Below, in pieces: positions 1 to 64,000 of a DNA stretch of 64,000 nt; within the stretch, counting starts at the first letter, position 1; every line of letters starts with the position of its first letter. The stretch comes from Magnetococcales bacterium. GTDB lineage: Bacteria; Pseudomonadota; Magnetococcia; Magnetococcales; DC0425bin3. The translations under genes and the position numbers were made by a program. The stretch spans positions 3,752 through 67,751 of the forward strand of contig JADGCJ010000008.1 in the NCBI GenBank assembly GCA_015229045.1, written 5' to 3'. The notes beneath the pieces were generated by a model. That model searched no databases. It had not been told where the DNA came from and worked only from the letters and a program-made list of their open reading frames with translations.

Positions 1-1
1 G

Positions 2-934
2 GTGGGTCAGGTCCATCTGCTGGCCTCCAGCCGTTCGGTTGGGCTGCGTTTGCCCTTTCGCGGGCAGGAGCTGCCGGTGCAGGATCTGGCAACCTTTGAT
101 TTTCGCCAGGCCCAGATCGGGCTGTTTTCGCCGGGGGCGTCGGTTTCCAAGGAGTTTGCGCCCAAGGCCGGGGCAGCAGGTTGCGTGGTGATCGACAACA
201 CCTCCTTTTTCCGCATGGATTCGGAGGTTCCTCTGGTGGTGCCCGAGGTCAATCCCCAGGACATCGCTCACTATCGCAAGAGAAACATCATCTCCAACCC
301 CAACTGCTCGACCATCCAGATGGTGGTGGCGTTGAAGCCCATCCATGATGCCGCCACCATCAAACGGGTGGTGGTGGTGACCTATCAGGCCGTTTCCGGA
401 GGGGGCAAGGCGGCCATCGACGAACTCGACGGCCAGAACAGGGCGCACTATGGCCTTGGACCCGCCGTCCCGCCGAAAAAGATGGCCAAACAGATCGCCT
501 GCAACCTCGTGCCGCAGATCGACTCCTTTCTGGACAATGGCTACACCAAGGAGGAGATGAAAATGGTCAACGAGACGAAAAAGATTCTCGATCCCAACAT
601 TCGCCTGACGGCAACCTGTGTCCGGGTGCCGGTGTTCAACAGCCATTCGGAAGCGGTCAATGTGGAGACGGAGAAAAAGCTGACCGTGGCCGAGGTGCGG
701 CAGATTCTCGGTCAGGCCCCCGGGGTGAAGGTGGTGGACGAACCGGCCAAGGCTGGTTTTACGACTCCCTTGGAGGCATCGGGGACGGATTGGACCTATG
801 TGTCGCGCATCCGCGAGGATGAGAGCATTCCTTCGGGTCTGCAACTGTGGGTGGTGTCGGACAATCTGCGCAAAGGTGCAGCGCTGAACGCCGTGCAAAT
901 TGCCGAGGTGTTGATTCGGGACTACCTGGCCTGA
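2..934 (+). CDS. asd: Aspartate-semialdehyde dehydrogenase, 5' end outside window
   Basis: Reduces beta-aspartyl phosphate to aspartate semialdehyde, the branch point to lysine/diaminopimelate, threonine and methionine. The visible 310 residues carry the catalytic cysteine in SNPNCSTIQMV (residues about 98-108), the GGGKAA stretch after it and the RIREDES segment near the C-terminus. The family is about 340 residues and begins with a GxxGxxG NADP-binding loop; that loop is missing here, so the true start lies to the left of the window and the first visible GTG is internal. The gene stands before the heat-shock operon but dapB, a later step of the same pathway, lies 5.5 kb downstream. Confidence 0.93.
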   Translation: MGQVHLLASSRSVGLRLPFRGQELPVQDLATFDFRQAQIGLFSPGASVSKEFAPKAGAAGCVVIDNTSFFRMDSEVPLVVPEVNPQDIAHYRKRNIISNPNCSTIQMVVALKPIHDAATIKRVVVVTYQAVSGGGKAAIDELDGQNRAHYGLGPAVPPKKMAKQIACNLVPQIDSFLDNGYTKEEMKMVNETKKILDPNIRLTATCVRVPVFNSHSEAVNVETEKKLTVAEVRQILGQAPGVKVVDEPAKAGFTTPLEASGTDWTYVSRIREDESIPSGLQLWVVSDNLRKGAALNAVQIAEVLIRDYLA

Positions 935-965
935 GAGGGTGTCTTAATTGCCTGCTGTCATTGTC

Positions 966-995
966 CGATCCCTTTCCTGAACGGGAGAGGGATCG
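966..995 (+). terminator. Perfect hairpin after asd, possible terminator
   Basis: CGATCCCT (966-973) pairs perfectly with AGGGATCG (988-995), 8 bp with a 14-nt loop, 32 bases past the asd stop. The sequence after the stem (TGTTGTGCTTTG) is only weakly T-rich, so factor-independent termination is uncertain. Confidence 0.4.
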
Positions 996-1133
996 TGTTG
1001 TGCTTTGACAGGGGTGGAACGAGGTTATATCCTCTTTCTGTCGGAGAGGTGAGGTTCGCTGGAGCGGGGGAGGTTCTTTCGTTGCAGTCGTTTGTTGGCG
1101 CTTGAATGATTTTGATCCCACAGTGTTCCCGAA

Positions 1134-2210
1134 ATGTTGACCCAACGTCATGGCACCATTCTCAAACTGGTTGTAGAGGCGCACATTGCTCGCGGTGGGG
1201 CTGTGGGGTCGCAGAGCCTCCGCGATCAGGCGCACCTGAACCTTTCCACGGCCACGATCCGCAACGCCATGTCGGAACTGGAAGTGATGGGCTACCTGAC
1301 GCAGCCGCATACGTCGGCAGGACGGATTCCGACCGACCGGGGCTATCGTTTTTATGTGGACGCCTTGCTGGAACGCGATCCGCTTGGCACAGGCACCAAA
1401 AGCCGCATCCTCGAAGCCTGTGAAAAAGGGGGCAACGATCTGCCAACCACCTTGAACCAGATCAGCAAAGAGGTGGCCACCCTGACGCACCAGGCCTGTC
1501 TTGTCCTGCCGCCGGACATGAAAAATGCCATTCTGGAACGCATCCATTTTATTCGCCTGGAAGGACGCAGCGGGTTGCGGGGGAGCAAAGTTCTGGCCTT
1601 GCTGGTCTCCCACTCCGGGCAGCTCCAGAATCGTATCCTGAACCTGGAGGAGTCGTACGCGCAAAAAGAGCTGGACGCTTTCGGACGCTCCCTGAGTCGG
1701 CGCATGAAGGGCCTTACCCTGAAAGAGGTGCGACAACAGCTCGAAGAGGAGGTGGCCAGCGGCGAACAGCACTATCGCGATCTGCAAAAAAAGCTGCTCG
1801 AAGGGGCGGTGGGGTCGTGGTCTGGAGGGATGGGGCTTATCGTCAACGGACACCTGAACCTGTTGACCCCGGATGACTTGGCGGGTTCGGGCCGCCTCCT
1901 GGATGTGCTGGCGGAGATCGAGGAGAAAAAAAAATATATCGGGTTGCTGGATCATTGCCTGCGCACCAAAGGCGTACAACTCTTCATCGGCGCAGAGTCG
2001 GAGCTGAGTCGGGAAGGGGGGTGTGCCATGGTGGCTTGCAAGTTCAGCGGACCCGAAAATCAGTTATCCGGAACCCTGGGGGTGTTGGGGCCGACCCGGC
2101 TGGATTATTCTTATGTCATTCCTTTGGTGGAATTTACGGTTTTGGCTTTGAGCGGCCTCTTGTCGTCCGGGGTGACGCCGATGGAGATGGTCGATTTTCA
2201 GGAGCCTTGA
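1134..2210 (+). CDS. hrcA: Heat-inducible transcription repressor HrcA
   Basis: Winged-helix repressor of class I heat-shock genes that normally binds CIRCE operators and is kept active by GroEL. The 358-residue protein starts in the typical way (MLTQRHGTILKLVVEAHIARGG), has the recognition helix region STATIRNAMSELEVMGYL and the conserved SAGRIPTDRGYRFYVD segment at about residues 62-78; full length for the family. ATG 1134 is chosen because an in-frame stop lies at 1113 and no other start intervenes. No Shine-Dalgarno is visible before it. I see no CIRCE inverted repeat upstream of hrcA or dnaK, so its operator is not evident here. First gene of hrcA-grpE-dnaK-dnaJ. Confidence 0.95.
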   Translation: MLTQRHGTILKLVVEAHIARGGAVGSQSLRDQAHLNLSTATIRNAMSELEVMGYLTQPHTSAGRIPTDRGYRFYVDALLERDPLGTGTKSRILEACEKGGNDLPTTLNQISKEVATLTHQACLVLPPDMKNAILERIHFIRLEGRSGLRGSKVLALLVSHSGQLQNRILNLEESYAQKELDAFGRSLSRRMKGLTLKEVRQQLEEEVASGEQHYRDLQKKLLEGAVGSWSGGMGLIVNGHLNLLTPDDLAGSGRLLDVLAEIEEKKKYIGLLDHCLRTKGVQLFIGAESELSREGGCAMVACKFSGPENQLSGTLGVLGPTRLDYSYVIPLVEFTVLALSGLLSSGVTPMEMVDFQEP

Positions 2211-2259
2211 TGAATCTTGAATGGAAATTTTGCAAGCTGGCAGGAGGGATTTCTCAGTC

Positions 2260-2874
2260 ATGAATGGCACAAGTGACGAAGCAAGTGGGACTCGCCACGA
2301 ACCCATGCCCGATTCGCCCGAGCCGATTGGTGATTCGCTACCGGAACAGGGGGATGAGGTGGTGGCCGAACCGGAAGTGGATGCCGCTCCGAAAATTGGT
2401 CCCGAGGAGCAGATTCGGGTTTTGGAAGAGAAGGTGGAGGAGTGGCGGTTGGCCTATCTGCGTGCCATGGCTGATATGGACAATCTGCGCAAACGCACGG
2501 CGCGGGAGATGGACTCCACCCGCAAATATGCGTTGGAGGTGTTTGCCAAGGATCTGTTGCTGGTTGCCGACAATCTGGATCGTGCCCTGAGCGCTTTGGA
2601 GGGGAGTGCCGCCGGAGAAGAGGTCGCTCCCGGCGTGAAAGGCCTGCTCGATGGGGTGACCCTGGTGCGGACGGAGCTGTTGCGTACCTTCAACAAGCAT
2701 GGCGTGACCCGGATTGACTCCTTGCAGCAACCGTTTGACCCCAATCAACATCAGGCCATGATCCAGGTGACCAAGGAGGGCGTACCTCCGGGTACCGTCG
2801 TGCAGGAGTTTCAGGCCGGCTATTTGTTGAGCCAGCGTCTGTTGCGACCGGCCCTGGTGGCCGTGACCCAGTGA
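2260..2874 (+). CDS. grpE: Nucleotide exchange factor GrpE
   Basis: Cytosolic co-chaperone that releases ADP from DnaK. The 204-residue product has an acidic low-complexity N-terminus (residues 1-60), a coiled-coil start with EEKVEEWRLAYLRAMADMDNLRKRTARE and the C-terminal beta-domain ending in GYLLSQRLLRPALVAV, all typical. ATG 2260 is preferred over an in-frame ATG at 2221 because AGGAGGG (2242-2248) sits at ribosome-binding distance from it and the extra 13 residues are not GrpE-like. It lies 49 bases after hrcA. Confidence 0.94.
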   Translation: MNGTSDEASGTRHEPMPDSPEPIGDSLPEQGDEVVAEPEVDAAPKIGPEEQIRVLEEKVEEWRLAYLRAMADMDNLRKRTAREMDSTRKYALEVFAKDLLLVADNLDRALSALEGSAAGEEVAPGVKGLLDGVTLVRTELLRTFNKHGVTRIDSLQQPFDPNQHQAMIQVTKEGVPPGTVVQEFQAGYLLSQRLLRPALVAVTQ

Positions 2875-2948
2875 ACGGTGCGCTTGAGGGGCGAACCCCT
2901 TTGCCGGGTCTCCTCAGGAGGGGAGAGATCTTTCGCCTGAAGGGTGTG

Positions 2949-3073
2949 ATACCCGTTTGCAGTCGATGCGGGGACGAGGCAGCAAGGAGAAGGCGACGAG
3001 ACAGTACGTGTTGGTACGGTGAGGAGCTGACGACGCAGCTAACGAAGTTACCGCGATGAATGCAAATGGGTAT
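2949..3073 (+). repeat. MITE-like dispersed repeat, copy 1 (most complete)
   Basis: A 125-bp element in the grpE-dnaK gap bounded by imperfect inverted ends: ATACCCGTTTGCA at 2949-2961 and its complement TGCAAATGGGTAT at 3061-3073. The interior contains GAGACAGTACGTGTTGG. Partial relatives lie at 54829-54873 (left end and left half) and, inverted, at 35103-35160 (centre). Repeated sequence, inverted ends and intergenic positions indicate a small non-autonomous mobile or REP-like element. Confidence 0.65.
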
Positions 3074-3130
3074 GAAGCGGCGCGGGGGGAGGGAAACAGG
3101 GAACAAAGAAGGGAAAAAGCACGGAACGGG

Positions 3131-3160
3131 CTTGACAGGAACCAGGGTCGTTTCCATATC
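3131..3160 (+). promoter_or_regulatory. Heat-shock (sigma-32-like) promoter of dnaK
   Basis: CTTGACA (3131-3137) and TTCCATAT (3152-3159) are 14 nt apart, matching the sigma-32 layout CTTGAAA/CCCCATNT in most positions; the same bases also give a TTGACA / CATATC pair with 17-nt spacing usable by the housekeeping factor. It lies about 90 bases before the dnaK ATG, downstream of the inserted repeat, so dnaK-dnaJ can be transcribed apart from hrcA-grpE. Confidence 0.5.
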
Positions 3161-3247
3161 AATGCTTGACGGTGCATGCCCGGATGGTGTTGGGGTGCGT
3201 CGGTATCCCAGGTGGGTAAGGAAGCAGATAAGAGAGGAATTTTGGAT

Positions 3248-5173
<1,926 letters not shown>

Positions 5174-5193
5174 TTCCTACGGAATGACCACCG

Positions 5194-6354
5194 ATGCCCA
5201 AGGATTATTACGATACCCTCGGTGTTGCCCGCAGCTCGGCTGCGGAGGACATCAAAAAAGCCTACCGCAAACTGGCGATGGAGCTGCACCCGGATCGCAA
5301 TCCGGGTAACAAGGAGGCCGAAGCCCGGTTCAAGGAGATCAACGAGGCCTATGATGTCCTGAAGGACACCAAAAAGCGCTCCATCTATGACCAGTTTGGC
5401 CATGCCGGTCTGGGGCAGGGCGTTGGTGGTGGGCATCCGGGTGGCTTTCCCGGCGATGGGTCAGGTTACAGCGGCTTCGGGGATATCTTCGAGGAGTTTT
5501 TCGGGGATATCTTCGGGGCTGGCGGCGGGCGGGGTCGGGGTGGCGGTGGTCGCTCCGCGACGCAGCGCGGCGAGGATTTTCGCTACGACCTCGCCGTCAG
5601 TCTGGAAAATGTCATGGAAGGGTCCGAGGAGCGTCTGCGCATCCCGGCCATCGTCGCTTGCGATACATGCGGGGGCAGTGGTTCCCAGGCTGGTTCCGGT
5701 CCGGAGAGTTGTGGGGTTTGTGGCGGCTCGGGACAGCTGCGGACCCAGCAGGGGTTTTTCTCCATCGCCCGTCCCTGCGGGGCGTGTCATGGTCGCGGCT
5801 CGGTCATTCGCAATCCCTGCCCCGAGTGCCATGGACAGGGACGCAAACGCTCCGAGAAAAATTTGACGGTCAAGATTCCTCCGGGTGTGGAGACCGGGAC
5901 GCGTATCCGGCTCTCCGGCGAAGGGGGGGCAGGCCAGAACAATGGCCCGGCCGGCGATCTTTATATCGTCATCGAAGTGACCAAACACCCCATCTTTGAA
6001 CGGTTCAACGCCGATTTGCTCTGCCAGGTGCCGATCACCTTTCCCCAGGCAGCCTTGGGGGGTAAGATCGAGGTGCCGACCTTGAAGGGGCGTTCCCGCG
6101 TCACGCTGCCGCCAGGCAGTCAGACCGGAAAACGGTTTGTTCTCAAGGGCAAGGGGTTGCCGCATCTCAATCGTCCCGGACTTTTCGGCGACCTCGTGGT
6201 GGAGGTCCAGGTCGAGACCCCGGTCAATCTGAACAAAAAACAGCGCGACTTGATGGAAGAGTTTGCCCGCTGTTCCGGGCAGGATTGCCAGCCTGAGTCC
6301 AACTCCTTTCTCAACCGGGTCAAGGAGTTTTTGGATAAAAAGATTTCCGCCTGA
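5194..6354 (+). CDS. dnaJ: Chaperone DnaJ (Hsp40, type I)
   Basis: Co-chaperone that stimulates DnaK ATPase and binds clients. The 386 residues show the J-domain with HPD (residues about 32-34), a Gly-rich linker (about 75-115), four CxxCxGxG zinc motifs ([32 protein letters not shown]) and the C-terminal substrate domain. Full length for a type I DnaJ. Directly after dnaK. Confidence 0.98.
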
Positions 6355-7239
<885 letters not shown>

Positions 7240-7277
7240 CCACCTGCCTTGCTGCACCATAGAGGGGATTTCTGGCC

Positions 7278-7640
7278 ATGGAACGTATTGAAGTCGCCAA
7301 AATCAAGCCCGGACAAAACTTGACCCTGGAGTTCGGTAACCGGGAGGCGGTGCTGACCAAACTGGAGGAACCGAAAAAATTCAAGGTGGAGGAGTGGTTT
7401 CCGGAAGAGAGAGAGTTCTATATCCTTGACGAGGTCATCGAGGAGGACGCACCGCTGCATTACAGCATGGAGCCGGTTGCCCTCTCCCTGGAAGATGCCC
7501 TGGCTGACGATCGGCTTAATTTTGGTTTGCATAAAAAGATCAAAGATTTCATGGGTCGGCCCGTCGGCAGCATCGAGATGGAGGAAGAAGAGGAAGACGC
7601 AGAGTCCAGCGCCGAGGAAGCGGCAGCTGACAAGAATTGA
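7278..7640 (+). CDS. Small acidic protein, function unknown
   Basis: 120 residues. I do not recognise a family. The N-terminal 90 residues look folded (alternating strands, then LHKKIKDFMGRPVGSIEM) and the tail is a run of Glu and Asp (EMEEEEEDAESSAEEAAADKN). No signal peptide or membrane segment. A start at 7278 is supported by AGAGGGG 14 bases upstream and by steady coding character. It lies between dapB and a CBS-domain gene in the same direction, with short gaps. Confidence 0.7.
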   Translation: MERIEVAKIKPGQNLTLEFGNREAVLTKLEEPKKFKVEEWFPEEREFYILDEVIEEDAPLHYSMEPVALSLEDALADDRLNFGLHKKIKDFMGRPVGSIEMEEEEEDAESSAEEAAADKN

Positions 7641-7724
7641 ATGGAGTACCACCTCAGGGTGTATGCTGGCGCCCATGGTTGATGACGCCTGGGTTCCGGA
7701 TGACCAACAGGAGGAGAGAACGTC

Positions 7725-8177
7725 ATGACGATGCACACTGAAACTGTCGCCGATATCCTCAAGACGAAGGGCAGCGAGGTGGTTTGTACGACCCCTGAAG
7801 CGACGTTGGCGGATGTCTGCGGGCTGCTGACCAGCAAGGGTGTCGGGGCTGCCCTGGTGAAGGATCGGCAGGGTGCGGTTGTCGGTGTGATCTCGGAGCG
7901 GGATATTGTCCGTGGCATCGCCAATCTCGGGTTGAACGTCCTGTGCCAGACGGTCGATGGCCTGATGACCCGTAAACTGGTGGTGTGTCGTCTCGACACC
8001 CCGGTCGATGCCGTGTTGAGCAGTATGACAGGCAACCGTTTTCGGCATTTGCCGGTGATGGATGGCGACCAGCTGTTGGGTATCGTCAGTATTGGCGACG
8101 CCGTGAAGTATCGCCTGGCCGAGCTGGAATACGAGGCCAAGTTTATGCGAGATTACATTCAGGGTACTTCCCGCTGA
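7725..8177 (+). CDS. Two-CBS-domain protein
   Basis: A 150-residue protein consisting of a tandem CBS pair (Bateman module): residues about 8-65 including GVGAALVKDRQGAVVGVISERDIVRGI, and about 75-140 including NRFRHLPVMDGDQLLGIVSIGDAVKYRL. Such stand-alone pairs bind adenine nucleotides and act as energy-state sensors on a partner; the partner is not evident here. AGGAGAGAACGTC precedes the ATG. Cytosolic. Confidence 0.88.
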   Translation: MTMHTETVADILKTKGSEVVCTTPEATLADVCGLLTSKGVGAALVKDRQGAVVGVISERDIVRGIANLGLNVLCQTVDGLMTRKLVVCRLDTPVDAVLSSMTGNRFRHLPVMDGDQLLGIVSIGDAVKYRLAELEYEAKFMRDYIQGTSR

Positions 8178-8299
8178 CTTTTATGTGAAAAAAAATCTTC
8201 TCTCTACCCGTCCTCCGATCAGGGAGGGGGCGTTGCACGGTCTTCAGGGGTTGGTCTGGGGCGAGGGGTCGTGAGTGGTGGCCAGCCGTTGGAGTGACC

Positions 8300-9187
8300 A
8301 TGAACGGATGTGAATGTTTGCGCGCATTGTTGGAGCGACCCGGATTCTTGTTTGGTCCCGGGGTGTATGATTGTCTCAGTGCCAAGGTTGCTGAACAGAG
8401 TGGCTGCGAGTTGATCTTTTCCAGTGGTTTTGGCATTGCTGCCGCGACTCTGGGTTTGCCGGATATAGGCCTGATCACTGGCACGGAGATGCTGCAGGCG
8501 GCGGGACACATTGCGGCAGCGGTGCGCATTCCCCTGATCGCCGATATGGATACCGGCTATGGCAATCCCCTGAATGTGATCCGGACTGTGACCTCCGCCA
8601 GGCAGCTTGGCGTCGCCGGTGTCATCCTGGAGGATCAGGAATGGCCGAAACGGTGTGGTCATATGAGCGGCAAGCGTATCATCTCTCTGGAAGAGCATGT
8701 GGAGAAGATTCGGGCGGCGGTTCATGCGCGGGAGGAGGGGGGTGCCGGGGGGGGTGCCAGGGAGGGTGATATCGTCATCGTCGCTCGGACCGATGCCCGG
8801 GCCATCGAAGGGCTGGATGCGGCCATTCGGCGCGGGCAGCGTTATCGGGAGGCCGGAGCGGATATGATTTTTGTCGAAGCCCCCGAGTCCGCAGAAGAGC
8901 TGCGCACCATCGCCAAAGAGTTGGCTGGTGTGCCGCTTATGGTCAATCTTGTCGAGGGGGGACGCACCCCGAACCTGCCATTTCAAGAATTGGCAGCGAT
9001 GGGGTTCAAGCTGGGCGTGTCGCCCTTGTCGGCCCTGTTCGAGGCGACGGCGGCCATGCAGAAGTGCTTCCTCACGATGCGGGAAGAGGGTACGGTCGGT
9101 ACGCGGGCGGTCGACTTTGACGCTTTCAAGGAGATTGTCGCCACGGAGCGTTTTTATGCTCTGGAGAGGCGGTTCACTTCACCATAA
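8300..9187 (+). CDS. Isocitrate lyase / PEP mutase family enzyme
   Basis: 295 residues of the ICL/PEPM alpha-beta barrel superfamily. Seen: the metal/substrate segment ADMDTGYGNP (about residue 80), EDQEWPKRCGHMSGK with the catalytic-loop K(R)CGH (about 110-123), and IVARTDA. The KRCGH signature places it with the lyase branch (methylisocitrate lyase, dimethylmalate lyase, oxaloacetate decarboxylase-like) rather than with true PEP mutases; the exact substrate cannot be read. No prpC/prpD neighbours, which argues against a classical methylcitrate operon. ATG 8300 is preferred to GTG 8294 because GGAG stands 5 bases before it. The last 14 bases overlap the convergent PilZ gene. Confidence 0.8.
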   Translation: MNGCECLRALLERPGFLFGPGVYDCLSAKVAEQSGCELIFSSGFGIAAATLGLPDIGLITGTEMLQAAGHIAAAVRIPLIADMDTGYGNPLNVIRTVTSARQLGVAGVILEDQEWPKRCGHMSGKRIISLEEHVEKIRAAVHAREEGGAGGGAREGDIVIVARTDARAIEGLDAAIRRGQRYREAGADMIFVEAPESAEELRTIAKELAGVPLMVNLVEGGRTPNLPFQELAAMGFKLGVSPLSALFEATAAMQKCFLTMREEGTVGTRAVDFDAFKEIVATERFYALERRFTSP

Positions 9188-10868
9188 GCAGCTCTCTTTG
9201 TTTGCGGGCAATGTGGGCGCCAAGATCCTCCTCCATTTTTCGGGGCACGAGGATGAATTGCGTGGCAATCCGGTAAGGTTTGCCGACGGCGAGTTGTTTG
9301 ACCAGGACCACCTGTCCATACGCCGTATAGGGGGTATAAACGGTCCCGTCGACGCTCAACTCCAGGTTGAGCTGAATGTAGTCCCCTTTGTCGAGGATAT
9401 CCTGCGTGGTGCGGAAGGCGACGCCGGTCGCGCTCAGATTGACCTGGCTCTTGACCATGTGATGGGAGCTGGAGAGCCAGTTTTTTTTTGCCTCCACCCG
9501 GGGTAGCTGGAGCACATCCATGCTCCTGTCAAACTCTGCCAGTTTTTGCACCAGAGCCGGGGTCAGAGTGGCGATCTCCCGCATGACTCTATCGATCTCC
9601 TGGTTGCTTCTTTTAATGATCTCCTGTCCTTCGTTGATCCTGTTGGCGGAGAGGAGGGGGTCCAGGATGGAAATTTTTTGTTGATTTTCGAGACGCTTGC
9701 GGATGAGCATCAGCACCTGCCCGAACTGCGCGGTGATGGCTTCGGGTTGGGTGGCAATCTCTGCGGAGATCGCGTGGAGATGGGTGACACACCGGAGCAC
9801 GTCCTCCTCATCCTGAGAGCGCAAGGCGCGTTGGAATACGACGAGCAACTCCGTGCGGAACCAGGAGAGCAAAACCTCGGTACGTGAAAAGCGTTTGTCC
9901 AGACGCTTCAGGTTGTCAGCATGCTGGTCGAGGAGGTTGCGCAGACGGGACTCCCTGTTGCGGATGGGCAGGCGGTCGTTTTGTTTGAAATAGCCTTGGG
10001 CTTCGATGACATCGTCGCGGCTGACGATTTTCCAGGAGAAGGCGACATCATCATTGACCCGATAGGCCTGGCGCCGATTGGAGTCATCATCCTTGACCGC
10101 TTCGGAATCAACCTGAAACAGGGGCTCCGAGGCGGGTGGAATGGCCGACAATATCTCCTGGGAAGGAGGGGAGGGGGGAGTCTCTGCGGCCTTGTTCGGG
10201 ATGGTGGCCGGTGTGGTTTCCGCCTTGGCTGTTGCCGGTTCCGGTAGAGGGGGAGACGGCTTGCTGGTAGGGGTGTCGTGCGGCAGATTATGGGCAAGGC
10301 GAGGCACACCATGACCCATGGCCACCATTTGACAAAAGACCCGGGTCAGGCCGCTCTGCGTATCGTGTGTTGTTTGAATCACCTGGGCATAGCCATGCAC
10401 GAGCATGTACTCGTCAGGAAAGAGACCCAGGTGGATTTCGATGTGGTCGCCGGTTTTCAACTGCGGATCTTTTTCCCAGAAAGCCAAACGATGTCCGCCA
10501 AATTGAATGGGAACAGGGGTCTGGTGTGTCCGTGTCTGGCCACTTTGCGGCCGGATCAGCTCGAGGAGCGAATCCATTTTCTCTTCAAGGCCGGTCAGGG
10601 CATTCGACCTTTTCGATGACGCAGCGGGCGGGTCCCCTGTCGATTTTTTGCGGGGAGGCGGGGGTAGTTGATCGGTAAAGAATTGTTCCAGGTCGGTGCG
10701 TGTGAAGAACAGCTTCCCATCCGCCTGGAGTTGTTGGGTACGCACCGTGACCATGCGGCTGGTCGTTTTGCGCCACCAGAAAGGGACGTCTGGTTCCAGA
10801 CGATGCAATGCCTTTCCCCGGTTACCGGAAAACGGGTTGACTCCCGCGCTCTTGATCGGCTCGCTCAT
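9174..10868 (-). CDS. Double PilZ-domain protein
   Basis: 564 residues, cytosolic. The second PilZ unit is canonical: RRQAYRVND (RxxxR, about residue 262) and, after an insert of helices, VNLSATGVAF (NxSxxG, about 470) followed by beta-strands; this should bind c-di-GMP. The N-terminal unit has the same layout (LHRLEPDVPFWW ... IQFGGHRLAFW) but lacks both consensus motifs and probably no longer binds ligand. A Pro-rich linker (about 205-250) separates them. The adjacent gene 10876-11508 is a single-unit relative. The role of such proteins is usually motility or surface control; no direct target gene is adjacent. Confidence 0.8.
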   Translation of the reverse strand: MSEPIKSAGVNPFSGNRGKALHRLEPDVPFWWRKTTSRMVTVRTQQLQADGKLFFTRTDLEQFFTDQLPPPPRKKSTGDPPAASSKRSNALTGLEEKMDSLLELIRPQSGQTRTHQTPVPIQFGGHRLAFWEKDPQLKTGDHIEIHLGLFPDEYMLVHGYAQVIQTTHDTQSGLTRVFCQMVAMGHGVPRLAHNLPHDTPTSKPSPPLPEPATAKAETTPATIPNKAAETPPSPPSQEILSAIPPASEPLFQVDSEAVKDDDSNRRQAYRVNDDVAFSWKIVSRDDVIEAQGYFKQNDRLPIRNRESRLRNLLDQHADNLKRLDKRFSRTEVLLSWFRTELLVVFQRALRSQDEEDVLRCVTHLHAISAEIATQPEAITAQFGQVLMLIRKRLENQQKISILDPLLSANRINEGQEIIKRSNQEIDRVMREIATLTPALVQKLAEFDRSMDVLQLPRVEAKKNWLSSSHHMVKSQVNLSATGVAFRTTQDILDKGDYIQLNLELSVDGTVYTPYTAYGQVVLVKQLAVGKPYRIATQFILVPRKMEEDLGAHIARKQRELLMVK

Positions 10869-10875
10869 GACACGA

Positions 10876-11508
10876 TCAAACCTGTTTTTTGGCGCGCAGA
10901 CGCTCGGCCTGGCGCTTGAAAATGTGTTGAATGATCGCTTCCCGATCCTGACTCAGGATGGGTTCAAAGTTGCAGGCCACCTTGTCCAGGTCGTTTTGGT
11001 CTTTTTGGCGAATGAACACAACCCGCGCGTAGCACTCGATGGCCGCCAATGAATCGGGGGAGAGGGCAATACGCACATGCAGGATTTCACCGATAGCCAG
11101 GGGAACATCCCGTTCCCAGAAGGCGAGACCACCGCCACTCAGATTGATCGGGGTGGGAATCATCGGTTGTTGTTGCTCACCGGGATGAAACAAGCGGATG
11201 AGAAAATTGAGTTTCATGTCCAGGCGCGAAAGAATTTTGGCGAGATTGGGTTCGTCACGCTCGAGCTGTTTGAGTTTGTCGTTGATATCCATGGAGGCGA
11301 GTAGGGCATTGACGTCGCCGGTTTTGGCAGGAAACTCTCGATGCCTCTCGTAATGCAACAAAATCTTGTTGATCTCTTCCTCAGTGATCTTGATCCAGGA
11401 GAAAGGGAGCATATCGTCGATACGGACGAACTCCCGTTGCTGGTTGACGGTATTGGTCGATGAGGGAGCGGGCATGGCTTTCGTTTCATCCTGATGCGAG
11501 TGAGTCAA
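10876..11508 (-). CDS. PilZ-domain protein
   Basis: 210 residues. REFVRIDDMLPFSW (RxxxR, about residue 26) and PINLSGGGLAFWERDVPL (NxSxxG, about 120) form a PilZ c-di-GMP site split by a helical insert of about 85 residues, exactly the layout of the upstream-family protein at 9174-10868, which follows 7 bases downstream. The two are therefore a duplicated pair in one transcription unit. ATG 11508 or the next in-frame ATG 11 codons later could be the start. Confidence 0.8.
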   Translation of the reverse strand: MTHSHQDETKAMPAPSSTNTVNQQREFVRIDDMLPFSWIKITEEEINKILLHYERHREFPAKTGDVNALLASMDINDKLKQLERDEPNLAKILSRLDMKLNFLIRLFHPGEQQQPMIPTPINLSGGGLAFWERDVPLAIGEILHVRIALSPDSLAAIECYARVVFIRQKDQNDLDKVACNFEPILSQDREAIIQHIFKRQAERLRAKKQV

Positions 11509-11555
11509 TGACTGCCTGGGCGTTCTGCTCCGGATCCTGGTCCGGATAATCCTCT

Positions 11556-12608
11556 CTATTTGCCGAACAGATTCCTGATTTTATCCTTGTTTGGCATACG
11601 GACGATCCCTTTTTCCGTGATGATGGCAGAGATAAGCTCGGCGGGGGTGACATCGAAGGCGGGGTTGCGCACATGAACCCCCTCTGCGGCGACGCGGCGA
11701 CCGAGAAAGTGGGTGACCTCTTCGGAGGGGCGCTCTTCGATGGGGATGTCGGAGCCGCGCAACGTATTGAGGTCGATGGTGGAGAGGGGTGCAGCCACCA
11801 GAAAGGGAATACCGTTACGGTGGGCGAGCACGGCGTGGGTATAGGTGCCGATTTTGTTGGCCGTATCGCCGTTGGCGGCGATACGGTCGGCGCCGACGAC
11901 AATGATGTCGATCTCGCCCTGGCTCATCAGGTGACCGGCCATGCTGTCGGTGATCAGAGTGGTATGAATCCCCTCCTTGACCAGTTCCCAGGCAGTCAGC
12001 CGTGCTCCCTGGAGGTAGGGACGGGTCTCGCAGGCCACCACCCGGATTGATTTGCCGGCCGTATGGGCTGCACGAATGACACCCAATGCCGTACCATAAC
12101 CAGCCGTGGCCAGGGCGCCGGCATTGCAGTGGGTCATGATGGTCATGGGTCGATTGTCGAGGGGTTGGATGAGGGAGGCTCCGTGCTGGCCCATGGCCCG
12201 ACAAGAGGCGATGTCCTCCTGGTGGATGGCTTCGGCCTCCGCGAGGAGTCGGGCAGGGAGGTCCGCAGATGTTGGATGAGAGGAGATGACACCGCGCATC
12301 CGTGCCACAGCCCAGGCGAGATTGATCGCCGTTGGCCGACTCTCCAACAGGATTCGACATCCGGGGAGCAGGGCTTGTTCCCAATGGCCGGGAGTGCCCT
12401 GCTGCGCGAGACGGTGGGCCTCGACGGCCACACCAAAGGCGGCAGCGCAACCGATCGCCGGCGCACCGCGAATGACCATGGATCGAATGGCATCGGCTAC
12501 TTCTGTGGCACTTGAATATTCCGGATAGACCTCCCGGTCCGGGAGCAGACGCTGATCGAGCATGCGTACTTTTCCCTGATGCCATCCCACCACTTCAAAT
12601 AGACTCAT
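11556..12608 (-). CDS. mtnA: S-methyl-5-thioribose-1-phosphate isomerase
   Basis: Aldose-ketose isomerase of the methionine salvage pathway: methylthioribose-1-P to methylthioribulose-1-P. The 350 residues have the family markers RGAPAIG (about 49-55), THCNAGALATAGYGTALGV with the catalytic cysteine (about 160) and GADRIAANGDTANKIGTY with the catalytic aspartate (about 240). Full length. No other mtn gene is in the window. Related to eIF2B-type proteins, but the Cys/Asp pair identifies the isomerase. Confidence 0.95.
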   Translation of the reverse strand: MSLFEVVGWHQGKVRMLDQRLLPDREVYPEYSSATEVADAIRSMVIRGAPAIGCAAAFGVAVEAHRLAQQGTPGHWEQALLPGCRILLESRPTAINLAWAVARMRGVISSHPTSADLPARLLAEAEAIHQEDIASCRAMGQHGASLIQPLDNRPMTIMTHCNAGALATAGYGTALGVIRAAHTAGKSIRVVACETRPYLQGARLTAWELVKEGIHTTLITDSMAGHLMSQGEIDIIVVGADRIAANGDTANKIGTYTHAVLAHRNGIPFLVAAPLSTIDLNTLRGSDIPIEERPSEEVTHFLGRRVAAEGVHVRNPAFDVTPAELISAIITEKGIVRMPNKDKIRNLFGK

Positions 12609-12689
12609 GGATATCCCCGCTCGTTCGCTGCTGGCAGGTTCAAAATGGACTCTCCTGTCTCCGTGTGTTGGAATCCCGGCTGTCGGAGA

Positions 12690-13631
12690 TCAGGAGGAGG
12701 GCTTGCAGGCGGTCACGATACTCCATTCATCCCGGTGGCGAACATCAATTTGTTCAAAACCGGCCCGGTCGCAAGCCGCGATGATCGACTCCTCCTGGGT
12801 GACAAGGATACCCGAAAGGATCAGGAAACCTCCAGGTATAAGAGAGTCTGTCAGAGAGGGCATGTCGCAGGGGGAGTGTGCCGCATGGGATGTCAGCATG
12901 TGCAGCAGGACTGGAGCCAGAATGTTGGCGACCACGGTATGGAACTTTCCGTCGGGAACTCGATCCGTTTCCAGGCAGCGCAGGATGGGGAAGCCCTCTT
13001 GCAAATTCTGGCGATAATTATCCCGGCTGGTGGATATGGCGACGGGATCATTGTCCGTAGCGGTCACAGAGTCAGCCTGGAGCAGAGCCGCACCGATGGC
13101 CAGGATTCCGGAGCCGGTGCCCAGATCCAGGAAATCGCCCAGCGGATGCCGGGCGGCGCGTTCCTCCATGGCGACCAGACAACCTTGCGTTGTGGCATGC
13201 GACCCGCTGCCGAAGGCCATTTGGGGGTCGAGGCGGATGATCAGCCTGGAGCCGTCGTCTTCGGGTGTTATCCAGGAGGGTGTGACGAGAAAGCGTTGTC
13301 CCACCTGTTGCGGCGCGAGTCCCTCTTTCCACTTCTCTTGCCAATCGTGATCGGCCAGACGCTGCCATTGCAGGAGGGGATCCCCGGTCATGCCCAGGGA
13401 ACAAAGAAAGAGACGTAATGCCAACTCTGCTGCCAGATGGTCAAAATCGGCTGGAAAACAGGCTGTCATCCGGCATTGGTCAAACATGTCGTCAGGAGAA
13501 AAGACCCCCTTGGCCGACGCATCCGCGATCGTGACCGCCGTGGCTCCCTCTTCCAGGAGAAATTGGCTCACACGCTCAACGGCAGGAGCGTGGTGGTCAG
13601 AAGTCAGACAAAAACGCAATTCCCAGGTCAT
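12690..13631 (-). CDS. prmA: Ribosomal protein L11 methyltransferase
   Basis: SAM-dependent enzyme that trimethylates ribosomal protein L11. The 313 residues contain the N-terminal L11-binding region (CLTSDHHAPAVERVSQFLLEEGA), the family motif DPQMAFGSGSHATTQ (about 150), the SAM loop FLDLGTGSGILAIGA (about 180) and the NIL(A)P-type NILAPVLL. ATG 13631 (MTWELRF) is chosen because 22 further upstream residues in the same frame are not PrmA-like. Confidence 0.92.
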   Translation of the reverse strand: MTWELRFCLTSDHHAPAVERVSQFLLEEGATAVTIADASAKGVFSPDDMFDQCRMTACFPADFDHLAAELALRLFLCSLGMTGDPLLQWQRLADHDWQEKWKEGLAPQQVGQRFLVTPSWITPEDDGSRLIIRLDPQMAFGSGSHATTQGCLVAMEERAARHPLGDFLDLGTGSGILAIGAALLQADSVTATDNDPVAISTSRDNYRQNLQEGFPILRCLETDRVPDGKFHTVVANILAPVLLHMLTSHAAHSPCDMPSLTDSLIPGGFLILSGILVTQEESIIAACDRAGFEQIDVRHRDEWSIVTACKPSS

Positions 13632-13737
13632 GGCCAACCAGAGGTGTTGACAGAGTATCGATGCCCGCAGTATAAACCATCCGCATGAGCGAGGCACGAG
13701 CTTGTGAGTGCCTTTTTCCGGTGTGATTTCCCCGAGT

Positions 13738-13813
<76 letters not shown>

Positions 13814-13821
13814 TATATATC

Positions 13822-13856
13822 AAAGGGTTACAGAGTACGCTGTAGCCCTTTTTTGT
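13822..13856 (+). terminator. Rho-independent terminator of tRNA-Phe
   Basis: AAAGGGTTACAG (13822-13833) pairs with CTGTAGCCCTTT (13840-13851) with a single G-T pair, 6-nt loop, followed by a run of Ts. The stop codon of the convergent integrase remnant (13828) lies inside the stem. Confidence 0.88.
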
Positions 13857-14290
13857 TGGTCTTGTGTAATTCCTGTGTAGTTCTGCCAGAAAAAATCACC
13901 CGCTTTTCTTGATATCGACTTTCCAGGCGATCCATGGCGGTTTGGGTGTGTTCCCCGTTTTGGTGGCTATACCGTTCCACCATGGCCAGGGTCTTGTGCC
14001 CGGAAATCCGTTTGACTGTGGGGAGGTCAATCCCAGCCTGGACCAGGTGGGTGATGGCTGTATGTCGTAACGTGTGCCGAACGATCTGGAAAGGGTCGAG
14101 TGATTCGCGAACCCGACAAGAATCAGCCGACCTTGCCCGGTTTTGAGAGCCCGTTTGAGAGGGATCTTGATCCGAACAACCGGTGGGTGAAGCTGGCGGA
14201 ACTGGTTCCCTGGGACGACACCAGAGACGCACGAAAGGTAACCCCATAGAAACGCGAAAGACGAAGGATTTTTCAGTTTCCATTCACCTA
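13828..14290 (-). pseudogene. Decayed tyrosine recombinase (integrase), C-terminal part
   Basis: The C-terminal catalytic end is readable in one frame: VRHTLRHTAITHLVQAGID (HxLRH box), then SGHKTLAMVERYSHQ (the GH and the Tyr nucleophile). Upstream, integrase-like sequence (PVVRIKIPLKRALKTGQGRLI) is in a different frame, so at least one frameshift is present and the N-terminal half is absent. Located 15 bases from the 3' end of tRNA-Phe in the orientation typical for integrases that use that tRNA as attB. Non-functional. Confidence 0.78.
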
Positions 14291-14307
14291 TCATTCCAAT
14301 TCCAAAT

Positions 14308-14672
14308 CTATAGAGCATTAATAATCCAAGGCCATGCCACAATGGACTTCACACGCGCGTGATCATCTTCCAGAGTGAGAAGAGCCGATTCCAGATGCTG
14401 TTCAAGAGCATCCAGGCTTGCAAACACGTTGTTGTGGAACCACTTCTCCCTCAACTCATCCCAGATATGCTCCATAGGGTTGAGTTCAGGCGAATAGGAT
14501 GGGAGGAACAAAATGCGCATGTTGACTGGCGGAATGAGTGATTGGCCTTTGTGCCATCCGGCCCCATCCATCACCATGATGATCCGGTCGTCTGGGTAGC
14601 GCCCCCCGATTTCGTCAAGAAACACCTGCATGCACACGCTGTTGACGTGCGGCAAGATGAGGCTACTGCAAG
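14308..14672 (-). mobile_element. Truncated IS630-type transposase
   Basis: About 115 residues of a DDE endonuclease: SLILPHVNSVCMQVFLDEI, then IMVMDGAGWHKGQSL (second catalytic Asp), then FLPSYSPELNPMEHIWDELREKWFHN (the last catalytic acid, the E of the PELNPxExxW block). The N-terminal half with the first Asp and the helix-turn-helix are missing; homology stops at about 14670 exactly where TACTGCAAG, the last nine bases of a CRISPR repeat, begins. IS630 elements insert at TA. The fragment therefore abuts, and probably broke, the old end of the CRISPR array. Confidence 0.8.
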
Positions 14673-14714
14673 ATCTCATTCTCCACAGGATGTGAATGTG
14701 CATTCTGTACATTT
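14664..14714 (-). CRISPR. Broken terminal CRISPR unit
   Basis: TACTGCAAG (14664-14672) equals the final nine bases of the repeat and is followed by 42 nt (14673-14714) before the first intact repeat. That length fits the spacer range of the array (35-43 nt), so this is most likely a spacer whose outer repeat was cut off by the event that brought in the transposase fragment. Confidence 0.65.
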
Positions 14715-17700
14715 GTCTCAATCCCCTTAAAAGCGGGGCGATTACTGCAAGTTTGGGACGTGCATATTCACGGTGTCGCCAAACTTAGCAGTCTCAATCC
14801 CCTTAAAAGCGGGGCGATTACTGCAAGTATTATAGACCTGGACACAATTCTTCAACAGTGAACTCGTCTCAATCCCCTTAAAAGCGGGGCGATTACTGCA
14901 AGCTTGCGAATGGAGACTTGTCCGCCGCCGTCGCGGCGGAGTCTCAATCCCCTTAAAAGCGGGGCGATTACTGCAAGCAGAGTAGTAACAGAAAAACATA
15001 CTGTCCTAACGAATAGTCTCAATCCCCTTAAAAGCGGGGCGATTACTGCAAGAAACATAGAGGAAAATAACAGTGAAATTTAAGAATCTTACGTCTCAAT
15101 CCCCTTAAAAGCGGGGCGATTACTGCAAGGGAAGGTTCCAGTTAGGTATCTGTTCGATCAAATCGAGTCTCAATCCCCTTAAAAGCGGGGCGATTACTGC
15201 AAGATGAAATTTATGGCTATTAGGTGGATTGGGGCGTTTCGGGTCTCAATCCCCTTAAAAGCGGGGCGATTACTGCAAGTTGGTTTCTGCCGATTTGAAG
15301 GTCGGGGGGGTCGTTGTCTCAATCCCCTTAAAAGCGGGGCGATTACTGCAAGTCAATAACGGCGGATGGTGTTCAACTCACGCAAGACGAGTCTCAATCC
15401 CCTTAAAAGCGGGGCGATTACTGCAAGCATCGAAATAGTTGCCGACGGAAAAATAGTAAGTGTCCCGTCTCAATCCCCTTAAAAGCGGGGCGATTACTGC
15501 AAGAACTGCGTACCAGTTTGCCCTTTCCCCGGTGATGGTGAAGTCTCAATCCCCTTAAAAGCGGGGCGATTACTGCAAGACAACAATTGTGCAATTGCAA
15601 TTGTCACGAGTGATCAGTCTCAATCCCCTTAAAAGCGGGGCGATTACTGCAAGAGACGAAAGGTCTCAGTGTCGTAGACACAATCATTGATAACAAGTCT
15701 CAATCCCCTTAAAAGCGGGGCGATTACTGCAAGCGCAAAGCCGGGCACAGAGTACTCTGTGCCAAGTTCGTCTCAATCCCCTTAAAAGCGGGGCGATTAC
15801 TGCAAGTTGCGTACTCGCAGGAAACTGAGACGAAAGGTCTCAGTGTGTCTCAATCCCCTTAAAAGCGGGGCGATTACTGCAAGACGATGCAAACGGGAGT
15901 GGCATCAGTGCCAATAACATTTGTCTCAATCCCCTTAAAAGCGGGGCGATTACTGCAAGTCAAACACGTTTTCGAACACTTCGGTTGGTTTTGTCCAATT
16001 GTCTCAATCCCCTTAAAAGCGGGGCGATTACTGCAAGCGAGGGAAACCGCGACTTCGGCCTGATGCAGGCCGGTGTGTCTCAATCCCCTTAAAAGCGGGG
16101 CGATTACTGCAAGAAGAGAGAACTGTTTGAGAAACAGTTTCCGTTTCTTAAGTCTCAATCCCCTTAAAAGCGGGGCGATTACTGCAAGCTCACAATACAC
16201 CTCATTGCCAAGGGCGATGATGTAATGTCTCAATCCCCTTAAAAGCGGGGCGATTACTGCAAGACGGCTATCGCACTACTTGGAAAGGAAAATGAATGGG
16301 TGTCTCAATCCCCTTAAAAGCGGGGCGATTACTGCAAGCTTCTCCTGGGGACGGAGAAGAATACCCGGATCAAGTCGTCTCAATCCCCTTAAAAGCGGGG
16401 CGATTACTGCAAGTTGCGTACTCGAAAGACACTGAGACACAAGGGCTCAGGGTCAGTCTCAATCCCCTTAAAAGCGGGGCGATTACTGCAAGCTTGCGTA
16501 CTCGAAAGACACTGAGTCTCAAGGTCTCAGGGGTCTCAATCCCCTTAAAAGCGGGGCGATTACTGCAAGAAGGAGGAGGAACAACGATGATGATTGCAAA
16601 GTACAAAAAGTCTCAATCCCCTTAAAAGCGGGGCGATTACTGCAAGCCATCAAAATAGTTTTCGATGGAAAAATAATAAGTGTCGTCTCAATCCCCTTAA
16701 AAGCGGGGCGATTACTGCAAGAAACGCCAAGGCGTTTGCAAACAACACGTTTCTTTAGTCTCAATCCCCTTAAAAGCGGGGCGATTACTGCAAGGGAACA
16801 GTTGTTGTTCGCGCAACTCAGCGAACAAGAAGTCTCAATCCCCTTAAAAGCGGGGCGATTACTGCAAGGAAGGAGGGATGAATCGTTGGCTTTCCAGGAA
16901 GATCGAGTCTCAATCCCCTTAAAAGCGGGGCGATTACTGCAAGGTTGTGCGAGGTGTTAGTATGAACGGCAACATAAGTCCGACGTCTCAATCCCCTTAA
17001 AAGCGGGGCGATTACTGCAAGTGTTCCGGCTCGGAAACATGTTCCGGAAGCAACAACAATCGTCTCAATCCCCTTAAAAGCGGGGCGATTACTGCAAGAA
17101 GGTGTTTGGCTTGTTACAGAAGGCTAACTAAAACAGAGTCTCAATCCCCTTAAAAGCGGGGCGATTACTGCAAGATGAAGGAAATTGGCGAGCTTATGGG
17201 GGAGCCGCGAGCTAAGGTCTCAATCCCCTTAAAAGCGGGGCGATTACTGCAAGGGGTTCATCCCAGACACTTCTAAAAATCAATAATCCTAAATGTCTCA
17301 ATCCCCTTAAAAGCGGGGCGATTACTGCAAGAGATATCATCCGAAACTCCTCAGATGAACAAATAAAGAGTCTCAATCCCCTTAAAAGCGGGGCGATTAC
17401 TGCAAGGCCGCCTGAGGTGCAAAAGAAGGCGGCACGGCGATTGTGTCTCAATCCCCTTAAAAGCGGGGCGATTACTGCAAGGATTTTGTGATGATGTGGT
17501 CTAAGCAGAGAGTGACTCTTTGTCTCAATCCCCTTAAAAGCGGGGCGATTACTGCAAGGCCACCTACTGGCCGCCTGAGGTGCAAAAGAAGGTGGCAGTC
17601 TCAATCCCCTTAAAAGCGGGGCGATTACTGCAAGGGTCGAGTTGACCCCGTCACAAGTGAGGAAGATACGGGAGTCTCAATCCCCTTAAAAGCGGGGCGA

Positions 17701-20700
17701 TTACTGCAAGAGGGTCTGGGAGGCCCTGTCCGAGGGGTAATTGATTGTCTCAATCCCCTTAAAAGCGGGGCGATTACTGCAAGGGACGGGCCGCGCTGGA
17801 CAGTCAGATTGCTCTGACTGTGTCTCAATCCCCTTAAAAGCGGGGCGATTACTGCAAGAGTTACTAAGGCGGACCAGTACAACAAGACGGGCTTTTTGTC
17901 TCAATCCCCTTAAAAGCGGGGCGATTACTGCAAGTTGGCGGTCCGGGAGCGGCAGTATGCCGAGCATATCCAGTCTCAATCCCCTTAAAAGCGGGGCGAT
18001 TACTGCAAGACGCTTGATGACCCGGGACGCGGTGGTGGAGCTGGCCTTGTCTCAATCCCCTTAAAAGCGGGGCGATTACTGCAAGACAGAAGAGGCAACG
18101 AAAGCCGGCGCCCTTGACTGGTCTCAATCCCCTTAAAAGCGGGGCGATTACTGCAAGAAGGCAACGGATGATCCGCATGCCCCGTTCGTACCTGGTGAGT
18201 CTCAATCCCCTTAAAAGCGGGGCGATTACTGCAAGATCATATTTAGTTTTTCCTGGGGAGGGGCTGGGAGGCCCGTCTCAATCCCCTTAAAAGCGGGGCG
18301 ATTACTGCAAGCCACTCGAAAAGAAAAAACGCGAGAGAGGCAGTAATAGTCTCAATCCCCTTAAAAGCGGGGCGATTACTGCAAGACGATGAAAGGGGAG
18401 GCCCTTGGGATGGGCCGCGCTGGACAGTCTCAATCCCCTTAAAAGCGGGGCGATTACTGCAAGACGGGACTTCGGTCCCGGATCATATTTAGTTTTCCCG
18501 CGTCTCAATCCCCTTAAAAGCGGGGCGATTACTGCAAGTTCGGTCCCGGATCTTATCTAGTTTTCCCTCGCGAGGGTCTCAATCCCCTTAAAAGCGGGGC
18601 GATTACTGCAAGTTCGTAAGAGACGGGGTTGACTTAACCCTGTCACAAATAAGAAGTCTCAATCCCCTTAAAAGCGGGGCGATTACTGCAAGCTTGTGAG
18701 AGACGGGTTTGACTTAACCATATCACAGAGTCTCAATCCCCTTAAAAGCGGGGCGATTACTGCAAGGGGTAAACATCTCACCTTCCAAACCGGAATTGGA
18801 TATGAGTCTCAATCCCCTTAAAAGCGGGGCGATTACTGCAAGTCTCTTAACCCGGATGAGGCAGGAGACGACACATATGAGTGTCTCAATCCCCTTAAAA
18901 GCGGGGCGATTACTGCAAGGACGAGCTTGTCAAATACGTGACGGAAACTGAACAATTGTGTCTCAATCCCCTTAAAAGCGGGGCGATTACTGCAAGGGAA
19001 AAACCAACGTGGAATTAAATGGTCCAAGGTGTGTCTCAATCCCCTTAAAAGCGGGGCGATTACTGCAAGAAAACATGCAAAAACATGTTGGCGAACAAGG
19101 TATCAATGAGTCTCAATCCCCTTAAAAGCGGGGCGATTACTGCAAGAAGAAGATGGATTTGATAGAAGATTTCACTACGCAAGTCTCAATCCCCTTAAAA
19201 GCGGGGCGATTACTGCAAGATTGTGATGGCGGGTGGAGTCCAGACCACAATGAAATGTCTCAATCCCCTTAAAAGCGGGGCGATTACTGCAAGTTGGAAT
19301 GCGCCGATCTGCGTGGCGCAGATTTGTCGTGTCTCAATCCCCTTAAAAGCGGGGCGATTACTGCAAGAAGATACGGGACTTCGGTTCCGGAGCCTATCTA
19401 TGCGTCTCAATCCCCTTAAAAGCGGGGCGATTACTGCAAGCCTGCATCTGTCGTCCGGAATTCGGACGGCACAATTCGTCTCAATCCCCTTAAAAGCGGG
19501 GCGATTACTGCAAGAATGCTGAAAATTCGAGCGACAGTTTCACAGCAACTGTCTCAATCCCCTTAAAAGCGGGGCGATTACTGCAAGCGTTTGTGGTGGT
19601 TCTGGTGAAACGTACACGAAGGAACGTGTCTCAATCCCCTTAAAAGCGGGGCGATTACTGCAAGCCCGCCCCGCCCCCCGCCGCCGCCCTAGCTGTTTTG
19701 CTGTCTCAATCCCCTTAAAAGCGGGGCGATTACTGCAAGCCACCCGTCCTCCCCACGAAAAATCCTCTTGCCATCTACGTCTCAATCCCCTTAAAAGCGG
19801 GGCGATTACTGCAAGGGTCGCCTGGACCTGGTATGTCCGGATACTGGTCCGGCTTCGTCTCAATCCCCTTAAAAGCGGGGCGATTACTGCAAGAAAATCA
19901 AGGGATTCGGCCCGGGGGCTTATCTCACCGTCTCAATCCCCTTAAAAGCGGGGCGATTACTGCAAGGGGGGGTAATCGATTACGATGAGAGGGGAGGAGG
20001 AGCGTGTCTCAATCCCCTTAAAAGCGGGGCGATTACTGCAAGCGTACGCACTCAAAATCATCGCGGCGCCGCGCCCGAAGGTCTCAATCCCCTTAAAAGC
20101 GGGGCGATTACTGCAAGACGATGAGAGGGGAGGCGGTCCCTGGGGGAGAGACCCGTCTCAATCCCCTTAAAAGCGGGGCGATTACTGCAAGATTGTGTCA
20201 ATCACCGGAAAAATCGACGGCATCGTTGTGCGTCTCAATCCCCTTAAAAGCGGGGCGATTACTGCAAGAATCATCAATACAGTAAACAAGGTGGCCTCTT
20301 TCAACCAGTGTCTCAATCCCCTTAAAAGCGGGGCGATTACTGCAAGACGCAGAGGAAGCGTTCTTGCGCGTGTTGCGCAGGGAAGTCTCAATCCCCTTAA
20401 AAGCGGGGCGATTACTGCAAGATGTCAGAAGCGCAACACGCCGCAGCAGCGGCGTGGGGGCGTCTCAATCCCCTTAAAAGCGGGGCGATTACTGCAAGAT
20501 CAGCATTCACGACGCTAGAGTACGTGACGCACGTCAGGTCTCAATCCCCTTAAAAGCGGGGCGATTACTGCAAGATAAAGGTCACAACACGTGTCACGTT
20601 TCTCGCGACACGTGGTCTCAATCCCCTTAAAAGCGGGGCGATTACTGCAAGAATGTTTGGATATCTTGTCAACAACCGGGGACATCGTCTCAATCCCCTT

Positions 20701-23087
20701 AAAAGCGGGGCGATTACTGCAAGACGGTAATCTACTGGCAACACGTACTGAAACCCAGACGTGGTCTCAATCCCCTTAAAAGCGGGGCGATTACTGCAAG
20801 TTTCGTTTAAACGTTTTATTGCGATACCTGTTATTCCAGTTTTGTCTCAATCCCCTTAAAAGCGGGGCGATTACTGCAAGTTTTAAAAAAAATGCTTTGG
20901 CATTCCTGTCAAAGCATGTCTCAATCCCCTTAAAAGCGGGGCGATTACTGCAAGAGGTGGCCGGGGGTCGTGACCTGGTGGCGGAAAAGATGAGCCGTCT
21001 CAATCCCCTTAAAAGCGGGGCGATTACTGCAAGCAAACAGTTCCCGTTTTTGAACAAGATGCTTGGGCATTGTCTCAATCCCCTTAAAAGCGGGGCGATT
21101 ACTGCAAGAGTAATGGACAGGGAGGACATGAAGGCGATAGATGAGCTTCTGTCTCAATCCCCTTAAAAGCGGGGCGATTACTGCAAGGATATTGTTGTGA
21201 ACATTGTCGCGAAAGGCGACGATGTTATGTCTCAATCCCCTTAAAAGCGGGGCGATTACTGCAAGACTATTGTGTCAATCACGGACAAAATCACCGGCAT
21301 CGTTGTCTCAATCCCCTTAAAAGCGGGGCGATTACTGCAAGTGCAATTGCGACGTTGGTTCGCACAGGCGAGTATTATTGTCTCAATCCCCTTAAAAGCG
21401 GGGCGATTACTGCAAGAAAAGTGATGACAGACGCAAAAATCATCGCGGCACCTTCGGTCTCAATCCCCTTAAAAGCGGGGCGATTACTGCAAGTAAAATA
21501 ACTCCAATTCGTCTTGCGACAGGGTATCGGCGTCTCAATCCCCTTAAAAGCGGGGCGATTACTGCAAGAACGAAAGTGCCGGAGGGGCACTCGGTGATTG
21601 ACACTATTGTCTCAATCCCCTTAAAAGCGGGGCGATTACTGCAAGGGGTATACGACAGACCCGCGTTTAGCAGGTTTGACGAACAGTCTCAATCCCCTTA
21701 AAAGCGGGGCGATTACTGCAAGAAAAAAGAGAGGAGGCCCGTAAGAAATGGGCATCACTAGAGTCTCAATCCCCTTAAAAGCGGGGCGATTACTGCAAGT
21801 CCCATGAAATTTACAGCCATAAGATGGTTGGGAGCATTGTCTCAATCCCCTTAAAAGCGGGGCGATTACTGCAAGCGATTGCGGAAAAATCTCCAGGAAT
21901 GAAGTCGATTGACTGTGTCTCAATCCCCTTAAAAGCGGGGCGATTACTGCAAGGAAGGGTTACCCTTCTCGTGTCCCACGGGGTCGACCTGTCTCAATCC
22001 CCTTAAAAGCGGGGCGATTACTGCAAGAAGTATAATTACGCAGGAGGAAAAAGATATGCTCTTGCGCGGTCTCAATCCCCTTAAAAGCGGGGCGATTACT
22101 GCAAGAGGGATGGCCCGCTGGCTATCCAGAGAAGAGTCAAAAGGTCTCAATCCCCTTAAAAGCGGGGCGATTACTGCAAGCCCGCCCCGCCGCCCCGCCG
22201 CCCCGCCGCCCCGCCGCCGTCTCAATCCCCTTAAAAGCGGGGCGATTACTGCAAGGGGGAGGGGGTAGGAGGCCCCCACCGGGGGGTCATAGAGTCTCAA
22301 TCCCCTTAAAAGCGGGGCGATTACTGCAAGGAGTTGGGCAGGAAACCCAACGTTGTACAAACGGGAGAGAAGTCTCAATCCCCTTAAAAGCGGGGCGATT
22401 ACTGCAAGGTTATTTTAATGAAATTTCTAGCAGTCAGGTGGTTAGGAGGTCTCAATCCCCTTAAAAGCGGGGCGATTACTGCAAGCCGTTACTGCGGCGT
22501 CGCGGCTATGCGCGGAAAAACGGTCTCAATCCCCTTAAAAGCGGGGCGATTACTGCAAGGAGCGGAAACGCCCGGGTGTACGGCACCGCCCTAGTGAGTC
22601 TCAATCCCCTTAAAAGCGGGGCGATTACTGCAAGGCGTTATTAGCCCGACGCTTGAAGCATCCGTGTTAGAGTGTCTCAATCCCCTTAAAAGCGGGGCGA
22701 TTACTGCAAGGACACATTACAATATAATCAGTTGGTTGTGGTATCACAAGGTCTCAATCCCCTTAAAAGCGGGGCGATTACTGCAAGGGGACAAAAATGC
22801 TAGCACAATACAGAAAGGAACTGTTGTCTCAATCCCCTTAAAAGCGGGGCGATTACTGCAAGAGTAGCCCACGTTGTCAGGCTTTGCGGCACGCAAAGCC
22901 GTCTCAATCCCCTTAAAAGCGGGGCGATTACTGCAAGTTGTCTGATTGATTGATTGCTTGAGGAGTGAAAAATGTTGTCTCAATCCCCTTAAAAGCGGGG
23001 CGATTACTGCAAGCGGGATACCGGCATCACTATCATACCCCAGGAGGAGAGTCTCAATCCCCTTAAAAGCGGGGCGATTACTGCAAG
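14715..23087 (-). CRISPR. CRISPR array, 111 repeats, 110 spacers, type III-A associated
   Basis: I count 111 copies of a 37-bp repeat beginning GTCTCAATCCCCTTAA and ending GCGATTACTGCAAG on the plus strand, with no variant seen, and 110 spacers of 35-43 nt (mean near 39). On the minus strand the repeat ends GGGGATTGAGAC, so an 8-nt ATTGAGAC crRNA handle and minus-strand transcription are inferred; the inner CCCC/GGGG can form a small stem for Cas6. cas1-cas2 and a non-coding leader lie at the right end, making right-hand spacers the newest. Spacers are not random: many plus-strand readings encode related peptides, start codons with ribosome-binding sites, and hairpins (see findings). Open frames running through the array are only repeat translations. 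Confidence 0.99.
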
Positions 23088-23296
23088 CCTCCCATCTCCA
23101 TCCCACTGAATACGGGGAGAATTATGGCACACTTTTCGTAACCATGGCAAGGTGCATGACGACGAGACACCATTTTTCCCGAAAAAGTTTGGCTGGCAAC
23201 AAGAAATTACTATAACTCCAAACAGTTGCCATCATCCGTAACCTCCCCAGAGAAAAAATCCTCTGGAGGTTACGAAAAGCGTCTGCGACGCATTCA
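23088..23296 (-). promoter_or_regulatory. CRISPR leader region with repeated CGTAACC motif
   Basis: 209 non-coding bases between the last repeat and cas2. CTTTTCGTAACC at 23131-23142 recurs inverted as GGTTACGAAAAG at 23268-23279, and a third CGTAACC at 23237 forms the left arm of a long hairpin (CGTAACCTCC ... GGAGGTTACG, 23237-23274, extended by AGAG/CTCT with a two-base bulge). The hairpin lies just downstream of cas2 and could end the cas transcript; its T-run is in the loop, not after the stem. The repeated motif near the array is a candidate site for leader-binding factors. I cannot place a sure array promoter. Confidence 0.6.
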
Positions 23297-23587
23297 TCAG
23301 ACAACGAACACCCTCTCCTCCCCCGGGATAGGCCCAGGCACACCCATGCGGTGAACCTTGCCAACGCAATGAGCGCAAAGAGGATAAATCAACACGGAAT
23401 CCTGCTTGGAGGAGATGATGGCCTTGATCGCCAAAAGCATTTTGTCAAAGAGCAAAGGATCAAGAACGGCTTCAAAAACACTCTCCTGCACCCGGTCGCC
23501 AAAACCGTCCAGACAAACAGCCAGGCGCCGCCGTCGCCGATCATGGGCTACGTCATAGCAGATGATGTATCGCTGACCCCTATTCAT
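23297..23587 (-). CDS. cas2: CRISPR adaptation endonuclease Cas2
   Basis: 96 residues, ferredoxin fold: MNRGQRYIICYDVAHDRRRRRLAVCLDGFGDRVQESVFEAVL with the conserved first-strand Asp (YDV) and the short C-terminal strand pairing segment. Partner of Cas1 in the spacer integration complex. ATG 23587 is chosen; an earlier in-frame ATG adds six residues. Last gene before leader and array. Confidence 0.93.
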   Translation of the reverse strand: MNRGQRYIICYDVAHDRRRRRLAVCLDGFGDRVQESVFEAVLDPLLFDKMLLAIKAIISSKQDSVLIYPLCAHCVGKVHRMGVPGPIPGEERVFVV

Positions 23588-23631
23588 GGTGATTATCCAA
23601 TACAACCATGGTCAACACAACAAACCATCGA

Positions 23632-23746
23632 TACCTTACCCACACAGAAAAAATGGCTGACAAGTGCCCTCACCCAGGTCATGCAAATCCCGACCTGGGC
23701 GCCGCTTTTTACCTTACCCACGCAGCAAAAATGGCTGGTAAGCGCC
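23632..23746 (-). repeat. Duplicated cas1 3' end flanking a hairpin
   Basis: About 38 bp spanning the last codons and stop of cas1 (23709-23746) recur 77 bp downstream at 23632-23669 with few changes (QPFLLRG-stop versus QPFFLCG-stop). Between them, CCCAGGTC and GACCTGGG (23673-23699 region) form an 8-bp hairpin. A comparable arrangement occurs at the csx16-csx1 junction. Confidence 0.7.
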
Positions 23747-24796
23747 TCCACTGCGCAAGGCAGCCGCCAAACGATCCACCTGGCGCCGAATCAACGTGGC
23801 AGGAGTCGCCCTCTTCACTCTATCACCCTCCTCATCGCTCTCTTCACCACCACCTTCGTCAATCACCTCCGGAATGGGACGCTCCAAATATTCCCCCCAG
23901 GCACGAAAAAATACCTTAAGCCCAGCCCGGGTCAAACGTACCCCACCCGCCGCCTCAGGGTCCGCCTCGAACATCTCCGGACGCACGATACGCAAATTAA
24001 CCACCCGCAACACAAAACGATCCACCACCGGATGCCGAAACTCTTCCAATAAATCCAAAGCCAGACTCGGCCGCCCGGGACGCAAGGCATGAAAGAACCC
24101 CACCGCAGGATCCAATCCCCGGGCCTCCAACGTGCCGCCGATCAGATTGCCCAGCAAAACATAGCCAAAAGAGAGCAAGGCATTGGCCGGATCAGGCGGC
24201 GGACGCCGTTGCCGACCCGTAAAACCGATCTCACCACGAAACCCCTCCCCAAAAGCACCAAAATAGGCACGGGCAGCGTTCCCCTCGATGCCAAGCAACT
24301 GCTCGGCCTCCTGGCAAGCAACGATCCTCTCGTCGGCTCCGTTGATCTCCCGCATGGCCTCGGCCACCGAGTCCAACCCGGGATAGTTGGCCTGAATGCC
24401 ACGCAAAACAGCCACGGCATTGGCGCACTTGCCCGCCACGATCCGGCGAGCAATCCCCATGGCTGCCACAGGGTCCATGGCGCACCGATACTGGGCCATG
24501 CGCAAATCCCCGGATTTCGCCAAAGCCGGCACCAAACGCCCCAAAAAACGCCCGTTCCAACCAAACCAGGCCACACCGATACCCTGTTCGAGGCAAAGAT
24601 GCGTGGCGTTGGCCGTGATATGCACCCGCCCCACCAAACCAACCATCTCCAGACGATGCGACGCCACGCCCAAAAGAATCGAACGGGTCGTCGCTGCCGC
24701 CTGACCACCCGCAACATCCGCGTCCAGCGTCACCTGCAAACTCGCCCCGGCATGCCGTACCGTAGCACCCTGCTCGGTCACGTAGAGAGAAGGCAT
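23714..24796 (-). CDS. cas1: CRISPR integrase Cas1
   Basis: 360 residues. Metal-site residues are recognisable: E171 in LLGIEGNAARAYFGAF, H236 in GFFHALRPGRPSLALDLLEEFR and E251 in the same block. No reverse-transcriptase or Cas6 domain is fused to it, so it is a stand-alone DNA integrase by length. It starts 6 bases after csx1 on the same strand and is followed by cas2 after a 126-bp gap that contains a duplicate of its own 3' end. Confidence 0.96.
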   Translation of the reverse strand: MPSLYVTEQGATVRHAGASLQVTLDADVAGGQAAATTRSILLGVASHRLEMVGLVGRVHITANATHLCLEQGIGVAWFGWNGRFLGRLVPALAKSGDLRMAQYRCAMDPVAAMGIARRIVAGKCANAVAVLRGIQANYPGLDSVAEAMREINGADERIVACQEAEQLLGIEGNAARAYFGAFGEGFRGEIGFTGRQRRPPPDPANALLSFGYVLLGNLIGGTLEARGLDPAVGFFHALRPGRPSLALDLLEEFRHPVVDRFVLRVVNLRIVRPEMFEADPEAAGGVRLTRAGLKVFFRAWGEYLERPIPEVIDEGGGEESDEEGDRVKRATPATLIRRQVDRLAAALRSGGAYQPFLLRG

Positions 24797-24802
24797 GGTG
24801 CG

Positions 24803-25987
24803 TTACCTTTTGCTGATACCGAGATTCTTGAACAGTTTTTCTAATTCGCGACGCAAGTTTTCTTCAGACTCAAGCGCTCTTTTGATGTTGGCGTCTTTGG
24901 GAGATATTCCGTGCGCCATGGAATTTCTAAGGGCCTTTAATATATTGAATTCAGATTTACTCCTGAGTGATATATCGGCTTTTTCTCGATCGTCATAGTT
25001 GTCCGGGAACATCCGTTCCTCAAGACATCTCCTTGTGACAAGGGCCTCGAAACCATAAATGGCTGCTCGCAGATAATCTTTTCGTTTGAGATAGTCCAAC
25101 GCCAGGCGTTCTTCTCGGGCAGCCCGGTCTTTCTCCTTGAACCAAGAGATCCTTGCCTCCAAAGCCTCTCTGAACAAATTGGCAGCGGGGGGTAAATCCT
25201 GCGCATCCTTGAACCAGCCATGGAAAGTGGAAACCTGATCCCTGGCCTGGGCCGAATTGCTCGTGCGTTCATAAAAGGCCGCCTTTTTTAATGTCTCCAC
25301 CGGACTTCCGGGATTGTCGGCACCCAAAAGGTCGGCAAATACCCCATAGTTGCCACTCTGATCATAACGATCCACGGCACCGATCCAGTCGGCGATGCTC
25401 AACAACCCATCCAGGCGCAAGACGGGGGCTTCGTTGCCACCGTCGCGCATGTCGTAGGCGCCATAATACAGGCCGCCAATCCTGGCCTTTTTTACCGTTT
25501 GCAGGTACAGGGCACTCAGCAGGCCCAGCATGGGCAGGATGCGGAATCCATGGGTCAAATCAATAAAAACCTCATCCCTCTCCTGTACCTCGCTGGCCAG
25601 GATCTCCAGAATCCTGGTCTGTTCTTTTGAGTCGCGGCCATAGGGAATAATTCGCAAACGGCAGGGGGTTTCCAGACTCTTTTCCAGTAACGGTGTCAAC
25701 CCTTGCAACCGTTCTTCTCCAACCCGATTGCCATCCACTTCATCCACGATGGCCAATCTCTCCTCGATGAACTCATTGCCCTGGCCGATATCGTCAAAAA
25801 AGACATCCCACATGCTGCCGCTGGTACCAAGCATAACCATCCGATCCGGTCGCAACTGTCTGGTCAATGCTTGCCCGAAATACCTGGTTTCCTCGATGTC
25901 CCCGGAGTCGAACCGATATTTGGTTTTGTCATATGAACCCTCTTTACGTCGCACCTTGCCCAAAAAGCTGATCAATACCTTGCTCAT
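24803..25987 (-). CDS. csx1: Csx1-type CARF-HEPN ribonuclease (TM1812/DxTHG family)
   Basis: 394 residues. N-terminal Rossmann-like CARF domain (MSKVLISFLGKV, then MLGTSGSMWDV) with the family signature DLTHG at residues 143-147; C-terminal HEPN domain with RxxxxH as RNSMAH at residues 354-359. Enzymes of this kind are switched on by cyclic oligoadenylate made by Cas10 and cut RNA without sequence choice. AGGAGGGGAGAGCATC just before the ATG is supplied by a duplicated copy of the csx16 3' end. Starts a sub-operon csx1-cas1-cas2. Confidence 0.88.
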   Translation of the reverse strand: MSKVLISFLGKVRRKEGSYDKTKYRFDSGDIEETRYFGQALTRQLRPDRMVMLGTSGSMWDVFFDDIGQGNEFIEERLAIVDEVDGNRVGEERLQGLTPLLEKSLETPCRLRIIPYGRDSKEQTRILEILASEVQERDEVFIDLTHGFRILPMLGLLSALYLQTVKKARIGGLYYGAYDMRDGGNEAPVLRLDGLLSIADWIGAVDRYDQSGNYGVFADLLGADNPGSPVETLKKAAFYERTSNSAQARDQVSTFHGWFKDAQDLPPAANLFREALEARISWFKEKDRAAREERLALDYLKRKDYLRAAIYGFEALVTRRCLEERMFPDNYDDREKADISLRSKSEFNILKALRNSMAHGISPKDANIKRALESEENLRRELEKLFKNLGISKR

Positions 25988-26178
25988 GATGCTCTCCCCT
26001 CCTGCTGTTTATCCTCGATGCGATCAGTGCGACGATTATCGCACTGAACAAATTGGGGGGTGTACGATCTTCTCCAGGCCGATGTTATAACCGATCCGAT
26101 ATCAGTGCGACGATTATCGCACTGATCAATAGGACTATCATGATGCTCTCCCCTCCTGCTGTTTATCCTCGATGCGAT
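25986..26178 (-). repeat. Duplicated csx16 3' end flanking twin palindromes
   Basis: The 39 bp at 26140-26178 (end of csx16 with its stop) recur at 25986-26024 directly before csx1. The 115 bp between hold two copies of a 24-bp palindrome with arms TCAGTGCGA and TCGCACTGA around CGATTA, at 26024-26047 and 26102-26125. In the original arrangement csx16 stop and csx1 start would have overlapped as ATGA; the insert has separated them by about 150 bp. The paired palindromes resemble a REPIN-type element or a double operator. Confidence 0.75.
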
Positions 26179-26449
26179 ACTCCTCGATCCTCGCGCCGCA
26201 AGCGGTCATCTCTTCCTTGGTCAGCTCTCGTCCTCGCCATGCGGAGGGCAATTCCAGCGAAAGATGCAGATAACGCGCCCCCCGGTGGCAAATGCGTGCC
26301 GCAAGGTTGACCGGCAGAGAGCCGATCACCATATCGCCTGCCTGAATGATCTCCGGGTCCAGATGCTCGACCCGAACGTCGGCGGCTACGCCATTGTCGT
26401 GTGCCCAAGCCACCGCTCCCGGGTGGCGACTGACAAAATAGATGGTCAT
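26138..26449 (-). CDS. csx16: CRISPR-associated protein Csx16
   Basis: 103 residues with the Csx16 pattern MTIYFVSRHPGAVAWA, VEHLDPEIIQAGDMVIGSLPVNLAARIC, RGARYLHLSLELP and the C-terminal MTACGARIEEY. The family is confined to type III loci and is proposed to degrade the cyclic oligoadenylate messenger (ring nuclease) and so end the Csx1 response. It overlaps cas6 by four bases, so it belongs to the main effector operon. No catalytic residue can be assigned from the sequence alone. Confidence 0.85.
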   Translation of the reverse strand: MTIYFVSRHPGAVAWAHDNGVAADVRVEHLDPEIIQAGDMVIGSLPVNLAARICHRGARYLHLSLELPSAWRGRELTKEEMTACGARIEEYRIEDKQQEGRAS

Positions 26450-27429
26450 ACAAGGATTCCCCCTTTTTCTTGTGCTGCGTCATCCATCATCCAGTATCTC
26501 CCCAACCCAAAGGTGGCATTCTTGCCGACATGCAACCACTGGCCGAGGTAGAGCAAGGACCAGAACGGTGTCAGGTCACCCCGTAAGGTCCAACGCCCGG
26601 TGACACCGCCCAGGGTCATCTCCTGTTGCTGGCGGCCCGACCAGCGCGTCCAGTCCCGCCAGCCCAGAGATCCATGCGCCGTAAGTGCCTCCGCCCGGTG
26701 CGTGAGGTCGGAAAAATCCAACCCCAGCCGCACTCCGGCATGAAATTCGGCCAGCAGGGAGATGCGCCGGGCCAGGGTCAGCAAAAAATCCCGTGGGGTC
26801 AAGCGACCCGGACCCAGGGGTTTGCCCTCCCGCTGAATGCGCAAGGGCGTCAGCAAGTTCAGGGTGATCCGCTCCGTTGCCGAAGGTAGCATGCTTGCGG
26901 GGCTGATCTCCCTGGCGTGGTCGATCACCACCCCGACCGTTGGATCATAAACCACCTGTTCCGATCCATCGGGCAGAACATGGCGCACACCGAGGAGTCG
27001 TGCCGTGCCGTTTTCGTGGCCGACCCCCCGGCCCAGGGCGCGTTGCCACGCCAGAATGATCAAGGGCAACTGCGCGAGTGCCCGTCCTACCAGCACCATG
27101 CCGAAGGTCAACCGTTCACCGGGGTGGAAATGGTGTTTTCCCCATGCCGGTGGCTCGATGATGTAAGGGTTCGGGATGCGGGCAAAATGCTGGACCGCAT
27201 GGCGTTCTGCCGGTGGTGGAGCCTCGAAGATCATCGACCAGGGGCAGGTGTTGGTGATGCCACACCCGGCGCATGTCGCTGCATCGGTCAGGCAGGTGAT
27301 GCGCCGCAACGCTGCCCCGAATACCCCGCGCAACGCCGATCCGGCATACTCCGGCAACCGCATGGGGGTTTCGACTTCCCAGTCGAAGAGATAGCGGGCA
27401 ATGGAAAAAGGGTGAGATGGCGTATTCAT
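26446..27429 (-). CDS. cas6: Cas6-type pre-crRNA endoribonuclease
   Basis: 327 residues of the RAMP superfamily. N-terminal ferredoxin fold with YLFDWEVETPMRLPEYAGSALRGVFGAALR, a cysteine cluster CLTDAATCAGCGITNTC (about 45-62) that may bind zinc, and a C-terminal Gly-rich loop HVGKNATFGLGRYW typical of Cas6. It should cut repeat RNA to leave the ATTGAGAC handle. Overlaps csm5 and csx16 by four bases on either side. Confidence 0.88.
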   Translation of the reverse strand: MNTPSHPFSIARYLFDWEVETPMRLPEYAGSALRGVFGAALRRITCLTDAATCAGCGITNTCPWSMIFEAPPPAERHAVQHFARIPNPYIIEPPAWGKHHFHPGERLTFGMVLVGRALAQLPLIILAWQRALGRGVGHENGTARLLGVRHVLPDGSEQVVYDPTVGVVIDHAREISPASMLPSATERITLNLLTPLRIQREGKPLGPGRLTPRDFLLTLARRISLLAEFHAGVRLGLDFSDLTHRAEALTAHGSLGWRDWTRWSGRQQQEMTLGGVTGRWTLRGDLTPFWSLLYLGQWLHVGKNATFGLGRYWMMDDAAQEKGGILV

Positions 27430-28955
27430 GTCAATAAAGTATCCTGAAGGGCTTGCAGTCTCTTTTTGTCCACACTTTTAAGCTTGGCGGGAAGTTCATC
27501 GCGGCAAACTCGGGCCAGTTCGGCCTTGTCCTCTGGGAGCCAGGTTGCGGCCTCTTTGACCAGTTTGCCAACGTCCTGCCACAACTGGCCACTGATGGGT
27601 TGGGGGAGAGGGGTATCACGGATGGTCTTCTGCAACTCCTCAATCTGGCGCCGGTTGGGGGTCATGCTGGCCAGTTCATCTTCAAGCTTTTTTTTCTCGG
27701 CTAACCGCTTTTCTTCTTCAATTTTGCGTTTTTCGTCTTCGACCCGGCGTTGTTCAGCTTCGGTTTGACGTTTTACCTCAGTGGCTTGGTGCCTTTTAAC
27801 AGACTCGCTTTTCTGCTCCGCAAACTGTTGCTGCCGAATTTTGCTTTTTGCAGAAATATCGCTGCCCAGTTTGTGCAGGGTTGATATCAGCGGGTTGGCT
27901 GCTGGTTCCTCCCCTTCCTGAACCACTTCGACAAACAACCAGGCAAAAGGGGCATAACCTCCGCTTTCCATACCACATACCGTGGTGGAGATTGGTAATT
28001 TATCTCCGTGTTTTGTTTTTATTTTCCTGTATTTTTCGATGGTCAGAAACTCAGCTCCATCGTGTTTCCCAACCCTCAGCAAAAAACCACTTTTTGCAGC
28101 CATGGAGTGTCTGATCTCCTGTGCAAGATCTGTCCATTCCGGCGTTTTCATTGCTTCAAGCATGTCGATCTGCTTTTTAAAGACAATGCCCCCATAAAAT
28201 CCATTGCATATATCAGCGATGTCATAAGGCCACCCGTGTTGTACAGTCATCCTGGCCACGAAGCTGCGAACCATGAAGGGAGAGATGCACTCCACCAGGT
28301 TTTGGGATGGATCCTTGACCGTTATGGTGGAGCCATCTTTCCAGTGTCTTCCATGACGGGTCATGATGCGGGTCGGTTCGCATGTCCTGGCATCCGCAAG
28401 GTGGGCATCGCCAATCTTGAGGAGGCGCAGGGGATCTGTGTCGAAAGATCCTCCGAGTATTTTTTTCTCAAGTTCTTTGGCGTTTTTGAATTCATGGACA
28501 TTTTTTGTTTTTATTAGATGATTCAGAATAGCGGTTCTGATGGCACCTTTTATAGATGTTCCGGGCAGGATGGGGTTTTGGGAAATGGGGTCATAGATTG
28601 TCCGCTCAATGACGCATTGCCCCTTTCCCGTAATCCAATTTTTATGACGAGCCGCCGCCGCGTTAGTCATGGGCACATAACGGTCCGCAGTAAAGGGAAG
28701 ATCTGTTTCCTGACCATAGAGCTTTTGCAGGTTGACCAGGCTATCTTTTCCGGCAACGGCCCGTTCCAATTTTTGACGACCTTCATGGTTTGCAAACGCA
28801 CCCGTTGCCGCCAAATCCAGCAGAGGGTAGAGAGAGTTCTCTTTGACCACATAATGCGTCGGCTCATAATCCTCGCCGCAACCGATGTGAATGGGCGACA
28901 GAGTGGAGATGACGAGGCGATAGTTCCTGAGGAACGGCTCTTTGGGTAGTGGCAT
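27426..28955 (-). CDS. csm5: Type III-A effector subunit Csm5
   Basis: 509-residue RAMP protein that caps the 3' end of crRNA in the Csm complex. Seen: LVISTLSPIHIGCGEDYEPTHYV (about 15-36), ILPGTSIKGAIRTAIL (Gly-rich loop, about 130) and CNGFYGGIVF. Csm5 is usually about 350-400 residues; the excess is a C-terminal Lys/Glu/Gln coiled coil (about residues 375-445, containing EQRRVEDEKRKIEEEKRLAEKKK) and a short helical tail. ATG 28955 is chosen because it lies 4 bases after csm4; the frame stays open upstream but that sequence is antisense-like filler. Confidence 0.88.
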   Translation of the reverse strand: MPLPKEPFLRNYRLVISTLSPIHIGCGEDYEPTHYVVKENSLYPLLDLAATGAFANHEGRQKLERAVAGKDSLVNLQKLYGQETDLPFTADRYVPMTNAAAARHKNWITGKGQCVIERTIYDPISQNPILPGTSIKGAIRTAILNHLIKTKNVHEFKNAKELEKKILGGSFDTDPLRLLKIGDAHLADARTCEPTRIMTRHGRHWKDGSTITVKDPSQNLVECISPFMVRSFVARMTVQHGWPYDIADICNGFYGGIVFKKQIDMLEAMKTPEWTDLAQEIRHSMAAKSGFLLRVGKHDGAEFLTIEKYRKIKTKHGDKLPISTTVCGMESGGYAPFAWLFVEVVQEGEEPAANPLISTLHKLGSDISAKSKIRQQQFAEQKSESVKRHQATEVKRQTEAEQRRVEDEKRKIEEEKRLAEKKKLEDELASMTPNRRQIEELQKTIRDTPLPQPISGQLWQDVGKLVKEAATWLPEDKAELARVCRDELPAKLKSVDKKRLQALQDTLLT

Positions 28956-28959
28956 CGAT

Positions 28960-29964
28960 TCAGCTCCTCTCTTGTTTCGGCAGGCGAATCCCCACCACCG
29001 GGCAGTAACCCTGATGGACAGTTGCCGGGATGGCTTTGGAGAGGGTGCCCTCCCCACCCAATCCCTGACCAACAAAGCGGCGGTCAGGATTGAATGTATC
29101 TTGGGGTGTCAGCACGGCTCCGGCGCGAGCCAGCAGGATGGGATTTTTGTAGACCTGTCCGGTCAGGGCTGCCACATCGCCATGCCGACCAAAGCGGGTG
29201 AAGATTTGATAGAAACTCCGTTCTGGGTCAAACCCTCCACCCTGTGGCGCACAAAAACCCAAGGTCAGCCAGGCATTGCTCTCTTCTTGATTTGGCAAGC
29301 TTGCCGCACAAACCTTTTCCACCAAAAACTTTCCCAGGCCAACATTGGCATCCTTGCCAAATCCGGTTTGGCCGATCGCACATAAGGCCTCTTCCAAATA
29401 TTCCTGCTCCAGCCGCTCAGGGTCGTACAGAAGCCAGAGTTCCAACCGTGCCGCTGGCGGAAACCAGGTTTGTTCCACGGTATAGGGGGCAAAACCATCC
29501 TCGCCGGTGGTGCCGGTCAGCCGGTTGATGGCGTTGCGGGGTTGTGGTTGGATTACACGTCCTGCCTTGTGCTTTCTTCCGGATTGCACCGTTTCTGGAT
29601 CGGGAGGCCAAATTTCTTTTTCCGACGCGCAGAGTGTGATCCACTCGGCGAGAGGCTTGTCGTACTGATTCCAAGGCATCCAGGTGCGTTTTTTATCGGC
29701 TTTGCGATCTTTTCCCTCGATCTTCTCCTCCTGCCCCGGAAAAAATCCACCCGGCAACTGGGGCCGGGGAATAGACCCGGCAGGGAAAAAATCCGACACC
29801 ACGAGAAAAGGCTTGCCCTGGGTGTACTCTGTCAACAACTCGTCCAGCCAATCTTCGCCAAGGGTGTAGCGCAATCTCCAGCAGAGTTGCCCGAACAGGG
29901 TGTCGCCGTGGAGCGGGGTGGCAAAGGCCGTCAGGGGCTTGAGGGTGACAAGCAGCGTTTTCAT
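28960..29964 (-). CDS. csm4: Type III-A effector subunit Csm4
   Basis: 334-residue RAMP protein that binds the crRNA 5' handle together with Cas10. Begins MKTLLVTLKPLTAFATPLHGDTLFGQLCWRLRY, the typical Csm4/Cmr3 start, and contains the Gly-rich QTGFGKDANVGLGKF (about 205-220). Overlaps csm3 by ATGA. Confidence 0.9.
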   Translation of the reverse strand: MKTLLVTLKPLTAFATPLHGDTLFGQLCWRLRYTLGEDWLDELLTEYTQGKPFLVVSDFFPAGSIPRPQLPGGFFPGQEEKIEGKDRKADKKRTWMPWNQYDKPLAEWITLCASEKEIWPPDPETVQSGRKHKAGRVIQPQPRNAINRLTGTTGEDGFAPYTVEQTWFPPAARLELWLLYDPERLEQEYLEEALCAIGQTGFGKDANVGLGKFLVEKVCAASLPNQEESNAWLTLGFCAPQGGGFDPERSFYQIFTRFGRHGDVAALTGQVYKNPILLARAGAVLTPQDTFNPDRRFVGQGLGGEGTLSKAIPATVHQGYCPVVGIRLPKQERS

Positions 29965-30704
29965 GACTTCTTGGCCTCGAACGGCTTGGTTGCGTCGAGT
30001 TGGCTCTGATGTCCATCGCTGGTGAGGTTGAACTTGATCTGCCCATATCCCCGCGAGCCGGACCCGCCCAGGCTGTCCATTTCCAACAGTTTTAGCCCAT
30101 TGAAAAGAGTGTTCTGGAGTTTATCAGCGTCATCCATGCCCAAAACCTTGATGGCCACCTCAAACTGAAACTTCGCCCCCGCCGGAACCCGCTCGACGTT
30201 GCGGGGATGTTCCGCCACCCCGCGCACCCGGTCGATGGTGTTTTCCATCTTGATTTCGGTGAGGGAAAGATTCTTCTTATCGATTTTCTCGACCCATGAT
30301 TGGTCGAGCAGGCAGTCCCGGAAAGAGAGGCGGGTGGGGCCGAATTTTTCGGCATCAGACTTCTCCATCTCATCTCCACCCGACACCCCGAATAATTTGA
30401 GGATGTTTTCCGCTTTTTCTTTCTGTGGATCACCATCTTTTATGTCTTTCCATGCTTTGTAGCTCATAGGTCCATATCCCTTTCCAACAGGATTCATAGC
30501 TGCCAGCCCGGCATGCCATTCCAGCAGGCTGCGGATTTTGCCTTTGAGGCTGCTGCCCGGAATGTAAGGTTGCCCGGTATGGGGGTGGCGAATGATGGGG
30601 TTGTCCGACCCGCCGATGTGCATTTCATTGTTGCCGCTGCCGATATGCAGGCCGGTCAAGACTTCGATGGTTCCGGAGATGATCTCAATATTGTCGAGTT
30701 TCAT
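29961..30704 (-). CDS. csm3: Type III-A backbone subunit and target RNase Csm3
   Basis: 247-residue RAMP protein forming the Csm filament that cuts target RNA every six nucleotides. Contains LTGLHIGSGNN, the catalytic Asp34 in IGGSDNPIIRHP, the PGSSLKGKIRSLLE Gly-rich loop and GGSGSRGYGQIKF near the C-terminus. With Asp34 present, RNA cleavage activity is expected. Seventeen bases after csm2. Confidence 0.95.
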   Translation of the reverse strand: MKLDNIEIISGTIEVLTGLHIGSGNNEMHIGGSDNPIIRHPHTGQPYIPGSSLKGKIRSLLEWHAGLAAMNPVGKGYGPMSYKAWKDIKDGDPQKEKAENILKLFGVSGGDEMEKSDAEKFGPTRLSFRDCLLDQSWVEKIDKKNLSLTEIKMENTIDRVRGVAEHPRNVERVPAGAKFQFEVAIKVLGMDDADKLQNTLFNGLKLLEMDSLGGSGSRGYGQIKFNLTSDGHQSQLDATKPFEAKKS

Positions 30705-30721
30705 GATCGATACCCTCTCAT

Positions 30722-31183
30722 TCAGTTAGAATGTTGCTCCAGTTCTTTGTAAAAACCCATGATTGCTTCCATGAACAGCTTGAAACATTGCAAAGTTTTT
30801 GGATCCTTGACCTGCTTCAGGCTTTTATCCACAAGTTCAACGAAACCCTGGTCCACCAATTCTTTTCTGCCATGGGCATAGGCCGTCTTGGCATTAAGCA
30901 TGCGGATGAAAGGGATCAGATCCTCATATTTTTTTGGGTCATTCCCCACCTTTTCCGCCCACATGCAGATTTCGTCATAAAATCTCCGAAGTTGGGTAGA
31001 CTTGTTGCTGTCTTTCTTGGCTTGCCTGGCTTTGTTCAATTTTTCGGCCCACGCCTTGGCTGTTTTGTCGAATAATGTTTCACTTACCGGATCAAAGACG
31101 ATGGCCAATGAACTGGCAGCTGGAGTTGTAGGGGGTGCGGGTTTTGTAGGGGTAGGATTTTTGAAGTCATTCATGTTCATCAC
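30722..31183 (-). CDS. csm2: Type III-A small subunit Csm2
   Basis: 153-residue, mostly helical protein; Csm2 lines the target-RNA side of the complex. The core TQLRRFYDEICMWAEKV and FIRMLNAKTAYAHGRK are typical of Csm2. It has a Pro/Thr-rich N-terminal extension of about 25 residues. Its presence, rather than Cmr5, fixes the subtype as III-A. Overlaps cas10 by four bases. Confidence 0.9.
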   Translation of the reverse strand: MMNMNDFKNPTPTKPAPPTTPAASSLAIVFDPVSETLFDKTAKAWAEKLNKARQAKKDSNKSTQLRRFYDEICMWAEKVGNDPKKYEDLIPFIRMLNAKTAYAHGRKELVDQGFVELVDKSLKQVKDPKTLQCFKLFMEAIMGFYKELEQHSN

Positions 31184-33834
31184 ACCTCTCTTCTCTGATA
31201 AAGATGGGTAAACAGGGCAATTTTATAATCGCCTTTGTTGCTGGCGATCTGTTTGCCGATTTCCTGGGCAAATTTTTCTTTATAGATAGATCGACGTTTA
31301 TCGTCTTTTACACCACGCATCTTATCGATGACAAACCGCCAAGTACGATAGACAAACCAGGAGCGCCAGATGTTGTCTTCCGGCTTTATTTTGGCACTTT
31401 CTGCCTTGTCGCACAGGTGGAGCAGGCCGTAGAGATAGGCGGTACTCAGCTCGACGTCGTATTGCTCTTTCAGCACCTCCACCAACTCTTTCAACTTCTG
31501 CTCTGCATTCAGCATGGCAGAGAAGGTGTCCCAATCGACGGTGCGGCCCCAGCAGGTGATGGCATTCTTGTCAGCCTCTTCCTGCTCCTCGTCCTCTTTG
31601 TACTGTTTGGCGTTCTCCAAAGCCTCCTCGGCCAGGGTGGCCATGGCCGGAACCGGAACGCCCGGCTTGGTCATGGCCAGCCCGGCGGAAAAGTGGATGT
31701 CGGGGTTGGCGACGTAACGGGCAAATTCACGGCACATGGTCTTGGCCAGATATATCTGCTCCAGCCATGGCCCGATGAGGAAAAAGTCATCGCCACCGGC
31801 AAAAACGGTGTAGGTATTTTTGGATTTTTGGGCACAATGCCAGGGCAGCCAGATGGCAAAAAAGGCATTCAACTGCCGCGACAGGGCCGCCATGCGGGCA
31901 AAGGTGTAGTGTTCTTTCAAACCGTTACGGAAGATTTCTCCCAGATTGTCCACATCCCCCTTGAGGAGCGAAAGGGCGGCCACCCCACGCTTTTTCCCCT
32001 CTGCATCGACTGGCGCGCCAAATTGGGCAATATCCCCAAACTCGATGAGGCCATTTTCATCCTTTGGAACGTGACCGTTGATGGCACGGCGGGCATAACC
32101 ATGCCACAGAGGAGTTTCACCCTCCGTATCCTTGGGAGATGAAAAATCCCAGACCCGTAACAACGCCCCTTCACGCGCCAGATTGCCAAATTTGCCGCTT
32201 TCATCCTCTTCCCCGGTCAATGTCACCCGATAGCCGAAATAATCGCCCACCAGGGTTTGATCATTGACCACGTTCCGAGTAACGAGCAGGCGATCACTCT
32301 TGACCAACCGTTCACCAAAGATGATTTGGTCGGCGCAAAGTTGGCACAGCTTTTTTTCATGCTCTATGGTTACGGCGGGTTTTTTGCCATCCATGTCACA
32401 CGCCTGGTTTGGATAGTCGGTGGCGAAGACCGGCACGGGCGGGTTTGCGCCGCACAGATCGAACCGCTGGCGCTTGCGGTTTTCCAAATCCTTGAACAAA
32501 CGCCTGACGAGATCGCCAAAGCTCTTTTTCTTGAAATCACCACGCCTCGCAAGCGTGGATGCCAAGCCTATCCCCCCCTGACCAAAGGTTTGTTCCAGAA
32601 ACCATGTGTCCAATTTGCGGCGTACCCGGGTCAAACGAGACTCGGCATCGGGCAGGTTGGGGGCGACGATCGTGAACTTTCCCGCCGCGTTGACAATCTG
32701 GCTGGTAACCGGCAACTGAAAGGCATCCAACACCTCGATGGCTGCCAGTTCCGTCAGCAGGGAGACCTGAAAAGAGCGTCCCCGCAACATTTTGGCGGCC
32801 ATTTTCGTTCCCTCTCCCGACAGGATGAACTCCTGGATGCCAAAGAAATCCCCCTGGATCAGGAGAAATTCCTCTTCGGCATGTTCGTCCCATTTTTCCT
32901 TCCACCCTACGTCGGAAAACGCTTTATCCACACGGTCATGTGCCTCATGGTGCCGCCACAGGGCCACCGCCAGGGCTGCCGTGGCCTTGGAGTGGTCATA
33001 GAGCGACACATCCGCCGGAATGGAGATAAAGCCTCCGCCCGGTTTTTGGGCCGCCGTGGCCGAGGGAATGGCATGGGTGAAGGTCAACAACAGGCTGTCG
33101 AAATGGTCGAGCCACAAAGGCAAGGAGGAACGATGAGAACCAGGAATCTTTTCCAACCCAGCGATAAACTGATCCCACAACTCCTTGTACTCACCCCTGG
33201 CCTGGGCATCGTCGGCAGGAACGTGGCCTGTCTTGCCCTCCTCGGTAGGGAAGAGCGTTGCCGGGGCCATGGCCCGCAGGGGATAACGCTGTTTTGCGCT
33301 CCGAATCTCTTTTTCACCATCTTTGCCTGCAATGCGTTCCAGGAGGGGCCACAAACGTGCCCGCAGATGGTTGACCCGCTTTTTTGTTGCCGTGTTTTCT
33401 TCGTTCTCTTCTTCAGCCTGGTTGTACACCTCAAAATCCGACCGTTCGAACCCGGAGGCCAAGCGGTCAGCCGTGGCGATGATCCTTTGCAGGGGAGTCT
33501 CCGGTTTGTGGTGCATGGCGGCGGCGTTGATCAGGGAGTTGCCCTCCCTGACCTTGCTGACCGGATCGCTCCAGGAGGAAAACGGGGTCATATCCCCTTT
33601 CTTGATGTCGGGAATATTTTTTTCGATGGCATCGATGGCCATGCCGGTGTAGGCGGCATGGATGTGTGTGTGTGGACGACCATTCCATGAGGGGCAATAG
33701 ATTTGCTTGTTGCCGTCCAGATCCGAAACCGGAATTCCGGCCCGTTCGGCGATCTTGCCCACGTCATGGAGCATGCCAGCCAAGGCAAAACGGCAGGAGG
33801 CTTCCAACAGGTTATGATTTTTCCGATCCATCAT
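31180..33834 (-). CDS. cas10: Cas10/Csm1, signature subunit of type III-A
   Basis: 884 residues. HD nuclease motif at H23-D24 (FALAGMLHDVGKIAERAG) for ssDNA cleavage; first palm domain with QGDFFGIQEFIL; a cysteine pair CQLCADQ that with CDMD may bind zinc; second palm with the active GGDD at residues 680-683 (VFAGGDDFFLIGPW) for making cyclic oligoadenylates. Both activities look intact. It follows the CARF/wHTH gene with no gap and overlaps csm2, so these are one transcript. Confidence 0.97.
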   Translation of the reverse strand: MMDRKNHNLLEASCRFALAGMLHDVGKIAERAGIPVSDLDGNKQIYCPSWNGRPHTHIHAAYTGMAIDAIEKNIPDIKKGDMTPFSSWSDPVSKVREGNSLINAAAMHHKPETPLQRIIATADRLASGFERSDFEVYNQAEEENEENTATKKRVNHLRARLWPLLERIAGKDGEKEIRSAKQRYPLRAMAPATLFPTEEGKTGHVPADDAQARGEYKELWDQFIAGLEKIPGSHRSSLPLWLDHFDSLLLTFTHAIPSATAAQKPGGGFISIPADVSLYDHSKATAALAVALWRHHEAHDRVDKAFSDVGWKEKWDEHAEEEFLLIQGDFFGIQEFILSGEGTKMAAKMLRGRSFQVSLLTELAAIEVLDAFQLPVTSQIVNAAGKFTIVAPNLPDAESRLTRVRRKLDTWFLEQTFGQGGIGLASTLARRGDFKKKSFGDLVRRLFKDLENRKRQRFDLCGANPPVPVFATDYPNQACDMDGKKPAVTIEHEKKLCQLCADQIIFGERLVKSDRLLVTRNVVNDQTLVGDYFGYRVTLTGEEDESGKFGNLAREGALLRVWDFSSPKDTEGETPLWHGYARRAINGHVPKDENGLIEFGDIAQFGAPVDAEGKKRGVAALSLLKGDVDNLGEIFRNGLKEHYTFARMAALSRQLNAFFAIWLPWHCAQKSKNTYTVFAGGDDFFLIGPWLEQIYLAKTMCREFARYVANPDIHFSAGLAMTKPGVPVPAMATLAEEALENAKQYKEDEEQEEADKNAITCWGRTVDWDTFSAMLNAEQKLKELVEVLKEQYDVELSTAYLYGLLHLCDKAESAKIKPEDNIWRSWFVYRTWRFVIDKMRGVKDDKRRSIYKEKFAQEIGKQIASNKGDYKIALFTHLYQRREV

Positions 33835-34842
33835 TCACTCCTCCCGACCAAGATAGTGTTTGTCCACCGCCGGGAGGTAGCCCCCGGCGGTGTTGTTGAT
33901 GCGCAGGTTGCGCAGGAGCGCCGCATTGCCTTGTTTTTTTATGATTGCATTGATTTTGCTTATATATTCCGGAATGCGTTCCAGAAAATCCACTGGATTC
34001 ATGTCCCGGGCATAGCCAGGCTTGGTGGTATGGTTTTGGTAATAGGTGGAAAACTCCTTGCACAGTGCGGCCATCTGTTTGGCGGGCAGGGCGCAGGCAA
34101 AGCAACCGCTGCACCCAGGAAGCTGGGGACGTTGGCACCGTTCCTTGGTTTGCGACAGGATCCATTTGTAGAGCAGGAAAAGCAGGGGGGTGAGGCGGAT
34201 GGAGCGGCCCAGAAAGTGGATCCCGTCCGGTGTGCATCGTAACTGTTCGCGGGCAGGTTGGGCGTGGGAGATCCCCTTTCCCGGCAACAAGACTCGTTGC
34301 AGGCGGCTGGCCCCATCGGCCTGGTGCAGGGATGCCGTTGTGTGGTCCCATGTTCTGGCCGGGTCATCAGGTTTCAGAAAATGGGGATGATGTTCAAAGC
34401 GAGGGTCGGTACGCAGCACCCACAGGCCATCGCCGCGTTCCTCTTCCAGGTACATGGCAGCATATTGGGAGGCGAGAGAGATCATCCAGTTGACCCCGCC
34501 TCCCAGGACCATCTGCATGGGGATGTCGTCGCGTTCGGTGGTGAAGGTTGCCTCCAGGATTTGGCAGAATTGTCTTTGGGAGAGGGCGCCATCGTTGCCA
34601 TCCACGGTGTCGCCGCGCCAGACAAGCCGGACATGCGGCGGCAGGCCGGTGTATCCTGTGGCTGCCTGCAGGATGCCGATTCCCTGAATTGTGGAAAGAA
34701 TGGTGATGGTTCGCAGAGAAAAGAGGTCGGCCATCAGCCATGTTGTCAGGGTGACAACCGGGGCAGCCATGCCGGCGATGATGCAGATATCACTGGTCAT
34801 GAGGTTTTCTTGGCGCGGGGGCATATCGGGGGCAGGGTACAT
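33835..34842 (-). CDS. CARF-like protein with C-terminal winged helix, first gene of cas operon
   Basis: 335 residues, start either 34842 or an in-frame ATG at 34800. Residues about 17-165 resemble the NE0113/ring-nuclease type of CARF Rossmann domain: CIIAGMAAPVVTLTTWLM, then ITILSTIQG, then VLGGGVNWMISLASQYAAMY at the place where relatives have GGRKxM. Residues about 205-240 (CTPDGIHFLGRSIRLTPLLF then LLYKWILSQT) look like an OmpR-type winged helix, followed by a cysteine-rich CSGCFACALP and a helical tail. Domain calls are by pattern only. Immediately upstream of cas10, so either a signalling-dependent regulator of the operon or a ring nuclease. Confidence 0.6.
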   Translation of the reverse strand: MYPAPDMPPRQENLMTSDICIIAGMAAPVVTLTTWLMADLFSLRTITILSTIQGIGILQAATGYTGLPPHVRLVWRGDTVDGNDGALSQRQFCQILEATFTTERDDIPMQMVLGGGVNWMISLASQYAAMYLEEERGDGLWVLRTDPRFEHHPHFLKPDDPARTWDHTTASLHQADGASRLQRVLLPGKGISHAQPAREQLRCTPDGIHFLGRSIRLTPLLFLLYKWILSQTKERCQRPQLPGCSGCFACALPAKQMAALCKEFSTYYQNHTTKPGYARDMNPVDFLERIPEYISKINAIIKKQGNAALLRNLRINNTAGGYLPAVDKHYLGREE

Positions 34843-34961
34843 GCTTTTAGGGATCCCGTGGTGGTTGTTATAGACGCAGGTACTCTATCCGGTTATTGAA
34901 CCATACGCCATTTCGACAAGGTTGTCGATTGAGCCCATCTCATCCACGAACTGACGCATGA

Positions 34962-35087
34962 GATGACGTGTTCGATACTTTGGAGGCAGCAGAAACCCGT
35001 CTCGCCGAGGCGTTGAACTCCCTGGCAATGAATCCCGGGATCGTGCAATCAACCACCAGGTTTCAGTGGATCAATATCTGTATTTGA
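34962..35087 (+). pseudogene. Probable transposase C-terminal fragment
   Basis: About 41 codons open to a TGA stop, with helical sequence LEAAETRLAEALNSL and a terminal STTRFQWINICI that is reminiscent of transposase tails. No catalytic motif is included, so the family cannot be fixed. It marks a possible right edge of the CRISPR-Cas island. Confidence 0.35.
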
Positions 35088-35102
35088 CGTGAAATTGGTA
35101 TC

Positions 35103-35160
35103 ACTCTTCGCCGTACCCAACACGTGCTGTCTCTTCGCTCGTTCGTTGTCGCCTCGCATC
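35103..35160 (-). repeat. Dispersed repeat, copy 3 (inverted, partial)
   Basis: On the minus strand this reads GATGCGAGGCGAC ... GAGACAGCACGTGTTGGG TACGGCGAAGAG, matching the centre of copy 1 at 2970-3030 with scattered changes. The terminal inverted repeats are not preserved. Confidence 0.6.
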
Positions 35161-35214
35161 CATCTTGATCTGGAATTGGAATGAAAAGGCAAGGAGTTGT
35201 TCCTCCGTCCTCTA

Positions 35215-36282
35215 TCAGGCGATCAGCGCCACGGCCTTGATTTGTGCCCAGACCTGGTGGCCCACCGCGAGTCCCAGGGATGCTGCGGAACGCTTGGTGA
35301 GTCGTGCCAGCAGAGGTGTTCCGCCGACATCGAGTCGTACCAGGCAAAGTGCCGGATGGGCGTCATCGCCAAGGTCGGTGACACAGGCGGGCAGGGTATT
35401 GATGATGCTGGTGTTGGTGATGCACTCCCGGGCAAGACTGATGTCCCGGGCCAGAATGCGCACGCGCACGCCATGACCAACGGGCAGGCCCTTGTCACGT
35501 ACCCAAAGCCCACCACCTGGGAAATCGACGTGCGCCAGATGCCATTCGGCGTCATGGGTGGTCACCACCGCCGTTAACACCACTCCCGCATCCTCTCCGA
35601 GGCGGATGGGCAGGTCGAGACGGGCGAGCATCTCTGTCAGGGGTCCGACACCCAGCACCCGTCCCTCGTCGAGTACCACCAAATGGTCGGCGAGTCGTGC
35701 CACCTCGTCCAGGGCGTGGCTCACGTAGAGGATGGGAATCTCCAACTCCCCGTGCAACTGTTCGAGGTAGGGCAGGATTTCATCCTTGCGCACCTGATCC
35801 AGGGAGGCCAGAGGTTCATCCATTAACAGGAGCTGTGGTTGGGTCAGCAGGGCGCGGGCTATGGCGACCCGTTGCCGTTCTCCGCCCGACAGACGCTCCG
35901 GCCTGCGGTCAAGCACGCCGCCGATGCCCAGCAGCTCGACGATCGCCTCGAAGCGGGAGCCTTCCACCCGGCCGACACGGCGCAGACCATAGTCCAGATT
36001 ACCTCGTACCGACAGGTGAGGAAACAGACTCGCTTCCTGGAAAACGTACCCCAGAGGACGCAGGTGGGTAGGGAGGAAGATTCCTTCGTCCTGCCAGGTT
36101 TCGCCATTCACGACAAGGCGCCCGCCGGTCACCTTTTCCAGACCGGCGATGGCACGCAGCAAGGTGGTCTTGCCCGATCCGGAGTGTCCAAACAGCACTG
36201 TGACACCCTTGCCTGGGCATTGAAAGTCAGCCTCCAGGGAAAAACCCGGCCAGACAAGGCGAAATCGTGCCTCGATCGTCAT
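35215..36282 (-). CDS. modC: Molybdate ABC transporter ATPase
   Basis: 355 residues. Walker [12 protein letters not shown] (about 32-42), signature [16 protein letters not shown] (about 126), Walker [12 protein letters not shown], and C-terminal Mop/TOBE domain ending [19 protein letters not shown], the molybdate-binding part found in ModC. Overlaps modB by ATGA; third gene of modABC. Confidence 0.95.
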
Positions 36283-36953
36283 GGTTGCCGCCTGTCCGGA
36301 CGGAAGGCCTGCAACACGAGCAAAACGAGAAAAGAAAAGAGCACCATGCCTCCGGCAAGCCAGTGGGCCTGGGTGTACTCCAGCGCCTCTACATGGGCAT
36401 AGATTTGCACCGAGAGAACCCGAGTCTTGTCAGGGATGTTGCCCCCCATCATCAATACCACGCCAAACTCGCCTATCGTGTGGGCAAAGCCGAGGATGGT
36501 CGCCGTGAGAAAACCAGGCCGTGCCAGGGGAAGAGCCACGGTGAGAAAGGCATCCAAAGGGGATGCGCGCAGAGTGGCGGCGACCTCCAGGGGGCGATCG
36601 CCCATGGCTTCAAAGGCGTTTTGAATCGGTTGCACGACGAAGGGGAGAGAATAGAGAAACGACGCCACCACCAGTCCCGGAAAGGTAAAGGGCAGCAGCC
36701 CCCACCCCAACGCCTGTGTCAAACGCCCCACCGGGCCATCCGGTCCCATGACCATCAACAGGTAAAAACCCAGCACAGTGGGTGGCAGCACCAGGGGCAT
36801 GGCGACCACCGCTCCTACGACTCCCCTCCAGCGGGAGCGGGTGCGCGCCAGCCACCACGCCAACGGTGTACCAAGCAGAAGCAATAGCAGCGTGGTGACC
36901 GTGGCCAGCTCCAGGGTCAGCCGGATGGCAGCGAGATCACCGGAATCAGGCAT
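36279..36953 (-). CDS. modB: Molybdate ABC transporter permease
   Basis: 224 residues with five to six membrane helices and the ABC-permease loop [27 protein letters not shown] (about 130-155). Full length for ModB. Lies between modA and modC. Confidence 0.94.
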
Positions 36954-36960
36954 AAACGAG

Positions 36961-37806
<846 letters not shown>

Positions 37807-37842
37807 TCAACGAAGCTGTCAGCAGGCAATCGCTTTTCCTGT

Positions 37843-38055
37843 TCATCCCGGGGGAGGGGCACTCTCTTTTGGGGAGGGTGGCGAGGGGTGATTTTGTTCA
37901 ATATCCTCATCGTCGCGCAAAATTTTAAGGGCCGCTTCATCGAAACGTTTTTTATGGGCGGGCCAGTAGGCCCAAAGAACGACACCGACGAAAGCCAGGA
38001 AAAACCACAGCAAGGCAAAGATTTTTGAATAGGCGAACAGGTCGGCAAAGTTCAT
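37843..38055 (-). CDS. ccoQ: CcoQ/FixQ-like small cbb3 oxidase subunit
   Basis: 70 residues: one N-terminal membrane helix (SKIFALLWFFLAFVGVVLWAYWP), a basic turn HKKRFDEAALKILRDDED and a Pro-rich tail, the usual layout of CcoQ. It overlaps ccoH by four bases on the minus strand, whereas in most cbb3 operons ccoQ lies between ccoO and ccoP, where it is missing here. Confidence 0.75.
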   Translation of the reverse strand: MNFADLFAYSKIFALLWFFLAFVGVVLWAYWPAHKKRFDEAALKILRDDEDIEQNHPSPPSPKESAPPPG

Positions 38056-38576
38056 GGGGCACCTATGGTGAGACGTTGGGCGTAGCGGAATGTGGCCTGA
38101 TCAACCACAGCGCGGATCTTGACCTCCCAAACCCCAGGCAGGCTGAACGACACCGAGGTTTTGTATTGGCCGGGAGAGGTTTCGAGCATGTCAAGGTTCT
38201 GGTCATGCCCGGCGGCCACGGGACGAAACAGCTCCAAAGTGACCCGGGCACCACGCAGAGGGGTTCCGTCGTCCCGGACCAGGGTAAAGAGCATCGGTCC
38301 GGGAACTCCGGCCCTGAGTGTGTCGGATTGCAATGTGCCGCGCCAGCCCAATTTGTCCTGGGTGTGCTGATCTGTCAGCACCTGATTGAAGGCCAGGCCT
38401 TTTTCGTAGGAGTTTTGGGTCACCAGTCCGGTCCAGGAGCTGGTGGCAAAATAGACCAGGGCGATATTGGCGACAATCACAACGCATGCAAACAAAACAA
38501 GCGACAGAGACCAACCCTCCCAGCGGCGCAACAAAGGTTTGGTGGCAGGCAGGGCTTGTTCGGGCATGGGAGTCAC
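38052..38576 (-). CDS. ccoH: cbb3 oxidase assembly protein CcoH/FixH
   Basis: 174 residues, one N-terminal membrane helix (LSLVLFACVVIVANIALVYFATSSW) and a periplasmic beta domain (FTLVRDDGTPLRGARVTLELFRP), as in FixH. FixH is needed for cbb3 assembly and cooperates with the copper pump CcoI. Overlaps ccoG by four bases. Confidence 0.85.
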   Translation of the reverse strand: MTPMPEQALPATKPLLRRWEGWSLSLVLFACVVIVANIALVYFATSSWTGLVTQNSYEKGLAFNQVLTDQHTQDKLGWRGTLQSDTLRAGVPGPMLFTLVRDDGTPLRGARVTLELFRPVAAGHDQNLDMLETSPGQYKTSVSFSLPGVWEVKIRAVVDQATFRYAQRLTIGAP

Positions 38577-40030
38577 TCCGGACGCATGAAAAGAGTCGAG
38601 TGGCGATCGCTGTCACCACTCCCGTCTGTGGCGGTCAGGGAAAATTCGACCTGGATGCGACCAGGTTGCAACTGACCACGCGGTTGAACAAGATAAACCA
38701 AAAACGGCTCCGCTGCACCAGCCGGTACGACCAAAAGGGGATCCCCGTGGGCATTGCGCGCAGAACTGGTGGCGACAGACAGGTGTGCTCCAGGCAGACC
38801 CGTCACAGCGAGGGCATACTGACGTTGCCGGTTGGTGATGTTGAGGACGCGAATGGTGAAGTTGTTCTGGATGCTGCCATCGGACAGGGTGATGAACACG
38901 GGGGAACGTTGACGAATGATGGTGATCTGAGAAGGATTGCGATGAGTCAAGTGCCAGCCGATGCCAAACACCATGGCCAACAACAGGGTGCCATAGACGA
39001 AGATGCGGAAGCGCAGAACGCGGCTTCTCAGGCCTTGCAGAGATTTCAAGGAGGTGTAACGAATCAGCCCATGAGGCTTGTGCAGGCGGTCCATCACCTC
39101 GTCACAGGCATCGATGCAGGCGGCGCAGGTGATGCACTGGTACTGTTGTCCGGCACGAATGTCAATCCCGGTTGGACAGACCCGCACACAGGCACGACAA
39201 TCGATGCAATCCCCCGGATGGGTCTGTTGGCGTCGTTGCCGACGATTGGCCATGCGTGGTTCGCCGCGATTGTCGTCATAGGCGACGATCAAGGTCTCCT
39301 GGTCAAACATCACTCCCTGGAAGCGGGCATAAGGACACATGTAGATGCAGACCTGTTCCCGGGCGAAGCCGGCAAACAGGTAGGTTGTGCCAGTCAGCAG
39401 GGCCAGGACATACCAGGCTGGTGTGGGAGCGGTACCCGATATGAACTGCCCCAACAGGGTGGGCGCATCGGCAAAATAGAAGACAAAAGCGCCGCCCGTA
39501 CTCAGACTGATGAGCAGCCACAGGGTGTGCTTGGTCAACTTCAGAGCGACCTTGGTCATGCCCCAGGGGGCCAGATCAAGGCGCCGTCGCCGGGCCGGTG
39601 GGCCCTCGATCCATTTCTCAACGTAAAGAAACAGGTCGGTCCAGACGGTCTGAAAGCACATGTATCCACAAAAAACCCGACCGGCCATGGCTGTCATGAA
39701 AAACAGACCCATGGCCATCATGATCAATAAAAAAGCCAATACAAAGATGTCCTGGGGCCAGATGACCAGGTCAAAGATGTAAAATTTGCGATTGGGCAGA
39801 TCGAAAAGGACCGCCTGGTTGGGCAGAGAATCACCCCGATCCCAGCGCAGGCCAGGCACGGCGTAGTAGACCCCCAGCAGAATCCACAGGACGCTCCACT
39901 TCAGACTGCGGAAAAAACCCTTTTGATACGCGGGGTAGATCTTTTTCCAATTGGCGTAGAGTTCTGTGGATTCGGCGGGCACATCCTGCGATTTTTCCCC
40001 GGTATTGGACTTCATGGATTCAGCGAGCAT
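38573..40030 (-). CDS. ccoG: Cytochrome oxidase accessory protein CcoG/FixG
   Basis: 485-residue membrane ferredoxin. Five or so membrane helices in the first half, a CGYMCFQTVWTDLF motif, and two 4Fe-4S motifs CIDCRACVRVCPTG and CITCAACIDACDEVM (about 270-305), then a periplasmic immunoglobulin-like domain. Family members reduce Cu(II) for cbb3 assembly. Divergent from ccoN. Confidence 0.94.
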   Translation of the reverse strand: MLAESMKSNTGEKSQDVPAESTELYANWKKIYPAYQKGFFRSLKWSVLWILLGVYYAVPGLRWDRGDSLPNQAVLFDLPNRKFYIFDLVIWPQDIFVLAFLLIMMAMGLFFMTAMAGRVFCGYMCFQTVWTDLFLYVEKWIEGPPARRRRLDLAPWGMTKVALKLTKHTLWLLISLSTGGAFVFYFADAPTLLGQFISGTAPTPAWYVLALLTGTTYLFAGFAREQVCIYMCPYARFQGVMFDQETLIVAYDDNRGEPRMANRRQRRQQTHPGDCIDCRACVRVCPTGIDIRAGQQYQCITCAACIDACDEVMDRLHKPHGLIRYTSLKSLQGLRSRVLRFRIFVYGTLLLAMVFGIGWHLTHRNPSQITIIRQRSPVFITLSDGSIQNNFTIRVLNITNRQRQYALAVTGLPGAHLSVATSSARNAHGDPLLVVPAGAAEPFLVYLVQPRGQLQPGRIQVEFSLTATDGSGDSDRHSTLFMRPE

Positions 40031-40357
40031 ACCTTGCAGTCTCTCCCTCGTTGTTGGATCATTCGATGCGCCGCGCGGTCTGGTTCCCGTGGCAGGACCG
40101 GAGAATTGTTCCCTCTGTGGAGCGCAAGGGCCACGAAAAAAAATTGTAGTGAAGGATTTTAAAAAATGATATACGAAAATATAAATTGGTGCCGGGTGGT
40201 GTCTTTTTTTATGAAAAAATGAGAGAGTGGGCGTTTGGCAAAAATGGTCGCGGGGTTTGGCTTGACTGGGGTGGAGACAGGAGGAACGTGAATCGTTTGC
40301 AGTGGTGAAAAAGTCGGGGGAGGGTGGAACATGAGGTAACCAACAAAGGAGGGCGAC
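40031..40357. promoter_or_regulatory. Divergent ccoG / ccoN promoter region
   Basis: 327 bases between the divergent cbb3 units, AT-rich around 40145-40230. TTGACT at 40262-40267 could be a -35 box for ccoN; I see no clear -10. I looked for an FNR/FixK palindrome (TTGAT-N4-ATCAA) and found none. The ccoN start is GTG 40358 with AAGGAGG in front. Confidence 0.4.
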
Positions 40358-41770
40358 GTGTCACAAACGACGAATCCAGCGGCGCGGTACGACTACCAGG
40401 TTGTGCAGTGGTTCGCGGTGGCTGCGGTCATCTATGGAATTGTAGGATTTTTGGTAGGGGATCTTCTGGCTTGGCAGTTGGCCTTCCCCGAGTTGAATTT
40501 CGGGATACCTTATCTCTCTTTTGGGCGGCTGCGCCCTTTGCACACGTCGGCCGTGATTTTTGCATTCGGCGGATCGGTCATGTTCGCCACCAGTTACTAT
40601 GTTGTGCAACGTACCTGTCGGGTACGGCTTTTTTCCAATTTTCTCTCCTGGTTCACCTTCTGGGGGTGGAACGCCGTGGTGGTGGGTGCCGTGGTGACCT
40701 ATCCTCTGGGTATAACGCAGGCCAAGGAGTACGCCGAACCGATCTGGCCCATCGATTTGTTGATCACTGTGGTATGGGTTGCCTACCTGATCAATTTTGT
40801 CGGCACCCTGGCACGACGCAAGGAGTCGCACATTTATGTGGCCAACTGGTTCTATCTCTCCTTCATCCTGACCGTGGCTGTTCTGCACATCACCAACAAC
40901 CTTGAGGTGCCGGTCAACCTGACCGATTCCTACCCGGTATGGGCCGGGGTGCAGGGGGCTTTGATCCAGTGGTGGTATGGGCACAATGCGGTGGGATTTT
41001 TTCTTACGGCCGGCTTTCTCGGGCTGATGTATTACTTCGTTCCCAAACAGGTGGAGAGGCCGGTCTACTCTTACCGTCTGTCCATCGTCCATTTCTGGGC
41101 GCTGTCATTTTTGTACATCTGGGCCGGGCCGCATCATTTGCACTATACGGCTCTGCCGGACTGGGCCTCGACGCTGGGGGCGACTTTTTCCATCATGCTG
41201 ATTCTTCCCTCCTGGGGCGGCATGATCAATGGCATCATGACCATGTCCGGGGCGTGGGGCAAGCTGCGCACCGATCCTATCCTGCGTTTCATGCTGATCT
41301 CTCTCTCCTTTTACGGCATGTCCACCTTCGAGGGGCCGATGATGTCCATCAAGGATGTCAATGCTCTCTCCCACTATACCGATTGGGGCATAGGACATGT
41401 CCATTCGGGTGCCCTGGGTTGGGTGGCCATGATCTCTTTTGCGGCACTCTACCACATGGTGCCACGCCTGGCAGGCACGACCATCCACTCGGTCAGGTTG
41501 ATCAATTTCCATTTTTGGCTCTCCACGATTGGCGTGGTGTTTTACATCATCTCGATGTGGATATCCGGCATCATGCAGGGACTCATGTGGCGGGCCTATG
41601 ACTCCTATGGAAATCTGACCTACTCCTTTGTCGAATCGGTCGCCGCGATGCATCCCTACTACATCATGCGCGCTGTTGGCGGAGCGATCTTTCTGTTGGG
41701 AGGATTGGTCATGGCCTACAACCTGTTCATGACCCTGCGTCAGCCGAGCCACTCTGCTCAGGCAGCATGA
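40358..41770 (+). CDS. ccoN: cbb3-type cytochrome c oxidase subunit I
   Basis: 470 residues, twelve membrane helices, catalytic subunit reducing oxygen at low tension. Heme/copper ligand helices are visible: [14 protein letters not shown] (low-spin haem), [26 protein letters not shown] (CuB His and the cross-linked Tyr region) and [44 protein letters not shown] start with AAGGAGG. Operon ccoN-ccoO-ccoP. Confidence 0.97.
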
Positions 41771-41809
41771 TCAAGACCCCTGTCGGATATGCCATGCGGG
41801 AGAGATTAC

Positions 41810-42544
41810 GTGAAACACGACATCATTGAAAAAAACATCCCCCTGATGGGGATATTGATTCTGTTGGTGATATCGATTGGTGGCCTGGTGGAGATCGTTC
41901 CTTTGTTCTTCATCGACAGCACCATCGAGACCGTACAGGGCATGCGGCCCTATACCCCGTTGGAGCTGAAGGGACGGGACATTTACATGCGGGAACAGTG
42001 CTACAACTGCCACTCGCAAATGATTCGTCCCTTCCGGGATGAGGTCGAGCGTTATGGCCACTACAGCCTGGCGGCAGAGAGCCAGTATGACCACCCCTTC
42101 CAGTGGGGATCCAAACGTACCGGACCGGACCTGGCCCGTGTCGGGGGTCGATACTCCAGATTGTGGCACCAGGAACACATGCGGAAACCGCAGAACCTGG
42201 TACCGGAATCGGTGATGCCGCCCTATCCATGGCTGGAGCGCGACAAACTCAACTATCAAGATATCCGTGATCGTATGAAGGTCATGCGCAAGGTGGGGGT
42301 TCCCTACACCGATGCCATGATCGAGCATGCCGTGGCGGACCTGGAGAGTCAGGCTTTTGGGCAGACGTCGGATGTGTCGGGTCTGCAGTCGCGCTATGGC
42401 AAGAAAATGTCCCTGGACAACTTCAATGGCAGTGTCAAGGAGGGCCAGAGCAAGACCATCACCGAGCTGGACGCCCTGGTGGCCTATCTGCAAATGCTGG
42501 GAACACTGGTGGATTTTTCCTCCTACCAGTCGCGTGCGCGCTGA
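41810..42544 (+). CDS. ccoO: cbb3-type cytochrome c oxidase subunit II
   Basis: 244 residues, one membrane anchor ([25 protein letters not shown]) and a monohaem c domain with [12 protein letters not shown] (CxxCH, about 62). GTG 41810 after GGGAGAG is preferred to ATG 41789, which would add seven residues before the typical KHDIIEKN start. Confidence 0.95.
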
Positions 42545-42589
42545 AGCTCAGTGACTCTGTCTGCTCATACCAAATGGAGGAGATCATCC

Positions 42590-43504
42590 ATGGCCGATGA
42601 CAAGAAAGTTGAAACCACAGGACACCAGTGGGATGACGAAGAGGGCTATCCCCTGCAAGAGTACAACAATCCCCTTCCCAGATGGTGGTTGTACACTTTT
42701 TATGCAACCATCGTGTATGCCATTGTCTATTGGGTGCTGTTTCCGGCGTGGCCCACCATGGGGAAAGAGGGGTTTACCCATGGGGTTTTGGGGTGGTCCA
42801 CGGTCAAACAGCTTGACGCGGAAATGAACCAGGCCAAAGAGGCCAGAAAGCCCTTTGATGCCCGATTGGCGGCCCTTCCCCTGGAAGAGATTGCCAGGAA
42901 CAACGACCTGTTGCAGTACGCCCTGTCGGGTGGCAAGGCGGTTTTCGCCAGCAACTGTGTGCCCTGTCACGGCAGCGGTGGCATAGGAACCAAAGGCTTT
43001 CCGAGCCTGGTGGATGACGACTGGCTTTTTGGTGGCACCCTGGCCGACATTCATGAGTCGGTCAATCGCGGTCGTTCCGGCGTGATGCCGGCCCATCTGA
43101 GCGCTGCGGGCGGTGTTCTCAACGAGGAACAGGTCAACGCCCTGGCAGAGTATGTTCTCAAAATATCCAATCAGACCCACGATGCTGACCTGGCCAGGAA
43201 GGGGGATGTCCTGTTCCATGGGGATGCCGCCTGTTTCTCCTGCCATGGCGACAACGGCAAGGGGTCGCTCCTGGATACGGTTGCCGGACAAAAACTGGAC
43301 AAATCCGTTGGCGCACCGAACCTGGCCGATGCCATCTGGATTTTTGGTGGCGACCGGCAAACCCTGCGCACCTCGATCGGTGCCGGCAGAAATGGACAAA
43401 TGCCTGCCTGGGGAGAAGGCTACACCGGATTGGGCAGAAAGCTCGACCCGCTGGATGTGAAAAAGGTCACGCTGTTTGTCCACAGTCTGGGGGGTGGGCG
43501 CTGA
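42590..43504 (+). CDS. ccoP: cbb3-type cytochrome c oxidase subunit III (dihaem)
   Basis: 304 residues: membrane helix WWLYTFYATIVYAIVYWVLFPAW preceded by the typical EYNNPLPRW, then two c-type haem domains with CVPCHGSG (about 123) and CFSCHGDN (about 215). ATG 42590 follows GGAGGAG. Directly follows ccoO with no ccoQ between them. Confidence 0.96.
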   Translation: MADDKKVETTGHQWDDEEGYPLQEYNNPLPRWWLYTFYATIVYAIVYWVLFPAWPTMGKEGFTHGVLGWSTVKQLDAEMNQAKEARKPFDARLAALPLEEIARNNDLLQYALSGGKAVFASNCVPCHGSGGIGTKGFPSLVDDDWLFGGTLADIHESVNRGRSGVMPAHLSAAGGVLNEEQVNALAEYVLKISNQTHDADLARKGDVLFHGDAACFSCHGDNGKGSLLDTVAGQKLDKSVGAPNLADAIWIFGGDRQTLRTSIGAGRNGQMPAWGEGYTGLGRKLDPLDVKKVTLFVHSLGGGR

Positions 43505-43544
43505 GCCTGGGTTGATCACCTGTCGGGTTGGACCACGTTCATCC

Positions 43545-43573
43545 AAGCCGCCCCTCGGGGCGGTTTGTTTTTT
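43545..43573 (+). terminator. Terminator of ccoNOP
   Basis: CCGCCCC (43548-43554) pairs with GGGGCGG (43557-43563), followed by TTTGTTTTTT; 41 bases after the ccoP stop. Confidence 0.9.
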
Positions 43574-43587
43574 GGGTTTTGCGGCAG

Positions 43588-43797
43588 TCACCGGGGTGTG
43601 TCGGCGGGGTCGTTGGACGTTGCCTCGTTGCGGGGTGGTGGGGTGGGCACCATCTCCTGATCGTCGTCGTAGAGGATACGCCGCGAGGCCCCCTCCATGT
43701 CGTCAAACTGGTCATTCCTCAAGGCCCAGATCATCATGATCAGGCCAACCACGCCCAACAGCAGGGCCAGGGGCAAGAGCAAAAACAGGATGTCCAT
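43588..43797 (-). CDS. ccoS: cbb3 oxidase maturation protein CcoS
   Basis: 69 residues: one membrane helix (MDILFLLLPLALLLGVVGLIMMIWALRN) followed by NDQFDDMEGASRRILYDDD, the CcoS signature. ATG 43797 is the typical start; a start seven codons earlier is possible. Follows ccoI directly. Confidence 0.9.
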   Translation of the reverse strand: MDILFLLLPLALLLGVVGLIMMIWALRNDQFDDMEGASRRILYDDDQEMVPTPPPRNEATSNDPADTPR

Positions 43798-43818
43798 GGT
43801 CGGAAAGATCCATCTCAT

Positions 43819-46254
43819 TCAGGGGGTAATGCGTCGCAGGCGCAGGGCATTGATCACCACCGCCAGACTGGAGAGGGGCATGGCGATCGCCGCCACCACC
43901 GGCACCACATGGCCGGTCACAGCCAACGGGATGGCCAAGGCGTTGTAGAGAATCGACAGCGCAAAGTTTTGCCGAATGATGCGAAAGGTGCGTCGTGCCA
44001 GTTGGATCAACACGGTCAACGAAGAGAGACGCGGGTTGAGAAGGACCACACCAGAGGCCGACACCGACAAATCTGCCGCCTGCTCGACCGTGATGCCCAC
44101 GCTGGCTCGCGCCATGGCCGGGGCATCGTTGAGGCCGTCTCCCACCATGACGACGCACTGCCCGGCAGCGATCTGCTGTTGGACGACGCGCTCTTTATCC
44201 TCCGGGAGCCTGTTGCCCATGGCCCGGTCGACGCCGACCTCCTCACCGACCCTCTGCACCACTGGATCCCGATCACCCGACAACAACCACACCGTCAGAC
44301 CCATGTGGCGCAACTGTTCGACTGTTGCCCGGGCGTCGGGTTTCAGGGTATCGGTCAGGGCGATCCATCCCAGCATCTCTTGATCGAGAGAGCACCCGGC
44401 CCAGGTGATATGGGAGTCCTGATTGGGTTCGGGCTGTTCCTTTCCCAGTGCCCGGCTCAAAAAAGCGCGACTGCCTGTACGCAGCACCCCTTCCCGACAG
44501 GTCACTTCGACTCCCAGACCGGGATGATTGCGCAGGGTGACAGGACTCTCTTGCGACAAGGAGATGTTCTCGGCGTGTGCCCGGTTGACGATGGCGCGGG
44601 CAATGGGGTGTTCGGAGCCTTGTTCGGCCAGGGCAGCCAGGGTCAAAAGCCGCTCGGCGGAGACGCCAGGCTGCGGGTGAAGGGCCGTAACCTGGGGCTG
44701 CCCCAGAGTCAGAGTGCCCGTTTTGTCCAGGATGACCAGATCCGCCTTGGCCAGCAGCTCCAGGGCACCGCCCTGTTTGATCAGGATGCCCAGTTGGGCT
44801 GCCGCGCCGGACGCCACGGCAAAGGCGACGGGCGTTGCCAGACCCAGGGCGCAGGGACAGGTGATGATGAGCAGGGCGACGACATATTGCCACGCCTGTT
44901 CGGCATCCCGGGGCCACCAGTAGAGCAGGGTGGCTGCGGCCAGCACCAGGATGCCTGCGACAAAACGTCGTGCCACCTGATCGGCCAGGGTTTGCAGGGG
45001 CGGGCGCTCATTCTGGGCGGCTTCGACCAGTCGGGCCATGCGGGCCAGGGTGGTGTTGCCACCGACCCCGGTGGCACGTATCGTGACGGTGCCGTCAATG
45101 TTGGTGGCACCGGCCAGCACCGGATCGTCGGGACCACGGCTGATGGGCAGGCTCTCGCCGGTCAGCGGGGAGTCATCGGTCGCGGTGGTTCCGGTCAGGA
45201 TGATGCCATCGACCGGAAAACGTTCTCCCGGACGTATCAAAAGCTGGTCACCGGCCACAACGGAGGTCACCGGCACAACAACCGGGCCCTCTTCCCCCAG
45301 GAGGGTGGTCTGGACAGGTTCGAGTTGCAGGAGTCTTTCCGTGACCTGGCTGCTTTTTCGCCGGGCGGAAAACTCCAGATAGCGACCGATCAATAAAAAA
45401 AACAGGAATGTGCATACCGAGTCAAAGTAGATCTCTCCCCGTCCGAGCAGAAGAACCGAGACACTGTAGCCATAGGTGATCAGGCACCCCAGCGTGATGG
45501 GCAGATCCATCGTCAGATGGCCCAGCCGCAGGCCACTCCAGGCGCCACGAAAAAAGGGCCAACCGCTGTAGAGCATGACCGGCGTCGCCACCAGCCAGGA
45601 GACAAGGTGCAAAAACTGTTTGTGTTGGCTGGCCATGCCCTGGAAATAGCCGGCATACAGGGCCACGGCCATGATCATGATGTTGCCGGCACCAAAACCG
45701 GCCACCCCAAGCCTCAATAATATGTCCCGACTCTGCTGCCGAAAACGGGAAGGCAGACGGGTGGAGTCAAAAGGATCAGCCCGGTAACCGATACGCCGGA
45801 TGGCGACGATGATGTCGGCCATGCTGGTCTCTTCCGGCCGCCAGCGCACCAGGGCGCGATGGGTCGAAAAATTGACCCGGGCGTAGACGACGCCCGGCAG
45901 ACGCTGCAACACCTGTTCGTTCAGCCAGACACAGGCAGCGCAGTGAATGCCCCCGAGGAGAAGATCGGTTTCGGCCAGACCATCCGGCGTGGGACGCACA
46001 TGATGTGCCTGGAACACCGTGCTGCTCAGAAGGTTCCATTCCCGGCTGGTCAACTCTTCGGGACGTCCGGCGTTCATGGTGTCGCGCTGACGATAAAAAG
46101 CCGCCAGGCCAGCCGCATGGATCAACTCGAACGCAGCGCGACATCCCATGCAGCAAAAAGAGCGGTCTTTTCCTTCCCACTGTATTTGAATCGGGTTTTC
46201 AGCATTATTGAGCAAGCCACAGTGATAACAGTGACCCGGATGAACAGAATCCAT
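43819..46254 (-). CDS. ccoI: Copper-translocating P-type ATPase CcoI
   Basis: 811 residues. Order: N-terminal cysteine pair CYHCGLLNN and CCMGC, HMA domain with GGIHCAACVW (about 105), eight membrane helices with the ion motif CPC (ITCPCALGLATP), DKTGTLTLGQ phosphorylation site and GDGLNDAPAMARA hinge. The N-terminal zinc-finger-like addition and the neighbour ccoS identify the CcoI/FixI branch, which loads copper into cbb3 oxidase. Confidence 0.95.
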   Translation of the reverse strand: MDSVHPGHCYHCGLLNNAENPIQIQWEGKDRSFCCMGCRAAFELIHAAGLAAFYRQRDTMNAGRPEELTSREWNLLSSTVFQAHHVRPTPDGLAETDLLLGGIHCAACVWLNEQVLQRLPGVVYARVNFSTHRALVRWRPEETSMADIIVAIRRIGYRADPFDSTRLPSRFRQQSRDILLRLGVAGFGAGNIMIMAVALYAGYFQGMASQHKQFLHLVSWLVATPVMLYSGWPFFRGAWSGLRLGHLTMDLPITLGCLITYGYSVSVLLLGRGEIYFDSVCTFLFFLLIGRYLEFSARRKSSQVTERLLQLEPVQTTLLGEEGPVVVPVTSVVAGDQLLIRPGERFPVDGIILTGTTATDDSPLTGESLPISRGPDDPVLAGATNIDGTVTIRATGVGGNTTLARMARLVEAAQNERPPLQTLADQVARRFVAGILVLAAATLLYWWPRDAEQAWQYVVALLIITCPCALGLATPVAFAVASGAAAQLGILIKQGGALELLAKADLVILDKTGTLTLGQPQVTALHPQPGVSAERLLTLAALAEQGSEHPIARAIVNRAHAENISLSQESPVTLRNHPGLGVEVTCREGVLRTGSRAFLSRALGKEQPEPNQDSHITWAGCSLDQEMLGWIALTDTLKPDARATVEQLRHMGLTVWLLSGDRDPVVQRVGEEVGVDRAMGNRLPEDKERVVQQQIAAGQCVVMVGDGLNDAPAMARASVGITVEQAADLSVSASGVVLLNPRLSSLTVLIQLARRTFRIIRQNFALSILYNALAIPLAVTGHVVPVVAAIAMPLSSLAVVINALRLRRITP

Positions 46255-46461
46255 GCTGCGGGGTTCTCCGTCATGTTCGGTCGTGTACCAATTTTGCTTT
46301 CCTTGTCATTTCCTCTTGACTACACTGAGAGTTAGCGGAAATGTGCGTGGAGGGCAAGTCTCCGCATGACCGGCCTGCCTTCGTGCACATGGAATCGGGA
46401 AAGCCGTGTGAGGATCGCCTGATAAAATTTTCTGATCGGACTGAAAGACAGGAGTGGGGAG

Positions 46462-46926
46462 ATGAAAACTTTCGAGGAGATCATCCAGTTTGCCATTGCG
46501 CACGAAGAGGAAGAGGTCACCTTCTACCAGGATCTGGCGGCCCGTGCCCCCAACGAAGACCAAAAGAGTGCCCTGTTGGCCCATGTGGAAGAAGAGGCCG
46601 AACACAGGAAAATGTTAAAACAGATGCTCACCAGTCAAAGCCTGCCCCGGGGTGAGTCCCGGCATTATCATGCGCCCAAGGAGATGCACCTGGAACAGCT
46701 GTACCAACCCAAGAACGAAGTCGGCAAGCCGCTCACCTACGAAGACTCTCTGCTGCTTGCGGTCAAAATGGAACAGCAGTCGGAGCATTTGTATCGAGAG
46801 ATGGCCGAGCATATGGGGTCGTTCAACAAGGGTCTGGCCCAGACGCTGCTTTTCCTGGCCGAACAGCAGGGAAAACATCGCAGCCGCATGGAGGCCCTCT
46901 TCGATGCGACCATAAAGGAGAATTGA
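46462..46926 (+). CDS. Ferritin-like / rubrerythrin-type di-iron protein
   Basis: 154 residues, four-helix bundle. Iron-ligand-type motifs EEEEVTFYQDLA, EEEAEHRKML, KMEQQSEHLYREM and EQQGKHRSRM occur in the expected order (helices 1-4). No C-terminal rubredoxin domain. Likely peroxide or iron handling. GTGGGGAG precedes the ATG. Stands alone between the cbb3 cluster and the VWA lipoprotein gene. Confidence 0.8.
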   Translation: MKTFEEIIQFAIAHEEEEVTFYQDLAARAPNEDQKSALLAHVEEEAEHRKMLKQMLTSQSLPRGESRHYHAPKEMHLEQLYQPKNEVGKPLTYEDSLLLAVKMEQQSEHLYREMAEHMGSFNKGLAQTLLFLAEQQGKHRSRMEALFDATIKEN

Positions 46927-46939
46927 CCTTACGCTCCAA

Positions 46940-47007
46940 TCTCTCCGGGCTGGTGTCATGCGGCGAGTTGTCTTCTCTCCGGGCTGGTGTCATGCGGCGA
47001 GTTGTCT
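46940..47007 (+). repeat. 34-bp perfect tandem duplication
   Basis: Two identical 34-bp units starting TCTCTCCGGGCTGGTGTCAT at 46940-46973 and 46974-47007, between the ferritin-like gene and the lipoprotein gene. Non-coding by the start chosen for the latter. Confidence 0.9.
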
Positions 47008-47070
47008 TGGAGCGAACGTGTTTGCCACGCCCCCCCGGCATGGGGGGTGTCTCTTGCCATCGAGGCGACC

Positions 47071-49326
47071 ATGCTGTGGTCATACCCATCGCCATCCTGC
47101 AGGGTTTGGCGCTGTCTCTGCCTGATCATCCTGCCGTTTTTGATCAGTTGCTCCGCCCAGCCGGAGTCGGAGAAGGAGGCCGCCAGGTCCGCTCCGCAGA
47201 CCTTTACGGATGGGGGGGGACCTCCGCTCTCCGATCACGATCATGAGGGTCGCTACGCGACTTCCACACCCCCTCCGCCACCACCTGCCGCTGCCCCCGT
47301 CACCGCGCAACCTCTCATGGAGCCCGTGCGACCGGATATCGGGAACAGCGTCGCCTCTTCTCACAAGGTCGAGTGGGCACAAAATGGCGCGGCACGTGCC
47401 CTGCGGGAGGCGTCCCTCAACAAGGAACACGATGGTCATGCAACGGTCGGGAAGAAAACTCTTCCGAGTGGTGACGACCTGTTTGTCATGATGACGCTGC
47501 CGACTTCTCCATCATCCCTCGATAAAGCCGTGGTGCCTGAACGCGAGCAACCAGCAAAAAAGTCGGATGTGGAGCAGAAGAGGGGCATCGTCGAAAAACA
47601 GCGGAATGTTGCCAAAGGCATGATCAATCCTGTCTCCAGCACTCCCGACGCCGATGCCGCCGACCTTGCCGTGAAAGACGCACGACGCCCTTCATGGCCG
47701 GAGGGTGGGGGGAAGCTCTCCCCACCCATGGGTGTCGTGCCCACAGATAACGACCCTGTCAATACCCGGGAAATGATCCAGGGGGTGACCTTTCAGGAGC
47801 CTGTCGGCCATTGGGCCAATACGTATGTCCCGGGGGATCCGACCATACGCTTTCTGGAGGCGCAGTTGCGTCAGCATCGCCAGGTGCTTGTGGGAGGGGG
47901 GTATCCCGATCCAACCTTGCCGGGGGCCATGCCAACACCTGTCGTTCAGCCTGCCGATCCCCCCTGGAACAGCGCTCTGGCTTTCACTCTCCATGCGGAT
48001 CGCCGGGGAGTCGAGGGGCCGTCCCGCCTGCGGGTGCAACTGGGCATCCAGGGCAGCCAGCGTCAGGGGGGATACCGCCCGGTGATGAAATTGGCCCTGA
48101 TCCTCGATTTGCGGTCCTACCAGCATGTCCAGGAGACAACCCTCGCCCGCTCCCTGGCCCTGGCTCTGGGCAAAGCGCGTCAACCAGGCGATCGTTTCCT
48201 TCTCCTGGCCCTCGGCAGGCAGGGCAGCCTGCGCATCGACAGTGACCATTTTCGTCATGGAGCGCTCCAGGAGTCCCTGGCACATTTTTTCGACGACAGC
48301 CGCCCTCCGGATGGACCCAGACTGGATGTGGCACAAGCCATCGCCCTCGCCCGGAAACACACCCGCCTGTCCGACGAGCCCACTGCCACCCTGGGCAGCA
48401 GCCTGATTCTCCTCGCCACCCCGGCCCTTCCCCCCGAGGAGAGCCATGCCGTGGAGTTGGCCTCGCATGAGAGTGCCATTCAGGGGTCGCCGGTCAGTTT
48501 CATCGCTCTGGCCCCCCCTGCCGATGGTATGGCCGTGGAACGGATTGTCGCCGCCGGTATGGGAAATCGCCGTCTCCTGACCACCCCCGAGCAGACCGAA
48601 GCCCTGGTCGATCGTGAACTCCTCGCCGCCAGCCAGATGGTGGCCCGGGCCATCCGGGTCGTCTTTCGCCTTGCTCCCGGAGTCAGGCTGGTGGATATCC
48701 CCGGCTCTTATCGCCTGGATCCCCCCCAGGCGGCCCGGGTACGCCAGGCCGAACAGGCCCTCGATCAACACCTCTCCCGGCAGTTGGGGCTGGAAGCCGA
48801 CCGCAGCGAGGATGAAGAGGGATTGCGCATGGTCATTCCCTCCTTCCATGCCGGGGCAGGACACGTCATCCTGCTTGATCTGGTGGTTCCGGGGGCGGGT
48901 CCGGTCGTCGATGTCACGGTGCGTTACAAGGATGTGGTCTTCATGAAAAACAATGTGTTTCGCCAGACGTTGCCTCTGGCCAATCACCGGGAGGCTCCTG
49001 GTCCCCTGGAACACAACGTGATCAAGAACGCATTGGCCTTTCGTTTTGCCCTGATGCTCCAGCAGGCCGGAGAGAAACTTGCCGCCAACCAGGTGACCGA
49101 GGCGGTGACAATTCTGGAGGAGGGGCAAAGGTTGCTGGCGTCCTTGCGTCTCCTGCTTCCTGGCTGGGATCAGGATCCCACCCTCCAGGGAGACGAGGCC
49201 TTTTTGATTCGCCATCTGTCCATCCTGAGAAGCACGCCTCCCCAGCAGCCGCATATGCGTCAGCTCGCTGGTGCCACGTTGCGTGTTGCCGGTTTTCGTA
49301 AACTCATGCCGAGTGCCATGCCATGA
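47071..49326 (+). CDS. Lipoprotein with von Willebrand A-like domain
   Basis: 751 residues. Start ATG 47071 gives a lipoprotein signal (hydrophobic CLCLIILPFLISC with lipobox LISC, then SAQPESE). Residues about 30-250 are Pro/Ala/Asp-rich and probably disordered. Residues about 330-520 form a VWA-like fold (YRPVMKLALILDLRSYQHV then SLALALGKARQPGDRFLLLALG) but the MIDAS DxSxS is altered to DLRSY, so metal binding is doubtful. Overlaps the next gene by ATGA, so the pair is translated together. I do not recognise a specific family. Confidence 0.65.
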   Translation: MLWSYPSPSCRVWRCLCLIILPFLISCSAQPESEKEAARSAPQTFTDGGGPPLSDHDHEGRYATSTPPPPPPAAAPVTAQPLMEPVRPDIGNSVASSHKVEWAQNGAARALREASLNKEHDGHATVGKKTLPSGDDLFVMMTLPTSPSSLDKAVVPEREQPAKKSDVEQKRGIVEKQRNVAKGMINPVSSTPDADAADLAVKDARRPSWPEGGGKLSPPMGVVPTDNDPVNTREMIQGVTFQEPVGHWANTYVPGDPTIRFLEAQLRQHRQVLVGGGYPDPTLPGAMPTPVVQPADPPWNSALAFTLHADRRGVEGPSRLRVQLGIQGSQRQGGYRPVMKLALILDLRSYQHVQETTLARSLALALGKARQPGDRFLLLALGRQGSLRIDSDHFRHGALQESLAHFFDDSRPPDGPRLDVAQAIALARKHTRLSDEPTATLGSSLILLATPALPPEESHAVELASHESAIQGSPVSFIALAPPADGMAVERIVAAGMGNRRLLTTPEQTEALVDRELLAASQMVARAIRVVFRLAPGVRLVDIPGSYRLDPPQAARVRQAEQALDQHLSRQLGLEADRSEDEEGLRMVIPSFHAGAGHVILLDLVVPGAGPVVDVTVRYKDVVFMKNNVFRQTLPLANHREAPGPLEHNVIKNALAFRFALMLQQAGEKLAANQVTEAVTILEEGQRLLASLRLLLPGWDQDPTLQGDEAFLIRHLSILRSTPPQQPHMRQLAGATLRVAGFRKLMPSAMP

Positions 49327-52300
49327 TCGTATCGCTGTTTTCCAGGGCTGTTGCCGGTCATCGACCGGGCCGTCACCTCGTGCGCCGCCAGGTATTGGCC
49401 TTTTGGGTATTGTTGGGAGGATGGATCGGGACATGGGTATTGCCAGACTCGTCTGGCGCGGCGCCTCCGCCGGTTGCATCGAACGGCGAGGTGAAGCTTC
49501 CCCTGGCCGATTACTCCGCCTGGCAGGAGATGCTGGCCAAACACCCCGGCCCCGCCCCGGCGGCCTATACCATTGGCGATGCCACCGTCACCATCACGAT
49601 CACCGAGGAGGGGTCGAGAAGGTTTCAGGGCAAGGTGGAGGTGGATACATCCATCCAGGTCTTCGACGCCAAATGGGTCCGCATCCCTCTTCTGCCCCTG
49701 GGGGTGACCATGACCAAGGCCACCCTGGGGTCGGAACCGCTGCGGCTGATACCCACCCCGGATGGCATTGCCTGGGATACCGCCACGGCAGGGACATTTG
49801 CCGTCCATCTGGAGTATCTGGTCACCCCTTTCACCACGCCTGAGGGGAACCTGTTATCCCTGCCCCTGCCACAGGTTGCCTCTTCCCGGTTGTCCGTCCA
49901 GATTCCGGGCAACAGCCTGGATGTGGTGGTGATTCCGGCCACCGAGATCACTACCCGCGAGGAGAATGGCAGCACACGGGTCACAGCCCTTGCCCCGGGC
50001 AGGTCGTCTCTGGCTGTCAGTTGGCGTCAGCCGGGTGGTGTGAAGGATAGCATCAGCCGGGCGACCTACCAGGGTCGGGTGGTTGGCCAGGCCATCACGG
50101 GTCAGGCCATCACCTGGCAGGGGGAGTTTCACGTCACGTTGCCGTCCGCCAGGCCTGTACTCCTGCCGGTGCTTCCCTCCTCCTTGACCCTCAACGAACT
50201 CAAGGTGGATGGGGTGCAGTCTGCAATCCAGGAGAAGGATGGTTTTTTTGCCACCCTGGTCGAAGGGCGTGGCAACCATCGCCTGGAGGTGACCTTTCAA
50301 ACACCGATGGGGGCAGGCAAGGGGGTACCCAACGTTGCTTTTGCCATTCCCAAGGTGCCCATCTCCCGTTTCGATCTGGTTCTGCCTGGCAACAAAGAGC
50401 TGCAGGTCACGCCATCGGCCCAGGTGACGACCCGTGAGGAAAAAGGCGAGACCCTGGCAACCCTCTATCTGCCTGTGAGCGATCGCGTCGCCTTCTCCTG
50501 GAGCGAGGCGGTTCCGGAAACCATCAAAAATGAGACCAGGGCCAATGCCACGCTTGTCCACCTTCTGCGCGCCGAGGAGGGGGTTCTCCATGTGCAGACC
50601 CAGGTCAATTATGAGATTACCCAAGGAAAAACAACACAACTCGCCCTGGAACTGCCCAAGGAGGCCCGGATCAACCGCGTGGTGGCAGCGGCACCGGCCC
50701 TGCTGGCCGACTGGACGGTGAAGCCGGGCAACAACGAAACGCAACGTCTGGAAATCTATCTTAAACAGCCAATCCAGGGTGAACTCTCCCTGGAGGTGTT
50801 CCATGAGCGCCTGTTGGGCAGCGTCGAGGCGCGTCAGGAGCCGTTCTCGATCCAGCTGCTCAAAAGCCTGGAGGTCAATCGCCAACGGGGAGTCGTGGCG
50901 CTGCTGTCTGGCAATGAACTCTCCATCCACCCGGAGTCTCTTCACGGGCTGACCCTGGTGGGCGACAATCAGATTCCCCCGACCTTGCGCCAAAAAATCT
51001 CCGGCACGGTCGCCCATACGTTTAAATATTTTGATCCGGATCCCAGGTTGACGGTCCGGGTCAAGGCCCCGCAACGCAAGCAGGGACACTTCGATGCCCA
51101 GATAGATACCCTGATCTCCATTGGCGAAGTGACCTTGAAGGGGAACACATCGGTAACCCTGGATGTGAAGTCCGATTCTCTCATGGCGCTGGATATCGAA
51201 CTTCCCACCGATCTGAATGTGCTGGGAGTGACCGCCCCTTCGTTACGGACGCACCGGGTGGAGAGCGTCGATCAACGTAAACAGGTGCATCTGGAGTTTA
51301 CCCAGGAGATCACCGGGCAGTTTCGTTTGGATTTGCATACCGAACGGATCATGGGGGAGAACGAGGCCATCACCTCCGTTCCTTTGATCAAGGTTCGCGA
51401 TGCCGAAGTGGCGCACGGTCGGTTGGCCGTGGAAGCCCTGGCCCCGGTGGAGGTTCAGACGGCCACCAGTGATCATCTCTCCACAGTCGAGGCATCTCAA
51501 CTGCCGCAACAGCTTTTGCTGCGCACCACCAATCCCATCCTGTTGGCCTTCAAATATGTCCAAAGCGAAACGCCACCCAGGCTGGATCTCAAGATCATTC
51601 GCCATCAAGGCATCGAGTTGCAGCAGGCGGTGATCAGCCGGGCCGACCTGCGCTCGCTGATCACCCGCGACGGTATCATGGTGACTGTGGCCACGTTCAA
51701 GGTGCAGAACAATCGCCAGCAATTTTTACAACTGGAACTTCCGCCTCGATCGACGGTCTGGTCCCTGTTTGTCAACGGGGTGGCGGAAAAACCGGCCCAG
51801 GCGGAGTCGGGACAAAAAGGCGATATGGTCTTGATCAGACTGGTCAACAATACGAAGGGCTTTCCGGTCGAGCTGATCTATGCCAACCGGATGCCGCCCA
51901 TGTCCATTTCCGGTGAACTCGGTGCTCAAATGCCTCGTCCCAACATGGTTGTCACACAAACCAATTGGCAACTGTTTTTACCGAGCGAGTTCCATTATCT
52001 GACTCCGACCGGCAGTTTCACCAGCAGACATGCCGGACCGGGTTCGTTTTTCAACAGGGCAGCCGTTTCGGACGATGTGCGTTCCATAGGTCCGGATATT
52101 CTGAAGGGAGGTGGGGGGGATCTGCATATTCAGGTACCCGCCGAGGGTTATGCTCTTCACCTTTCCAGGCTTTATGCCCACGATGGCGACAGGGCACCCT
52201 CGTGGCAACTTTACTATTTCGACGGAGTTGTTCATCGATCCGGGTTGATTTTCTCGCTGGTGGGCGTCCTTCTGCTGGGAGCCGGTTTGCTGGCCAGGCC

Positions 52301-52541
52301 ATGGTCCATGGAGCTGAAACGACGGAGACAGATCCTTGGCGGCATGGGGATCGTGGCTTCGGGGCTGCTGGTGGTTTTCGGCTCTTTGCAGGTACCCTGG
52401 CGACCGGCCATGGTGTTGGCGTGTGGCGTGTTGGTAGTCTGGTCATGTTTTGTCGCCGGACGGGGTTTGCTGCGATGGTGGCAGCGCCGCCGAAGAGATA
52501 CGGTAGCGCAGGGAGATTCCACCGGGAAGGGTGCCGATTGA
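49323..52541 (+). CDS. Large periplasmic beta-rich protein with C-terminal membrane anchor
   Basis: 1072 residues. Signal peptide in the first 45 residues (VLAFWVLLGGWIGTWVLPDSSGA), then about 900 residues of beta-strand repeats (for example VSAQVTTREEKGETLATLYLP-like strands recurring), and three membrane helices near the C-terminus (SGLIFSLVGVLLLGAGLLA, GMGIVASGLLVVFGS, PAMVLACGVLVVWSCFVAG) followed by a basic cytosolic end RRRRD. Topology: periplasmic domain held in the inner membrane. No family recognised; translational coupling to the VWA lipoprotein suggests an envelope-spanning pair. Confidence 0.65.
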   Translation: MIVSLFSRAVAGHRPGRHLVRRQVLAFWVLLGGWIGTWVLPDSSGAAPPPVASNGEVKLPLADYSAWQEMLAKHPGPAPAAYTIGDATVTITITEEGSRRFQGKVEVDTSIQVFDAKWVRIPLLPLGVTMTKATLGSEPLRLIPTPDGIAWDTATAGTFAVHLEYLVTPFTTPEGNLLSLPLPQVASSRLSVQIPGNSLDVVVIPATEITTREENGSTRVTALAPGRSSLAVSWRQPGGVKDSISRATYQGRVVGQAITGQAITWQGEFHVTLPSARPVLLPVLPSSLTLNELKVDGVQSAIQEKDGFFATLVEGRGNHRLEVTFQTPMGAGKGVPNVAFAIPKVPISRFDLVLPGNKELQVTPSAQVTTREEKGETLATLYLPVSDRVAFSWSEAVPETIKNETRANATLVHLLRAEEGVLHVQTQVNYEITQGKTTQLALELPKEARINRVVAAAPALLADWTVKPGNNETQRLEIYLKQPIQGELSLEVFHERLLGSVEARQEPFSIQLLKSLEVNRQRGVVALLSGNELSIHPESLHGLTLVGDNQIPPTLRQKISGTVAHTFKYFDPDPRLTVRVKAPQRKQGHFDAQIDTLISIGEVTLKGNTSVTLDVKSDSLMALDIELPTDLNVLGVTAPSLRTHRVESVDQRKQVHLEFTQEITGQFRLDLHTERIMGENEAITSVPLIKVRDAEVAHGRLAVEALAPVEVQTATSDHLSTVEASQLPQQLLLRTTNPILLAFKYVQSETPPRLDLKIIRHQGIELQQAVISRADLRSLITRDGIMVTVATFKVQNNRQQFLQLELPPRSTVWSLFVNGVAEKPAQAESGQKGDMVLIRLVNNTKGFPVELIYANRMPPMSISGELGAQMPRPNMVVTQTNWQLFLPSEFHYLTPTGSFTSRHAGPGSFFNRAAVSDDVRSIGPDILKGGGGDLHIQVPAEGYALHLSRLYAHDGDRAPSWQLYYFDGVVHRSGLIFSLVGVLLLGAGLLARPWSMELKRRRQILGGMGIVASGLLVVFGSLQVPWRPAMVLACGVLVVWSCFVAGRGLLRWWQRRRRDTVAQGDSTGKGAD

Positions 52542-52710
52542 TGCCAGTTTGCGTCGCATGCCATTCCGGCTCCCCAGGGGGATCTCGTTCAAGGATGAAT
52601 CACCCTTGGCGGACGGTGTTTGTGACAGAGAAAGGTTGTATATGACCCGCTGCAACAGGTAATATGATTACCGCAAAAGGGCACCATGTTCACCAAGGAA
52701 AAACCAAAAA

Positions 52711-53622
52711 ATGGACAAAAGCAGCCTGAATGATTTCGAGTCGCCTACAGCCACTCCGACATCGCCGGATCAAAGATTGCGTTGGCAGAAGGCAAACCGT
52801 GAATGGTGGGAAAACAATCCCATGCAGTACGATTGGAGAGAGCGCATCGGGCACGATAAATTTACCGAAGCCTATTACCGGGAGATTGACACCCGCTTTT
52901 TTAATTCAACGAAACCCATCATGCCATGGAAAACGATCCCCTTTGATAATCTGATTCCGTTTGACAGCCTGAAGGATAAAAAATGTCTCGAAATTGGTGT
53001 CGGCTGTGGCACCCATGCCCACCTGATTGCCACACACGCCGGGGATTTTACCGGCATTGACTTGACCGAACACGCGATAGAGTGTTCACGGTCCCGCTTG
53101 AATCTCTTCGGGATCAACGCCCGGATCTTGCGCATGGATGCGGAAGAGATGGAGTTCCCGGATCACAGCTTCGATTTTGTCTGGAGCTGGGGGGTCATTC
53201 ACCACTCCGCTGACACACCCAGGATTCTTTCTGAAATCAAGCGTGTGTTGAAGCCTGGTGGTACAGTGGTCACCATGGTGTACTATCGGAATTTCTGGAA
53301 CTATTATATTGTCGCGGGTCTTTTTTATGGTATTCTGCAAGGCAACCTGTTCCGAACCCGGTCGCTTGCCAAAACACAACAGAGAGCAACAGATGGCGCC
53401 CTCGCCAGATATTATACCATGTCGGAGTGGCGATCTCTCGTGGAACCAGGATTCACCATCGAAGAGATGCAAATTTCCGGTCTCAAGCCCGAATTGTTGC
53501 CAATCCCCGGAGGTCGGATCAAAAATCTCCTTCTGGCCATGATTCCGGACAGTGTGGCCCGTTTTTTGATTTGTCGATGCAAAATGGGGTCTTTCCTGAT
53601 CGCAAAAATGACGAAAGTCTGA
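52711..53622 (+). CDS. Class I SAM-dependent methyltransferase
   Basis: 303 residues. SAM motif I CLEIGVGCGTHAHLIA (about 92), motif II FTGIDLTEHAIE, motif IV FDFVWSWGVIHHSADTPRIL and motif V VLKPGGTVVTMVYYRN. The substrate cannot be read; the next gene is a glycosyltransferase, so a lipid or surface-sugar role is possible. Confidence 0.82.
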   Translation: MDKSSLNDFESPTATPTSPDQRLRWQKANREWWENNPMQYDWRERIGHDKFTEAYYREIDTRFFNSTKPIMPWKTIPFDNLIPFDSLKDKKCLEIGVGCGTHAHLIATHAGDFTGIDLTEHAIECSRSRLNLFGINARILRMDAEEMEFPDHSFDFVWSWGVIHHSADTPRILSEIKRVLKPGGTVVTMVYYRNFWNYYIVAGLFYGILQGNLFRTRSLAKTQQRATDGALARYYTMSEWRSLVEPGFTIEEMQISGLKPELLPIPGGRIKNLLLAMIPDSVARFLICRCKMGSFLIAKMTKV

Positions 53623-53710
53623 CTTCCAGGAAAGACTGGACGGGGTCTTCGTTGGTTGGTATTGGATTTTTCAATATGTCCAATATTCAAACAGTGGTGG
53701 TGTCGTCAAA

Positions 53711-53757
53711 GGTCAAAATTCAGGAGCCTGGCAGGGTCAAAATTCAGGGGCCTGGTG
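53711..53757 (+). repeat. 24-bp tandem duplication before the glycosyltransferase start
   Basis: GGTCAAAATTCAGG followed by A/GGCCTGG occurs at 53711 and again at 53735, period 24. The second unit provides the sequence in front of the ATG at 53758. Confidence 0.8.
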
Positions 53758-54909
53758 ATGAAGATACTTGTGTTCCGGTTTGGATCTCTTGGTGACACCA
53801 TCATGGCTCTTCCTGCCCTGCAATGGATCCGTGACCACTATGGTCCGGAGAGCGACATCACGCTGCTCGAAAACAGATCCGCCGGTGCTGAAGTTTCAGC
53901 GAGGCATCTTCTGGAAGGGACGTCCTACGTCAACCATTTTCTTGCCTATCCGACCGGAAAGCGTGATTGGAATTTCTTCAGGGAGATGCTGCATTTAATC
54001 CGGGGAATCCGCCAACAAAATTTTCATGCTGTCATCAATCTGGCCCCCGGGCAACGCACCCATCGGCTTGCATTTTGGCGCGATCAGCTGTTTTTTTCTC
54101 TCTGCCTGATCCGCAATCGTATCGGCTTTCGTCCTTTTACCCGTCAGTTTCTCTACCCACGCGATCCAGACGGGCGGCTCGCCATGGTCCCTGCCGAAGC
54201 CGCCTTTTTATTGGAACGCCTGACTGCCAGCGGCCTTGCAACCGGAAGATCATTGGCAGATCCCCTCCCGCCCGTGGACCTTGAACTGACAGAGGAGGAG
54301 TTGCGCCAGGCAAAGACCTGGCTGGCTTCCAAACGACGCCATCCGGATCGACCCCTGGTGGTCATGGCGCCTGGCGTCAAGCAGCCGGTCAATCAGTGGC
54401 CTCTCGATCGTTATGCCGCATTGGGTTCTGCCCTTCTCCGGGGTGAACTTTGTGAATTGGTCGTCATTGGCGGCAAGAAGGATCTTCCTCTTCAGGAAAA
54501 ACTTTTGGAAACCTGGCAAGAGGGAATTGGCGCATCCGGCCTTTTTTCTCCCCGGCTGACGGCGGCCATCCTCTCCCGAAGTCAATTGTTCATCGGTTCC
54601 GACAGCGGCCCTGTACACCTGGCCTCTGCGGCGGGTGTTCCCTGTATTGCCATTTATTCCGACCGGGACAGTCCCGGTCGTTGGCACCCTCTGGGTCGTC
54701 AACACCAGGTTTTGAGAAAATCGGTTCCCTGTGGCGGTTGTGGTTTTTCCGTCTGCCCACGTCCTGACCACCTTTGCGTGATGTCTGTCGGTACATCCGA
54801 AGTGCTGGATGCCGCAGGTACCCATCTGCAGCCGATGCGGAAACGAGGCGGCAGGGAGGAGGCGACGAGACAGGAGGCAACGCTCAAGGTCAAGAGTATG
54901 TCGGAGTAA
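53758..54909 (+). CDS. Glycosyltransferase family 9 (heptosyltransferase-like)
   Basis: 383 residues. N-terminal MKILVFRFGSLGDTIMALPALQWI is the GT9 start; C-terminal domain has VMAPGVKQPVNQWPLDRYAALG and the nucleotide-sugar site IGSDSGPVHLASAAGVPCIAIY. Adds a heptose or other sugar to lipopolysaccharide core or a related glycan. The last about 28 residues (CGxxRKRGGREEATRQ-like) come from the dispersed repeat at 54829-54873, so its C-terminus has been replaced or extended by that insertion. Confidence 0.87.
   Translation: MKILVFRFGSLGDTIMALPALQWIRDHYGPESDITLLENRSAGAEVSARHLLEGTSYVNHFLAYPTGKRDWNFFREMLHLIRGIRQQNFHAVINLAPGQRTHRLAFWRDQLFFSLCLIRNRIGFRPFTRQFLYPRDPDGRLAMVPAEAAFLLERLTASGLATGRSLADPLPPVDLELTEEELRQAKTWLASKRRHPDRPLVVMAPGVKQPVNQWPLDRYAALGSALLRGELCELVVIGGKKDLPLQEKLLETWQEGIGASGLFSPRLTAAILSRSQLFIGSDSGPVHLASAAGVPCIAIYSDRDSPGRWHPLGRQHQVLRKSVPCGGCGFSVCPRPDHLCVMSVGTSEVLDAAGTHLQPMRKRGGREEATRQEATLKVKSMSE
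54829..54873 (+). repeat. Dispersed repeat, copy 2 (left half), inside the glycosyltransferase 3' end
   Basis: TACCCATCTGCAG CCGATGCGG and the following GGCGACGAGACAG match the left end of copy 1 at 2950-3004. The right half is not present. The insertion lies in frame near the end of the coding sequence. Confidence 0.65.
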
Positions 54910-54934
54910 CACAGCACAGGAGAAACCAACGGCA

Positions 54935-56392
54935 ATGTGCATCACGGGGTGGAAGTTTGACAACAGTTATTCTCGCCTGCCGGGGATGATGTACACCCGC
55001 CTCCTGCCGGCAAAGGTTCGTTCTCCAGGCCTGGTGATTTTGAATCGGGCCCTTGTTGCGGAACTTGGGCTGCGGGTTCTGGATGCCAACGACGAGGAGT
55101 GCGCCCGATTCTTTTCAGGGAACCGCTTGCCTGAGGGGTCGGAGCCGTTGGCGCAGGCTTATGCGGGCCATCAGTTTGGTCATTTCAGCATATTGGGGGA
55201 TGGCCGGGCCATCGTTTTGGGTGAACACATCACCCCCGCCGGTCAACGGGTCGATATTCAATTCAAGGGATCCGGTCGCACACCCTATTCTCGCAGTGGT
55301 GACGGAAAGGCAGCCCTGGGGCCTATGTTGCGGGAGTACATTCTCAGCGAGGCCATGCATGGTCTGGGCATTCCGACAACGCGCAGTCTGGCTGTGGTGA
55401 CGACGGGAGAACCACTCTTGCGCGAGACCGTGCAGCCGGGGGCCATCCTGACCCGGGTGGCGGCCTCCCATCTGCGGGTGGGGACATTTCAGTATCTTGC
55501 CACGCGCAGGGATATTGGGGCGCTCCGCACCCTGCTCCATTACACCATTCATCGTCACTATCCCGACCTGACCGCCGAGGAGAGGCCCGCTCTGGCATTG
55601 CTGCGGGTGGTGATGGAGCGCCAGATCGATCTGGTGGTTGACTGGATGCGGGTCGGCTTTATCCACGGGGTGATGAACACCGATAACGTGACCCTCTCCG
55701 GGGAGAGCATCGACTATGGTCCCTGCGCATTCATGGATGCTTACGATCAGGCGACAGTCTTCAGCTCCATAGACCACGATGGTCGCTACGCTTTTGGCAA
55801 CCAGCCCCCTGTCATGCGGTGGAATCTGGCCCGCTTTGCCGAGACCCTGCTGCCCTTGTTGCACGACGACCAAACGAGTGCCATGACCCTGGCCGAAGAG
55901 GTCGTACAGGAGTTCAGCGACCTCTTCCAACAACGGTGGCATGCGATGATGTGCGGAAAACTGGGCCTTGTGGGTGAGGACGCGGAGGATGAATCTCTGG
56001 TTTCCGACCTGTTGGAATGGATGCAGAGACACGGCGCTGACTACACCCGGACTTTCCGGACCCTTTCCAGCGACTCTTTGCCCATGGGGGAGTTGTTTCA
56101 GCGGGAGACGTTCAAAAACTGGCACGAGAGGTGGCAGAGACGATTGGAACGGGGACCGGCCTCGCAGGAGACCTCGCGGGAGCTTATGCGCACACGCAAC
56201 CCCGCCGTTATCCCCCGCAACCACAAGGTCGAGGAGACCCTGAGTGCCGCCTCACAGGAGGGCGACATGCTTCCCGTGAAAAAGTTGCTGGAAGCCCTGT
56301 CCAATCCCTACGACGACCGTCCGGAGCTTGCTCCCTACCAAATGCCACCAGAGGCCAGTGAACGGGTCTACCAGACTTTCTGCGGGACTTGA
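54935..56392 (+). CDS. selO: Protein adenylyltransferase SelO
   Basis: 485-residue pseudokinase-fold enzyme that transfers AMP to protein hydroxyl groups in redox defence. Seen: PLAQAYAGHQFGHFSILGDGRA, FKGSGRTPYSRSGDGKAALGPMLREYI (nucleotide loop), and VGFIHGVMNTDNVTLSGESIDYGPCAF (metal site). The terminal family cysteine is present in YQTFCGT. ATG 54935 starts the typical WKFDNSYSRLP. Confidence 0.95.
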   Translation: MCITGWKFDNSYSRLPGMMYTRLLPAKVRSPGLVILNRALVAELGLRVLDANDEECARFFSGNRLPEGSEPLAQAYAGHQFGHFSILGDGRAIVLGEHITPAGQRVDIQFKGSGRTPYSRSGDGKAALGPMLREYILSEAMHGLGIPTTRSLAVVTTGEPLLRETVQPGAILTRVAASHLRVGTFQYLATRRDIGALRTLLHYTIHRHYPDLTAEERPALALLRVVMERQIDLVVDWMRVGFIHGVMNTDNVTLSGESIDYGPCAFMDAYDQATVFSSIDHDGRYAFGNQPPVMRWNLARFAETLLPLLHDDQTSAMTLAEEVVQEFSDLFQQRWHAMMCGKLGLVGEDAEDESLVSDLLEWMQRHGADYTRTFRTLSSDSLPMGELFQRETFKNWHERWQRRLERGPASQETSRELMRTRNPAVIPRNHKVEETLSAASQEGDMLPVKKLLEALSNPYDDRPELAPYQMPPEASERVYQTFCGT

Positions 56393-56418
56393 TGCCGTTG
56401 ATCGGTAATGCATTATAG

Positions 56419-56517
56419 TGGACCCCAAAATCTGGACAGCATGACAAGCTCTGGAATATTTCCAGCCAGGAGGAGTGGAGATGATCCGGAACGGGTCAAA
56501 TCAGCACGGTCGATTCA
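56419..56517 (+). mobile_element. Possible insertion-sequence end remnant
   Basis: TGGACCCCAAAATCTGGACA at 56419-56438 resembles the terminal repeat of IS3-type elements and is followed by AGGAGGAGTGGAG and an ATG at 56481, the layout of an IS3 left end, but the frame after it does not continue as a transposase. Treated as a remnant on pattern only. Confidence 0.35.
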
Positions 56518-57309
56518 TCAGGAAACAACCCAACCTGATGGGGTCTTGGTCAATGTTGCAAAGAGTTGATGGCTGCTGACAGTATAGGAATCGTTGAAAC
56601 GCAATTTTGTCTGTATATCCGACCACTGCACCGTGTTGTCAATCACACTGCCACTGGATGGCCAGGCAGGGGGTGCGTCGCCTGAAACGCCCGACCTGGT
56701 GCTGATGAAGAATTTTGTCGGAGAAGCCAACGTATTGATCAAGGATCCGATTGGATAGGAGTGACCCGGCAACCATGCGGTCGACTGCCAGGTCACGGTG
56801 TTGTCGATGGTGGCCCCGCCGTTGGTCACCCACAAGGGTTCGGAAAGAGTCGTCGAGGTGCCGGCAACGGTACAAACAAATGTCCTGGATGGATCGGCTA
56901 TGCCCTTGACGACGGTCCCTGCAATATAGGCGTGATCTCGTTGCCAGGTGACGGGTGCTGTCGTCAAGGGGAGCCGGATGACTCTGGTGAGACCACGGAT
57001 GTTGCTGGCACTATTGAAATCAAAGGTGAAATAAAGCGTGACTGTCGTCCCGACCGGCGTGGCGTTGTCCTTGAGGTTGCCGTTGAAGAAAAATTGTCTG
57101 CCGACGTAGGGATAGGATACCGTGTTTCCGACATAGGTCTGTGTGGCATCCGTTATTTGCAGGGAGGGAGTCGACGCAATGGCCCTGATATCGCCGGACG
57201 TTACCGATGCGCTGCACGTACCATCGCCGGAATAGGTGCCGATCAGGATGGGTCCGGAAGGTGTTATGGAAACTATTCTACGAAATGGATTACGCAGAGA
57301 GATATTCAT
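56518..57309 (-). CDS. Protein with tandem W/Y-rich repeat modules, unknown
   Basis: 263 residues, no sure signal peptide. Two tandem modules at about residues 130-190 and 190-245 share the pattern W..(D/G)H.Y..G(T/S)......(T/F)F..T..GTS/GVSG..P.W...G..IDNTV.W, which is typical of small beta modules in phage tail or secreted carbohydrate-binding proteins. N-terminal part is beta-rich and unknown. Codon use and isolation between SelO and the por operon hint at acquired DNA. Confidence 0.6.
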   Translation of the reverse strand: MNISLRNPFRRIVSITPSGPILIGTYSGDGTCSASVTSGDIRAIASTPSLQITDATQTYVGNTVSYPYVGRQFFFNGNLKDNATPVGTTVTLYFTFDFNSASNIRGLTRVIRLPLTTAPVTWQRDHAYIAGTVVKGIADPSRTFVCTVAGTSTTLSEPLWVTNGGATIDNTVTWQSTAWLPGHSYPIGSLINTLASPTKFFISTRSGVSGDAPPAWPSSGSVIDNTVQWSDIQTKLRFNDSYTVSSHQLFATLTKTPSGWVVS

Positions 57310-57808
57310 TACGTGTCACTCATGTCAGGCGTGATCGTCTGCCCTTGGCATTTCCCGTTGTTTTGGTTGATCGTGGGCAGCACTCGAAAAATGGAAGATG
57401 TCACAGTCATGCCGGGCAATATGCCTGACAAAAAAAAGGAATGGAGTGTGCAAGGGTTCAGAAGTGTACCGTTATCGACGGGCCGTCAAAATCGGATCCT
57501 CTCCCGGTGAGAGATCAGGACGTTGATTTTGCGGAAATAATTCTGGGAAAATAATGCACTTAATATTTGTGGTTTGAATTAATTGACAAAACGCAGATTT
57601 TCACTTGCCAAGCGATTGTTCGGGGTCCTACCATTTTCGGCGAGGGACGGAACCCAATCCAAACTGCACATTTGGCCAAAAGATCAGGGAAGGAGAGTGT
57701 GAACGTTGTCCTGCACACTCTCTCCCCCGGGGTATCCTCCGAGTTTGGCAGTTTGTCCGTCCCAACCGCGTTTTTTGTAGAGGCCTTGAAGAGGAAAGGG
57801 AAAATAAC
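57310..57808 (+). other. Upstream region of the por operon
   Basis: 499 bases with no gene I trust. Open frames here are short and not supported. TTGACA at 57583-57588 is a possible -35 box, but the expected -10 position reads TGCCAA. GTG 57809 of the first por gene is preceded by GAGGAAAGGGAAA. Confidence 0.45.
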
Positions 57809-58384
57809 GTGTTTCAGATCCGTATTCATGGAAGGGGGGGTCAGGGGGTTGTCTCCGCTGCCGAGATGCTGTCGGTGGCGGCCTTCCTCGAAGGGCGCCA
57901 TGCCCAGGCCTTCCCGAGTTTTGGTTCCGAGCGGATGGGAGCGCCCGTGATTTCCTACTGTCGCATCGACGACAAGGAGATTCGCCTGCGGGAGCCCATC
58001 ATGAAACCGGATGCCATCATCATTCAGGATCCCACCCTGCTGCTCTCCGTGGATGTTTTCTCCGGATGCTCGCCGACCGGGTTCATCCTGATCAATTCCG
58101 GCAGGAGTTACGATGAGTTGGGAATCGCCGACTTCGTAACCAAATTCCCCCCCAACCATATCGGCAAGGTTGACGCCACGGAACTGGCTATCAAGCACGT
58201 CGGTCGCCCGGTACCCAACGCCTCTCTCCTGGGCATCTTTGCTGCCGTCACTGGTCAGATCAAACTGGACTCGGTCATCGCCGCCGTGCGAGAGAAATTC
58301 CCCGGCGCGGTAGGTGAAGCCAACATCGTGGCTGCTCGCGCGGCTTTTGACAAGGCCAAGGCGAACATCGGGGGAGGATCGTAA
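57809..58384 (+). CDS. porG: 2-oxoacid:ferredoxin oxidoreductase, gamma subunit
   Basis: 191 residues: IRIHGRGGQGVVSAAEMLSVAAF at the N-terminus, then SFGSERMGAPVISYCRID, the gamma-domain pattern. GTG 57809 is chosen (VFQIRIHGRGGQG); the frame is open further upstream but that part is not homologous. First gene of the four-gene operon. Confidence 0.9.
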   Translation: MFQIRIHGRGGQGVVSAAEMLSVAAFLEGRHAQAFPSFGSERMGAPVISYCRIDDKEIRLREPIMKPDAIIIQDPTLLLSVDVFSGCSPTGFILINSGRSYDELGIADFVTKFPPNHIGKVDATELAIKHVGRPVPNASLLGIFAAVTGQIKLDSVIAAVREKFPGAVGEANIVAARAAFDKAKANIGGGS

Positions 58385-58386
58385 GC

Positions 58387-59655
58387 ATGCTTAAACAGAT
58401 TGAAGGTTCCCAGGCCGTTGCCGAGGCCATTGCGCTGTGTCGGCCCCAGGTGATCTGTGCCTATCCCATCACGCCGCAAACCCACATTGTCGAGGGTCTG
58501 GCTGCTCTGGTGAAGACCAAACAGCTGCAAGGGTGCGAATTTGTCAACGTCGAGTCCGAGTTTGCCGCCCTCAGCGGTGTGATCGGTTCGTCGGCGGCTG
58601 GTGTGCGCAGCTATACGGCCACTTCCAGTCAGGGGTTGTTGTTCATGGCCGAGGCGGTCTATAACGCCTCCGGTCTCGGGTTGCCCATCGTCATGACCAT
58701 CGGCAACCGCGCCATCGGCGCTCCGATCAACATTTGGAACGACCACTCGGACAGCATGTCCATGCGCGACTCCGGCTGGATCCAAATCTTTGCCGAAACC
58801 AACCAGGAAGCGGTGGATCTGCACATTCTCGCTTTCCGCCTCGCCGAGGAGCTGAGTTGCCCGGTGATGGTGTGCGTCGACGGGTTCATCCTGACCCACG
58901 CCTACGAGCGGGTCGATATCCCCACCCAGGAGCAGGTGGATGCCTTCCTGCCTCCCTACGAGCCTGTCCAGGTGCTTGACACCAAGGAGCCGGTCTCCAT
59001 CGGTGCCATGGTGGGGCCGGATGCCTTCGCCGAGGTCCGCTACCTCGCCCACAACAAACAGATGCGGGCCTTGGATCTCATCCCGGAAATCAGCAACGAT
59101 TTTGAAAAGCATTTCGGGCGCAAGTCCGGTGGTCTTATCCATCACTATCGCACCGAAGGGGCGGAGACCGTGGTCGTGGCCCTCGGTTCCGTCAATGGCA
59201 CCATCAAGGATGTCATCGACGACATGCGCGCCGAGGAGAACACTCCCATCGGTTCCATCAGCATCTGTTCCTTCCGGCCTTTCCCCCTGGCTGCCATCCG
59301 CGAGTCGCTCAAGGATGTCAAGTGCGTCATCGTGGTGGAGAAGAGCTTCGATGTCGGTTTGGGTGGTGTTGTCGATCCCAACATTCGCATGGCGCTGCGT
59401 GGTTTGCGCAAACCTCTCTTTACAGCCATCGCTGGCCTGGGTGGGCGCCCCATCACCAAGAATTCTCTGCGTGCCTTTTTCAAAAAAGCGATGCAGGGGG
59501 AGTTGGATACGCCACACTTCCTGGATCTTGACTGGGCCGTGGTCAATCGTGAACTGGAACGTGGTCGCAAAACCCGTCGTTCCGGCCCTATTGCCGAGAA
59601 TATCCTGCGCGATATCGGTCCGGGGGGACCCCTGGCCGGAGGAGAGTCGTCATGA
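58387..59655 (+). CDS. porA: 2-oxoacid:ferredoxin oxidoreductase, alpha subunit
   Basis: 422 residues. Pyrophosphate/TPP-side domain with CAYPITPQTHIVEGLA, FVNVESEFAALSGVIGSSAAGVRSYTATSSQGLLFM and NIWNDHSDSMSMRDSGWIQIF, then domain II (VVVALGSVNGTIKDVIDDM). The YPITPQT pattern fits pyruvate or 2-ketoglutarate oxidoreductases; the substrate is not settled by sequence. It overlaps porB by four bases. Confidence 0.92.
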   Translation: MLKQIEGSQAVAEAIALCRPQVICAYPITPQTHIVEGLAALVKTKQLQGCEFVNVESEFAALSGVIGSSAAGVRSYTATSSQGLLFMAEAVYNASGLGLPIVMTIGNRAIGAPINIWNDHSDSMSMRDSGWIQIFAETNQEAVDLHILAFRLAEELSCPVMVCVDGFILTHAYERVDIPTQEQVDAFLPPYEPVQVLDTKEPVSIGAMVGPDAFAEVRYLAHNKQMRALDLIPEISNDFEKHFGRKSGGLIHHYRTEGAETVVVALGSVNGTIKDVIDDMRAEENTPIGSISICSFRPFPLAAIRESLKDVKCVIVVEKSFDVGLGGVVDPNIRMALRGLRKPLFTAIAGLGGRPITKNSLRAFFKKAMQGELDTPHFLDLDWAVVNRELERGRKTRRSGPIAENILRDIGPGGPLAGGESS

Positions 59656-60668
59656 CCGATGCGTCGTCTGATCAACCTGTCAAGTTTTACCAAAAGGGTA
59701 CCTACACGGTCAGCAACCGCCTGGTGGATGCCCGTAACCGTCTGGTGCAGTCCAGCATGGACCGCAACAACTCCCTGACCTGTGGTCATCGCGCCTGTCA
59801 GGGATGTGGGGAGGCTCTCGGCGCCCGTTATGCCGTCGATGCCGCCATGCGTGCCAGTAACAACCAACTGATCGCCGTCAATGCCACGGGATGTCTGGAG
59901 GTGTTCACCACGCCCTATCCGGAAACCTCTTGGCAGATTCCCTGGGTCCACTCCCTGTTTGGCAATGCCCCTGCCGTGGCCTCCGGAGTTGCTGCTGCCC
60001 TGCGTGTCAAGGGCGACAAGCGCATCCGCGTTCTCGCCCAGGGCGGCGATGGCGGCACCACGGATATCGGTTTTGGTTGCCTCTCGGGCATGTTCGAACG
60101 CAACGACGATGTTCTTTACATCTGCTACGATAACCAGGGCTACATGAACACGGGTGTGCAGCGTTCCAGTGCCACCCCGCCCGCTGCCCGCACCGCGACC
60201 ACCCCGGCAGTCGGTGATGAGCCGGGTAACGTCTTTGGCACCGGCAAGGATGTTCCCAGAATTGCCATGGCACATCGCATTCCCTACGTTGCCACGGCCA
60301 GTGTCGCCAACCTGAAGGATCTTGAATATAAAGTGTTCAAGGCCATGGGTATCCACGGCGCACGCTACATCCATATCTCCGTTCCCTGTCCGCTGGGCTG
60401 GGGGAGTTCCCCGCAAGATACGGTCCGTGTTGCCCGTATGGCCGTGGAGTGCGGTCTCTACCCCCTCTACGAAGCCGAGTTTGGCGAAGTGACCCATGTC
60501 CATAAAATTCGTCGGCGCGTTCCGGTACAGGAGTATCTGACCCTGCAGAAACGGTTTGCCCACCTCTTCAAGAAAGACAAACCCGATACCAAACGCATCA
60601 AGGCCATCCAAGACATGGCTGACGCCAACATCAAACGCTTCAACCTCCTCGGGGAGGCCGGCTCATGA
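59652..60668 (+). CDS. porB: 2-oxoacid:ferredoxin oxidoreductase, beta subunit
   Basis: 338 residues. Cluster/TPP motifs: TCGHRACQGCGEALGARY, then GGDGGTTDIGFGCLSGMFERNDDVLYICYDNQGYMNTGVQRSSATP (TPP GDG...N), then CPLGWGSSP. The NTGVQRSSATP stretch is pyruvate-enzyme-like. Overlaps the next gene by ATGA. Confidence 0.92.
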   Translation: MTDASSDQPVKFYQKGTYTVSNRLVDARNRLVQSSMDRNNSLTCGHRACQGCGEALGARYAVDAAMRASNNQLIAVNATGCLEVFTTPYPETSWQIPWVHSLFGNAPAVASGVAAALRVKGDKRIRVLAQGGDGGTTDIGFGCLSGMFERNDDVLYICYDNQGYMNTGVQRSSATPPAARTATTPAVGDEPGNVFGTGKDVPRIAMAHRIPYVATASVANLKDLEYKVFKAMGIHGARYIHISVPCPLGWGSSPQDTVRVARMAVECGLYPLYEAEFGEVTHVHKIRRRVPVQEYLTLQKRFAHLFKKDKPDTKRIKAIQDMADANIKRFNLLGEAGS

Positions 60669-62296
60669 CCATGATCAAACCTTTTGCCATCACGCTCGAT
60701 CCAGGTTCCAGCCTGTCGAACCATACCGGCTCCTGGCGGACCTTCCGTCCTGTTTATCTGGACCGGATGCCTCCTTGCAACGACACCTGCCCGGCAGGCG
60801 AAAACATACAAAAATGGCTCTTCCATGCCGAAGAGGGGGATTATCACTCGGCCTGGCTGGAGATCATGCGCAACAATCCCCTGCCAGCCATCATGGGTCG
60901 GGCTTGTTACCATACGTGTGAAAATGTCTGTAACCGTGGTCACCTCGATGAAACTGTCGGTATTCATGCCGTCGAACGCTTTCTGGGTGACCTCGCGATC
61001 GAAAAAGGCTGGATCGTCCGCCTGGAGAGCCAGCCAACGGGCAAGAAAGTCCTGGTCGTCGGTTCCGGTCCTGGTGGTCTCTCGGCGGCTTATCACCTGA
61101 CGCTTCTCGGTCACAAGGTTGTCATTCATGACGCCGCTCCCAAGGCCGGGGGCCTGATGCGGTATGGCATCCCGCGCTACCGCCTGCCGACATCGGTCAT
61201 CGATGCCGAGGTCTCGCGCATCGAGGCCATGGGTGTGCGCATCATGCTCAACTCGCCGATTCAGGATCTGGACGCCGCCATGCAGGATGGCGGGTTCGAT
61301 GCCGCCTATATCGGCGTCGGTGCGCAGTTGCCAAAGACCCAGAAACTGAACACCGATGGCTCCATCAAGGCCTTGTATGCCATCGATGTTTTGCGCCAGA
61401 TCGAGGTGGGTGACAACATTCCTGACATGGGCAAGCGGGTCGTCGTCATCGGTGGCGGCAACGTGGCCATCGACGCGGCGCGTTCCGCCATTCGTCTCGG
61501 GGCGCAGGTCACCATTGCCTATCGTCGCACCAGAGAGCGCATGCCTGCGCACGACTTCGAGATCAGGGAAGCCCTCGAAGAGGGCGTCAAGTTGGAGTGC
61601 CTGCGCCGGGTCAGCGAGGTCAAGGAGGGGTTTGTCATCCTCGACAAAATGGTCCTCGACGACACCGGCTGGCCACAACCGACCGGCCAGATGGAGTACC
61701 TGGAAGCCGACTCCATCGTTCTTGCCCTGGGCCAGGATGTCCAGGCGCCATTTTTGCAGAATGTCCAGGGTCTCAAGTTTAACGAAGGCAACCTCATCGT
61801 CGATGAACACATGATGACCGGGCGTCCCGGTGTTTTTGCCGGTGGCGACATGGTGCCTTCCAACCGCACCATGACCACGGCCGTGGGGCATGGCAAAAAG
61901 GCAGCCCGCAACATCGATGCCTTCCTGCGCGGTGTCCAATATGCTCCGCCCAAGAAGCATGAAATTGCCACCTTTGAAAACATGAATCCCTGGTACTACG
62001 ACGACGCACCCAAGACCGTCCAGCCTACCTTGGATTTGATTCGCAGGCAGTCCGGTTTTGAGGAGGTTTTGGGCAATCTGGATGAAAGCAATGCCCTGTT
62101 CGAGGCGCGTCGTTGTCTCTCCTGTGGCAACTGCTTCGAGTGCGACAACTGCTACAGTGTCTGTCCGGACAACTCCATCAACAAGCTTGGACCCGGTCGA
62201 CGCTTCGAGTTCAAGTATGATTATTGCAAAGGGTGTGGCTTGTGTGTCCGCGAGTGTCCTTGCGGAGCCATCAAGATTCAACTGGAAAACATCTGA
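60665..62296 (+). CDS. POR delta subunit fused to a GltD-like FAD/NAD(P) oxidoreductase
   Basis: 543 residues. N-terminal CNDTCPAGENIQKWL and ACYHTCENVCNRG cysteine motifs, FAD loop VLVVGSGPGGLSAAYHL (about 130), second Rossmann loop VVVIGGGNVAIDAARSA (about 260), GGDMVPSNRTMTTAVGHGKKAA, then a C-terminal 2[4Fe-4S] ferredoxin (CLSCGNCFECDNCYSVCP and CKGCGLCVRECPCGA). It replaces the small PorD ferredoxin and could pass electrons between NAD(P)H and the oxidoreductase, letting pyruvate or 2-oxoglutarate synthesis run reductively. Confidence 0.88.
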   Translation: MTMIKPFAITLDPGSSLSNHTGSWRTFRPVYLDRMPPCNDTCPAGENIQKWLFHAEEGDYHSAWLEIMRNNPLPAIMGRACYHTCENVCNRGHLDETVGIHAVERFLGDLAIEKGWIVRLESQPTGKKVLVVGSGPGGLSAAYHLTLLGHKVVIHDAAPKAGGLMRYGIPRYRLPTSVIDAEVSRIEAMGVRIMLNSPIQDLDAAMQDGGFDAAYIGVGAQLPKTQKLNTDGSIKALYAIDVLRQIEVGDNIPDMGKRVVVIGGGNVAIDAARSAIRLGAQVTIAYRRTRERMPAHDFEIREALEEGVKLECLRRVSEVKEGFVILDKMVLDDTGWPQPTGQMEYLEADSIVLALGQDVQAPFLQNVQGLKFNEGNLIVDEHMMTGRPGVFAGGDMVPSNRTMTTAVGHGKKAARNIDAFLRGVQYAPPKKHEIATFENMNPWYYDDAPKTVQPTLDLIRRQSGFEEVLGNLDESNALFEARRCLSCGNCFECDNCYSVCPDNSINKLGPGRRFEFKYDYCKGCGLCVRECPCGAIKIQLENI

Positions 62297-62334
62297 CGAC
62301 CTGATGCCTTGTCTGTAAGGCGAGAGCTACAAAG

Positions 62335-62377
62335 CGAGGGGAGGGACGGTCTCAGGTTCCTCCCCTCGTCTGTTTTT
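62335..62377 (+). terminator. Terminator of the por operon
   Basis: CGAGGGGAGG (62335-62344) pairs perfectly with CCTCCCCTCG (62359-62368), followed by TCTGTTTTTG; 39 bases after the operon's last stop. Confidence 0.92.
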
Positions 62378-62426
62378 GTGTCTCCTGGCAGCCGCCGAAC
62401 GATCGGAAAGGGTGAGGGGGGAGCGT

Positions 62427-63854
62427 TCAGGGGTGGGTTTTGCGTTTCGTGCGGAGTTTTTTTCGATAGATGGTGGAAGGATTGATCTCCAGTCGCGAGG
62501 CAGCCTGGGGTATGTTGCCTTTGCACAACTGGATGGCCCTGTCGATGGCCTCCATCTCGATCTGCCAAAGGGGGCGGATGGTCTCGGGGCCTTCTGTGGT
62601 GGGGGTGTCGTGTCCGAAGATCCGCTCCGCCGCACCTTCCAGTGTTGGCCGCTCTGCATACAAACGGGGTTGGGTGGGCAGAGTATTCATTTCGGGTGGA
62701 AACATGGCCGGGACGACCACGTCGCCGCCGTGCAAAACCACACTGCGCCGGATGGTGTTTTGCAACTGGCGTACATTGCCCGGCCATGAGTGTGCGAGGA
62801 GAAGGTGTTCTGCTTCGGGTGAAAATGCCCTGAATTTTTTCCCCTCTTCCTGCGAGAACATCTCCAGCAGCCTGTTGGCGATCAGGAGCACATCCTGACC
62901 ACGTTCCCGCAGCGGAGGCAGATGGACAGGAATGACATTCAGGCGGAAAAACAAATCCTCCCGAAAGCGTCCCTTCTGTACCTCCTGCCAGGGATCCTTG
63001 TTGGTCGCGCAGATGAAACGTATATCGACAACCTCCTGCCGGTTGCTGCCGACCTTCTGGAAGGTTCCGGTCTGGATGAAACGGAGCAGTTTGCTCTGCA
63101 ACTCAAGGTTCAGCTCGCATATTTCGTCCAGAAAGAGGGAACCTTCATGGGCGCGCGTCGCGGCTCCTTCGCGGTCGCCGATGGCGCCGCTGAAGGCTCC
63201 GCGTACATGACCAAAAATTTCGCTCTCCATCAGGTCGTGGGGAATGGCGGCGCAGTTGATCGTGACGAGAGGTTTGTCGCGCCGCGGACTTTGCCGATGG
63301 ATGGCCTCGGCACAAATCTCCTTGCCGCTGCCAGACTCGCCAGTGATAAAAACCGTCGCCCGGCTTGGAGCTGCACTCTCGATGATGCGGTAGATGCCTT
63401 GCATCACGGTCGAGGAACCGATGAACCCCTGAAAATTTTGCCGGTCGAAGTCTCTCCGGTAAGCGTGTACCAGGCCGGAGAGTCGACGATGTTCCAGGGT
63501 GTTTTTCAGGGTGACCAGGAGCCTGTTGGCCGAGAAAGGCTTTTCGAGGTAATCGCTGGCACCCAGGCGCAGGCTCTCTACGGCTGAGTCGACAGAACCA
63601 TAACCTGTAATAATAACCACCGATACCGGCAGAGAGTTTTGATGGATGTGTCTGAGGATCTCCATGCCGTTGCCATCGGGAAGCTTGAGATCGAGGAGCA
63701 GGAGATCCGGCAGGGAAGAGCCAAGGATTTGCATGGCTTCCTTGCCTGTCTTGGCATGTCCGACCTGCCAAGGCTCGGCGTACATGTACTCCTTGTAGAC
63801 CATGGCCATGGATTCGCTGTCTTCAACCAGGAGTATGGTCTGCTTTGTTTTCAT
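62427..63854 (-). CDS. Sigma-54-dependent response regulator, NtrC type
   Basis: 475 residues: receiver domain (VEDSE acidic pocket, phospho-acceptor D in LLLLDLKLPDG at about 55, ITGYG Thr, EKPF Lys), AAA+ domain with Walker A GESGSGKE, sigma-54 loop GAFSGA (a Ser in place of the usual Thr) and LFLDEIC, and a Fis-type C-terminal helix-turn-helix IPQAASRLEINPSTIYRKK. The cognate kinase is not in the window. Convergent with the por operon. Confidence 0.95.
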   Translation of the reverse strand: MKTKQTILLVEDSESMAMVYKEYMYAEPWQVGHAKTGKEAMQILGSSLPDLLLLDLKLPDGNGMEILRHIHQNSLPVSVVIITGYGSVDSAVESLRLGASDYLEKPFSANRLLVTLKNTLEHRRLSGLVHAYRRDFDRQNFQGFIGSSTVMQGIYRIIESAAPSRATVFITGESGSGKEICAEAIHRQSPRRDKPLVTINCAAIPHDLMESEIFGHVRGAFSGAIGDREGAATRAHEGSLFLDEICELNLELQSKLLRFIQTGTFQKVGSNRQEVVDIRFICATNKDPWQEVQKGRFREDLFFRLNVIPVHLPPLRERGQDVLLIANRLLEMFSQEEGKKFRAFSPEAEHLLLAHSWPGNVRQLQNTIRRSVVLHGGDVVVPAMFPPEMNTLPTQPRLYAERPTLEGAAERIFGHDTPTTEGPETIRPLWQIEMEAIDRAIQLCKGNIPQAASRLEINPSTIYRKKLRTKRKTHP

Positions 63855-63922
63855 ATTTCACTTGCAAGTATGGCAATTTTTCCTTTTCTCCGTGCCCCAT
63901 CATGCCATAAATCCAGCCAATT

Positions 63923-63939
63923 TGTTACAAAAAATGTAA
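63923..63939. promoter_or_regulatory. Palindrome upstream of the response regulator
   Basis: GTTACA and TGTAAC around AAAAA lie about 70 bases before the sigma-54 regulator start, in the gap that runs off the window. Operator-like; the binding protein is unknown. Confidence 0.35.
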
Positions 63940-64000
63940 CTGCCCCAGGGCAATCGCATTGGAGATTTTCGAGGACCATGAATAGTGATTCGGGGACCTG

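Follow-up and report, generated by a model that had tools for sequence, protein, structure and literature searches.

Fourteen spacers of a Magnetococcales type III-A CRISPR array overlap on the C-terminal end of one protein, probably from variants of a single phage family

In Thermus thermophilus infected in the laboratory with the phage phiFa, the protective spacers of a type III system without a reverse transcriptase (RT) derived from a single strand of a narrow early region and were complementary to transcripts; the study attributes this to selection, reports unselected uptake as strand-neutral, and describes one known phage with several hot early genes (PMC7515739). Mapped type III spacers are on average 65% coding-strand (PMC8482600). 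In the RT-free type III-A system of Streptococcus thermophilus (Zhang 2021, as summarised in the review PMC9048733), uptake favours stem-loops as well as positions lying 10-50 bp downstream of a start codon, and takes the coding strand and also host and plasmid hairpins; according to the review, this coding-strand uptake makes no direct contribution to defence, and in 2022 it counted type III priming among the open questions. Arthrospira type III arrays, with RT-Cas1, are reported to have spacer sources absent from databases (PMC5513706), and spacers matching Obelisks, described as ~1-kb circular RNAs encoding Oblin-1, are a case in which CRISPR records a folded RNA element (PMC13096302).

The array described here resembles the phiFa case in its RT-free type III system, its one-strand, probably transcript-complementary spacers and its narrow hot region, but it is a natural array in which ~60 codons of one gene are sampled in several variants. 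It is like that of S. thermophilus in being type III-A, hairpin-rich and provided with start-codon-near spacers, like those of Arthrospira in that its spacer sources are absent from databases, and like the Obelisk case as a possible record of a folded RNA element, although here several spacers look like gene starts.

The array (14715..23087) lies in a 64,000-nucleotide stretch of a Magnetococcales genome, referred to as the window, and consists of 111 identical 37-nt repeats and 110 spacers, all different and 35-43 nt long. Neither the exact core of the repeat nor HrcA had relatives in the collection of genome contigs. It adjoins a type III-A locus, all on the minus strand, with the gene set cas10/csm1 (31180..33834), csm2 (30722..31183), csm3 (29961..30704), csm4 (28960..29964), csm5 (27426..29075) and cas6 (26446..27429), followed by csx16 (26138..26449), a gene for a Csx1-type CARF-HEPN protein (24803..25987), cas1 (23714..24796) and cas2 (23297..23605). 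Cas1 has 360 aa and no RT fusion, the neighbours of cas1 are identified, and no RT was seen among the ORFs examined; the locus differs from RT-associated type III loci, where an RT is fused to or beside cas1, as in Arthrospira. The putative leader between array and cas2 (23088..23296, minus strand) holds two promoter-like minus-strand sites (23150-23121 and 23199-23172) against 0.1 expected in the region, and the reverse complement of the repeat ends in ATTGAGAC. The orientation of repeat and promoters suggests minus-strand transcription from the cas2 side, so that the guides would run antisense to the frames that can be read as peptides; the end of the repeat, the promoter-like sites and the readable frames of the plus strand are all consistent with this predicted orientation. 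Self-targeting is not indicated, since spacers and the rest of the window share only 12-14 identical bases or 16/17.

A preliminary description had placed fourteen plus-strand spacers on one stretch of a single protein. Its fourteen coordinates are spacer starts with the quoted peptides readable at each, and the spacers do overlap into one C-terminal stretch up to a stop. Along the protein the order is spacer 53 (18693..18729, LVRDGFDLTISQ), 52 (18613..18655, FVRDGVDLTLSQIR), 39 (17635..17673, VELTPSQVRKIR), 62 (19368..19403, KIRDFGSGAYLC), 69 (19894..19929, KIKGFGPGAYLT), 50 (18464..18501, RDFGPGSYLVFP), 51 (18539..18575, FGPGSYLVFPRE), 47 (18236..18274, SYLVFPGEGLGG), 100 (22256..22293, GEGVGGPHRGVI), 40 (17711..17746, GLGGPVRGVID), 70 (19967..20005, GVIDYDERGGGA), 72 (20118..20154, DERGGGPWGRD), 49 (18386..18426, DERGGPWDGPRWT) and 41 (17784..17821, DGPRWTVRLL, then the stop). 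Spacers 72 and 49 differ in length by one residue. The pile-up gives ~60 residues rather than the ~55 first proposed, and spacer 9 (15353), offered as a further member, is not supported as one, since a peptide score of 28 is reached with none of the fourteen.

Between plus/plus frames, 28 spacer pairs have a peptide score of at least 32, compared with 0-3 for each of seven shuffled sets; mixed orientations give three (two combinations pooled), and the 16 minus/minus pairs mirror related pairs. The spacer groups were recognised by similarity on the same strand, and strand uniformity applies to these groups. The array also contains ten further recurring peptide groups. The grouping of 40 spacers and the 36 pairs drawn from all groups were made by hand, the KIIAAP, FPFL and NISPT groups on just 4-10 aligned residues.

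No overlapping pair is identical, and one site is covered by five mutually different spacers, so that at least five variants are needed; an origin from different members of one family had been proposed in the preliminary description. Its further claim, that differences are largely synonymous, holds in codon alignment: third positions differ most. The 36 homologous pairs (309 codons) have 66, 33 and 129 differences at first, second and third positions and a pN/pS of 0.30 in frame, well below the 1.06 and 2.0 of the shifted frames. Within the fourteen, 19 pairs (147 codons) have 31, 14 and 63 differences and a pN/pS of 0.26, and codon-aligned identity is 76% (18 of the 19 pairs, 70/49 being omitted for its length difference). 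The codon pairs were hand-chosen and have spacers in common, and their alignment in the chosen frame biases these codon statistics in favour of that frame. The codon differences form a purifying pattern. The peptides are short, and chance resemblance might be invoked for them; the excess of plus/plus pairs over shuffles and that of third-position differences refute this, and its probability is practically negligible.

Thirteen of the fourteen spacers fall within 34 consecutive array positions (39-72), spacer 100 being the sole member outside this burst; equally tight arrangements were not obtained in 20,000 permutations. Such sampling is denser than random capture would give, as had been claimed, if the genome is not too small: for 14/110 spacers in ~180 nt the binomial P is 0.003 for a 4-kb genome and 2e-6 for 8 kb, and 0.74 for 1.5 kb. 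For 13/34 spacers of block 39-72, picked after seeing the data, it is 1e-8 (4-kb genome). Like the phiFa spacers, which the study attributes to selection, the fourteen are confined to a single strand and a narrow region. The runs 39-41, 49-53 and 69-70 in array order target neighbouring sites in different variants.

We consider that the fourteen spacers were probably taken up repeatedly from numerous variants within a single unseen phage family and retained because their guides are predicted to pair with its transcripts. The antisense guides indicated by repeat and leader make repeated uptake with selection for transcript-targeting guides the likely mechanism. Uptake may strike many places, while hosts would retain those guides whose target transcript is abundant or early, and spacers would thereby accumulate on one transcript stretch. 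Variants with an altered stretch could then spread and new spacers to the same stretch be added, which would account for runs like 39-41 and 49-53. In type III systems, Cas10 and the CARF-HEPN nuclease are activated once the Csm complex recognises its target, and both would be switched on in this way here. Against this explanation, selection alone fails to predict the strong hairpin content of the spacers, and uptake hot spots or priming could yield the same burst. Under priming, an older, partly matching spacer would direct new uptake to the same place and strand, as the adjacent runs on neighbouring sites in different variants might imply; selection accounts for the same runs, priming in type III is the open question listed in the 2022 review (PMC9048733), and we regard it as unlikely.

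In the preliminary description, a single protein family matching the composite of the peptides was to count as support; none matched convincingly in the collections searched. A search of 5.8 billion proteins gave 55 candidates, none of which scored (a query of 60 residues reaches proteins between 33 and 105 residues long and no others), and there was no real match in Pfam and PHROGs or among solved structures (best E 1 and 0.34). In tailed DNA phages the sole matches were Streptomyces phage tape-measure proteins, the best with E 0.09 over 50 residues. At the sensitivity used, no real protospacer was found in IMG/VR, degenerate DNA patterns included, where the positive control for Leviviricetes recovered 342 relatives (best 80 of 342 retained); tblastn and blastn of phage records found no real source, nor did plasmid records hold a real spacer match. 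Two IMG/VR candidates, L001 and L010, were rejected as chance matches.

An ordinary Leviviricetes ssRNA phage was at first favoured as the source from folding, and spacer 69 is identical over 16 nt to two levivirus replicase genes, where an FGPGA peptide is shared. This source was then rejected on the replicase control and is very improbable: with a Leviviricetes replicase profile no spacer scored above -1.6 bits (the best being spacer 69), close to the minus-strand controls (-1.9 and -2.1), whereas the best of 110 random pieces from each of five divergent relatives reached 9.3-14.7 bits in leave-one-out runs. The profile was built from 84 ORFs chosen by length and a GDD word, at least two of which resemble chance frames. 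The composite also ends 33-40 residues past FGPG, unlike a replicase, and no match to it was found among the ssRNA phages of the phage collection, at least 1,288 records; the spacers themselves match neither 82 Leviviricetes loci nor that collection.

The folding excess of the spacers over dinucleotide shuffles averages -1.65 to -1.76 kcal/mol, beyond 13 DNA-phage stretches (two of them IMG/VR contigs assumed to be DNA) and one dsRNA segment (-0.01 to -0.80) and the host window (+0.18 to -0.48), and near the 82 Leviviricetes loci (average -1.24, sd 0.38), whose genome-wide local folding the spacers equal. Reference values vary between runs (lambda, -0.70 and -0.29), and 10/82 Leviviricetes loci are no better than -0.85, so that the measure overlaps with other phages. 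Such strong folding may be due either to hairpin-preferring uptake or to a record of RNA phages outside known Leviviricetes.

An RNA-genome source would be a small phage outside the Leviviricetes seen so far, whose folded plus-strand pieces would be copied by a host RT encoded elsewhere and inserted by Cas1-Cas2. Besides the folding level, synonymous-codon randomisation agrees with it: z is -5.7 (0/300) for the 40 grouped spacers, -4.5 (0/1000) for the 26 outside the fourteen and, more weakly, -2.8 (5/1000) for the fourteen. Among spacers that fold well, the advantage of the plus over the minus strand is -1.60 +- 0.37 (Leviviricetes, -1.14; DNA phages, -0.40), but after shuffle correction the strands are nearly equal (-1.65 and -1.48). 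Spacer pairs 20/86 and 13/91 show two-sided changes that preserve a hairpin, while overall 73/260 predicted base pairs are broken in the partner spacer and 12 are changed on both sides. Spacers 20 and 86 have recurrent peptides ending in GDD; we take these as motif-C-like and spacers 30 and 105 as motif-B-like, as weak hints. The lack of an RT among the ORFs examined, the negative replicase profile and the missing matches in Leviviricetes loci and phage collection tell against this source, and the hairpins could be taken up by preference. Folding is weakest (-1.05 +- 0.45) in the block of the fourteen itself; its other 21 spacers do not differ significantly from the rest (P 0.10). We hold an RNA genome to be possible, though doubtful.

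Obelisks are rod-like and paired over long range. No sign of this is seen here: the strongest spacer-to-spacer duplexes are no stronger than in three shuffled sets.

Alternatively, the source could be a DNA phage, hairpin-forming single strands being preferred substrates of the RT-free type III-A Cas1-Cas2 and preference combined with selection giving the hot stretch, a reading that we put not far below an even chance. It fits the absence of an RT nearby, the stem-loop and start-codon-near uptake reported for S. thermophilus (PMC9048733), and a Shine-Dalgarno-like word with ATG in 11/110 plus-strand spacers, against 2.5-3.7 expected and one on the minus strand, some of the 11, such as spacer 49, not being gene starts. 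However, the S. thermophilus preference, as reviewed, concerns the coding strand, whereas the present guides probably match mRNA; 44 Thermus type III spacers, a rough set in which some pieces have repeat remnants, lack a hairpin excess (0.02 +- 0.35); and no DNA phage was matched in the IMG/VR, phage and plasmid searches above. Within spacers neither a 5'/3' bias of pairing nor hairpin placement at the ends was found, and the loop centres depart slightly from those of DNA-phage pieces (P 0.009) and not clearly from those of Leviviricetes (P 0.06).

More tentatively still, and rather improbably, the whole array may be a long-term memory, formed without a CRISPR-linked RT, of RNA phages outside known Leviviricetes, with two folded plus-strand genomes, one behind blocks 1-38 and 73-110 and the other behind the burst of the fourteen. 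If the folding does reflect an RNA genome, the array would be a host-linked handle on a new RNA phage group, and would raise the question of how RNA sequence came to be stored by a system that lacks an RT of its own. If the burst reflects selection, it would preserve, in order and from nature, how a type III system tracked the variants of a single phage gene, which until now has been described from infections in the laboratory. Whichever reading is true, the ~60-residue profile provides concrete bait for metatranscriptomes.

The CRISPR array at 14715-23087 reads on the plus strand as 111 identical 37-nt repeats and holds 110 spacers of 35-43 nt, all different. Beyond it, on the minus strand, lie cas2, cas1, a gene for a CARF-HEPN Csx1 protein, csx16, cas6, csm5, csm4, csm3, csm2 and cas10/csm1, a set that makes this a type III-A locus. 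Its Cas1 has 360 residues and no fusion, and no reverse transcriptase (RT) match was found among the window ORFs scanned, which are part of the total. Since the repeat's reverse complement terminates in ATTGAGAC, as guide-RNA handles typically do, and the minus strand has two promoter-like sites between cas2 and the array (0.1 expected), we infer that the array is read out on the minus strand, the newest spacers probably lying close to 23087. At its old end (13738-14721) are a tRNA gene and, following it, part of a tyrosine integrase and the remains of a DDE transposase. Elsewhere, a 335-aa ORF upstream of cas10 (33835-34842) weakly resembles CARF/Csx1 proteins, two long ORFs of 779 and 1072 aa (46987-52541) have no Pfam or NCBIfam match above curated cut-offs, and HrcA, encoded at 1134-2210, gave no relative when the genome collection was searched with sequence patterns.

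The preliminary description held that fourteen spacers tile one viral protein. All fourteen positions it named are spacer starts where its peptides are read, and the aligned composite begins with LVRDGFDLT and closes with DGPRWTVRLL before a stop, about 60 residues in all; an additional candidate, spacer 9 at 15353, is not supported as a member. Plus/plus frame comparisons gave 28 spacer pairs scoring at least 32 (same cut-off: 0-3 in seven shuffled sets, 3 in mixed orientation), and minus/minus comparisons gave 16. No overlapping pair among the fourteen is identical, codon-aligned identity is 76% over 18 of their pairs, and five spacers that cover one site all differ from one another, which requires at least five variants as sources. 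Codon alignment also bears out the proposed synonymous excess: when all groups are taken together (36 homologous pairs, 309 codons), third, first and second positions differ 129, 66 and 33 times, and pN/pS is 0.30 in frame versus 1.06 and 2.0 in shifted frames, and 0.26 within the fourteen.

Thirteen of the fourteen fall in a burst at array positions 39-72, with unbroken runs at 39-41, 49-53 and 69-70; none of 20,000 permutations was equally tight. For 110 spacers drawn at random from one genome, 14 in the stretch has P 0.003 for 4 kb, 2e-6 for 8 kb and 0.74 for 1.5 kb; the remark that random capture is inadequate therefore holds for all but a very small genome.

Manual sorting placed a further 26 spacers in ten groups, each defined by a recurring peptide. 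Nine groups lie entirely within positions 1-38 and 73-110 (14752-17597 and 20192-23050), and the tenth comprises spacers 71 and 89. Peptides common to these flanking blocks include MKFxAIRWLG, AYSxxTExxGL, IVSITxKIxGIV, AKGDDV and KQFPFL, among others. Judged by overlap counts, the array as a whole samples some 8 kb of sequence space and the spacers outside the fourteen some 12 kb, crude estimates that undetected homology would make smaller.

As RNA, the spacers are far more stable than their dinucleotide shuffles (plus strand, -8.27 vs -6.55 kcal/mol). This folding excess (-1.65 to -1.76) is beyond the ranges of 13 DNA-phage stretches plus one dsRNA segment (-0.01 to -0.80) and of ten sets of 110 drawn from the host window (+0.18 to -0.48), and inside that of 82 loci of the ssRNA phage class Leviviricetes (mean -1.24, -2.31 to -0.35), 10 of which are above -0.85. 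The spacers' own excess, taken block by block, amounts to -1.86 (1-38), -1.05 (39-72) and -2.14 (73-110); the flanking blocks together fold more strongly than the burst (-2.00 +- 0.36, n=76) and possibly represent a second, more folded source. Synonymous-codon randomisation lowers folding, with z -2.8 among the fourteen and -4.5 among the 26 other grouped spacers. A spacer's structure is also accommodated better by its partner spacer than by randomised synonymous versions (mean z -1.0, 32 ordered comparisons), with 73 of 260 predicted pairs breaking. In spacers 20 and 86 (16189-16226, 21188-21228) one hairpin is preserved despite a two-sided change, and spacers 13 and 91 (15654-15696, 21569-21608) keep theirs through two to three such changes. 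The former pair ends in a GDD peptide, which weakly resembles polymerase motif C.

One of two readings is that the folded spacers come from an RNA phage, which would account directly for the folding and for the sense-only orientation of grouped spacers, but replicase profiles, one from 84 replicase-like ORFs and another including five divergent relatives, matched no spacer: spacer 69 scored highest with each, at -1.6 and -1.7 bits, next to -2.1 and -1.9 for the minus-strand controls. Such profiles do detect random 38-mers of divergent relatives, and a known Leviviricetes source is therefore rejected as far as tested. Alternatively, uptake itself may favour stem-loops and sites near start codons, as a 2022 review reports for RT-free type III-A systems (PMC9048733). 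This would fit the Shine-Dalgarno-like word plus ATG carried by 11 plus-strand spacers, some of which are not gene starts, although the review describes such uptake for the coding strand, which by its account is of no direct use in defence, and a rough set of 44 spacers from Thermus type III arrays has no such folding excess.

At the sensitivity used, no protospacer was found in IMG/VR, phage records (tblastn, blastn) or plasmids, and the composite gave no convincing match among the proteins of 33-105 residues that a query of its length reaches in a collection of 5.8 billion, nor in Pfam, PHROGs or solved structures. No RT-free type III-A array with such a pattern appeared among the open-licence papers listed by the literature searches. 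The authors of PMC5513706 knew in 2017 of no spacer matching an RNA virus, RT-containing type III systems are described as targeting uncharacterised ribovirus groups (PMC10847044), and 63 spacers are listed as matching Obelisks, 9 of the 63 assigned to type III (PMC13096302).

The best-supported account combines repeated uptake with selection and is independent of the choice between RNA phage and hairpin uptake. Type III priming was an open question in the 2022 review (PMC9048733). Spacers would be taken up repeatedly from a diverse phage family, and selection would retain guides antisense to one transcript stretch; PMC7515739 reports such selection as measured for phiFa in Thermus, whereas here we infer it. 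Early transcription of the target stretch and action of the effector would also belong to this account.
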